Source: Gelatoporia subvermispora B
Lineage: Eukaryota > Basidiomycota > Agaricomycetes > Polyporales > Gelatoporiaceae
Assembly (NCBI GenBank): GCA_000320605.2
Contig: KB445827.1
Coordinates: 49,829 to 104,989 of the forward strand
DNA: 55,161 nucleotides
Direction: 5' to 3'
Part shown: positions 1 through 55,161 of the stretch, one piece after another
Numbering within the stretch: the first letter of the stretch is position 1
Layout: each line of letters begins with the position of its first letter
The notes under the pieces: model-generated
Seen by the model: the letters and a program-made list of their open reading frames with translations, nothing else
Database searches by the model: none
Told to the model about the DNA's origin: nothing
Position numbers and translations under genes: made by a program

Positions 1-162
1 GTTCCTCTCTGCCTTGATCTGGTCGTCGATCTGGTGGCTGATGCTGCGTGCCTGGGCCTCGCGCTGTTCGCGCGCCCAGAGCTCTGCGGGGGACTCGTCG
101 GCGGGGGGCTCGAGCGCGAGGGCGAGAGGGTCGGGTGGGGCGGGGGACGCCTTGATAGCCAT
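1..162 (-). CDS. G-protein alpha subunit, 5' exon only (partial at window edge)
   Basis: Reading from the ATG at 162 down to base 1 gives 54 open codons. The start is MAIKASPAPPDPLALALEPP, followed by a charged stretch rich in Glu, Arg and Gln and ending in IDDQIKAERN. This matches the N-terminal extension of basidiomycete heterotrimeric G-protein alpha subunits: a proline-rich DPLALAL segment, then an amphipathic helix with an ID(D/E)QI motif just before the switch/P-loop region. The P-loop itself lies outside the window, so the call rests on the extension alone. If correct, the product is a membrane-associated GTPase coupling receptors to cAMP or MAP-kinase signalling. Codon use is GC-rich at third positions, as in the neighbouring repeats. 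A proline-rich protein of another family cannot be excluded. Confidence 0.55.
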   Translation of the reverse strand, partial: MAIKASPAPPDPLALALEPPADESPAELWAREQREAQARSISHQIDDQIKAERN

Positions 163-439
163 GGTGATAGTCAGATGGAGAGGAGGGGCCGGGACCAAAT
201 GCGCGGGGTGTCGATGGGGAAGGTGATGAGACGGGGAGGGGGAGAAGGCAGGAAGCGTACGGGGTGATAGATGAGACGATGGCTGGGCCCGGGCGGGAGA
301 AGGGGCATCTTAACGTGGTGGGAGGGCGATAGCCTGTGAGTGATGGGCGACCGGAAGAGGACGCAGCCCGCGCGGTCGCCTGCGCTTCGGACAGCGTGCG
401 CTAGCGTGCGTCAGGTCTCGCGTCGCCATCCCGGTTCGT
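163..439. other. GC-rich upstream region of the G-alpha-like gene
   Basis: Intergenic DNA with purine-rich runs. It presumably carries the promoter of the leftward gene. No TATA-like or other specific site stands out. Confidence 0.35.
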
Positions 440-2640
440 CTCCTCCGCCCGGTCTCGGCCCGGTGCACACGGCGCGAGCACTCCAGGGACGCCGAGCTGC
501 TGCGAGACCGACAGCGTATGCGGCGTCGCGCAGCATGAGCCAGGGCGGGCTGTCCAAAGCACAGAACGTCCGAACCGGAGAGAGCGAGTTCGAATAGGCG
601 CGCGGCGTGAGTGCGCCTCGATGCCGCCGTGATCGCCCGATCTCAGATTGAGTTCTGTGCGCACGTGCCCTTCTGCTTTGGGCCCTCGCCTTGCTCGACG
701 ACCTGCGTCGCTCATGCAAAGGTCTCGCCTCCAGTTGTCGTCAACACCCAACCTGGGCTCGGCACTGTCTTCGCGCACAACGACCCAAGACATCGCCCGC
801 GTCCGTCCCGTCTGCCCACGTCGCCCTGCGTCTGCCCTTGCCACGTCGGCCGAGCCTTCTCAATCTGTCCACGGCTTGTCTTCTCCCGGTCGAGCAGCAA
901 CAGCCCCCGAGAGTCACAGCGCATCCGGGGCATTTCCCCCATCTGCCCTGCTCACCCGCCACGCAAATCCCCCACGCCACGCCGCTTCTACCGCGCGCGA
1001 TAAGCCCGGCAACGCCCCATCCGGGCACGCACGTCATCACGTGGGACGCTCGCGGTGATTCTGCTCTCAGCCACCATGTTCTCTTCGGAGGAATCGTCTC
1101 GCGCGAGGCACTGCGTGCATTTAAACCCGATCTTCTCTGTTCCCCCTCCTCCGCGTTAGTCCCAGCCTGACGACCGCCCCAGGCTGTGTCGCGACGCTCA
1201 TCTGCTTCCTCCCGCGACTCCTCGTTCCCCTCGCACGTGCCTGCTGCGACGCACTCAACCCAGCGCCGAGGTATATGCGCTTGTTGTCAACACCTGCCCC
1301 CCGTCGACGGAACGCGGCTTGCGCTATGACTACGTCGGCACCGCCCCTCCTCGCGCGCCCTACATATTGCTGCTCACAACGTCGCACGCTCCGTCTGAGC
1401 TCTCCTTCGGCTGCATCGCTTGCTCCTACGCGGCCCGTCTACGTCACCCTCACGCATTTCACCAGCGGTCTCTCGTCTGGACGCCGGCCCCTGCCTCGAC
1501 GCGATCCCGGACGCGTCGCATCGCCCCTGCATGCGCTCGCAAAGCCTCGTTCTGATCCGTCGAGCAATTCTCTCTCAGCGCTCCGGTCCCCTGGCTTTCC
1601 TCGCACCGCGCACCTCCACGCCCGACGGGTCCGTACCTTGGCGACCCTTCTCGCTGGCTGGTTCACCCGCTGGGGCGCGATCCAGCTTGTCGCACTGCCG
1701 ACGTCTTCCGCTGCCGATTACGCCTCGCGCACACCTCTCGCACAGACTTACCCCGCCGACGGTACCTTCTATGTGCGACTCGTGCCTAATTCCTCCCACT
1801 TCAATTCTTTCGCACACACCTGAAGCGTATGCGCTCCGCGTGTCCTCTTCGCCACCAGCGCCGCTCGGTCCTGCTCTCGGCGCTCAGCTTGTTTTATCGG
1901 ACCGCCACTCCTCAGCACGGCCCATCGCCCGCATCGCCCGGTAATCGCCATGGCGGCGACGACGACGACACGCCCGACACCCGCTCTCGCCTGCCGTCTC
2001 TCGCACCGCTGCAATGCGATCTACGCGACCGACCGACGCGGATCTCCGCGCCGCCCCCGAGATGTGTTCGCAGGGATTGGTGAGGCACGCGGGGAGAGCT
2101 GCGACAGCGAGGGTGAGGGTGAGGGCGAGTCCACGGGTGAGTCACAGTCGGTCTATTCTCTACGCCCTGTCTCGGTGTTGCCCGCCTAGCAGCGACCGCC
2201 GCATCGCGCCCCGGCTCCTCGCGACGCAACGCATGCGGCTCGCTGGCACCGCGCACGGCATGGACACCGCTCATCTCGCCCGTACGCCCGCCGCCCGCCT
2301 CGATCGCCTCGCGACGCCGCATATATGCGCTCGCCATCTCATCACTCAGCACCCCGTCCTCTCTGGCACGATTCCCCAGCCCGCCCGCCCGCTCAGACGT
2401 CCGCACCGCCCCCACAGCCGACAAGGCATTCTCTCGCGCCCAACCGCGCAGGCACGCACTCCACCCCAGCCCGCGCCCGCCCGCCGGACCACCCCGAAGC
2501 GCAGTCCGCCGCCCTCACGTACCGTGCAGGAAAGGACGCCGTCGTACGGTACGGCCCTCCCCTCCCCGCGCTCCCGCACGCTGCGGCGGGCATCGCGAGC
2601 GTCGTGTCCACCGGGCTAAACAGCGACATCTCGGTGCTCA
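440..2640 (+). repeat. GC-rich dispersed repeat, copy A
   Basis: This block aligns by eye with 5725-7140 (copy B) and 18030-19800 (copy C). Shared segments include the region around 620-660 (CCGATCTCAGATTGAGTT), 775-830 (CAAGACATCGCCCGCG), 1060-1200 (GGAGGAATCGTCTCGCGCGA and CCAGCCTGACGACC), 1560-1960 (GATCCAGCTTGTCGCACTGC in copies A and B; CGGACCGCC.CTCAGCACGGC in copies A and C) and 2190-2340. Many ORFs run through it on both strands in different frames, but none is preserved between copies, so they look like by-products of low stop-codon density. No terminal inverted repeats, LTRs or transposase motifs were seen. Its origin is unknown. Boundaries are approximate. Copy A is not followed by a permease gene. 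Confidence 0.65.
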
Positions 2641-3229
2641 TGCGCTCGTTCTACATCATGTTCGCGGTGCGCCTCGCCGTCTTGCGTGCCGTAGCTATCG
2701 ACCGCTGTTAATCTGATGGTGTTTGGTGCATTTCTCCGCAGCTGCTCATCCCGCGCGTGCTCTCCGGCCGAGAGTGGACGAGAGAGACTACTTCGGCTAT
2801 CTCGTCTGCGACTGCTACCGCTCCCGGGTCGGGGTTGACGGGCTCGATGCGACAAAGAGACCAGGGGTTCAGAAATTACCCTGAAGGAGATCTAGGAAGG
2901 AGGAAGGAGGCTCTATGCGAAGTGCAGAAGCGACACGATGCTTTGTAGCTCCCGGTAAGCAGCGAATTACAAGACCTGTATACTACAATCATGCTATAGT
3001 ATATTATTTTATTTTGATTGGTATCCAGTAAGTTTGACAACGATTCCGAGGCGAGCATGTTTGGGCGCAAATTCTGACTAGGCGTTAGGAAAAGCGATGT
3101 CGCGATGAGATGCTGGATCCTCGAATATAGCACCTTCAGCTCTACGTGTCCACTGCAAGTTTTTCACTATTTCACAACTGGCATTCAGACGTGGTATCGG
3201 TAAGCCTGTCTTAGATCTTCTGCGCTAAG
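2641..3229. other. Intergenic, no gene recognised
   Basis: The base composition turns AT-richer around 2960-3130. No conserved ORF or splice structure was found. Confidence 0.4.
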
Positions 3230-4560
3230 AACTGCCTGCCGGATGCCGCTGCGTTGCATCCTATCCGGGGAGGCCTGTTGCTATCGCACATGTCCGCCGG
3301 AACCCGACACACCATCGTGATAAATGCAGAAACTTTCAGAACCTGCGCTCCGCCGGCCTCGCGCGCCTGGCCCGCCCCATTCCGAACCAGCACCGCCCTT
3401 CTCAGGCGCACAGCGCGCTCCGTCCGTCCCATACCTCAGCTGTGTAGTTTTACGCCTCGAACGGCCGGACTGTACCGCTTGTTTGTAGACCCGCTCGCTG
3501 TCGCTCGTCTTGATTCCGGCACAGGCAAACTCTTTGTCGTCCTCCCAAGCAATCCCAGGTCTGGCTGTGTCACTCTAGTACTCGCTCTCATATGTCTGAT
3601 TCGTCAGCGATGCAAACTCCGCGCGGCGCTCCGGTCTCCTTGCTTTGCTCATACTGTGCACCTCGACGTCCAGCACACGCCTACCCTTGCGGCTCTCTAT
3701 GGCCCGTTGACTCTCCGGCGCGCGATATCACTTGTCAAATTAGTGAGCTCTATGCGTCCCCGGTGCCGTTGCCGGCTGCCGCTTCACGCGTATACGTCTA
3801 TCGTCCTCCCTTAGGTCTGACTTAAATCCGTCGAACAGTGCAATAGCTCCTTCAACTCGGCTTATTTACTTTCCTCGGACCACGCACCTTGGAGGCCAGT
3901 GCACCTAACCCTGTTCCGACGCACCTGCAGCGGCCTGCCTCTTCGCCGTACTCGAGCCCCGGCCCTCGTTCTCACTGTTACCTCCACTTACATACAGACC
4001 TCCCTCGCGTCTCCTGCTCAATCTCGCACACTGTTTTCCGACTTGTTCACCCTTCACATGCTATCCCGTTTCTTCTGCGCATTAATCCCCGCCCTTCCGC
4101 GCGCCCATCCATCACCTCACAAGACGCACAACGCGCATATAGGCGCATATAATCGCCGATCAAGGATTATCGGTAACCCTACCTTTGAGGGATGTCCAAT
4201 GGGCCCTGTGCGACATCTCAGTGATACCACCGCCGTCAACCCATGTTCTTCCTTGCGCCTGTGAACGCCTCATCCTGCGTGGACCTACTCGGTGCGGCCG
4301 CAAGCTCATGCAGGCAGGGATGCTACTGACCGCGGACCGCGAAATACGGCAGAGGCACAGAAGACAACTGGTCCTGGTCTTATTCGATACTTGCAGTCGT
4401 ACTCCTGGCCTTGGATCTTCCTGCGATGCCTGACTAACAGGGGATTGCGCAGACTTGCACGCTCTGCCGCCGATGTCATCAGTCCCCTAGCATCCCCCAT
4501 GCACATTCTCCCTGCTCAGCTCATCTTCGCGCAATCGAGCTGTCGCACGCCAGATTACTG
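3230..4560 (+). repeat. GC-rich dispersed repeat, diverged copy D
   Basis: A more degenerate relative of copies A-C. The stretch near 3410-3460 (CGCGCTCCGTCCG, then CAGCTG.GTAG) aligns with 6660-6720 and 1380-1440. Positions 3330-3360 (ACCTGCGCTCCGCC) align with 6575-6593. Positions 3655-3720 resemble 6900-6990. Many small indels make the alignment uncertain towards 4.5 kb. No coding potential is supported. Confidence 0.4.
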
Positions 4561-5724
4561 AGGACTGTGTAGGCTTCCTCCCGCTCTATCATGCACGTCC
4601 CACCCCATCCCTTGTACCCGTCCTCCGCTCCTCGCGTCCAGCTTGTCTGCATATCCGACATCGCTACTCCTCCAGCTATAGGAGCAGTCGCACGCCCGCA
4701 CGTCCGTCCAGTTCCCCGTCTTTGCTGCACCGGCGGTCACGTCTTCGGAGCTCTTCCTCTCCACGCTCTAGTCCCGTCTCCTTTAGCTTCGACCCTACCT
4801 ATCGCTCGCTCCCGTTCTGGCGCCGCCGCTTCGTCCTGCTGTGTTCCCTGCCGGGCGAACACGATGCACTATGCTTCGAGTTCCGCATCCGTTTTGCTCA
4901 GCGCCCGCACGTCCAGCCGACGTGGATTGGACGACAGCGCTCGCGCCGGAGGTGTACCCCTGTGCTCGCGCACTGCATCGCTCTAGTGCGCAGACAGGGG
5001 CCAAAGACGCAGTGTTTCCCTCTCGGAGGTTGGGCGGTTTGCAGCGCGCGCCGTAGTATTCGCTCGACAGTTGATGACATCTAAGGGACAAATGATGCGC
5101 ATGCTGATGTATGACAGTCAGACCGGTGCGCCCACTGCAGACAGAAGGGAAACGACCAGCATCACGAACAATGAGGTAGTCTGGCTTGAAGTCTGGATCG
5201 TCAGGGACGCTCACGCCGCTCCTGGGCTAGGATGGATGCTCGTCGGTTGGTCTGTCACGGAATAGAGATGTGTGCCGAGGCAGCTGAGACAACGCATGAG
5301 GAATGCGAGCCCTGATAACGCGACCAAGGTGAGCTTGAGTGTGGTTTCACTGACAATATGCCTCTGGTCATTCGTGTTCAAGTGTTTGAGGTACATGTTG
5401 AGGTAAGGAAGTTAAGAAGAACAATGAGACTCCACCATCGTCCTCAAGTATTTTTACCAGAGCTCTCCACATCCACAACCTGTCGAGTGTTTCGAAAGTG
5501 ACTACCGCCCATCGCACGGTTAAGGTCCGAGGTCTGGGCAGTCGGGACGGACGACCGTGCTAACTCGCCGAAGACCTGATTTACGAGGGCGCCAGTGACT
5601 AATCTCGCGCAGCTTGCTCTCGTTGTACTGCTTAGCTGGTTAGATAGATCAGCGAAGGCACGGTCATGCACAATCAGACTTGTCGACGGAGGAACTCCCA
5701 GAGGAAGGTCCTCTGAGCTCTCAG
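4561..5724. other. Intergenic; possible decayed minus-strand gene
   Basis: On the minus strand an ATG at 5396 opens a 61-codon frame with one hydrophobic segment (LKLTLVALSGLAFL). It ends next to a good-looking intron: donor GTGAGC near 5216 and a pyrimidine-rich acceptor TTCTGTCTGCAG near 5137. Splicing would extend the frame to about 4795, but the downstream residues have no recognisable family. It could be a relic of a membrane-protein gene or chance. Confidence 0.2.
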
Positions 5725-7140
5725 TCCTGTCTCGGCTCGGCATACACGTACTGACAGATCAGGGCAGCCGAACTGTTGACGTTGAGAGACCAGCAGCGTA
5801 CGCGGTGTCGAGCGTGAGCATGAGTCAGGGCGGGGCTGTCCAGCGCATAGACTGTCCGAGCCGGAGTGAGCGAGCGAGAGAATAAGCGCGCGGAGCGAGT
5901 GCGTCTCGATGCCGCCGTGATCGACCGATCTCAGATTGAGTTTTGAGCGTACACGTGCTCCTCCTCCCCTTTCGGCAGTACTCGGTTTGCTGGACGACCT
6001 CGCTCTTGCAAAGGGTCTCGCCTCCAGTCGTCGTCAGCATCCAATCTAGGCTCGATCGGTCAATATCTTCACGCGTAACAACCCAAGACATCGCCCGCGC
6101 CCGTCTTGTCTGCCCACGTCGCCCTGCGTTTGCCACGTCGACCGAGTCCTTCTCGATCTGTCCACGGCTTGTCTTCTCCCGGTCCAGCAGCAACAACCCC
6201 CGAGACTCACAGCGCAATAGGAGCATTTCCCTCGTCTGCCCTGGTCAGCCAGCCACGCAAATCCCTCACGCCACGCCGCTTCTGCCGCGCGCGATAAGCC
6301 CGGCAACGCCCCATCCGGGCACGCACGCCATCCTATGGGACCCTCGCGGTGATTCCTCTCTCAGCCACCGTGTTCTCTTCGGAGGATTTGTCCCGCGCGA
6401 GGCACACCGCGCATATAGACCTCATCTTCTCCGCTCCGCGTTAGTCCCAGCCTGACGACCACCCCAGGTCGTGTCACGACGCTTATCTGCTTCCTCCCCC
6501 GCATCCTCGGTCCTCTCGCACATGCCTGTTACCACTGACTTGACCCCGCGCCGAGGTATATGCACGCATTTCCAACACCTACTCTCCGCCAACAGAGTGC
6601 GCCTTCTACGCTCATTGCGGTGACACTGCCCCCTTCGGGCGCGACAGTCCAATAGTCCGCTCCCAGCGTCGCGCGCTCCGTCCGACCTTTCCTTCAGCTG
6701 CATAGCCGACTCCGGCGCGGTCAATCCACGTCACGTCCCGGTCGTACTCATCTCGCTCGCGGTCTCTCGTCCGGACGCCGACCCACTTCAATGCGACCCC
6801 GGACTCATCGCATCGCCTCGGCGCGCTCTCGCAAGTGCTCATTCTGATGCGTCGAGCAATTATCTCTCAGCGCTCTGGTCTCCTAGCTTCCCACATACTA
6901 CACACCTCGAATCCCGACGCATACTGCCCTGGCGACCGTTCTCGCTGGCTAATCCACCCGTTGGTACGCGATTCAGCTTGTCGCACTACCGCCGTCCTCC
7001 CCTATGCCGACCCCGCCTCGTGTGCACGCCTCTATCACTCTAGCGCTGCCCGGACATACCCTCGGCGCATGACGCGTACTGCACGATGCACCGAGTGCTG
7101 TCAACGCGTCTGTCCAAGAGTCGGTGGGCAGGTATAAGCG
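5725..7140 (+). repeat. GC-rich dispersed repeat, copy B
   Basis: Homologous to copy A (about 440-1790) and copy C (18030 onward). Clear matches are at 5905-5945, 6080-6130, 6350-6480 and 6845-7010. It forms the upstream part of the duplicated unit that carries the first MFS permease gene. Its ORFs are not conserved with the other copies, so it is treated as non-coding repeat. Confidence 0.65.
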
Positions 7141-7628
7141 CCATCGAGGCGAGTTCCTTCGCTCGTCTCGTCTCGTAAGATATTCAGTCTCCTTAGATGG
7201 ATGTTTCTGAATATATCCGCAGGTATGCTCCATCATTTTTGGCACACTAATACCAGTCGTAACCACATCGGCAAAGACACTCGAAATTCTCCCACGGCGC
7301 GTCTGCGCTATTGCGGAGTTGGACTCGCTGGCACCATCGATAAATTTCGCACGAATCCGTTTACAGGCGCGACCTGGATGGTGTCGATGTCGGCAGCTGG
7401 AACACACGGTTAGTACTTGGAAGTCTTGTTTGATTATCGCGATTGTAACGAACACTTCTCCACGCAGTGAAATCGGGGCCCGCTAGGTACTGCAGCGGGG
7501 ACGCTATGGGGCCGCGGCCGCAGCACACGCAGGTGGTAGTCAAATAGAAGTATGTATCGCAACGTATCGTTTATCATCGCAGTCATGAACAGTGACGCCT
7601 TTGATGTCGTCCATTGCGGTATCCTGAC

Positions 7629-7636
7629 CACGTGAC
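7629..7636 (+). promoter_or_regulatory. Conserved CACGTGAC E-box upstream of first MFS gene
   Basis: The octamer CACGTGAC lies 227 bp upstream of the ATG at 7856 and is conserved at 20079 upstream of the paralogue (233 bp), within a block of good but imperfect similarity. CACGTG is the core bound by bHLH factors of the Pho4/Cbf1 type in fungi. A role here is inference. Confidence 0.45.
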
Positions 7637-7855
7637 CGTGAGGTGGGTGTTCGAGGACATCTGAAGTGCTGTATCCTCCATAACGCCATCTGGTGAGTAA
7701 ACACGCAATCTCCTTCACGGTCTGCAAATGCCATGGCTGAAGCTCCGACGCACGTATCGTTGCCATTCTCCAGCTATCGGGCGGCGTTCGGTATATAGAG
7801 GCGTCGTCAGCGCGCCTGTGAGTTTGCGGTGCATCTGCCACCCCGCACGGTGACC

Positions 7856-10204
7856 ATGTCGACTGTTCTGCCTACCGTTGCTCCCCAGGCGAGGGACGTG
7901 CAGAGCAATGACTCCGAGAAAGGGGGCCTGAGCCCAACTATCAGCATTGCATCGCTCCGCCCGCCCATCGAGCTCGGAACTCGGAGACCGTTCTGGCGAC
8001 GGCCGAAACAGGGCTTAGACAGCATTGCGACACAAGCCTCTGTCTTTGACGTGCCTGAAACGCTCGAGGTTTATCGTCCTGGACCAGCGTACGAGAATGC
8101 GCACCGATTCGATCCCGACGCTCGTTGGACCTGGCGGGAAGAATATGTAAGACAAGCACTTCTTCCGGCGCGGTATCCAACTCTAATGTCTTCTGTAGGC
8201 CATCGTGCGCAAGATTGATTGGCGGGTGATGGTCTGGGCGTTTATCATGTTCTTCGCCCTCGACCTCGACCGCTTGAATATCTCTCAGGCCAACACCGAC
8301 GACTTCTTGCAAGACCTTCACATGACCACGAATGACTTCAATCTCGGCAACTCTCTCTTTCGGGTATGTTTTGGAATGAATGGGTGATGAGTATTGTGTT
8401 GATCTCTGTTGATGTTATTGTAGCTGTGCTTCCTGATCGCTGAGCTCCCTTCTCAATTGGTATCGAAGCGCATAGGTCCAGACATCTGGATACCCAGCCA
8501 GGTAGGCTAGTAGGAACGCTCTCATCTACGCGGCTCATATTTCCCATCAGATGGTACTCTGGAGTCTAGTTTCAGGCGGTCAGTACTGGCTATCAGGCCG
8601 CGCTTCATTCCTAGCTACCAGGTGAGGTGACAACTATCGAAAGAAATGATTGCGAACTTTATTGTTGCGCAGGTGTCTGCTCGGCCTCATGCAAGGTGGA
8701 TTTATCCCGGACGTAATCCTATACATGTCGTACTACTACACAAAGACCGAACGTAAGTAGCCCACATACGCTCAGGGATGCATCTCAGCCATCCGCTTGT
8801 AGTTCCCATTCGGCTCGCATGGTTCTGGGTATCGAACTACATGGCAACCCTCGTTGGTGCTTTCCTTGCCACTGGCATCCTTCAATTACGCCAGGTTACT
8901 GGAAGAGCGGGCTGGAGATATCTCTTTCTTATCGAAGGCGTCCTAACATTACTGGTCGGAGTAGCCTCTTTCTTCATGATGCCGCCAGGCCCGACTCAAA
9001 CAAAAGCCTGGTATCGGCCAAATGGATGGTTCAACGAACGGTACGCGATCGCGTCTCGAGGATCTACAGTGCCAGTAGCTCATACGAGATGACAGCGAAG
9101 AGACCATCATCGTCAATCGAGTTCTCCGCGACGACCCATCCAAATCTGACATGCACAACCGGCAGGGACTCACCCCGAAGATGATGTGGAGCATCCTGAA
9201 GGACTGGCGGATGTGGCCGCTTTATGTCCTAGGCCTGACATTCATGAGTTTGTCTTCTCACAGCCCGGACTGCTCCGTCGCGCCATCTAATTTCTTGCGC
9301 TCATCAGTACCTGTTACTCCTCCTCAAACATACCTCACCCTATTACTGCGCGACCTCGGCTTCAACACCGTCCAGTCCAACCTACTCACTGTTCCCTCAA
9401 CGGTGCTCGGCATTGTCCTACTGCTAGTAGTCAGCTACATCAGCGAGATCTGGGATAGTCGCATCGGCGTGATTGTCGTCCTCCAGATCTGGGCGCTGCC
9501 ACTCCTGATCGCCCTATATACCTTCAACGAGCATACCTCGCAATGGGTTTACTTCGTCGTGATCACCCTCATTACTGGTTTCCCAGACACGCATCCTATC
9601 CAGGTTGCTTGGGCTTCAACCAATTCCAACAGCGTTGGCACGCGCACGGTTTCAGCTTCCATGTACAATATGTTTGTCCAGACGGGCTCTATCGTATCGG
9701 TGAGACAAGATCCTTGACCATCCACCTACACCTCTCACATTTTTGCATCTGGACTATTCAGTCATACGTCTACCGGGCAAATGACGCTGTGAGTCGTTCT
9801 TTTTTTGCCTGACCCTCACTGATTTCATGTGCCTTGACAGCCGCTCTGTATGCTATCACAATGCCTGGTGGAGACGTGCTAGCTGACGTGCCCATCTGCA
9901 GACAAACGAGGTAACAGGGCACTCATCGGGATTACCGTGTTGAACATAGTCCTCTACCTATTCACGTACTTCTTCTACCGCGAGATTAACACCCGCAGAG
10001 ATTCGATCTGGAAGTCTTGGAGTCCGCAGGTATGTCCGAAAGGTGTCGGATGTCTCCGTTCCACATTGAATCCGATTCCCAGGAACAAAAGAGATATCTT
10101 GATACAACAACCGACAAGGTATACATTCCACCCTTTCGTATGACGCCAAATGGCTCACATCACTACAGGGTAGTAAGAAGATCAACTTTCGCTTTGCCTA
10201 TTGA
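7856..10204 (+). CDS. MFS anion/allantoate permease (Dal5/TNA1-like), paralogue 1
   Basis: Thirteen exons: 7856-8146, 8199-8363, 8424-8501, 8551-8621, 8673-8752, 8803-9040, 9096-9247, 9308-9699, 9762-9788, 9841-9847, 9902-10029, 10083-10118, 10169-10204. They give 566 residues. The protein has the hallmarks of the anion:cation symporter branch of fungal MFS permeases: an early membrane segment ending [33 protein letters not shown], the loop motif [28 protein letters not shown], and a C-terminal YKRGNR..LIGI segment. It should sit in the plasma membrane and import small organic anions such as allantoate or nicotinate. The substrate cannot be read from sequence. The start is the first in-frame ATG conserved with the paralogue. 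Intron 7 is 60 nt, in frame and stop-free. Exon 10 is only 7 nt. No disruption is visible. Confidence 0.9.
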
Positions 10205-12545
10205 CCTTGTGTACCGTATCTGCCCTTACAACGTATATTATGGCAATAGACAGAGTTCAACACTATCTAGCTTGGGACACCATGTGCTTTGTAGTAGACC
10301 TTTCTCTATGTTTCTATGACGCATATAGCTCCCAGTTCTCAATCCGAGGAGATTTCACTCAATCGACATTGTACTTAATATATTGCAGCTCCGTGTTTCT
10401 CGGGGTATTACAACCCGTTGGGCCGACGCCGCAAAGCGCTAATTCACCTGCACGTGGAACAGGTAGAACCCAGCGTCGAGGCGAAGATCCCACGCGCGTC
10501 TGAAGTCTGATTTTGTTACAATCTCAGAATGTCACGTGAGAGCTTGTCACGAGCAATGGACGCGCTATGCGGATTGCACTCGTGCTGGGGCTCGTAGTGG
10601 CTTAGACCAAGTACAAACTAGAATTGTTCTGAGGACTCTGAGCTCTCAGAGGTCCTCCTTATATACTAACGTACAGAGGCTGCGTGCGGCAGCGCGTAAC
10701 TATGCGAGAAAGAAAAGAAAACAATTGTCTGGCCATCTACCTACGGTGCCCCTGTCGAACCTGCACCTGTCACTCACTGCCTCTTGTCCTTTCCCTCGTC
10801 GTTCCCATGCTTACTTGTCCTGGTATTCATATCCGCTGTCCTCCTCCTTGCCTCTTGCAGGCGTCGAGCTCCGGGTGGCTGTGGATCCGCCTCCGTGGCT
10901 GGTGCCTTCCTCATTCGGCCAGGTCACCTGCTTGGGCGCTCGCGTGGGCGTTCGTAACAGATTCTATCACGTCTCGTCGCTAGTCGCGTCGTCCTCAATC
11001 CAGATTCCACAGCGTTCCGCCGTAGTCCTGTGTCTTCTGTTTGTCTCCGAACTCTTCCAGTCTGAGCTCGCACGAACTTGACAGGCCTAGAAAGGGAGAA
11101 TCACGACTGTATCGCCATGACTACGTATAGTACCTACCGTCTGAGTCCAGATGCGATAAGGCTTCCTCAACGGCCCTGTGCAGAAGCAGCTGCATGCTAT
11201 GTACATTCCCAAGGTACGCTCTTAGCACTTGTATGCACCTCCGCTAAGTCATCCTGGTCGTCAGATGCATATGTCGCCTCTCATGCAGCTCTGCCGACGC
11301 GCCACACCAGCTGGCGCGTCGGTCGATGCACAAGCTACTCGTCTGCCACATGCAGGCACACTCTCGTTAGGTTTGGACTCAGTGGATATCACCCTACATT
11401 GAAATTGAAGTTGGAGCCGTTCTGCTTTGCGGGGTAGAAGTGCAAAACGGCTGTTAGTTCACAGGGGTAGCGTCTTGCAAATGAGGTCTGTCGAATACTT
11501 GTTTTAGTCTTGTGTGAACACAGCTGAAAGTGAGTTTTTTCACACCGGCTACTGCTGACATCCTGCAACTTACACTCAGTTCATTCCTCAGCTTGCGGTC
11601 TTATGTCCGTCGCGCCTTCCTCAACCCGCAGCACTCCTGTGCCGTCTGATGTCCTGGCGCCATCCCTTCGAGGTTCAGGACCGAGCATTCAAAATCTCGC
11701 CAAGATCACGGCGGGGAAAGAAGCCGCTGTGTTATTCAGACCTTTGAGGACCCCTCTGCCTCGGTAGGCAATGCGATGCAGCACGTTCTCATCTACTTAT
11801 GCATCGATTATTGTGTCCTGTAACCGAGTGTACTGCGGAGGCAGTAGACAGATCAAGATACACATACGGAGCAGGGTACTCGAGGAGAGCACTTACTGGG
11901 GAGATACACACAGAACTGATACGCCCCATAAAAGGCACAGGTCCTTGGTGGATATCTGTAGGCACTTGACGCATGGGGGAAAGTGCATAGATGCTACACC
12001 GGATAGAGCAAGGTCTCGTCTGCAGCCGCCATCTGAAGCCAGATACCTGACGGCGAGTGTCGAAGTAGGGCAAATCCGTTGGGATGCGTTTCGGCATGTT
12101 TGGTTGTCTCCCAGACTTCCCTCGCAGGTGAGCAGTATTCGGCATAGTCACGGTCCACTTTGACCATACTGACGGTCTTCACGCGTCTTGTATGTGATGC
12201 GACCACAATGCGATACGCAGCATACGCAGCATGCCCATGTTCAAGCGAAGATACCACGGCCCCTGTGTAGGCAACAGTGGCGAGTATTTAAAATCAAGCA
12301 ATGAACATGGCAATGTTGGTATCTAACGTCTCCACTTTGTGCGACATGTCAGGTCTGATGCGGATGATTTAAGAAATATCTCTGCGCGTGGATTGCAGGG
12401 CGCTTTCGCGGCCGCGACGCCACCTCGGGCCGATATAAACGCTAGACGTCTCACCAGGCATGTGGCATTCCTGATGTGGTAGGTAACCTTACTAGCACCG
12501 ACGGCAAAGTGAAAGAGCGCTCTGTAGCACATCTGCGTCAGCCGA
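10205..12545. other. Intergenic, no firm gene
   Basis: No recognisable protein family. A small candidate ORF inside it is listed separately. The rest has short, non-conserved ORFs only. Confidence 0.4.
11603..11767 (+). CDS. Hypothetical 54-residue ORF, possible first coding exon
   Basis: An ATG at 11603 opens 54 codons with serine/proline-rich then basic residues (SVAPSSTRSTPVPSDVLAP at the start). It is preceded by a plausible intron: GTGAGT near 11530, branch-like CTGAC, and ACTCAG near 11579. Its end overlaps a possible donor (GTAGGC), so it could be an exon of a larger gene. No homologue is recognised. Confidence 0.2.
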   Translation: MSVAPSSTRSTPVPSDVLAPSLRGSGPSIQNLAKITAGKEAAVLFRPLRTPLPR

Positions 12546-13006
12546 TCACTCTCCTCCCGTCACTTGTTTGTCTTGTGCATTGATCAAGTCGGCCCTTGAC
12601 TCACGCTCAATCATCTCGACTGCAGAGTTGCATTTTTCACTTGACAGTTGAGTGCTATCGCTGTGGAATAGCCGCATGTATTCCTCAAGGCCGTGCTTCC
12701 ATGCAGGTTTGACACCTCTGTACATATCGTCCAATCCCTCGTCAGCGAACCCGAGTCGAGGCACAATACGGGAGACATGAGATGTTCCTTCCGTTTCCCG
12801 ACCACCTGGGAACCTTGTGAAGTTCAGTTGGGACACCTTAAGCTTCCTTTCTTTATACGTGTCTTGCCCCGCTCTACTGTTCTCTCTGCTTCATCCCGGA
12901 GCGACAGCCTTGGTGCACGCCTCTTCTCATCGTGGGCCACGCCAATTTCAACAAGATCGATAAGTAAACTGTCAAGGCGACGTCCGCAAACCTCGCAAGA
13001 CTGCTC
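12546..13006 (-). pseudogene. Coding-like minus-strand segments, probably a decayed gene
   Basis: Two adjacent minus-strand frames look protein-like. The first runs from 13006 to 12824. It begins EQSCEVCGRRLDSLLIDLVE and continues as a charged helix-like stretch. It is preceded in frame by a TAG at 13007-13009 and, seven codons upstream, an ATG. The second is an ATG frame at 12836-12546 (96 codons) with ADEGLDDMYRGVKPAWKHGL and an acidic/basic C-terminus. The frames overlap out of register and no clean splice joins them. The segment lies head-to-head with the DUF2235-WD40 gene. I do not recognise the family; a relic or a misread small gene are both possible. Confidence 0.3.
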
Positions 13007-13037
13007 CTACGGTTTTACGTCGCTCATCCTTTAAATC

Positions 13038-16000
13038 ATGGACCTCCCAACATCCTCAGCACCGGTTCCACCAACCGCAATCGAGAATCCGTCTGCGGTA
13101 CGTCTCCGCAATCCAGCATATCCTAAGACGTTCTTGGGAGTTTTCTGACAGAGCCGTCTTCCTTTTAGATCGGGAGCTCTGAAGACGTTACACCTGGGCA
13201 AGACGTCCCGCTCAAAGAGCCTTTACACACGAACCCTGAACCTCAGCTTGAAGAAAAAGAGTCCAACATTCGATGCACATGTTCAACAGGCGGTAGGAAC
13301 CTCGTTGTCTGTATCGACGGCACATCGAACCAATTCGGTAAAAACGTACGCAGACACCCTCAGCTTGATCTCTCTCCACTCAAGGGTCTTGTAAACATCG
13401 AAACCATTGCCATATACAGAATACGAACGTCATCGAGCTGTATCGGCTCGTGAAGAAGCGGCCTGATGACGATCAGCTCACTTACTACAACAGCGGGATT
13501 GGGACATACGCCAAACCTTCGTGGAAGTCTCTTCACTATCTCAAGCAGGTTGTCGACCATAAGATTGATTTGGCTATCGCATGGTGCATGCAACCGTTCA
13601 CCTACTTGATCTTGTCACGATGGCTGACAAGTATACTTCCAGGAACTTCGAAACAATCGTCTTGAATGCATATCGATGGTTGTCAGACAAATACCGTGAA
13701 GGAGACAAGATATATCTGTTTGGTAACACGATGTGTCTCTATTCACAGGTAAATTCGCCTGACCGGACTTGTGGTACAGGATTTTCCCGGGGAGCATACC
13801 AAGTCCGGGTGCTATCTGCAATGATCAACAAGGTACGTATGTAGTAGATGACATTCGGTGACTGGTAACGTATGCTCATAGTACGTCTCTAGGTCGGCTT
13901 GATACATGAAGGAAACGAAGAACAGATTCCTTTGTAGGCCGTTCAATTTTGCGATGTGGGCCAATGTTGACTGGTTCCAGCGCATACGAGCTGTACGCGT
14001 CCTCCGGATCAGATGCCGAGGATTTGGGAGCGCAGCAGCGATGGAGATGGCGGGAGGGAGAAAAGAAGAAATCGGCTGTGAATGCCGCGGTGAGCGGTGC
14101 AGGGAGACGAGCGGACGAAGAGAAAGCTCAAGCTCCCAACCCAATGATTGACAGCAATAAGACTCCCCCCGCATCCGAGACTCCAGCCAGCCGGTTCAAG
14201 GCGACCTTCTCTCGTGATGTCAAGATTCACTTTGTAGGCGTGTGGTATGTTCGCGGTAGCGCGGTGATGTGGATACCAACCCATATTGACGAGGTATTTC
14301 ACAGGGACACTGTATCGTCTGTGGGGGTCGTGCGACACAAGGTGCTTCCTGACACTGCAAACGGGATGAAGCATGTTTGCTATTTCCGCCACGCGCTTGC
14401 TCTCGACGAGCGTCGAGTCAAGTTTCTCCCGGAGTACGTATATCAGGGGCTCTCGGAGTTCGAGAAAACAAAGGTTCGCGCTTCGCAGAGCGGATCTTCC
14501 CACACCAAGGAGGTTTGGTTCGTGGGTACACATTCAGACATGTAGGTGGAAGTTGTCGGTTCAGATTTGCGTACTAATTATTTGTTCCAGTGGTGGCGGA
14601 AATGTCAACAATGAAACGATGGATCGACGGGCTGCGCCACTACGATGGATGTTATACGAGGCGAGCGGCCCGGGCGGTCTGAAGCTCGACGATTGGAGCG
14701 TCAAACAGGAGCCCACGCCCAAGATTTATGAATCCCTGAAGGGGATATGGTGGCTTCTCGAGGTGATGCCGATTAAACATTTGTCCTACGGATCGCAATA
14801 TGGAACACGCAGAAGGTACGTATGTTCTCACACGGCGGTTGCACAGTCTGCGACATTCTAAACAATGAACAGATCACATTTGGGGGCCTCTCGTTGCATC
14901 AAGGACGGCCAGACGTTCCATAGCACCGTACTGGCATCTCTTGAGAACAAAGAGAACAGGTACACTCCTAAGGCAACAATCTCATGGCTCCCTGACTCCG
15001 GTACATATTGGGAGAACTTACGAGGCAGCAATGGAGAGGCGTGGCGCATTGAGCGAGACCTGTACGAGGTCGTGCGCGATGCCATCAAGAAGTTTGAAGA
15101 GAGACCTCAGGAACCCCAGGGCGGCGAGATTGTGTCAATCGACGACTTCCTGAAGAAGTTCGCAAATTGGTCGCGGACCGGTCAGTATAGTCCCTGACAC
15201 TTACAATATGCTGACAGTAACTTGTATTTGGATGCAGAGGAAGGACGTCGAGCACTTCGTGAGAACAAGGCAGTGGAGGCACTTCTAGAAGCTGCGGCGA
15301 GTGTTCTGGACCACCTGAAACCCGAACATTTGGACGCGCTATTGGATACTACCATTCAGATTGCTACTGCGATAGGCACAGAAACGGTGCCGCTGACGAG
15401 CGACTGCCTGCGCTTAATGCGCTTGCTCAGGGAACGCCCCCAATGGCCTCAACTCAGAGATCTCATTCCAAGTATGTGCCAGTTTTCTTAGACATGTATA
15501 CAGAACATCGACACCGTTTTCTAGTGGTACGGACTCTCTTCGTGCTCTCTGGGCATACTGAGGTAGTCCCGTCTGTCTCCATCTCACACGACGGCACTCG
15601 CGTTGCCTCCGGATCGTACGACAAAACAGTGCGCATCTGGGACGCGTCGACAGGAACAGCTGTTGGAAGTCCACTCGACGGGCACAGCGACGTCGTTCGG
15701 TCAGTAGCGTTCTCACCCGACGGCACCCATGTCGTCTCCGGCTCGGCCGACCGCACTATACGCGTTTGGAACCTGGAGACGGGGACCACCGTTGTCGGCC
15801 CCATCAAGGGACACACCGACGATGTGAACTCCGTGGCTTACTCGTCCGATGGCTTGCGAATAGTCTCTGGATCATTCGACGGGACCATCCAGATCTGGGA
15901 CGCAAAGACGGGCGCGGCCGTTGGGGAGCCGCTCAGAGGGCATCAGAACTGGGTGCGGTCTGTGGCATTTTCACCAGATGGCACCCGGATTGCATCAGGC

Positions 16001-16441
16001 GGACGCGACAGAACGGTGCGCATATGGGATGCGGCGACAGGGGCCGCGCTTGGGAGCCCACTCACCGGACATGATTCGCTGGTCTTGTCGGTAGCGTTCT
16101 CACCTGATGGCGCCCATGTCGTCTCGGGCTCGTGGGACGACACTATACGAGTCTGGGATGTGCAGACGGGGGCCACCGTTGTCGGCCCCATTACGGGGCA
16201 CACCGACAGCGTGTGTTATGTGGCTTACTCACCCGACGGCTCGCGCATAGTGTCCGGATCATACGACAGGACCATCCGGATCTGGGACGCAAAGACCGGG
16301 AAGGCCATCAGAAAGCCGCTCACAGGACACGAAGGCCGGGTGTGGTCCGTGGCCTTTTCGCCCGATGGTAAGCGCGTCGTTTCCGGCTCGCTTGATTGTA
16401 CGGTTCGAATTTGGGACGTCGAGGACCTCGTAGTGGAGTAG
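13038..16441 (+). CDS. DUF2235 (Tle1-like) hydrolase fused to a seven-blade WD40 propeller
   Basis: Twelve exons (13038-13097, 13169-13345, 13420-13583, 13643-13722, 13780-13832, 13893-13933, 13981-14244, 14305-14541, 14591-14815, 14873-15180, 15238-15471, 15525-16441) encode 919 residues. Residues about 63-460 are the T6SS Tle1-like/DUF2235 alpha/beta-hydrolase domain: NLVVCIDGTSNQFG at 64-77, nucleophile elbow GFSRGAY with Ser163, acid motif HSDIGGG with Asp358, and probable catalytic His450 in TFHSTV. The Ser-Asp-His set therefore looks complete. Bacterial relatives are phospholipases. After a helical linker, seven WD40 repeats (about 621-917) end the protein with an XWD motif in nearly every blade. 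No NACHT domain lies between them. No signal peptide is seen, so it is probably cytosolic. A propeller sensing a ligand and gating a lipase is inference. Confidence 0.88.
15547..16423 (+). repeat. Seven tandem WD40 repeats with a 387-bp higher-order period
   Basis: The blades are near-identical units of 129 bp. Blades 2-4 and 5-7 match best as triplets: the stretch beginning ACCGTTGTCGGCCCC at 15787 recurs at 16174, 387 bp (three units) later, each followed by a blade ending in ATCTGGGACGCAAAGAC. This points to recent duplication of a three-blade block. Variation is concentrated at a few codons per blade. Confidence 0.85.
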
Positions 16442-18029
16442 TACGTCGTGACGGGTATGCATCTATCGCCTTGGTATCGTATGGGTCGGGCTGTGTTATG
16501 TACGTCTCGTGGTGCTCATACATACTTGAAGTACACTGTGGTCACTCTTAGGCTCGCTATGTATCAGGAAGATGCTGTGTATAAGCTTCGCAATGGAAAG
16601 ACTCTGGTTTGTAGAGATTTCGATGGGCGGATGTGTGCGCACTTGAGCGCTGTACCCGTATCCTGCGTGATCGCAGATGCTCAGTGATTTGCTCACTGTC
16701 ACGCACCATGCATTCGTGCAACATCTGGCGAGACAACGCGCCAAGGATGCATGTATATCAGCGGAGTAATTGATTCATAGAGTGGCTGCACAATGTGGGC
16801 CCGACGGTACCGTGAGTGCGCCAGCATATCGAAACGTCAGCGCATATAGTCAAGTATAAGCTCACTTCAGCTCGACATCTGCACCGTCAGGCCACGAGAG
16901 CACTCTGACATCAATGACATCACTCAGCTTAAGGAAATGACCATTGCATTTGTATGAACTACCATGCGAGAGTGTCGCTCCGTAGGCAATGACAACTCGC
17001 ATCGTGCCCGTAAGACATGTGAGGCTGCAACAATATTCATCCAAAGACATGCAGTCTCCTCGGAGCCGCCTCGTCACGTTCAGACCAGAAGAAAAGCTTG
17101 CGAAACCTTGAAATAAGACATCATTTTTATTAACAGCCCGGGGCTCCGGACAGCCGGAATGCTCTACAAGATGGTCATATCGGGGGAGTCAGAACGCGTC
17201 CACGCTATCTCTCCCCTCTACGTCGTGTTGAACTCAAGACTTGCCCGCGCAAGATATCTCTCATGCGTGCCGTGCAGTACCTCGTGTGGTTATCGGATTG
17301 CCGTTGTGCGGCGGAATTTAGAGTTAAATCTTGTCCCTCAAGAACAATAGTAGTATGCGATGTAATCCATCGCCGATAACACGGGACCAACGAATTACGC
17401 ACTGATGTAGTTCTGGTATGAGAGAGGCCCTGCATGATCTCTTGATTGCGAAGCTCGTCGAAAGACCTTGTACTACAAGCCATGGTTCCCAGTGCACCGT
17501 ATGCAAACCGTCCTGCTGGACGACGGAGACGTGAGTATTCATTACTTGATTGGAGCATACAGTAACACGACTCACTAGCTGACGAATGCTGATGGAGAGC
17601 CAACGGGACGGAGGATTTTGTAGCGTCGGTTTCGTGAGAAGGGACAAGTCAGAAGGCCGACTCACATCGATAGCAAAGCGAACGAGCGTACATACGTGGT
17701 CCCGAAGGAGTTGTCATTATGCTTTCAGCTCTGCGTCGAGGCACGTCTCGTCAGACGCGCGCGTGAACACCCCCACGCGTTTCCGTCAGCCTGTTATCCG
17801 GAGGGGACATGTGCTTGGTGGTGTAGAGAGTATCTTGTCATATTGGTGCTGACGATCGGCGGCTTGGCCTAGTGGGGCACCAGGAGGCTGGAGGTTGGAT
17901 ATGAGCTGGTAGCAACCGACCAGAGGCAGAGCAAGAGTGCAACCTGCGATGTGCGAAGGTGTGGAGCGAGAAGCGGCAAGGTGGTACCATTAATAAGGAA
18001 GGCCTAAGAGCGATATGAACGTGCACAGC
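16442..18029. other. Intergenic, no firm gene
   Basis: A minus-strand frame at 17077-16862 (71 codons, several Cys, ending WPDGADVELK) looks mildly protein-like but lacks a signal peptide, splice partners or a recognised family. Nothing else is supported. Confidence 0.35.
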
Positions 18030-19800
18030 AACAGGAACGCGGGAGCTCTGGTAGTGAGCAGATCGGCAGCCCGACCTGGAGAAGAGCCCATGTAGGGGCG
18101 AGTGAGTGAGCACGAGCGAGCGCGGCTCGAGCCAGCACGCGGCGTGAGTCGAGCGCCGTCTCGATCGACCGATCTCAGATTGAGTTTCGCGCACACGTGC
18201 TCTATCACTTTTGGCTCTCGTTTTGCTCGACCTGCCTCGCTCCCGCAAAGGTCTCACCCCCACTCGTCGTCAACCTCTCTCGACCTGTACCCAGCCTCTC
18301 TGCGCATCCCAGGACGCCTCTCTTATATTATCTCCGTCCACGTCTCCAGGCCTGTATCTGCCCTTGCTAGGTCGACCCAGCCCTTGTCAAGCTGTCCAGC
18401 CAGCTTTCTCCAGCTTTCTCCCGGCCGACCAGCAGCAGCCCCCGAGATTCAGTCCGTCCTCCTCCTCCCCCTCATCTGCCCTGCTCAGCTCACCCAAATC
18501 CCCCACGCTACCACACTTCCGCTGCGCCTGACAAGCCTGGCAGCCCCCATCCGGGTATGTACGCCATCATGAGGGACGCTGGATTTCAATCACGCTCCTA
18601 GCTACCCATTCTCCTCGGAGGAATCGTCTCGCGCGAGGCACGCCGCGCATTTAAACCTCGTCTTCTCTACTCCCCGTTATGCCCGGCTTGACGACCGCCC
18701 CAGGATGTGTCACAACCGCTCACTTGCTTCCTCCCTGTGTCTCCTCATTCCTACCGCATGTGCCTCCTGCCGCTCACCCGACACCGCGCCGGGGTCAATC
18801 CCCGCATTTCCAACACCTGCTCCCCTGTGACGTTGCACACATTGGTCCTTCACCGACATCTTCCAGTGCCGATCCCGCCTCGCGCGCACGCCCCTCGCAT
18901 AGACTTAGCCGCTGACGGGACCTTCTACGTGCGACTCGCGCCCGATACCTCCTGCTTCGGCTCTTTCGCGCACAGCTAAAGCGCGTGCGCTCTGCGTGTC
19001 CTCCCAGCCACCACCGTTGCCCGGTCCTGCTCTCGGCGCGCGGCGCACCGCTTAGCTTCTGTTATCGGACCGCCGCTCCTCAGCACGGCCCATCACCCGC
19101 AGCGCCCAGTCATCGCCATGTCATCCACCACCACCACCCGCCCGACACTGTGCGCAGACACCCGCGCTCGCCCGCCGCCTCTCGCACCGCTGCAACGCAA
19201 TCTACGCGAATGACCGACGCGCAATTCCACGCATCGCCCAGGCCGAGTTAGGAGGAGTCTGCGAAGCACGCGGAGGGAGCTGCGAGGGCGACAGCACAGC
19301 GAAAGCGAGGGCAAATGAACGGGTGAGTCGTTTATCCGTCCTTTCCTTCCTTTCTACTCAGACTTGCACGCCTAGGAGCGACCGCCGCGTCACGCCCCAA
19401 CTCCTCGTGGCGCGACGATTGCGACTCACTGGCATCGGGCGCAGCATGGGCACCGCGCATCTCACTCACGCGCCCGCCACCCCCCCAGGCTCGATCGCTT
19501 CGCAGCGCCGCGTATATGCGCTCGACATCCCAGTACTCAGTCCCCCTCCCTCGGACGCGATCTACTACTGCCTAGCCCTCCCGCTCAGACATTCACACCC
19601 TCCCCACACCCGACAGGCCGCCCTCACGCCGTCCGGCCGTGCCGTGCAGGCCCACACTGGTACGCACTCTAGACCGCGCCGGTGTCCGGCCGTTGGACCA
19701 TCCCGCCGTCGGTCCGTCCTCGCGCCGTGCTCCCAGCCCACGCACGCACCGACTCCCGCCGTCCGTGCGTTTGCGTCTGGGTGTGTCCTGCAGGACAGGA
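18030..19800 (+). repeat. GC-rich dispersed repeat, copy C
   Basis: Matches copy A over nearly its full length and copy B over the first two thirds. Examples are 18165-18190 (CCGATCTCAGATTGAGTT), 18620-18710 (GGAGGAATCGTCTCGCGCGA), 18870-19150 and 19375-19530. It forms the upstream part of the second permease unit. ORFs are not conserved between copies. Confidence 0.65.
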
Positions 19801-20078
19801 TGTCGTTGTATAGTACATTCTTACGACGACGCTACCTCAAAGTGACACGATTAGCACTTGCAGCCTTTATTAGATTGTCGCGATTCTAATGAACACCTTT
19901 CCGCGCAGTGAACTTCGGGTCTGAGACCACCTCCCGGTACTGCAGCGGGAACGCTGTGGGACGGCGGCCGCAGCACACGGAAGTGAGAATCAGATAGAAG
20001 GATGAATCGCAACGTATTGTTTATCGTCGCGGTCATGGCAAGTTACACCTTTGATGCCGTTCAATGCGGTGTGCTGCC

Positions 20079-20086
20079 CACGTGAC
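20079..20086 (+). promoter_or_regulatory. Conserved CACGTGAC E-box upstream of second MFS gene
   Basis: Same octamer and nearly the same spacing to the ATG (233 bp) as in paralogue 1. It is followed by GGTGACGTGGG, adding a second ACGTG-type core five bases further on. Confidence 0.45.
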
Positions 20087-20181
20087 GGTGACGTGGGTGT
20101 TAGAGGACGCCTGAAGCGTTGGATCCTTTATACCGACACCATGGCTGGAGATCTAGCGCACGTGTCGCTGTCATTCTTCAG

Positions 20182-20245
20182 CTATCGAGTGGCGTCCTGC
20201 TCCAACTATCGAGCGGCGTAATGCCACAGCTGTCGAGTAGTGTTT
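20182..20245 (+). repeat. 24-bp tandem array in the second MFS promoter
   Basis: The core CTATCGAG begins at 20182 and 20206, and the variant CTGTCGAG at 20230, a regular 24-bp step. Unit 1 has a single corresponding core (CTATCGGG near 7773). The array ends about 65 bp before the ATG, so it lies in the proximal promoter or 5' UTR. Confidence 0.7.
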
Positions 20246-20311
20246 GATACATAGAGCCGTCGTCAGCCCGCCTGTGAGTCCGTGGTGCATCTGCCACCCA
20301 GCACAGTGACC

Positions 20312-22649
20312 ATGTCAACTATTCTGCCTACTCTTGCTCCCCAGAAGAGAGATGTGCAGAGCGACGACTCTAAGGGGGAGGGCCTCAGCCCAACTATCAG
20401 CATTACATCACTCCGCACACCCATCGAGCTCGGAACTCGCAAATCGTTCTGGCGACGACCGAAAGAGGGCTTAGACAGCATTGCGACACAAGCCTCTGTC
20501 TTTGACATTCCTGCAACTCTTGAGGTTTATCGTCCGGGACCAGCATACGAAAATGTGCACCGGTTCGATCCCGACGCTCGTTGGACCTGGCGTGAGGAAT
20601 ATGTAAGACAGACCGTTTTTCTGGCGCGTCATTCTACTCTAACGTCTTCTGTAGGCTATCGTGCGCAAGATTGACTGGCGGGTGATGGTCTGGGCCTTTA
20701 TCATGTACTTTGCCCTCAACCTCGATCGGTCAAATATCTCTCAGGCCAATACCGATAACTTCTTGCAAGACCTCCACATGACCACCAATGACTTCAATCT
20801 TGGAAACTCACTGTTTCGGGTATGCGTTGGAGAGAATGGGTAGTTGGGAGTATGGCCTTAACATTCTCGCAGCTGTGCTTCCTGATCGCCGAACTCCCTT
20901 CTCAACTGGTATCAAAGCGCATAGGTCCAGACATCTGGATACCCAGCCAGGTAGGCTAGTAGAGACGCTCTCATCTGCGCGGCTCATATTTTCCATCAGA
21001 TGGTGCTCTGGAGTCTAGTTTCAGGCGGTCAGTACTGGCTATCAGGCCGCGCTTCATTCCTAGCTACCAGGTCAGTTGACAGCTATCGAAAGAAATGATT
21101 GCGAACTTCATTGTTGCGCAGATGTCTGCTCGGCTTTATGCAAGGTGGATTCATTCCGGACGTAATCTTATACATGTCGTACTATTACACAAAGACCGAA
21201 CGTAAGTAGCCCACATATGCTCGACATGTATCTCAGCCGTCCGCTTGTAGTTCCAATTCGGATCGCATGGTTCTGGGTATCGTACGGCATGGCGACACTC
21301 GTTGGTGCTTTCCTTGCAACTGGCATTCTTCAGTTACGCCACGTTACTGGAAAAGCGGGCTGGAGATATCTGTTTCTTATCGAAGGCGTCCTAACGTTGC
21401 TAGTGGGATTCGCGTCTTTCTTCATGATGCCGCCAGGCCCGACTCAAACCAAAGCGTGGTATCGGCCAAATGGATGGTTCAACGAACGGTACACACTCGC
21501 ATCTCGAAGGTCTACAGTGCTACTAGCTCATGAAATGACAGCGAGGAGACCGTCATCGTCAATCGAGTTCTCCGCGACGACCCATCCAAATCTGACATGC
21601 ACAACCGGCAGGGACTCACTCTGAAGATGATGTGGAGCAGCCTCAAGGACTGGCGGATGTGGCCACTTTACGTCCTAGGCCTAACATTCATGAGTTCGTC
21701 TTCTCACAGCTCGTACTGCACATTAGGTCGTCTAATGTCTCGCATTCATCAGTACCCGTTACCCCTCCACAAACATACCTCACCCTATCACTGCGTGACC
21801 TCGGCTTCGACACCGTACAGTCCAACCTACTCACTGTTCCCTCAACAGTGCTCGGCATCGTCCTACTGCTAGTAGCTAGCTACGTCAGCGAGATCTGGGA
21901 GAGTCGTATCGCAGTGATTGTCGTCCTCCAGATCTGGGCGTTACCACTCCTTATTGCCCTATATACCTTCAACGAGCATACATCGCAATGGGTTTACTTT
22001 GTCGTGATTACCCTGATCACTGGTTACCCAAACACCCATCCTATCCAGGTCGCATGGGCTTCAACAAACTCCAACAGCGTAGGTACACGTACGGTTTCGG
22101 CGTCCATGTATAATATGTTCGCTCAGATGGGCACCATGATATCGGTAGGACCAAATCCTTCATTATGTACCTACGTCTCACATTCTCGCATCTGAACTAT
22201 TCAGTCATACGTCTACCGGGCAGATGATGCTGTGAGTCTCGTTGTTTTTCTGCCCGACTTCCGCTAAATTTATGCGCCTTGACAGCCGCTCTGTATGCTA
22301 TCACAGTGCCTGGTGGAGACGTGCTAGCTGACGGGCCCATCTGCAGACAAACGAGGTAACAGAGCGCTCATTGGGATTACCGTGTTGAACCTTGTCCTCT
22401 ACCTATTCACGTATTTCCTCTACCGGGGGATTAACATACGTAGGGATAAGATCTGGAGGTCTTGGAGTCCGGAGGTACGTCCAGAGGGCGTTGAGTGTCT
22501 CCACTCAAGGTTGACTCTGACTCTCAGGAACAAAGAAAATATCTTGATACAACGACCGACAAGGTACACATCCCACTCTGTCTTACGACGCCAGATGGCT
22601 CACATTACTACAGGGCAGTGAGAAAGTCAACTTTCGCTTTGCGTATTGA
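20312..22649 (+). CDS. MFS anion/allantoate permease (Dal5/TNA1-like), paralogue 2
   Basis: Exons: 20312-20602, 20655-20819, 20873-20950, 21000-21070, 21122-21201, 21251-21488, 21542-21693, 21753-22144, 22205-22231, 22286-22292, 22347-22474, 22528-22563, 22614-22649. The product is 566 residues, colinear with paralogue 1. The same permease signatures are present: [68 protein letters not shown]. Intron 7 is 59 nt here (60 in paralogue 1), which confirms it is a real intron because retention would shift the frame. The 7-nt exon 10 is kept. Differences are mostly conservative, so both copies are probably functional plasma-membrane transporters of unknown, possibly diverging, substrate preference. 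Confidence 0.9.
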
Positions 22650-25600
22650 CCTTGTGTACGAAGTCTTGCGTGTAATGTATATTATGGCAAACGTCAGAGA
22701 GTCTAGCTTGGGATGCCAGATGTTTTGAGGCACCTGAAGGTCACACACGGCTCATAGTAGTGTGGCACAGATGAAAAGACCTTGAAAGAAGTTCATGTCG
22801 GGTCACTACGCAATCTGAAGTCGCGTGCAGACTCTCATCATCTAACATGACTTGACCATCTATTGTGGCACTCACGCTAGCTGGTGAACTTACTCTTTGG
22901 TTGCTAAACCTGGTATCTTTTCCTCAAGGCCTATATCAGAAAAACATTGATTTCTTTAGAGCGTCTTGCAGGTCTCTGACGGTGATCTCCGCGCGCTGGC
23001 AAGGCAGGAAGGACGCCAACATTGCCCAAGCCGAAGAGGAAGCCAAGAGGCATTGAGCCAGTACCACATTTGTCTGGTGTTCCAGGTGTACTGCAATCAG
23101 GACCTCGGTGTGAGTTTGCTCACCATTATCTCATCCCCCGACCCCTCCTGACACGCACGCCTTACAGAGTTCACTATCGCCAGATTGCTTGTTGTATCGG
23201 GGATCTCCACGTCGCTTTCATCTTCTTGCCGCATCTCATAGACTCCTCCAATGCGGCCGAGAACTTCTGCATTACCCTTATCTTCCTTCAGCCAGCTCTA
23301 CCACGTGAACTGCATGCCGCAGTGACGTGCATCGCAACCTGATCCTTCCCCTATCGTGTCGCCATCTGCCGTCGCATTCATCTCATCTCAGCACTCTCTA
23401 GACCTCTACGCTGCTGAGCTGTCCGCCTCACATGAAAGGACATTTACGGGTGCTGTATCAACATGAAGCTCCTTTCTGGGCGCACTGACAATGGCTCAAC
23501 CCAGCAATGGATCGGCTTAGACTGACAGGTCATGTCACGTTCCGCCACTTGCGCTTGATGCGCACAGTGTGGTAGTGTCCACACCTCTAGCATCAACATA
23601 CGTGCAGAAGCATTTATCCCTGAGGCAGCGGACGCGACATGCACTCGGTCACGAGTGCACGATGAAGTTTTCTGTTATGACGTTCCTTGCATCTGGAGTA
23701 CGTGTTCGACTGTCCGGCTTGCAATAGGGGCAAATAAATATATTCTGTACTTTGAGGCTACAGCGCAAGAGACATGCAAGCACGATGTACACTGCCGCTA
23801 AGAGTGGAGTAGTACTGTTCTAAATTCGGCAACTCAATACATTCCCCACACGAGACTCTTCATTACAGCAGGACTGACCGGGAAGGATCTATGACACGGG
23901 ATGGGTGATGGTCGTTTCGATGCCTTCAAACTCTTCATATTATTCATATATTAAAGGACACGGACGGCTGACGGGGTCCTGGGCGCGTGGGGATGCTTTA
24001 GTCTGTGAGAATTCGGGTTACCTCTGATTCGCCAGGATGACAGTGGTGGAAATTCGCGTGCGTCAAGTCTTAGATGAAGTCAGCGAGAGTCAGTGGCCGC
24101 CATCTCGATCCTTACGACCAGCAGCACATACGCGACGGTGAGGGATACTGTGGGTACTGTATAATAAACATTAGTAGCCCCGTGCAGATATTGTCGGGCG
24201 ACTCACTGGAATGCCGTACATCCATCTCCTGAAATACATCGCGTCTCCCCCACGTCACAAGAGTGCGCGCTGTTGCATCGGCCGGGTGTCAAGTCGTCCC
24301 GTGAAGTGAGCAGCACAGAGTGGGATGATGCGCGTCAGCGGGATGAGGGGGCAGCGCCACTCGTTCATGGCTGACCGAAGGACCATTTTCCTGAGTTGCG
24401 CCGCCTGCTGAACGCTTCTGGGCTGCTGTCGACTAGAAGCGTGTGCAATCAGTGGCACTTATGCCGTCGTTTCTGAGTAAGCACGTACTAGGCAGGGCAT
24501 GCACGATCTTTTCAAAGCGCCGAAATGGGGCGAAACAGCACAGAAGCGGCGCAGACGTATATGATGTATCGAGATTCCGTGCTTAACTTATTTAGGTTGG
24601 AGACCTTTCGGTCAAGGTAGGCTATATGCATACCTGGGTTCCACCCTGTGTGCAACTGTCCTCCCCAGATGCCACGAGCCTATCTCGGTGTATGACAGTT
24701 TCATTTGTTGGGTCTCAATCTGTCGGCTGCATAGCGGCTCTCGTCGGCTGGCAGCACACTGAACCGAATATAGATAAGCTTCTCTGTGAATCAGATGAAG
24801 CAGCGTCAAAGTGAGACATACGTGCGCACTCGGCAGTATCTCCTGGAGACATAGGCGGTGACCGATCCAGCAAGGAGCTTGGGCGCCAGCCGATAAGCAT
24901 TGACCAAGGGCCGTGCGAGAGTCAAGCTTGTGGCGCTCGTAGAAGCAGCACGAGGGAAAAAAGGCAGGGAAGGGCAAGAGAAAAGACCTGTGAGCAGGTC
25001 ATTAATGGGCAAGGAGACAGCGGACCGCGTCGAGCAGATCAGCAGGTGACAGAGACAAGAGCGGTCGCAAAGAGGACATCCAAGCGTGCAAGCAGGAAGT
25101 GCAGCGCGCCCTCAGTGGAGCGATCGGATTGGCGGAATGAGTGTGTAAAGTGTCGCAGTGAGCTGCGCAAGGGTTGTCAGCGCCCGCGCTGTCCAGCTCA
25201 GAGCGCGTGCACCGTGAGGCAGACGCGGCCTCGCTGGAGCGCTCGATCCCATCCGATCGTGACTGAGTGTTGAAGAGGTTAGGGTTCGATAACGCCATCC
25301 GACCCTCAGCTGTACTGGCGACTTCTCAGCTCTGTCTCGTTCGCCCCTTGTCTTCCACCACGCCCTATGACAATCAAAGACGACCTCGTAACTGCTCTGC
25401 CCTCCAACAATCCAGATTCATGACCAGGCTACATCCCGCATCATCAACGACCGGCTACACTTGGCTCGGCTATAGCGGTCTCCCTGTGACTATACGCTCG
25501 ATTCTCGTCTTGTCCTGAGGTCTCACCTACAGGCTAATGTTAGGCTCACCCTTTCTCCACCGATGCCGTCTGTTCTTCTGCTTCTTCTTCTCCCTCGCAC

Positions 25601-27199
25601 CAGTTCTGTACTTGGACTTTTCATTCCCGATTTCCAGCATCCCCCGTCAGTCTAGGATCAGTACATGCGCGGCTCTCGCTCTCACGAGCCATGGACCTCC
25701 GTCTCACTAGAACCTGGCCTCAGCAGTAGAAACGTATCAGATACTTTATACCCGTATACCACATCGCGTTCCCCCCACGCACGCCCGTGCCCACCTTTTC
25801 TAACCTGCCAGAGTCTCTCGCAGGGCTCATTGAGCATGTTCCGCATCGTACCGTGCTCCTAATGGTCCGTACTCCAGTTTCACGACTGTCCAGGCTCTTT
25901 CCCAGAGCCACACTTTACAGATCTGCTCCATCGCCGCGTCACCAAGGCCACGGAATCTCAAAAAATGTATCGAAATCATACGGTTAGTTCCACGTCCACC
26001 ACCCCGGACGCGGCCAGGCGCTTCAGAATACCCCTTTCGTATACTCGCAGCCGCCACGCTCGTGCCTGGTCCGAGGGCAAGAGAAAAGCGTCTGGCGTGT
26101 TTTACGGGTCCTGTAAGAATACGCCTCGGATCTCATGCAGCGCTGACGCGGCGGGAATAGTCTTTGTTACTGTATTCATATACTACGCGCACAATTTTGA
26201 CTTTGATATGTATGGAGGTCAGGGATCGAAGTGTGTTGTGTGTAGAGCGTCGTCAGTTCTGCTTTGGCTTATGTATACTCGATTTTCAGCAATGGCTTGT
26301 TGATCTAGCTGTCTACTGACCGAGGAATACAATTACAGAACCTCGCAAGAAATCTGCTGTACGTCAGAAACATCTTGTAGATGTCACGGCAGCTGGTGCG
26401 GCGACGCGAGAACCGCCTCCGCCGTAAGTACTACCAGCTTCCACAGTGCACGTGCGTGATAACTCGTGACCAAAGCGCTAGACTCAGTCACGCGGGGGCC
26501 GACGAAGTTGTGTATCCGTTCCTCCTCACGATCTGCCAGAATCACTTCGAGCGGAGTTAGTGGCTGCCACAATGGTAAATTCAAGTCCTGATCCCACGAC
26601 AATGTCGCAGGAATGTTGTTGCCCATCTATTACTCAAGTCCCTCCCGTCTATTTTCGGAGTTTCCCGACTTCCCGGAGCAGAAACGTTCCAGATTCCCCG
26701 CTTCTCCGAAGACAGTCTCACTGGGAGTACTTCCGGACTGCTGCGAAGGATCCCACGAGAGTAAATATTCGCCTTTCCATCTGCGTGGCACCTGTTGTCC
26801 TTTCATGCTGGAAGTTCCCCCCGGGGAATCGCTGTGCATCATAATCATGGTCCTGGTTTGGCAGTGCACGCTACTCAATCTTAGCGCGACGCCCTGGTGA
26901 CTTGTCGAACTCCCATCGCATGGAGTGAGGTGATTGAGTCTAGTCAACGACTCGCCTTTCGGTGCCTGGCATGTATTAGTGTATCACAGATCGCAGCCTC
27001 CCGGATCCCTTCCCCCGCAGCGCCCGTTATCAGCTCAACATCCATATAAGAACGATAGCCGCTTAGAGGAAGAAGGTGCGCTCACTCCCAGCCGGTTGTC
27101 AAGTTTAACGACTAGGCTCGTGGTTGCCCATTCCAGGTACGCTAGCTGAACTTTGATTACTTTCAAGCACCCGTGACACGACGTGCCATTGAAACAGTC
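22650..27199. other. Gene-poor region, 4.5 kb
   Basis: No recognisable family. One intron-like structure on the minus strand is notable: GTGAGT near 24206 with CTAAT branch and TATACAG near 24156, then GTAAGG and CATCTAAG further down to about 24072. The flanking frames would encode short, unrecognised peptides. A minus-strand 80-codon frame at 26626-26384 is mildly protein-like. A non-coding RNA or decayed gene is possible. Confidence 0.3.
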
Positions 27200-27498
27200 A
27201 TGGATTACTTGCACCTCACAACCGTTGCCGGTATCCTTTGCTTCGCCATTCTCATCGTGCAGTGCCAGGTTGAGATACCCATGTGTTCCAACGGTGTCAG
27301 CAGCGTGGCAGGCTGCCAGACCACCTCAGACTGCCCACATTCTAATCAAACGTGCATGAACTTTGGTTTCCCTCCTCCCTTGACAAACTGTGGCGCAAGT
27401 ATAAGAGATTGTACTCAAAACATTGCACTCATCAAGAACACATTCAGGTCTGTGTCGTCAAAACAAGTAGTGGTACCATTGTTCTCGAATTTGAATAG
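27200..27498 (+). CDS. Small secreted cysteine-rich protein A
   Basis: Two exons, 27200-27394 and 27448-27498, give 81 residues. The first 24 or so form a signal peptide (MDYLHLTTVAGILCFAILIV). The mature part has the spacing C-x8-C-x5-C-x6-C-x10-CG-x-C (PMCSNG, AGCQTTSDCPHSNQTC, TNCG joined to VC). The exon boundary uses a GC donor, GCAAGT, with acceptor CATTCAG. With that splice the tail becomes CGVCVVKTSSG, matching the CGFC motif of protein B at 29167. A GT donor 6 nt downstream (GTATAAG) destroys this match. Expected to be exported; function unknown. Proteins of this size and pattern are common in basidiomycete secretomes. Confidence 0.6.
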
Positions 27499-29166
27499 AA
27501 GGCTTGTGAGTGTGCAAAACCCCTATGTTCTTATACTCTAATGCGACTCACAAGTCTTCTCAGGATAATAGGAGACTTATGATTCACCGTGCATCGTCCG
27601 ATCTATGCGAACCTTTCAGGATCAAATGGGCTGTTTATATAGTTCGCCATGAGGTTGTACGTATGGAGATCGACCATTACCTCTGTCGCAGAAATTATGT
27701 ATTGTCCAAACACCGATCATTAGCCGTTGCCAGTATTCTCGGATGATGGCGTCCGGTTGATACAACAAAATCCACGCGAACTCACGCGCTATCAGTCGTA
27801 TAAGTGCTTCAAGTGCTCTGTACGCCACGATGACCGCTCGAAACACCCTTCTCATTCTTCGTACAGATAATAGCGTATCACGCCGGTAAAACGGAAGGCT
27901 GCATTCCTGTTCCCTCGTCTTGGATACTTCAATGTCTCGATTTGTCCGGCATGAGTTCAGCGACGTGTGTACGCCTAAAATTGGCGTCGAGTCAGGGGAT
28001 AACGATCGATAGTACTGGGCGGCGTCTGTCACCGAATGCAACCTAGATCCGAGTGGAGGCGGAGATGCCATCGATATACTTGTCAATGCTTCTGTTTGGC
28101 AGCTAGTTCTATACGTGTCTGATGTTCGAGGTGGCCTACTATTGCGAGTGCAACCTTGTGTATGTGTATCAAGGCTCGTCATGTACCTGACTAGGTGCAC
28201 CTCATAACCTAGCAGCCTTGTTTTGTATCTCTCCACAGACCTAGACAACGTTTCCCAGGTCCCGTTTCGAGTATGAGCGCACTCGTACTTGTATCCGTTT
28301 CCCACGCGCATGCGTTTTCACAGCCCGGCCAAAGCATATGTTGCATCTGTAGGATAACCTGCTCAATTACACGACTTTCATCCCTTCGTATTATGGATGA
28401 CAATTCCCATACTGCGGGCTCGTCACAGAAAGCGTCGAAGGGGACCTAGCCGGCTATACCATGTTGTGATAGCGTGCGAGAAGACCGGCTGGCATCTCCG
28501 ATGGTTCTCGGGTTACTCACGATGAACTCCGGGCCAGACCAGTAGATACAGGTCTATAATGCATCCAGCACTCTTGAATCCCACTCTATAGTTCTATAGG
28601 ACCTCATAGAGTTCCGCAAGACCCGATGCGGCTTAGTACCGTGTTCACACATGCACCGTGTAGCTGAACACACGCACTAACGTTAGGGCAGAACGGCCAC
28701 TTCTCAGTAAAGGCTCTTGCGCTGTAAGCGGACAGGAGTAATCTTTAGTTGGAGACTCGTTCGAGCTGTCCTCTCTCTTCGACGCTGTTGTCTGATGATT
28801 CCACTGCGCTGCGTCCGGCGCTCCGTCTAAAATCCCGGAGATCGAAGAACCCTCGGCAGACACCAATTTTGAATTGGAACATTCCAGGCAACATACACTC
28901 ATGAACGCAAGCGTGGTAGTCTTTCCCACTCAATTGGGTGTCTTTGACAGACATGCCCATGCTTCTTTGTACCCTGCGGTGTTCGCTGACCTTGTGAACA
29001 GGTTCTGTGCCGAAATGATGCGCCATGTAGCACATAAATGCTCGGACCAGTTGAACTAGTCTGCGATATCCATCCATCCCGCACGCCAACAAGCTATTGG
29101 GTCTCTTGCGTGCGCTCTTTGCTTTCTATGCACTCAAAAACTGACATCTTTCTGCAGTGCACTAAT
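27499..29166. other. Intergenic; long unassigned minus-strand ORF
   Basis: A 229-codon minus-strand frame at 28311-27622 is long for this base composition. It contains a helix-like stretch (RRVFRAVIVAYRALEALIRL) but no recognisable domain, signal or intron structure. It may be chance or a decayed gene. Confidence 0.25.
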
Positions 29167-29473
29167 ATGAACCCTAACATTCTGCCTGTGGCACTCATGT
29201 ATCTTGCAATCCCTCGCAGCTCTGCCGTGCTTTTGCCGACTCGTAGCTCGCTTGCAATGTTGCCGAACAATACCTGTCCCAGTTTCATTTTCACCTGCAC
29301 GAGCACGATGCCATGCCCAAATGGTTCTGGCGCCAGCTACTGTTTTTTACCCTCTATGCCAATCGCCCCAGGATGCGGTGTGAGTGTTTGAGTATCTTAT
29401 CATATCTTGAACTACATTTACGTACCTCTAGTTTTGCATCCCGACCCCCAATCAACAGTGCATAGCTACCTAA
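29167..29473 (+). CDS. Small secreted cysteine-rich protein B
   Basis: Exons 29167-29379 and 29432-29473 give 84 residues. The N-terminus MNPNILPVALMYLAIPRSSA is hydrophobic and may be a signal peptide. The mature part has Cys in NNTC, FTC, MPC, SYC, GCGFC and QQC. The order CT(S/T)T..(D/P)CP and a terminal CG-x-C matches protein A 1.7 kb upstream, and the single intron lies at the same place, between CG and xC, so the two are divergent paralogues. The intron is GTGAGT...CTCTAG. Function unknown; probably secreted. The signal peptide is weaker than in A, and an upstream exon cannot be excluded. Confidence 0.55.
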
Positions 29474-30113
29474 TCGTAAGGGATAGCTTGTCGAGCATGT
29501 GTAATAAAGAAGAGCGAGAATTGAGTAGCCTATCTGATAATGTTCATACGAGTAGGCGGAGAGTGGGGTTGGAAAGGGAAGAAAGGTTCGATGCGCATTT
29601 GTATTTGGCTCTTGGCCTGGGACTTCGTGTTGTTAGTCCATTATCAAATTTGAACATACAATAAATTCACAAAAGACTCAGGTTGAAAGATCTCGGTGAG
29701 AATTTGACCGTCTCCTACTCGTCGAGACATGCGCAAATCTCAGATGAACGGCTACTAGCACTGGCTCCTTGCTCGCTTATCTACAGCGCTTGTGAAGTAC
29801 ACGTGATGAGGAACCAAATAATCCTGAATGGTGAGACAAAAAGGGCTTCAATTATGACCGTCCCATGACCCTTGTCAAGCAAGGGAATCTTGTTCACGCA
29901 GTGTGAAATGACCAAGTCAGATGTTGGAGAGTGGCAGTCGACCTCCATAGCGTACGAACGCATGTATTGCCCACCATACTAGGCCTGCGACCCCACGGAC
30001 AATGAACGAGGAGTAAAAAAAGAATAGGTGTTAGAGTATCCAGCTGAACAAGTAGCCTTCTCGTAATCTCATCGTTGGTAGAGCGTCTGTGAATGGGCGC
30101 GGGGTGCAAATGG
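29474..30113. other. Intergenic, nothing recognised
   Basis: AT-rich spacer between a rightward gene and a leftward gene. It presumably holds both 3' ends. No gene is seen. Confidence 0.5.
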
Positions 30114-31461
30114 CTATGAAGCGATGCCAAAAAATTCAAGCTCAAGCATGTCGAAAACAGGGATCAAGTGCGGAGCACCGACTGCAAGAATTGCCTCCAG
30201 ACGAGGTCCAAACGTGGCATTAAAATAATTATCGGGGAGATCCGGCTCGGTCATGTTCGATATCGGTGTGGTCGAGTAGCCAAAGATGTCTGCCCATTGT
30301 TTCACCTCCTCGAAGAGGTTATTCACGGAGACCGCGACGTCACTTGGCAAATTATGTTTGATTAGCGCAGTATTGTGCACTCAGTGTCATGTCAGACCTA
30401 CTTCGTTCCGTGCCACAGCTGCATTCTTGGATATTCTCCACTGAACCCGGGGAAGGCGTTGAGAACCTTTTGGGCCTGTCAAGAGCATTATTAGTGATTT
30501 CGGGGCCTTACTTGCATCGGACGTTCATACCCATTCGTTACCGGACAAGGATATGTTGCCCGCCAGACATGTGAGGTTGAGGCTGTCGGGTGGTCCATCT
30601 GGCACGGCGTTGCAACCGAATGGGACGCCGCCTACGGCGGAAGCAGCACTGAATATGTCCGGATACGCCCCAGCAAGAACGGTCGTCATCATTCCGCCAG
30701 ATGAGACGCCCGCCGCGAAGACACGGGTTGGATCGACACCCCAATTTGCGAGCGCGTAGCGGGCGGCTGAAGCAATTCCGAGAGAGTCACCGCCACCGTT
30801 GTGCATCAATGTGGCATTCGAGGAGACGTCCCAGCATCCATCCGGCCAGGGCGAACTAGGGAATAGTACAACATATCCGTACGTCTCCGAGAGCGGGGCC
30901 CATTTGGTGACGTTAAAGAAAGCCGGTGCGTCCCCACGGCAGACTGAAGTATTATCGGAAGTTAATTGAGGTATTTGCAAGAGACGAGATGTACAGAGAC
31001 ATACAGTGGGAGGCGACGACGAGCGGCGGGTTAGGCGCAACTACCTGAGGCCTGTAAACGAACATGCTGATGTTTGATGGATTGTCCCCAAAATTGGTGA
31101 TCTCGGTCAACATCGATGGTGGAATAGTATTGATTCCGGTCGGCGCACTGCTAGTAACAGTGCTTGTAGTACCGGGTGGCTTGCACACAGAAGCGGTCGG
31201 GGTAGCCCGAGCGGAAATTCGACCGCTGTTGGGCACGCACTGAAAGTAGTTCTTGTGTATGCGAGTACACGATGTGCCCACGACTAGGTGTGGGTCTCGC
31301 CTTAGGTCACGGACTCTCAATCCGAAGGGACGAAGGGACGTACCGCAATCGGTCGGGCCGCTCCATTCTATGCCACCGCACTGAGCCCATCGCTGCACTT
31401 GGCCAGCAGCAACGTGTAACAACGAAAGCATAGCTGCACAGGTAGCCGCAAATTTGACCAT
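30114..31461 (-). CDS. Secreted CE1 carbohydrate esterase (acetylxylan/feruloyl type) with N-terminal CBM1
   Basis: Five exons on the minus strand: 31461-31344, 31283-31005, 30943-30531, 30475-30402, 30342-30114; 370 residues. A signal peptide (MVKFAATCAAMLSLLHVAAG) is followed by a fungal cellulose-binding module, QVQRWAQCGGIEWSGPTDC continuing to GTSCTRIHKNYFQC (residues 21-58). A Thr/Ser linker leads into a CE1 alpha/beta-hydrolase from about residue 90. Catalytic residues are visible: Ser213 in GVSSG, Asp296 in LWHGTND, His353 in GAPHLIP. GCWDVSSNATLMHNGGGDS is typical of this family. The enzyme should be exported and remove acetyl or feruloyl groups from xylan while bound to cellulose. 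Acetylxylan esterase is the likelier activity. The nearest neighbour on the same strand (HLTF-like) is unrelated. Confidence 0.9.
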
Positions 31462-32333
31462 TTCTACTGATGCTGAATCGGAGGCGAAGGTGGAGAAGTC
31501 GAACTACGGGTTTTTATCGCGGGGTACAATTTGCGTCAATCGACCAGCAAAGCTATAGCCTGTGAACTTCCGGTATTCCTGGTAGCTTTCTGGCATCTTG
31601 AATCAATGTATCTCGACGAACAGAATGAGTCGCTCATGCTTGCTGTATGAAACAATCGCGACTTCTGCGGTCGATCGGACAGGCCCAACCAGTCTTCTCA
31701 CGCGTCACCTGACTGCATTCTCAGGAACGCGAAATAGCATGCATTGAACAAGTTGCAAAGGCCCGCATGTCCTCTGTGAGGCTAGGCCGGCACCTTCATC
31801 CCTAGTCGCTGCAGAAACCTTCTCAGACATTGTCATGTTTGAGATTGCTCAATATCACGCAGCCCACCGGGATAGTTTCTATTTCTGAAATCTATCAATA
31901 GACTTATCCATCCCCCAAAGGAATCCGGTTCTCTCGTAGCCATTATCATGCGCGATGCAAGGCGATGGACATGCGTTCAGAAGCACTAAATTGGACTTCT
32001 CCGAGCTCGTATCGGCGCAATGATTACATCAAAGGACCTGTCATTCGCTGCTATTGGGTACGACCTTTGTAGCTTTCGTAGCAGCTACGACGGAGGCTCA
32101 ATCGGTTCCGGCTCCACGCCTCATCGAGACGTGAAGTTGTGCGAGAGTATTTGACCAACGTAGCGAAAAGTTTCCTTCTTGACTCATGCTAGACTCTAGT
32201 CGGTGTATTTGACTTCAGCAGGCGAAAGGGATCAAAGCCAATGTGTAGTTCTAATGAAGCAAGGGTAACGGGAAGACAGATGAATTGGAATCAACTCAAT
32301 TCCAGGTGGACATGATCTACGAAACACCTGAGT
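31462..32333. other. Intergenic between esterase and HLTF-like gene
   Basis: Should contain the esterase promoter and the 3' end of the helicase gene. No coding signal was recognised. Confidence 0.5.
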
Positions 32334-35300
32334 TCAGGCACGATATTGACCCAACGTCTGCTGATTTCTGGACCCGCTTGGCTGCGTAGCCTCTCTCCTG
32401 ACGCCAAATAGGGCAATAAGCTCTGACCATGTCGCGTCAATCAGCATTCGCTCGCAAACGACGAGTACACAAGTTCATACCTTGTAATCGTGCTTCCTTT
32501 TTCTGACGTTGCGTCTCGGTAGTTTTGATTCCGGAGAATGCCTATGCGTGCGCGATAAAACGGATCCCGAGAAATTATACTCACAAAACAAACGTACGTG
32601 TTTTATCAGCGTTTTCTTCTTTTCTTGAATATCAATGACCTGGGGGCGGGAAATGTCATCCAAAGCCTGTGATGTTGCTGGCTACGGATTTCCGTACCTT
32701 CGCTTCTACTGTATTCTCAGCTATGAGTTGATATACGTGGACCGGCTTCGTCTGGCCGATCCTTTGGGCGCATCAGCTGGTCGTCACATTGCTGTATTAT
32801 ATGTCCTCACCTGTTGCATCGGTCAATCGCTTGGCTTTCGATTCCTTCCTGTTTAGACGTCAGCCCAGGAAGCAATACGTCAACGATAGGCCACTTGCCT
32901 GCCACCATCTGTAAATGAATGGAAATATATATATTAGCGCTCGGTGCCAATGTAGGGTGGGTAACGAAATCAACACACGGATCCATGCTGAGGGGAGTGT
33001 TAGGAACTACTTCAGTAAAAGCTCAGGGAGCTTACAGATAGACATTGTTTGCGACTGTCAGGTTGAGCCCTAACGCTCCTGCCTTGAGCGAGATCAGCAT
33101 GACCTTGGGATTCGGTCCATCTAGTTGATGGCAATTGCGGCCTAAGGTGGACGCCGCGGCGATGGACGCTTTCTGCTCGCCTTTCCCAGTTCTCGTCTTC
33201 TTCCGACGCTTTGCACCATCGGAGTCTTCTCCGAAGTCACCATCGGCATTGTGATCGGAAAGGATGAAGTCGTCGTCCAGATCGTCGTCGGGGACGGCCG
33301 CGTTATCTATAGACGTAGGCTGGCTGGCATGCGCACGCCTACGCGGACGGGATAGGCCCGAGACAGTCGGGGGAATGGCATCGAGGGGGACGGAGAATCG
33401 CGCGATAGTCTCTTGACGTCTTCGCGCCGACATCTTCCCGTCGAATTGAACATATGGAATACTGGATCAGGGAGTCTTGATCACAGGATCGTGGGACGGT
33501 ATGATAAGATATCACGTACCCCTCCTTTTCTAGAGTTTCTGCTATCTGGAATGTATATCAGACGTGAAGGGTACATCAAGGTGGATAAGACGGAGACGCA
33601 CCTTGTCTAAGAATGAGGTAAACTGAGAGAAGACAAGCGACTTCTCCGTATCGGGAGTGAGCTTCAGCAAATGTACCAGCTGGTCAATCTTCGCCGATGA
33701 TCCGGATCGTAAATCGTCGCCCCCAGCATCCTCATCGTCTAGTCTTACAGGTGCTTGCGTGAGGTCCGTTGGAGGTACAGGCTCGACAAGGTCCGTTATT
33801 TCCAATGGACGGCGATCCTGGCAACGAAAGAGTTGATTAGCGCCACGGGGAAGAACGCAATTCGGAAACTCAGACCATGGGGCATTTCGCGTCTCGTGCG
33901 ATGACCTCGGATATGCTGGAACAGAGTCAGCTTCGTTTGTAGCGAGAGGTAACGTCATTACTGCGTACCAAGCCAAACAGAACATGTGCGCGCAAACTGT
34001 AATTCGTGGCTCGGAGATGATGTCAAAGCAGATTGGGCACTCCTCGCTGTCCTCGATGCCTTGCGCCAGAATTGCCTGTAACCGTGCCTTCTCCTGCGGC
34101 GTCAGAGGTGCTGCTTCTGTAGGTGTTCCATCCTCCTCTGTCGTCCGGAGCTGTTCAAGGTAGTTCGCGGGAACAAGTCCAGGATGCAGAGCGAGCTGTC
34201 GCATGCGAGTGAGCATGCTCAGGACGTTAGATTGGACCTGAAGACTAACATTCAACCATTGTGCGAGAAAACTAATGTTGAAGAAACTCACCGCTGCAGA
34301 ATGGATGCCACCGTGTCTCTCGATGAGCGTACTGAAGCGTTCCTTTGAAAGCTCTTCGACGGCGTCGTACATCTCCTATGGAAATCCGATTCAGCTCGGA
34401 GAAACTCATTGGAGCATTCTGCCTTACTCTTGCTTCCGGAGACAGAGTCACCGGGACGACGGTAACATCAACCTAGACAAGAGGTCAGGAAATCGTCATC
34501 CATGATGCCTCGTTGGCTTACTGGAGGAAGGGGGACCAGATGATTGCCTTCGCTGTCTTGCATCTAGCAATGATGGTCGTCAGAATCTAATGAACACCAG
34601 GAAATAGGTGTATGACCTCTTTCGTGCGCCGAATGCAGACATGGCTCATCAATGCCTTCAGTCGGATTTAAGAATCACGGTTTATGCGAATATTGTTGCA
34701 ACGTACCCGTAGCAATTCCGCGCCGCTAGGATTGCCGTCCTTGAGGGGGCGCAAAACCATACGCTTGTAGAAGTCATCATTGTCCAACGGACTACAGATG
34801 CGGAGGAAGGTGAGGATAGATCCGAGGTCCTACAACGTGATCTCTGTTAAGTGAGCCGAAAGGTCTTGAGGAAGAGCCATGTACCTTGGGTGAATTGATC
34901 TATCGGGCCCAGCATCAGCTTTGAATCAGTAGACTTGCAAGAAAACGCAACGTACGATGGGCGTGCCCGTCAGAACCCACCGCCGCTGGGCCTCGAGCGT
35001 ACAAACAGCCTTCGCCATCTTGGTCCTGGGGTTGCGTATACTGTGGCCCTCGTCGAGGATCACCCGCTAGGATCATTTCAGCTGATGAACAATGATACAA
35101 ACCCGAGTACGAACCTTCCAGTGCACATCGAACAGCCCTTTGTGAGACTTCTTTTTCTTTTTACTCGGCTCGCCGCTTCCGGCAGACCTATCGCCGTGCT
35201 CCTTCGTGACCGTCTGGTACGTCGTGATCACGATATCGTATTTCTTGAGCTCGTCGGGACTCATGGAACGCGATGCGCCGTAGTAGACGCAGGAAGTGAG

Positions 35301-37478
35301 CACGCCATCGACGACGTGGTCCTCAATCTGTTTCTCCCAATTTGAGAGCACAGAGAGTGGCACAACTACGGATCAATATTAGATCGCATAGCCTTGTCAT
35401 CTAAAAAAGACATACCGATGAGCGTCGACTGTGAGCATTCTATAGGAATGTCGGTCTTCGTAGCGAGAATCAGGGCCAGCATCGTGAGCGTTTTGCCCTG
35501 CAAAGAGAATGAGCGCATGCTTGGGGTCGTATGTATGTTCGGACGCACCAGACCCATGCTATCTGCACACAACGCGCCTCGCCCGAGTACTGGAGCCGTC
35601 ATCTGAGGGGTATTTGTCGCAACTACCGATAAGTAAGCGTAGTTTCTTGTAGAACGAGGCCACGACTTACGATTGAAATAGAACGTCTATCGTAATCAAG
35701 GAGTCAGCGACCACAGCTTTAACCAGGACGGTCAAACAGCATACCTTTCCCCCGGCCTTGCGCAGTTGCCAGAACTGCACCGGTTTGTCCGCCTCGGTCT
35801 TCGGTAATTGCGGGTACTCGTGGTCTATGCACCACTTGAGCGCTTGACTCTACGGCACATCTCCTCGTGAGCATCACACGAGATCATTAGCACTAACTAC
35901 ACGCACCTGGTGCTTTAACAGGTCGACCTTCAGCTCCCCGCTCTGCGTCCCCGGCGGACTCGGGTGGAGCGGCAAGCCAAGCACATCCTGGACCGCGCAG
36001 AGCGTGTCAAGGAGGGAGCTCCGTCGGCCCTCGTCGTCGACCTTCTCCAGCCCAGTGAGCATCTGCCGCAGCTCCAGCGCGCGCTGCATCGCCTCCTGCT
36101 GCTGGCGGCGCGCGGCCTCCTGCGCGGCGGGTGCGGCCTTCCCGCGCTGGCTCGCTGGTTGGCTTGGTCCGGCGACTGGAGCCGCGACGGCCTGCGAGGC
36201 GGAGACTTGTGCGCGAGAGGCTGGTGCGCCGGGGACGGGATATGAGCCCGTACTGTTGCGCGGGGGGAAGCCTCGCTGACCCGGGGTCGCCCAGACGAGG
36301 AGCGGCTCGAGACGAGCGCGTTGATCCGCGGCGCCGTAGATCTTGAGGGTCCTGTGGGAGTTGGTCAGGAGCCGAGGAAGGATATGATAGAAGGACACGT
36401 ACATGGACAACGAGTAGCTAAACCCGGTAACTGCAAGTCGTGAGCGGGATGCTCGGTGAGGGACGGGTGTGCAACGTACGATTACCCTCGTGCATGACTC
36501 CCTCGACAGTGACGACATTGCGGTCCATCAGCGGTGCGAGCTTCGCCGCCACATTGCGCGGTACGTGCCCGACTTGAACGTGGCTGATGTTCTTCACTTG
36601 TATAGCGTTTCTACAAGGGTAGATGATCAGTGAACGTTAGCGGTAACGAAGCATATGCGCACCTGTCATATTTGTTGTGCGGCTCCCGAACCAGTCGCAC
36701 TTCTTCGCCTGCTCCGACCAGGCCTGTAAGAGTGCCGTTCAGATCTACGTGAGCCCACGGGAGTGCATATAAGCATCAAAGCTGGCCTTTATAGTACTGC
36801 ACCCCAACAATGCTGGTCTTCAGCATCACATACAGCTCGTCTACAGCCTCATCCTCCGGAGCATCGTCGTCGTCGATCTCTATGACATCTTGCGACGAGC
36901 GTGATAGGGAGCGCTGGGAGGAGCTCAGAGCTGCCTCTTCTGCCTTGCGCTTTCGCTGACTCTGGCTAGGTGCGGGGGAGGAGGACGAGCTGGGAATCAC
37001 GAGCGACTTGGCGCTCTCAGGGACGTCAGCGGGGTCGATCCGGCGGAGGCCCGCTGCGAGGCGAACTTTGGCCTGGTCCTCGGGTCTAGAGCACCCGCGG
37101 TCATGTACACACCCCGCAAGGAGAGAGACAGAAGGCGGACCTGAGACTGGTGAAGCCTTGAATTCGCTCGAGGCCTGCAGCCGCGAGACTCGCGAGGATG
37201 TGCGGCGTGACGCAACCCCTGCAGTCGAGTCTGTCAAAGAACGTGCAATATTCGGCCAGCTCGACTGGCACGCACCAATGCCGCCATTCCACCGTCTCGC
37301 CGTACGGCCCGCTCTTCACCTGTCCGTACCTCAAGAGACCCAAGTCGATCGCGGAACCCTTGCACGGCGCCGGCCCATGGCATTTTGCACGGCTGCTCCT
37401 GCTGTACTGTATCCGTCCAGCGCAGTCAGCTTCGCGATCAGATGAGAACGTCAGACATACTTCCAACATGTGGGACAT
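32334..37478 (-). CDS. Rad5/HLTF-type SNF2 ATPase with PARP-type zinc finger, HIRAN and RING domains
   Basis: A heavily spliced minus-strand gene, about 31 introns and about 1,150 residues, from the ATG at 37478 to TGA at 32334. Domain order: PARP-type zinc finger (residues about 7-75; SRAKCHGPAPCKGS, YGETVEWRHWGCVTPHIL), low-complexity acidic linker, HIRAN (about 160-255; SIVGVQYYKG, REPHNKYDRNAI), SNF2 ATPase (motif I ADSMGLGKT near 455-463, DEGH near 575, LTGTPI), C3HC4-like RING (CPICFD, CAHMFCLAC, KCPMD; the last Cys is Asp), and the C-terminal helicase lobe (LVFSQF, LISLKAGALGLNL, YLMDPWWQ, AIDRCNRIGQ). It should act in the nucleus on stalled replication forks, with HIRAN binding 3' DNA ends and RING acting as a ubiquitin ligase. 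About 100 residues of charged sequence interrupt the second lobe. Individual splice sites in the middle are less certain than the domains. Confidence 0.88.
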
Positions 37479-38140
37479 GATGAACGCGGAAGAACTTGCG
37501 GCCGCCGAGGGCTGCTCGGTCTGGCGCCCAGACGCGTCGTGTCACGGCGGGAGTGATGTGCCACGCGATCGATAACGCGTAGCGTCACGTCACTCCCGCG
37601 CTCGGCGTTCGGGCCGTGCCTGAGAGGAAAGCATGACCGTGTACAAGCTGTCTCTGTGCCCTCATGTCAGAGAAGCTCTTCTCTGTATCGCAAACACCGC
37701 CCGTTGGCGTCCACGACGCGCTGCATAGTTCTACTGTTGGATTTTCTGAGTCATGGCACCCTGCAGGTACTCAACTCGACTCCGGAAAGCTTGAGAACTT
37801 GGAGGTTCCCCTTCACGGCGAGCGAAGAGATTGAAGGCAATCGAGTGCAAACATACGGGCGTTCGCACCAGCATGCATCGAATCCGTCACCCGTCCCGCC
37901 GTACGTCCAACCCTGACTTCGCCTATCCATCCGTCCCCTCGTTACGTCCGTCTGTCCATCTGGTCATCTATCCAACTGTCCATCCACTTATAATCTGGCC
38001 ATTCCTATACTTTTCTGCCACCTTGTGGCCGTGATGCTGTGTCCTGGTCCACGGCCTTCATTACGACGGTCGCTGAGAGTACCAGCCGAGACCAAGCACA
38101 TCTTCCTCCTTTTGCGAGGCATGCCGGCCTGTTTTGCACC
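37479..38140. other. Divergent intergenic region
   Basis: Lies between the 5' end of the HLTF-like gene and the kelch fragment. Near 37950 it has runs of CCATCC/CCATCT-type pyrimidine-rich repeats, as often seen in fungal promoters. No gene is seen. Confidence 0.45.
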
Positions 38141-39059
38141 ATGGAAAGACGTACGATTGGATGGCCAGGAGGAAATGAGTGGTCTCGTAGGATAACAGGA
38201 TCGATTCAGCGGTTTGATGCTGAGCAGCCCAGTGCTTTCCCGCTAAGTTGGATAAAATATAAAGAAGTCGTCGAACGAACGCTCAGGTACGGTCTGCGAG
38301 TTCATCTGTCCCTCAACGCAGTAAACTCCATTATAGCTTGCAAGATCCGGCGCACGACGATGCAGAGTTCACAATCTCAGCAGGTCCAACTTGACCGACA
38401 GCGGCCGGGATACCCTTGGGAGGCGCGTCGTCTCACACTCTTCCCTTCCATTCCAATCGCGAGGTACGGCATCGTACAGGCACCTCCCTCGATCTCTCCA
38501 TGTCATTTTCTCCGGTACGGGCATATCCTTCCCGCCACTGCGAACGCGATCGGAGAGCTGTTTTTGTTCGGCGGTCTCGTCGGAGACGACGTAACTGCTA
38601 ATCTGTATTCGCTCTCAACACGGGACTTCTCGGCCGCGTTGTGGCAGACGGCCAGCGACATACCGTCGCCTCGACTCGGTCATGCGAGCGCGTTGGTGGG
38701 AAGTGTCCTCATTGTATGGAGTGGCGAAAAGCAGGATAACAGGTTCTATCTGCTCAATCTAGGTACGAAGCGATTTAGTGCAGTCATCGCCGGGCATGAA
38801 CTAACCGCTGAATCAGTCTTTCGCGAGTGGACGGCCGTCAAAAGTTCATCTCCTGCACCCGCTGGTCGCTATGGGCATGCTACAACGATGACGGGCCCAA
38901 AGTTCTACATATTCGGTGGACAAAGTGATGCGGAATTCCTCAACGATATGTGGGCTTTCGACCTCAACACATGTAGGTCAAGGAACAGATCCTCAGACAG
39001 TCACACCATTAACGCGTCGTCCAGTGCGTGATGTCCCAGAGTGGGAACTTGTAGATAAG
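38141..39059 (+). pseudogene. Kelch-repeat (Tea1-like) protein, truncated 3' end
   Basis: Frame 2 from 38141 (or the ATG at 38360) encodes PWEARRLTL, RYGHILPATANAIGELFLFGG, STRDFSA, PSPRLGHASALVGSVLIVW, then, after introns 38763-38816 and 38973-39024, LLNL-VFREWTAV, AGRYGHATTM, FYIFGGQ, EFLNDMWAFDLNT-LRDVPEWELVDK. This is the N-terminal half of a kelch beta-propeller of the polarity-marker type found in basidiomycetes. Intact relatives continue for several more kelch repeats and a long coiled coil. Here similarity stops after the donor at 39060 and the following sequence has no GG or kelch motif. Splice sites in the retained part look intact, so truncation by rearrangement is more likely than gradual decay. 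A short product could still be made. Confidence 0.65.
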
Positions 39060-39640
39060 GTACGTGTATGCGCATTATCGAACGTCAACCTCATTACTGA
39101 GTAGGATCATCATGTGTACCTTTCGTATCGACACAGCCCAACATCCTCCCAGCGGTTCACGTCCTACGTACAGAAGGAGTTTCCCTGACACGAGACGCAA
39201 TACCCGAACTCGAGCCTTTGATTCATCGTAGTACATCGCAGCGAGGAGGTAGCCTTATTCTCTTCGATTCAAAGTCTTCTGCGAGTTAATTGATCCATAG
39301 TAGACCAAGTCAGGCCAGTTTCGCGCGACTAAAGCAATCACGACGTCACTTGAGTAAACTACGCATGTTGGTCCGCGTCCTCGCTCGCGCCGCCGGTGCC
39401 CCATATGAACCATGTCCGCTGGATGCTCAACGGAGGCGACCACACCCACCGACGTGGCTCCAGTGCTAGATTCCATCGCACCGTACCGCCGCGGTCAGAA
39501 CGAACCGAGCACAACGTTGAGCCGGCAATCCTCCGTTCCTTCAGATCCGCTCAGGTGCTCAGTTGTCCGAATCTCATCTCTGCTGGAGTCTGCCGTCACG
39601 CCCTGAAGCCAACAGTCCAGCACCGGTCCGTTACCGTATC
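39048..39640 (+). repeat. Kelch-gene 3' flank, copy 1 of a duplicated block
   Basis: Aligns with 53393-53990: AAGGTACGTGTATGCGC versus AAGGTATGTATATGCGC, CATGTGTACC versus CATGTGCACC, CCCTGACAC in both, GCGCGACT in both, and TCCGCTCAGGTGCTC (39548-39562) versus 53904-53918. The order is conserved with many substitutions and indels, so this is an old duplication. Coding status is unclear. Confidence 0.55.
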
Positions 39641-41040
39641 CAAGGAGTCAGGCTCAATCAATCGCCCGCCTTTTATTACTCAAGCCAGCGATGCTGTGCC
39701 TGCCCTCCTCCGCGCAGCCATGTTCACATGCCCGTGGCGCAACCCGAGCTCACCAAGCTCGGCACTCTCATGAGTGATGACAGGCAGATTATGATAGTGC
39801 TGTATTCTAAAGCTGAACTATTGGTAGTATTGCCGGTGTCCACAGCTGCTCAATGTACCGCCCTACATTCTGCACGCCGTACAGGGTGTTAAGGCATTCA
39901 TACGCCCGAAAATTCTCCCCTTGATTCAGTCTAATGTTCCGCCGGTGCTCTATACACTCCGTACCTCCTCCGGGGGCGCTCATGATCACTCGGTCTTGGA
40001 TCCATTCCGCTTTCACATATAGTGTCCAGATCGCCGTGTCACCTTTACGTTCCGAGGCATTTTCTTCATGCTTTGAAGCATACTGGCTCTGTCGGGCTCA
40101 AATGATTTAGAATGTGAAGCGAAGATCATGCCGTACGTTTCATCTGTATACTTCATTTGTGATTTGGTTGTATCACAGAACCCGCTTGCATTCAAATGTC
40201 GCTTTTTCTATGACACCATTTCGCATGCTCGCCGATCATTCGGCCGGTTCTCCCGATACTCCGGACAGAGCCAATCGTGCAGAGACGGAGAAACAAGGCG
40301 ATGAATTAAACCCTGTGGGTTGTCTGATGACTCCCTACTTATTCCGCGAGCCAACACTAAGACTGGACGTATATGTCGTATAGCAATGTTACAATGGGCG
40401 ACCGGCAGGCGCGCGAATTCACTGCAGGGTCAAAGGTTCGCATCCAGGAAATTACCATACTGTCGCCTCCCTCTTCAAGCAGCGCCTTCCGGCGCTTTAG
40501 TATTTGCTGCTTTCGGCAGTCCAATGACCAGTAAATGAACTGTCTTTGTGTGCAGTGAGGCACTGTCAATCAAAACTCACAAACTGATTTACCCTGCAAG
40601 TCGTGCATGTGGCTATATAATTAGCCGACCGTTTTTGGTGACACTGTGAACTTGTATTCATGTGCATTCACATCCGACTTGCGTGGCTATCACTCATTCG
40701 CTCGCTAAAGTTCGTTCCATTATAACTCAGAGATAGATGCATCGGATTGTCGCTCAGTGGGCTGCGGGCAGTGACTCGCATCGGTGGGAATGACGGGCGC
40801 GTGGGCACACAAGGCCGATGCATCGCACAGGCATAATACAGCCTCCAGTGAGATACACAGCAGCTGTACAGCCAGCTATAGGTAGAACCCAGATACCTAT
40901 ATGGTTATGCTGTGCGGCGCCATGATCATTTAAGGGGGCAGCCTACCTGTACTGGCCACACTCTCTTTTTTCCAATTCACACACAATCACTCCTACCTCC
41001 AATCGGAGCGTAAAACACCTCCATTCTTGTACATACCACC
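39641..41040. other. Intergenic before the first NACHT gene
   Basis: Two minus-strand frames (40195-40013 and 40016-39807) are mildly protein-like (RRSGHY and APGGGTECIEHRRN), but no family is recognised and no clear splice joins them. The last 300 bp should hold the promoter of the NACHT gene. A pyrimidine-rich stretch lies at 40965-41035 just before the ATG. Confidence 0.35.
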
Positions 41041-43839
41041 ATGCACAGCCCCCAGCTGCTACAGCGAGCTGGCAAGAGGAAGCAGTCTCCTAGTGAGATC
41101 GCGAGTGACTCGCCTCCTTCCAAGGTACGAATCCAGGCGCCCACCATGGTTGATGTAGTCTCCCGCTGACGATATCTCGTAGAAGCCGTCGCGTAAAATC
41201 TTCACAGATTCGAAGGGGGAGAACATAGATGTCATTGTCTCAAATATACAGGAAGCCATTGACGTCACCATGGCTTGTACCAAGAACATTCCCGTTGTCA
41301 GTCAGATTCTACCTCCGCTCAAGGCAGTTGTTGACAGAATTGCGGCACGACTTCCTTGTTTATGGGACTACGACATTGAGCTAATTCTGCTTCAGAAAGC
41401 GAGGGCCAATGCACGTGACAAACAATATGTTTTAGACGACATCGACTCCCTTGTGAAATGCATTCAATCAATTAGCAAGAGTGTGCATTCAATTCCAACT
41501 GATCCACAGGGAAGCACGTCTGCGCCTGCACTTGATGCAACCAAACACGCCGATTCGTTGACCTCAGATGTGTCAGATATCATCAGGTAGCGCCGACCAT
41601 TTCTGGTACGTATCAGGGGTGCTGACGATATATCGCAGGGATTTAGAGACCCTGAAAGTCTCTGTAGAAGAAACGCCCAGCAGAGGTGGAATCAAGCGAG
41701 CAGTCTGCGCCGACCAAGACGCCGAGTTTATGAAGAGGGTGCGCAAGAAGATCTCCAGAGCGAGGGAGGACCTACAGGTACATTGCGCAGACCACTCGAG
41801 GAGGACATCTCTCACCTAATCGCAGATCCAAGATCTGCATGTGCTCAGGGCCATCCAAATGATCGCGCTTGATCAAGCTCACGCTCAGACGGCGTCACTC
41901 CAAGTAATGTTCCTTTTCCGTCTGCGGTGGTTCTCCCTTTCTGACACCTTGAGTGCATTGTAGAGCATGAAACAGCTCCAACATAGCATCGAGCACGAGA
42001 AACGGATGTACAACGCCAGTCAGCGTCTCAAAGGTAGCCTAATCATAGAGGCCATATACAGCATTGCTTACCGGTCGTATAAATAGACGACTATGATGTG
42101 TTGGAGAAGCTACAGCCGGTCAATGCCTCGTACAAGTCATACCTAACGGAAGGGAAAGCGCGCCTCCAGCCAGGTACACGTGCGCAGATCCTTCGTGATC
42201 TCGTTGAGTGGGTCCAGTCTAATCAACCAATACATCGCGTCTATGTGCTGCACGGCACCGTCGGTGTCGGCAAGTCCTCTATCGCGCATGCGCTGTGCCG
42301 ACAACTAGCCGGGACCAATCTCGGGGCCTCGTTCTTCTTCATACGAGGATCAATCTCGAATGTGCATACGCTATTCCCTACCATGGCGTTTCAAATTGCC
42401 GACTCCGTCCCTGAACTATTCTCTCCTATAGTACACGCCACTAGGGCTCACCTGCGCGGTGGGCAATGCCAGACATTAAAGCATCAAATTTCGGGTCTGT
42501 TGGAGACGCCATTCCAAACCATTGCAGCAGCATATAGCAAGCCAACACTGCTTGTTGTTGACGGCGCTGACGAATGCATGAACAGTCCGGACGGTGTTGT
42601 CCCGGAAATGCTTCAAGTTCTATGTCGTGCGGCCAGCAATATCCCCTTCCTCCGCATACTAATTGCTACTCGCCCGGAAGTCTACATTATGAATGCACTG
42701 CGATACTCCGACCAGTCCGGCATTATCCGATTCCGCGACCTTGGGAAGGAGCCGAATATTGACGATGACATTCGCCTCTTCATCAGGACAGAATTCGAAA
42801 TATACGCTGCTCAAGGAGGATTCTGCCTCGTAGTAGAACGCCCAGATGCAGTTGAGCTCCTTACAAGGCTCTCCAATGGTCTCTTCATTTTTGCCACCAC
42901 CGCAGTGCGCCACCTCGTTAAGAACAGGTATACAGCTGTCGCAGCGTTTGACAGCATCCTGATGTCACAGCCATCAAGTTCGTCACGACGACTTCTCGCT
43001 GGTCTTGACGCATTGTATAGGGAAATACTCAAGTGTTCCTTTATCGACGTCGCATCGGATGCAGAGCACATGGCAAGTATCGGTGCCGTTCTCCGGTGGA
43101 TAGCACTTTGGGTGTATAACGCTCCGTTCTCTGTAAGAGACCTAGAGTTGGTAAAAATATCCACCGATATCACTATGGACACTGTCGACCGCCTCCGGTC
43201 CGTTCTCATCGTCGACAACGATATCACAACAGCCAGCCAAATTCGGGCCTGCCACGCCAGCTTCCCTCAATTCCTCCTCGACAGCGCACGCTGCACCGAT
43301 CCCGCCTTCCTCGTCGACCCGCCGTCTGGGCATGCTATGATCGCCACCTCGCTGCTTGATCTCCTGGCCCGCGACGACGCCGACAGCCTGTGTGGTGCGA
43401 ATGTACACATGCAGAAGATGTGGGAGTATGCCGGAAGTTGCTGGGATGTCCATCTCTGTGATGCGCAATACACACCTGAGCTCGGTCGAGCGCTTTGGGG
43501 CTTCGTGAAGTCGCATCTGAAGGACTGGCTACAAAAGAAGGGCGCATGGAGCTTTGGCAGTATTAATGTGGTGCGCCTCGTGGACTACTGTGCAAAGGCT
43601 CACAGCTGGTGCAAGGTGGGCTGAAGTACACTTCTTGACCGGATTTGACTACACTGAGATGGCACGTCCAGCAGAACGGGCCTGATGATGAGCTCGTGGC
43701 AGCGCTCGACACGATTATTGACCGACGGGTCAAAGAGATTGTCGTGGAGGCCGCGCAATCGCCTTACAAGTACTTTGGTGATCCTGACCGGATCAAAGTC
43801 TGGGCAAAGAGGGGCTACATGCCGATAGAGGAGGATTAG
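41041..43839 (+). CDS. NACHT-domain NLR-like protein 1
   Basis: Seven exons (41041-41124, 41183-41586, 41639-41777, 41826-41903, 41964-42033, 42087-43615, 43672-43839) give 823 residues. Residues 1-250 are helical: GENIDVIVSNIQEAIDVTMA and IPVVSQILPPLKAVVDRIAA resemble the MLKL/HeLo-like N-terminal bundle found on agaricomycete NLRs. A conserved NACHT entry segment (NASYKSYLTEGKARLQPGTR) precedes the P-loop GTVGVGKS (315-322) and Walker B LLVVDGADEC (413-422), then FLRILIATRP. The C-terminus is a helical region ending in a 55-residue tail (KEIVVEAAQ, VWAKRGYMP). There are no WD40, ankyrin or TPR repeats. Expected to be a cytosolic ATP-dependent oligomerising switch whose N-domain may damage membranes. 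Inferred role: non-self or stress recognition. Confidence 0.85.
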
Positions 43840-44190
43840 GAAGAGGAAGAGGAAGAGAAGCCGGAAGACGAGAACGAACAGGATGCTGACCTTGGTTTCT
43901 TGATGCCATGTGCTATCTGCGATACCAATTTCCATCTCGTATGAGTTGCTATCGGTGTCTTGTAGGCGCATAGAGTGCCGCAGTCCGCGTTCTAGTGCGA
44001 ATGCTGCTATTTCAAAAACACGTAATAAGCGCTCATGAACTCAATAGTGCTCTCGTATGCTCTAGCCTGATCGCACAAACATGAATTCGATTTTGTGTGT
44101 CACCTATGTACACGGAGCGTATGTAGATGCTACAAGGAACACAGTGGGTGTGAATGGATTGGGGGACGGACGAAGCCAGTGGCCGTATCG
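43840..44190 (+). repeat. 3' flank shared with the second NACHT gene, copy 1
   Basis: Homologous to 51286-51690. Shared blocks include GATGCCAT..(G/A)CTATCTGCG, GTGTCTTGT.GGCGCATAGAG, TATGCTCTAGC and GTCACCTATGTACACGGAG. The first 33 codons after the stop align without an indel. The rest looks like 3' UTR and flanking DNA. Confidence 0.75.
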
Positions 44191-44559
44191 TTGGGTAGCG
44201 ATTGCACCATCGTCTGCTCACGGACTTTGAAGAATTATACGACACCACCAAATACATTCGTGTGGAGTCGATAATCTCCTACGCTGGAGCAGCACATTCG
44301 AGGAAGTACTCTTAGCAATAAATATATCTTATCTGCCACATACATACACAGAGCACACGGATACTGTCTGATGGACATCGCGCATGATGCGAGGGCTAGA
44401 GGAATCCACGAAGTTACCGAGGTTCGTACTGATCGATCATCCCATCGAGAACGCCACAATTCCTAAATCTATCTCATATTTTGTGTGTACACACGCAGTC
44501 ACAGCTCACATATCAGCTCTCGAGGTCGAGGTTTACATGCCCAGTGTCTGTACGCGTCT

Positions 44560-45355
44560 CAAAACGGAGAAAGTATATAAAAGACAGCTGTACCGCTCTG
44601 CGAGTCTCATGACGACGGGCTCGGGCCATCCGTAAAGCATGCCGAGAAGTAGATGACCTTGGCACATGTGCGACGAGGTGCATGTCTTGGAAGGGGCGAT
44701 GAGGAATTGGATAGAGCTGTCGGGGTCCTAGATGCCGCGTCAGTCTCCAGCATCAGCGCGCACTGCTTGCGTACGCACCTGGATACTCATCTTTGCCTGA
44801 TGCGTGATGTGCGTGAAGGATTCTCTCGTCAACGCGATTGCACGCAGCTGGCACGACGGCCCACTCATTCGATGCTCTAGAAGTTGACCGAGCGCGCTAT
44901 GAAAGTAACTACGCCCTGGTATCCCACTTGCCTCTGTCGGTAGCAGTTGTCTTTGAACAGTGTAGAAGTGTTATCCTTTGCGGCTTGTGGGTGTGGCCGA
45001 GCGTTCTAAGGTAGACCCACGAGGCTGCATACGTCTTCATGATGCAGAGCGCGTTCTCATTGGCGATGGGCGTCGTTATGTACATACACAGGACGTCAGC
45101 GAGGTAGAACGAGTTATAGATGTCGAGCTGCATCATGCCTGAGATGGCCTTCGGCGACGCGGGGCCCCGCAGAGCGGCGAATAGAAGCGAACACATAAGA
45201 GCCACACGGTCGGCGTCGTCCATGAGCACGACAACCGCGCAGAGGTTGATTGAGTCACCCGTCGTGGACTTCGCGTAGGATCGACGGTAACACATCCGAG
45301 ATATCTGTGCAGCGTGTGGAAACGATGAAGGGCGAGGCACATACAAGCGACACAC
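44560..45355 (-). CDS. Hypothetical minus-strand gene, structure uncertain
   Basis: A 148-codon frame (45355-44909) contains DDADRVALMCSLLFAALRGP and YNSFYLADVLCMYITTPIAN. Downstream on the same strand an intron-like element (GTGCGTACG near 44779 to CATCTAG near 44729) joins frames SFTHITHQAKMSIQ and DPDSSIQFLIAPSKTC, giving continuous coding-like sequence to about 44560. The link between the two parts is not clear: only a 36-nt GTAG..CTAG element is available. No family is recognised. It could be a decayed gene. Confidence 0.3.
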
Positions 45356-48300
45356 CCTACAAAGTGCTAGAGTAACAACTGCATATCCTCATCCGTGTTG
45401 AACGCCTGCGCGTGGGATGACTTCTTGACTTGTTCTTGACTTGTCGTCAGCGTTGTGCTCTTAAAGCATCCAGTACTCGAGCGAGATGGTGCTGCACGCA
45501 TTGGCTAGGTATAAGAACGTGAAAATAGGCGTTATCGCCTCCTTGTGTTTGACCGGGACAGAGAGCCGTGTTATCTTCGCCCACAGCGCCTGCTGACATT
45601 TGAGAGCGCTTGGAGCTGTGAGGGAGCGACTGGCTGAGGTGAGAGTCAGAGGGAGAGTCAGCATTTGTTATCAAGGGCATGCTGCAGAGATACGAACTAA
45701 ATTAGCATGTCTTGCCTCGCGCTAGCCTGAAGGCATCACTAGGGACATAAAAGAGGACAGTTGCTTTATTTTAACCTGATATTTTCCGAAATTGGCAAAG
45801 AACATTGAATCATTTCTCGCTATTTCTTCAGCATTACCACATCTCAGACATGGATCTATGCCCACGGTGCGTTGTACTAGGAAGGTAAGAGGACGTGCGA
45901 GCAGCCCCCGCTGCGGTCGTAGTCGACTTCCCCGGCCAGAGTCATGTCCTAGACGTCTCGGCGGACGCCGTCGAGACCGAGTGCAAGGCCGGAGGATACG
46001 GCCCGAGCATTTAGGGCAAGCGCAGTATGACGCCATAGCTCTGGCTTCGAGGACGCAGCATTTTTTGTGCCTTTGTCTGCTGCTCACGATCGCCCGCGAG
46101 CTCTCTGGCCGTCGCAACGCGTTTCCGCCGCTTCACTCTGGATCTGCTGGTACCATGACGTGCCCTCTGTGCGATCTTTACCTGACTTTCTATGGGGCCA
46201 TCTCGATGACAAGGCAGGCTCAGAGCTGGACTAATCCGGCGTCAATCTCTGCGGCATAAATGCGCTCCATGGACCCTCTCTAGGTGCTTGGGCTGGGCCC
46301 TGTCTGCCCTTCTGTCTTCGGTTGACCAGGTATCTGCATTCCGTGCGCTCAGACTCCTCCCTCTGAGCAGCAACATGGCTGAACGATCTTTGTCCCAGCC
46401 GGCACACTCATGTTTTCTTACTGGCTTCTTGTGCTTCTACGACGAGCTCACTACAACCCAGCAGACTGACGCTCGACTATTCAGATTCTGGAGGAAGAGA
46501 CACGGGTAGCCTCGCAGGTACGTTTTGTTCTATATACCCTCTCCTCTTTGATTTCTACAGCAAAGCCCGCTGTTTCCTGTTCTGTGTCCCCCGTTCTGTG
46601 ACGATACAAGGTCGCCCTACGGTTACCTCCAATCACGTCCGGGGTCTCAGTAGCCGTAGCAGACGGCTCACATCCGCCCTCTCCTGAGCTCCACTGCTTC
46701 GCTTCATTTGGATGACCTTCCGTTCTACGACTATACCTTTGGATAGAATCTCTCTTCAGGTTCTGGATCGTCGGATCGGATCTTATGTGTGGTAATGATA
46801 CCTGGTACCTGTCGCTCCTCTTGTACGCTGTTTTTCGGCACATGTACCTTAGTTCAGAAATTTATTGCGTTGCTGCCTATGTTCTGCGTGTTCTCTGGCT
46901 GTTCTATCCGGACAATATTTCTCTGCACCTTCATGTGAGCCATCTTGAGCCATCTTCCGGATCGTCCAACGTTGCGCTTTGGTCGGTCGTTTGACGTGCA
47001 TACTCTAATCTCAGTTCAACATTGCCGTCGCCTACGACAGATGTAGCGGCGCGTTACAAGCGCGGTCTCTCGCTCGACGCCTCAACCCGCGCCCGTTCAA
47101 GACGAGAGAACTGCGAGCGCGACTATCAGACGTATAGCCGGGTATGCTCTGAGCATTGAATGGGCTGAGTCTGGTGCGTTTGGTCGAAGCTTACCCAGTA
47201 TGTGCTTCTCTCAGACAGACCTTTGAACAGAGCAAAGAATAAAATATATTATATTCAGCGTGACTGACGTTCAGCCGAGCTCTATTCTGGCTTCTGCATC
47301 CGATTGCTACAATGCCCTCCTCTCGTCAGAATCGATCCGATCAGCGGCTCGATAGATGCCCGATCCCTAGCAGCATGTACATCGGAGTGCACGAGAGCGT
47401 ACCCAACGCTTGCATCGAGACGCGCGTGATCTGAGCACCAGAGGCACCGTGCGTACCGTAGAGCGGATGCCGAGGCGATGGTGTCCGCAGCCCCCGCTTG
47501 ATTACCGACGTGCATGTGGTTGGCTGTATGTGCCGTTGTTGCTGGCGGCTACGCATCCTGGTAGACGGACGCACGAGCACTCAGATTGCAGTGAAACCGA
47601 ATGCTTACGAGGTACGCACCTCTGTGACGAAGTGCGCGACTCCCGATCTATTGACCTGCTAGCACTTTGAGATGCTCAAAATCGGCACTGTCGTCCTCCT
47701 GAGTGATTGAGGTCACCCACGCAGTGAAAGCGGAGCTGGCAGTCGATCAATCCGGGTTGGGCTCGATCGAGACCGTATCGCGGAAAGAGCTCGTGTGATA
47801 TCCTGTACTAGCAGGTTCCCACTCCCATGAGAACTCATATGAGGACTTGGCCGAGCAAAGACAAGGATAGAGGGGGACTTGAGTGTGAGATGATTCTACG
47901 TACCTTGGACAGTCATCAGTGCGCCATCGTACATGTGTCGATTCTGGTCCTGTGCTGATCGCGTTCATCATCTTATGTTTCGCAGCATGTCTGTGAGAAA
48001 GGCCGGTGCTCATGGGGTCCGTCCGTCTGATTGTACTGCTGAGGTCAACAGCGATAGCGGGTGCAACCAGGTGAGATATGTCTCAGTCTCCCAATTGACC
48101 GCGTCGCGCTCATGCACACTAGGGCAAGTTTCAGACGTCGGATACTCGGGCGGTAACTCTAACCTGAGAGCTCGCAGAGATCACAATGTTTATGACACTC
48201 CGTAGATGGATGTACCACAAATATTAGATACCCCGTTGTGCCATGTGCTAAGCGATTAATCCCGTCAAGGGTCCCCTGGTAAGTGAATGGTACGCCGGTG

Positions 48301-48632
48301 ACAGCGTTCAATCGGTGAATTGGCACTCCTGCGGGAAGTGGATGATAGTATCCAAACGCAACCTGAGGCTCCTCAGACTCGAGCTATCCTTAGTGTGCTA
48401 ATAGATCCAGATCCAGTATTGACTGGGACTGCTAAATACGGTCCAGCAATAAGACTCACGTATTGCGGATGAGCGCTGCATACCAATCTGCAAGCGTGCA
48501 TTCATTCTGCTTCATCTCGCTCGAATGGGCGGCCTCGTGTCCACAGCATGGTACACTGCCTCATGCATGCGCTCTTCTGTGCGCTCAGCCCCCTCCATTC
48601 ACTCCATCCTCTGAGCAGCATATTTGATATCC
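45356..48632. other. Gene-poor region between the NACHT genes
   Basis: No firm gene. A minus-strand stretch near 46050-45880 has ACPKCSGRILRPC followed by a basic run. It vaguely recalls zinc-finger N-termini of agaricomycete transposon proteins, but no transposase follows. The rest has only short, non-conserved ORFs. Confidence 0.35.
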
Positions 48633-51285
48633 ATGTCGCAAGAGACTGACCCTCCGGGATGTGGATGTTGGAGGAAGGGTTCCCGAAGAGAGAGAAGAGA
48701 GGTCAATAGTCATCTCGTCCTTATCGCGCAGAGGACCTGACGTATGTCTGATTTGTAGCCTAGCGACGCAGCCGATGCGCTAGTATCCAAGCTCAAGGCT
48801 GCTCTCGACGTCGCAGACGAGATCCTGTCAGCTGCCCCCATACCGGGCGTTGCCTACGCAATGCCTGTATTGAAGAGCGTGGCGGAGCAAATATCTGTAA
48901 GCCGTCGCACAATCGCTCCATGAAATGTTCTGAATTTTCGCAGCTTATGAGAGCGAATGTCAAGACCAAAGAAGACGTGATTTCCAGGATACAAGCTTTG
49001 AGAGATCTTCTCGTCGCGATTGCGGAGGATGTGACCGCGGAGGTTGGGGCACTATCTCTGGTTGAGCGTAATCAAGCGGAAGGAGAGGTACAGCAGTCCC
49101 CGGTTGTCAAGTGGCGGATTAAGGCGTTCATAGAGTAAGACTCACCCAAGCTCGACTGTTCACCCCCATCTAAGCCGATATACAGGAGGTTGGAATTCAT
49201 ACGCAACTCTGCAGAGGCTCGCCAACGCATCAGATGGTATCAACGATTTTGGTTCGCGGAGCCAGACGCCAAGTTCTTGAAGGACCTTGGTCGGGATATT
49301 GACAACGCGAAGAACAATTTCGAGGTCAATGGTTCCTTATGACCGTGTCGCTATGTTCTTTACTGATAGCGATTTCTAGCTGGAGGGCTCTATTGAAATT
49401 CGAAAGCACGTGGTCGAGCTGGTCATGTCCACCCACGAGATTTGCAGGCAGATGAAGGAGAAAGGTGAAAACTCGGCCGAACCCATGAGAATATTGTCAT
49501 CTTACCAGATGAGGTCCATAGCAATGCAGGAAATTCTAGATGGGCTCAACCCGCTAATGCGTCATATACATCTGCCCTATTCGAGGAGAAATCACGTCTT
49601 CAAGAAGGCACAAGAACCGCAATCCGTGCCGATCTAGCCAAATGGGCAGTGGATGGCGATCCAGGCAAACGCATATACGTTCTATACGGGCAGGCAGGAA
49701 TGGGGAAGTCCAGTATCGCTCACACATTCTGCAAGCAACTTCAAGAGCAGCATTTCGTGTCATCTTTCTTTTTCCTGCGCGGACATGACGCCTGCAGCGA
49801 CGCATATCGCGTCTTTCCCACACTCGCATATCAGCTGGCAGACAGTGTATCAGACCTGCGGACCCACATCGTGGGCGTAGCCCGGAAACATCGAGCAGGT
49901 CACGAACAGCAACTAGATCGTCAGTTTAGGACCTTGATCCTCGACCCTCTAAAGGCCTTGGCGACATCCCCAGCTCCGCCCTCTGTAATCTTCGTACTCG
50001 ACGGTGTCGATGAATGCGCGAATGCATCAGACTCTGTTCCAACAGTGCTGCGGCTGCTGCGCGAGGGAACGCGCGAGATACCATTCCTTCGTATTCTCAT
50101 TGCCACGCGTCCCGAGACATACATTCTGGATGAACTACGCCCATCAGAAGATTCAGACACCATTCATTGGCGCGACCTGCAGAAGGAGGCGGACATAGAT
50201 GATGATATACGTCTCTTCATTGAGATGGAGTTCGAGAAGTGCAAGACAGCCGGGCAGTCCGACCTTCTGGATCGCCACCCAGATGCCACCGAACAATTGA
50301 CACGTTTGTCAAGTGGACTGTTCATCTATGCGAGCACGGTATTCAAGTACATCACCCAAAAGAAACACTTCGCGATCGAACGATATGAAGCTCTCTTAGA
50401 ATCCGATGATCGTCTTGACCCAGGGCAAGCATACCAGAAGCTCGACATGCTGTATGGAGAAATCCTCAAGTATGCGTTTGGCGATACACTAGGACACCCA
50501 AAGCAAATGGCTTACGCACGGCAGATGCTGTGCTGGCTAGTTGTATTCGAGCCGGTACCCGTGATGCAAAGACTGAATGCGGCTGAGCTCGAGATAGTCG
50601 GCGTCCCAACTTCCACTACGCTAGACGTCCTCGACGGTCTTCGGTCCGTCCTCATCCTTGATGGAGGCGTCCAACAAACCACTGAGATTCGGGCCTGCCA
50701 CGCCAGCTTCCCTCAATTTCTCTGTGACAGCGCCCGCTGCACCGATCCCGCCTTCGTCGTCGACCCGCTGTCTGGGCATGCCATGATCGCGACCTCGCTG
50801 TTTGATCTCCTAGCTCGCGACGACGTCGACAGCCTGCGGGATGCAAATGGGCACATACCAGAGATGTGGGAGTATGCCAAATGGTACTGGGATAACCATG
50901 TCCGTAATGCGCGATACACGCCCGAGCTCGGGCGAGCTCTGCGGGGCTTCGTGGAGATGCATCTGGAGAACTGGCTGCGAAAGAAGCATCCATGGGACTT
51001 TGGCTGGGATGTGGTGGCGCTGGTGGACGTCTGTGCAGAAGTTCACACCTGGTACAAGGTGGGCTGAAGTCCACTCCTTGACCGGATCGGCCTGCGCTGA
51101 TATGACACGTGCAGAAGAACGGGCCTGATGACGGGCTCGCAGCAGCGCTCGACACGATCATTGACCGACGGGTCAAAGAAATCGTTGCGGAAGCCGCACA
51201 ATCGCCTGACGAGTTCCTACATTTCCAACTTAAGCGGATTAACGTCTGGGCGAAGAAGGGTTACACACCGGATGATGAGGATTAG
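48633..51285 (+). CDS. NACHT-domain NLR-like protein 2
   Basis: Seven exons (48633-48701, 48759-48896, 48944-49134, 49186-49324, 49380-49464, 49530-51058, 51115-51285) give 773 residues. Intron positions parallel those of NACHT gene 1, and the sixth exon has exactly the same length (1529 nt). Residues 24-205 form an N-terminal helical bundle (LKAALDVADEILSAAPIPGV, VISRIQALRDLLVAIAEDVT), closely resembling the MLKL-type N-domain. P-loop GQAGMGKS is at 261-268, followed by Walker B VIFVLDGVDEC and FLRILIATRP. The tail encodes KKNGPDDGLAAALDTIIDRR and VWAKKGYTPDDED. There is no sensor repeat domain. The ATG at 48633 is the likeliest start because exon 1 splices in frame to the helical domain, but an upstream start is possible. 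Confidence 0.83.
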
Positions 51286-51690
51286 GATGAGGAAGAGGGA
51301 GGAAAGTTGGAGGACGAGAACAAATATAATGCTGGCCTTGGTTCCTTGATGCCATATACTATCTGCGGCAACATATCCCATCTCGTCATACGTTTGAGAT
51401 TGCAATGCATCCATGTCGGAGTCAACAGCCTCACGATGACATAAGCTGCTTTCAGTGTCTTGTGGGCGCATAGAGTGCTGCAGTCTGCATTCTAGTGCAA
51501 AGGCTGCTGCACCAAAAGGTCAAGATAACGACCCAAGGACTATATGGTATTTTTGTATGCTCTAGCATGATTGCACAAAGCTTAATTTGATCTCGTCTGT
51601 CACCTATGTACACGGAGTGTATGTCTATGATACAAGGAATGCAATGGGCGTGGACGGATTAGGGGATAGATGAACTCGGTGTTCGCATGC
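51286..51690 (+). repeat. 3' flank shared with the first NACHT gene, copy 2
   Basis: Counterpart of 43840-44190, with a local insertion of about 50 bp near 51390-51440. Similarity fades after about 51690. Confidence 0.75.
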
Positions 51691-53392
51691 TGGGTAGCAT
51701 CGGTCATGGAGCACCACCGCCCGTCCGCAAACTATGATAGAGCGATGAAAAGTAATCAAAGGTATCATTTGGAAGGGGCTGCTGGAACTCACCGTCACGC
51801 ATACAGTTTGAAAGGAGAGCCGAACGAAACTCGATCAACAGTGTACGGGACACTGGATGTATGCTAGCTCACGTACCTCCAATGCGCGCGCTGAACCCAC
51901 ACTGTGCCCCAAACTCCGACTCCATCCTGAACAACGTGTGACATTATTCATCGAAACCCAACCGCACGAGGGAAGGCTTGGAGTTCGATCGGGTGCTCGA
52001 CCTAGCATGTGACACCGACGTCGTGGAGTAAGGTGTATGGTGACCGGAGATCGGGGGATGTGCCAGACCGCGCGCATGCCATCGGGCAGCAACAGAAGCT
52101 TCTCGAGCGTCGAAGGTGCCGCGAAGCGAGTCTGAGGGATTGAGGAAGAGCGCCGTCGCAAGGCAATGACGCAGCGCTGTCCTCAAGCTGTTAGCGCTTG
52201 ATCACAGCATGACGCGTCCTTTCCGCGTCTCAGAGTCTGCTCCTTCCTGCTGCTCTGTGCTTTCCGAATTGTTGGAGGCTAGTGTAACCTCTCGACGCTC
52301 GAGGCCCACTACTGCGAAGTACTGTCAACATCATGTATATATCAACTGGCACCTTGGCCAGTCGCTCGACACGCACGCTCTGTCTCCGTGAGCGACGACC
52401 TTCGCGCGCTGCACTGCTCGTCGACGGCTCTCAAGCGCTTCAGCGGCAGCACTATAATCACGCCCCACCTCTTCTCCTCCCTCCTGTTGATCGCAGGACA
52501 CTCCCCAGTCCCGAATCTCTACCCCCTTTCCCGGAGCCTCAATCATGACCGCGATCGTCAATGCTATGACCCCCAGCACATCGGACATGACATGCGTCTG
52601 TCTGGAGGCGACAACACGGCCGATCGGTAGTGCAAGAGCATACCGGATATGACTTAGGGCTCCATACGTTTTTGGAACAAGACACTGTGGGAGCCGAAGG
52701 GTAGTGGAGAAGGATATCAAGGTGTGTCTATATCTAGCGTTTGATATACGGTTTGTGCCATGGCTATGCTAAGACGTAGAATGATATACAGACATTTGCA
52801 CTGGGATTTCAGTCAATTTGACATTCGGTTGAAGGACGCCAACAAGTTCCAGTCGTAGCTTAGGTGGTCCACGCACCTCAAGACGTACGGTCTGTGAGCT
52901 GTAATCAACCCTAGACCGACGGTCTCTCGGCTCCTGGAAAAGACTACTTGTGAAAGCCATCCCTGCACACACTTTCGATGAACCCGGTTCAGGACTCTCG
53001 TCCCTCTCGGACTGGTTGGACCCATCGATGCTCTACAAATACTGCACCGGCTTTGTGCCAGTGGAATAGGTATGTCTATCCTCGACGAAATAGGCCATTC
53101 AGCTGACGCACTTCTTCTGTGCGAAGTAAACAAGGCCGTAGTCCGTGACGACCGACCGTTCAACATTCATGCATCGGTTTCAGCATCGCAGCACCACATT
53201 CGATGCATTGGCAATTCAGGACTTGACGTCCCCCACCAGGAGAGACAGTGTCGGATTGCCGTATGACGCATCTACGAGCCCGACCTGAAGTGTTGGCATC
53301 AGACATGGGAGTGTGAGAGCTGGTAGCAGTGGTCGAGGCGTTTGTGATACCTCGGGACGAGCTCAGCTTGTGCGGGCGGGTGGAAAGGGTTT
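51691..53392. other. Intergenic, no gene recognised
   Basis: A plus-strand frame at 53072-53266 begins MSILDEIGHSADALLLCEVN and is mildly protein-like but unassigned. Nothing else is supported. Confidence 0.35.
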
Positions 53393-53990
53393 ACGCGAAG
53401 TCAAGGTATGTATATGCGCACAACCGAGAACGTTGGACTCATTTCCGCGCTCAGTATCACCATGTGCACCCTCCGCATTGACCCGCAAGCGGCCGCATCG
53501 TCAGCGATCCGCAGCCTGCCTACGAGAAGAGACGATCCCTGACACAAGAGAAAAGAACACTGGGATTCAATTTGCGCCGTCGCAGTGCGTTGATGCGTAC
53601 TACCCGAAGTTCTTGTGCGATCTAACAGAGCTACGGTAGATCGGTCCGGGTCGTTTTTGCGCGACTGACGGAGATCAAATGAGACAGGATGGAATATTTA
53701 TTCGTGAGCACATCGATGTTTGCGCCGCGGGAGATAATAGGCTCAGCGTCCATTAGATCCTCGAGGCAGGTCCCTGCACACATCGACGAGAATTCCTGCA
53801 CGCATTAACGCAACGCCAGTAATCGATTCAATCGCATCATTCTATCGTTGGCCCACGAGGCGAGCGCGATGTCCAGTCGCGCGGTCTCTGCCTTTGCGGT
53901 TCCGCTCAGGTGCTCGAGTCCCTGAGTATCTCCTCTGTTACAGCCCACCGTTCATGCCCTGGGGGACCAACAGTCACGCATCCATCGCGT
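53393..53990 (+). repeat. Degenerate copy of the kelch 3' flank, copy 2
   Basis: Counterpart of 39048-39640 in the same orientation, 14 kb away. No kelch-coding exon is recognisable immediately upstream, so only the flank appears to have been duplicated or preserved. Confidence 0.5.
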
Positions 53991-55025
53991 CCCGTTCCAA
54001 CAGCCCGATCTCAGCTCACTGCCTGGGTCCCATCGTCCAAGGCACCTAGCTGCGCCGTCCACACTGCGCCATGCACTTGCATCAGCAAGTCTGCTCACAC
54101 CCGGAGGTTCAGAACCGCACCCACAGACGTGACGCACGACGGCAGACATCGTGCCATGGCGTACAATATTCCCTGTGAGGCCTACCGGTGCGATCACTGG
54201 GCTGCGCTGTGACAAGGTTTGACCATTTGGTGAAGGCTGGCTGTGTCATTCGAGCTCAATCGTCCTCTTAAGGAGATGAGGTAGCGCTTCACCTGGCCGC
54301 GTAGGTGTTTGAGGCACAGTAAGAGCATTCTCTCCATCTCCTTGTTTCGTCTACACCGAGCGGCTTGACTCTCTTGGGTTTGCCTCTGTGCTTTCCGACC
54401 ATTGACCACTTCCTATGTACAGAATCCAGCTTCGGGCACCACGACTACCCGCAACATCCTCTGTGACCTCCCCAGAACACTAGACGCTCCCGGACCTGAG
54501 CTACTACTCTGGATCACCACCAGACCACCGGCGACAAAGACGAGCTACTCGGAGTATTGCACAGCCACAGGACTTCCCGTCACATCCCACTGCGAAAATG
54601 GCAAGGCGGATAATTCTCAAGCTGGTCCTAAGGAGTCATAGAATGAGTGAAGATGGTCCTTAGACCGCTCATACGAGGTGCGCACACGTCTAACTCTGTC
54701 GATTATATAGCAATAGCGGCGTGAAATGTTGTGAACCAATACAACCGTCGGGATATCTGAAGGAGTTCGAGAAGGACGGGATTGATCCAAAAGGTGCGCA
54801 TATAGTCAGCGTTCCAGATGCTTTGATGCTGAAGAGCATTCCTTGACGGGTTATAGACATTCATCGTAATCTTATTCTTCAACTGACGTATTCCCATTCC
54901 CCCGAAGCGCGCCGACGCCTTTTTATTGCGGCACGTGCGCTTCTCAAAGCCCATGAGACATGGACCGATACGAAGCCCTCGGTGTTACACTGGCTTGCTA
55001 GCCGGCCAGAGTTCGATGAGCCATC
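53991..55025. other. Intergenic, no gene recognised
   Basis: Short unconserved frames only. A minus-strand 83-codon frame at 54954-54703 has a basic N-terminus (KRTCRNKKASARFGGMGIRQ) and no recognised family. Confidence 0.35.
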
Positions 55026-55133
55026 TCACTGCAGGTCCTTGCCGTTGGCTATGAGTAATCGAAGTACATCCGCACCATGTGCGCTATTCAATGTCTCGAT
55101 GATCAGGTAGTTCACAGCGTCTGCAGTAATCAT
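55026..55133 (-). CDS. Possible terminal exon of an ankyrin-like protein
   Basis: A 35-codon minus-strand frame reads ITADAVNYLI then HGADVLRLLIANGKDLQ before TGA. The second half resembles an ankyrin repeat (the usual form is G.ADVVRLLLANGADV). The first half alternatively recalls the LisH start of TBL1-like proteins. An in-frame stop lies just upstream of the ATG, and a possible acceptor (GGTAG) sits between them, so it may be the last exon of a gene entering from the right. Too short for a firm call. Confidence 0.2.
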   Translation of the reverse strand: MITADAVNYLIIETLNSAHGADVLRLLIANGKDLQ

Positions 55134-55161
55134 ACTACCTCACGTGTCGGCTCGCACAGGG

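Follow-up and report, generated by a model that had tools for sequence, protein, structure and literature searches.

Apaf-1 and CED-4, two STAND cell-death switches, carry a CARD where the proteins described here have a putative MLKL-like helical bundle. Such a bundle with an extra first helix, BaMLKL, has been described at the N-termini of agaricomycete NLRs, with about 600 basidiomycete sequences (PMC9815663), and the winged helix together with the arm is the main autoinhibitor of STAND proteins (PMC6468293). C-termini with any Pfam annotation make up 52% of those of fungal NLRs, and the basidiomycete ones comprise WD (27%), ANK (9%), and TPR (8%) (PMC4986451); summing these percentages, about half of basidiomycete NLRs, or more, carry no annotated repeat. 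Canonical repeats occur in 67% of NLRs of the ascomycete order Sordariales (PMC12258605), so that a general statement made in a preliminary description of the present locus, that most fungal NLRs have repeats, fits Sordariales and not basidiomycetes. In the Podospora HNWD family (het-d, het-e) the WD40 repeats show concerted evolution and the NACHT domain is more divergent (PMC1805685), and the sensor and helper genes of plant NLR pairs often lie head to head (PMC12258605).

We analyzed a window of 55,161 nucleotides (the whole stretch of contig KB445827.1 presented) from Gelatoporia subvermispora B, in which two NACHT genes lie on the forward strand exactly where they had been placed, gene A (CERSUDRAFT_120240) at 41041..43839 and gene B (CERSUDRAFT_127686) at 48633..51285. 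Gene A encodes 806 aa in eight exons (41041-41124, 41183-41344, 41396-41586, 41639-41777, 41826-41903, 41964-42033, 42087-43615, and 43672-43839), whose translation reproduces the deposited protein P0009 exactly and runs from an MLKL-like N-domain through a NACHT NOD with winged helix to a helical arm with tail, followed by the stop codon. Splicing out a 51-nt GC-AG intron at 41345..41395 (forward strand) yields this deposited protein; its retention gives an alternative reading of 823 aa in seven exons. Gene B has the same architecture, with 763 aa in the deposited protein (P0001) and 773 aa in a model with forward-strand exons 48633-48701, 48759-48896, 48944-49134, 49186-49324, 49380-49464, 49530-51058, and 51115-51285. 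The two proteins are identical at 333 of 790 aligned columns (42%), and the genes stand in tandem on one strand, 7.6 kb apart from start to start, which bears out their paralogy. An identical 1529-nt main exon had been offered as proof of it; the length is correct for gene A, and gene B matches it only if splicing uses the acceptor before 49530. Being acceptor-dependent, equal exon length was rejected as proof, and the 42% identity carries the paralogy.

Three rival acceptors, before 49509, 49522, and 49530, compete for the start of the gene B main exon (49509..49552, forward strand). The deposited protein differs from the 773-aa model in its first residues and in this acceptor, and points to the acceptor before 49509, which lies 21 nt upstream of that before 49530 (the main-exon start being deduced from the protein). 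In P0002, the deposited protein of the closest relative of gene B, the implied acceptor corresponds to 49522. Used in gene B, the 49522 acceptor gives a main exon of 1537 nt in a shifted frame, because a C-run at 49550-49552 is one base shorter than in that relative. Since the main-exon frame depends on the acceptor used, gene B may be impaired or may carry a base-calling error.

The N-domain is encoded on the forward strand by the exons in 41183..42033 (gene A) and 48759..49464 (gene B), as delimited by AlphaFold2 models and a profile of relatives. The models place helices at 38-60, 65-113, 126-156, 163-168 (short), 170-193, and 195-248 in P0009, and at 8-31, 37-53, 58-87, 91-103, 105-130, 133-138 (short), and 140-196 in P0001, in agreement with the helical N-terminus described earlier; their order, as modeled, is compatible with a four-helix core with an extra first helix and a short helix between h3 and h4. 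Both N-domains belong to one family: that of gene A is recovered at E = 4.7e-26 by a profile built from 16 others without it (its reverse: E = 5.1), and that of gene B at E = 4.3e-40 by a profile of 15 others, likewise without it (its reverse: E = 0.27). When the N-domain profile was searched against PDB sequences, the six best matches were all MLKL N-domains (E = 5.9e-5 to 8.0e-4), and MLKL also took the best six places with a second profile. The match spans 65 residues, its best single stretch having E = 9.1e-4, and the seventh match, a designed coiled coil (E = 8.1e-4), is on a par with the lowest-ranked MLKL match. A reversed control returned no MLKL, and HET-s was absent from the 44 PDB matches of the N-domain profile.

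Pfam models gave less for single proteins. None of MLKL_N, HeLo, PigL_N, and Goodbye matched either protein at an E-value of 1 or below, and MLKL_N (PF22215) had no match at the two loci in a genome search at E up to 0.1. Among relatives, MLKL_N matches the N-domains of 6 out of 18 (best E = 8.9e-4, values given without cut-offs alongside), and is outscored in such single-member matches by DUF6468 (E = 6.5e-5). Whole-protein fold searches of A and B, in which the NOD dominated, had no MLKL among the matches listed. We therefore regard the N-domain as MLKL-like at the level of sequence profiles and by helix order, which fits the published BaMLKL class (PMC9815663). HeLo membership, which had been proposed alongside MLKL, is not supported, because the HeLo profile matches neither A nor B. 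As for standalone MLKL-like effectors, we considered and rejected them: the gene B N-domain, used as a genome query, matched only beside NACHT loci. Elsewhere in the genome, Pfam MLKL_N has four weak places, none above cut-off.

The NACHT core is intact in both proteins. NACHT exceeds its Pfam cut-off of 26.7 bits in both (30.7 and 38.5 bits), and NPHP3_N is likewise above its own. The P-loop (Walker A), read from the sequence and matched by both families, lies on the forward strand at 42254..42280 in gene A and at 49688..49714 in gene B; 25 aligned relatives show no variation at its G254, G256, and K257 or at D355, D358, and C360 of the Walker-B region, and almost none at E359. A winged helix follows the nucleotide-binding domain in both, and the region behind it is confidently helical in the AlphaFold2 models, whose alignments to Apaf-1 extend nearly to the ends of the models (rmsd 6-7 Å over the whole alignment); the core likeness found by fold search is common to MalT and Apaf-1. 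Each gene closes with a conserved exon that includes the stop codon (43672..43839 and 51115..51285, forward strand) and occupies the same place in paralogues. This exon is modeled with helices at 757-780, 782-785, and 789-798 in A, and at 715-736 and 743-755 in B, where the block has a pLDDT of 80-95 over 711-760. Judging from the models, what had been described as a short tail is most likely the end of the helical arm, as in Apaf-1 before WD40, and the tail exons are probably its last helices.

No WD40, ankyrin, or TPR family was found by Pfam in either protein, as the preliminary description had noted. Repeats hidden downstream were also considered, and none was found in the proteins, in the genome repeat scans, or in the window. 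Specifically, a search with one WD40 protein (E up to 0.01) had no match downstream of A or B in the window, and among the matches listed neither gene has a WD40, ankyrin, or TPR place beside it (the ankyrin scan gave 177 matches in the genome, adjacency being judged among those listed). In the same genome, WD40 follows NACHT at no fewer than 34 loci; these counts are lower bounds, since 150 of 961 candidates were scored and the pairing drew on 65 of the 150 WD40 places, with each array represented at least once, and on 58 of the 72 gene B matches.

The two genes are ordinary members of a large, clustered clade of about 30 repeat-less NLR paralogues in G. subvermispora. A tail exon like theirs occurs at 30 of the 37 loci examined, an incomplete count, as tail-like matches also occur outside these loci or twice in one; 30 of the loci (L009-L038) extend only 1.5 kb past the match. 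Further homology searches returned 3 and 10 matches, all Gelatoporia proteins, and Obba rivulosa has a relative (P0008) that agrees in length and plan. Literature listings on NLRs of Gelatoporia (Ceriporiopsis) subvermispora, on repeat-less fungal NLRs, and on NLR gene conversion showed no description of this clade. The earlier idea that A and B form a special NLR pair did not survive: a 7.6-kb tandem of two among about 30 paralogues is expected in a clustered family, and the two genes, on one strand and of one architecture, differ from the head-to-head layout of plant sensor/helper pairs (PMC12258605).

Paralogues of the clade resemble one another most toward their 3' ends. By sliding DNA identity, a block of gene A at about 43200..44200 (forward strand) is 66-85% identical to B, vs. 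41-61% in the rest of the gene. The corresponding block of gene B (about 50650..51750, forward strand) takes in the end of the winged helix, the arm, the last intron, the tail, and the 3' flank, and is common to A and, up to about position 51273, to a paralogue on contig C23. Gene B also has a 5' block at 48099..49720 (forward strand; flank, N-domain, and start of NACHT; 120-column sliding windows) that is 90-99% identical to the paralogue at C23:47463-49140. The main-exon alignment comprised 28 sequences, of which 24 (without L029-L032) entered the divergence and grouping analyses. Between paralogues the 3' module has diverged far less than the NACHT core, which is saturated with changes, and this holds at synonymous and intron sites as well. 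GC3 is higher in the homogenized part (0.65-0.70 at B567-686 vs. 0.53-0.59 in the core) and may lower pS there somewhat; the intron result is independent of codons. It rests on an ungapped count over 22 introns of exactly 56 nt. For introns this count took the place of a comparison with gaps, also applied to the 3' flanks, which was dropped because its shuffled controls came close to the real scores or equaled them (0.72 vs. 0.80 and 0.72). Members of the clade thus appear to copy gene ends from one another, last intron included, and these sequence comparisons suggest that the 3' module is kept alike by gene conversion or a similar exchange. Location groups are also visible in the core (0.726 within and 0.774 between groups; 24 sequences), so the clusters share descent as well.

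The reading that we favor, and consider fairly probable, is that A and B represent a repeat-less NLR clade with an MLKL-like N-domain and a homogenized 3' module, acting as a STAND-type death switch without sensor/helper pairing. The resting protein would be an ADP-bound monomer closed by the winged helix and arm. A partner protein or another cue would open it, and the opened protein would multimerize and gather its N-terminal bundles, which, by analogy with MLKL and HeLo-type domains, might act on membranes and cause the death of the cell or compartment. Because no repeats were found, sensing of the cue would fall to a separate protein or to NOD and arm surfaces. One could go further and suppose that, with recognition repeats absent, gene conversion keeps arm and tail alike as one shared interface, individual specificity residing in the NACHT core and swapped N-domains. 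This extended version we think unlikely; if true, the clade would amount to a repertoire of repeat-less death switches, mixed and matched under a single regulator, in which every member responds to a common arm/tail interface or co-assembles through it.

Other explanations share parts of this evidence. The clade could consist of shared executioners fired by NACHT-WD40 proteins encoded in the same genome, comparable to plant NRC helpers and their sensor NLRs. This appears rather unlikely: about 30 divergent helpers are many for a shared executioner, no sensor gene was recognized beside A and B, the WD40 NLR loci gave no match to Pfam Goodbye (10 genome matches) or PigL_N (none in the genome), and the core likeness to MalT and Apaf-1 is uninformative on role. 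Conversely, each member could be an autonomous receptor whose diverged NACHT core or N-domain recognizes a cue, such as a protein of fungal or viral origin or, in hyphal fusion, an incompatible partner, with the homogenized arm as a shared lock. Divergence is indeed concentrated in the core, with the arm held in common, and the clade is large and clustered like recognition families, but diversity by itself is not recognition. We looked for positive selection in the core and found none: no window had pN > pS, the ratio reaching at most 0.69 at B537-566, although the test is weak because synonymous sites in the core are saturated. We hold this explanation, too, to be improbable.

The clade might instead be decaying, its members having shed their repeats and drifting toward pseudogenes that are alike through chance recombination. 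The unusual acceptor needed by gene B is in keeping with this, as are the short longest frames at L042, L043, L044, and L046 and the stops within several family matches, some of them where the match continues into an intron. Decay nevertheless seems very unlikely to account for the clade, given that the longest frame is at least 505 aa in 30 of 30 loci (L009-L038), that pN/pS stays between 0.22 (B597-626) and 0.69 throughout, that the NACHT motifs do not vary among 25 sequences, and that P0008 of another species has the same length and plan, although its tail matches that of gene B at only 13 positions.

The death-switch reading places the clade near several known systems. It differs from the canonical tripartite fungal NLR in that no C-terminal WD40, ankyrin, or TPR repeats were found, and from Apaf-1, in which WD40 repeats follow the arm. 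With the BaMLKL NLRs it would share the MLKL-like N-terminal bundle with an extra first helix; the excerpted account of these (PMC9815663) is without this clade, its tail exon, or its homogenized arm. The HeLo-like/NACHT/UNK NLRs (PMC4986451, table 2) are similar in combining an effector domain with NACHT and no WD40, ANK, or TPR annotation, but UNK there denotes an unannotated C-terminus, whereas that of A and B is read as winged helix, arm, and conserved tail. The clade bears on how repeat-less basidiomycete NLRs sense, and with its intact NOD, probable arm, MLKL-like N-domain, and homogenized 3' module it offers a test set for asking if the arm is a shared regulatory interface. The HNWD family is, like this clade, a fungal NACHT family with one module in concerted evolution and a more divergent NACHT domain; HNWD exchanges its WD40 sensor, which feeds diversity (PMC1805685), whereas the clade of A and B appears to exchange arm and tail, with no repeats found. 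Concerted evolution acting on an arm here and on WD40 repeats in Podospora would separate exchange that keeps members alike from exchange that diversifies them.

Genes A (CERSUDRAFT_120240; 41041-43839, + strand; deposited as P0009, 806 aa) and B (CERSUDRAFT_127686; 48633-51285, + strand; deposited as P0001, 763 aa; 773 aa in our own model) lie in the window C37:49829-104989 of the 37.7 Mb genome of Gelatoporia subvermispora B, a wood-decay polypore with the synonym Ceriporiopsis subvermispora. Both encode NLRs in which an MLKL-like N-domain is followed by a NACHT core with winged helix and by a helical C-terminus; no repeats were found in either. The 8-exon translation of A equals the deposited protein exactly once a 51-nt GC-AG intron (41345-41395, + strand) is spliced out; an alternative 7-exon, 823-aa reading keeps it. 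The two proteins share 42% identity (790 aligned columns). The preliminary description gave both genes an identical 1529-nt main exon, which holds for B only with the acceptor before 49530; the deposited B, which starts differently from the 773-aa model, implies a main exon from 49509. P0002, the deposited protein nearest to B (contig C23), implies an acceptor equivalent to 49522, and its use in B would shift the frame because the C-run near where the main exon begins (49550-49552) is one C shorter in B than in its closest relative. Two explanations fit the missing C: a genuine one-base change that B gets round by using another acceptor, or an error in base calling.

The whole genome contains 79 NACHT matches. 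Of these, 31 reach a score of 240 bits or more against B, and none of the WD40 places used (65 of the 150 listed) lies in the 6 kb downstream of any of them on their strand, whereas WD40 is found downstream at no fewer than 34 of the 48 lower-scoring loci. A WD40 search of the genomic loci of the repeat-less clade (L009-L046) returned no match, and the precomputed domains of the 22 closest proteins include no repeat family. A and B had also been taken as a special pair; they sit instead within this clade, in which 30 of the 37 distinct loci analysed (L009-L038 and L040-L046; L039 repeats L035), A and B included, have the same kind of recognisable tail exon, the short conserved last exon (weak at L031, E = 4.6e-6, and at L043, E = 6.1e-4). 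The gap between main-exon match and tail is 46-53 nt (query numbering) in 28 of the 30, i.e., the intron is in the same place; it is 58 nt at L043 and 246 nt at L044. No recognisable tail was found at L029, L030, L032, L036, L038, L040 and L045, and the C-terminal residues of the closest proteins align well with those of B in some only. Relatives also occur in Obba rivulosa (e.g., P0008, 757 aa). That most fungal NLRs carry repeats agrees with Sordariales (canonical repeats in 67%; available text of PMC12258605), but not with basidiomycetes, for which excerpts of PMC4986451 give C-terminal WD, ANK and TPR in 27, 9 and 8%, with 52% of fungal NLR C-termini annotated.

The MLKL likeness of the N-domain is visible at the profile level. 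MLKL supplied the best 6 of 78 PDB matches to a whole-protein profile (E = 1.2e-4 to 1.9e-3) and the best 6 of 44 to a profile of 18 N-domains (E = 5.9e-5 to 8.0e-4), the latter through one 65-residue stretch (best single stretch 9.1e-4) and with a designed coiled coil as seventh match (8.1e-4), level with the sixth. The reversed 18 sequences gave 33 PDB matches, none to MLKL (best a designed coiled coil, 0.003). Pfam MLKL_N matched 6 of the 18 N-domains (best 8.9e-4), the largest number for a single family; the remaining helical families matched one to three each at comparable E-values, DUF6468 better (6.5e-5), and against whole proteins MLKL_N matched 4 of 25 (best 0.064). When left out of the N-domain profile family, A was recovered at E = 4.7e-26 (reversed 5.1) and B at E = 4.3e-40 (reversed 0.27); by sequence, their N-domains belong to the same family as those of the rest of the clade. 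Searched directly, the A and B proteins match neither MLKL_N nor HeLo nor Goodbye in Pfam, and a genome search with MLKL_N gave nothing at their loci, so that of the proposed MLKL/HeLo-like N-domain the MLKL half stands as a profile-level likeness and the HeLo half finds no match. In the predicted models of A and B one additional helix comes first and a short one precedes the last long helix, the helix order of basidiomycete MLKL-like NLR N-termini in the accessible part of PMC9815663. That paper wants experimental evidence before a killing function is assigned to Goodbye-type bundles with an N-terminal extension. Weak MLKL_N matches at C19:75704-76030 and C21:404812-404955 (E = 4.6e-4, below the cut-off), away from the listed NACHT loci, are possibly standalone MLKL-like genes.

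The 3' module, made up of the end of the winged helix, the arm (the predicted helical region after it), the last intron and the tail, appears to have a different history from the core. In DNA windows, identity between A and B is 41-61% as far as A 43270; it rises to 75-85% across the arm, last intron, tail and 3' flank, until roughly A 44110, and the following window gives 66%. Between B and its C23 relative, identity is 90-99% over the 5' flank and the N-domain to about 49720, drops to 44-55% at 50200-50670, and returns to 82-87% at 50674-51273. Among 24 tail-bearing members (276 pairs), mean synonymous difference was 0.71-0.80 in the core (B207-566) and 0.53, 0.48, 0.39 and 0.32 in four windows of B567-686, followed by 0.59, a comparison to be read with the higher GC3 of the homogenised C-terminal part in mind. 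The C-terminus was lower than the core in 273 pairs (A versus B: core 0.80, C-terminus 0.35); in 20 pairs a core in the saturated range (0.6 or higher) went with no more than 0.25 at the C-terminus, and the opposite pattern occurred in no pair. Core and C-terminal trees rejected each other (AU test: P = 0.0007 and 3e-38). By its topology, the C-terminal tree sorted 21 of the 24 genes (all but L021, L023 and L027) by genomic cluster (A, B and three C23 genes; six at C7:51-105 kb; ten at C7:156-250 kb), the core being likewise somewhat closer within clusters. In the 22 genes with a last intron of exactly 56 nt, intron identity over all pairs was 0.77, against 0.30 for shuffles; it was 0.91, 0.82 and 0.83 inside the three clusters and 0.72-0.75 to other clusters. 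The simplest reading of these alignments is that the 3' module has been exchanged between paralogues, since the conserved intron is not explained by protein selection.

Further tail-exon matches lie at C7:82644-82808 (a second one in L017, about 1.1 kb behind its own tail) and, as two C-terminal pieces outside L009-L046, at C23:102048-102430 and C7:614118-614512; these may be remnants of genes, or stray copies of the module that is exchanged.

Elsewhere in the window, 13910-16438 (+) matches T6SS_Tle1-like_cat (a Tle1-like hydrolase domain; E = 5.7e-18). A frame holding seven WD40 matches follows it on that strand after 0.7 kb, and the two may form a single gene that couples an enzyme to a WD40 sensor and has no NACHT domain. 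Open frames at 8717-9717 and 21166-22195 (+) are two similar copies, one with a sub-threshold match to the major-facilitator family MFS_1 (E = 1.1e-6). GC-rich open frames at 652-1170 and 5940-6455 (+) have long peptide stretches in common, which suggests an element that is repeated or mobile, and 18096-18572 appears to be related to them. Adjoining frames at 30525-31503 (-) match CBM_1 (cellulose-binding) and a PHB-type esterase, fitting a wood-decay fungus. Outside the window, in the same genome, Goodbye domains occur at C16:538138-590057 and on C13, C12, C17 and C6, mostly a few kb from ankyrin arrays and without a PF05729 match, perhaps another NLR-like class.

An NLR of the A/B type would at rest be locked with ADP by winged helix and arm; release, through a partner or a cue felt on the NOD (the NACHT core with winged helix) or arm, would let it multimerise and gather membrane-active N-terminal bundles, with death of the cell or compartment as the outcome. 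Such NLRs may act as helpers, or as autonomous receptors that sense the cue themselves. Diversification of the core for recognition is not demonstrated, because pN exceeds pS in no core window (highest ratio 0.69, at B537-566). The nearest working model is CED-4, a STAND protein without repeats that is held by CED-9; its CED-9 complex (2a5y) is among the structure matches.

The domain architecture of A and B is of an already known kind. Literature listings and the accessible portions of PMC4986451, PMC9815663, PMC12258605, PMC10197012, PMC1805685 and PMC6468293 yielded no description of a repeat-less clade with a homogenised arm-tail and a diverging NACHT core. In the Podospora HNWD family it is the WD40 repeats that undergo concerted evolution, according to the available text of PMC1805685, whereas in the Gelatoporia clade it is the arm-tail module that appears homogenised.
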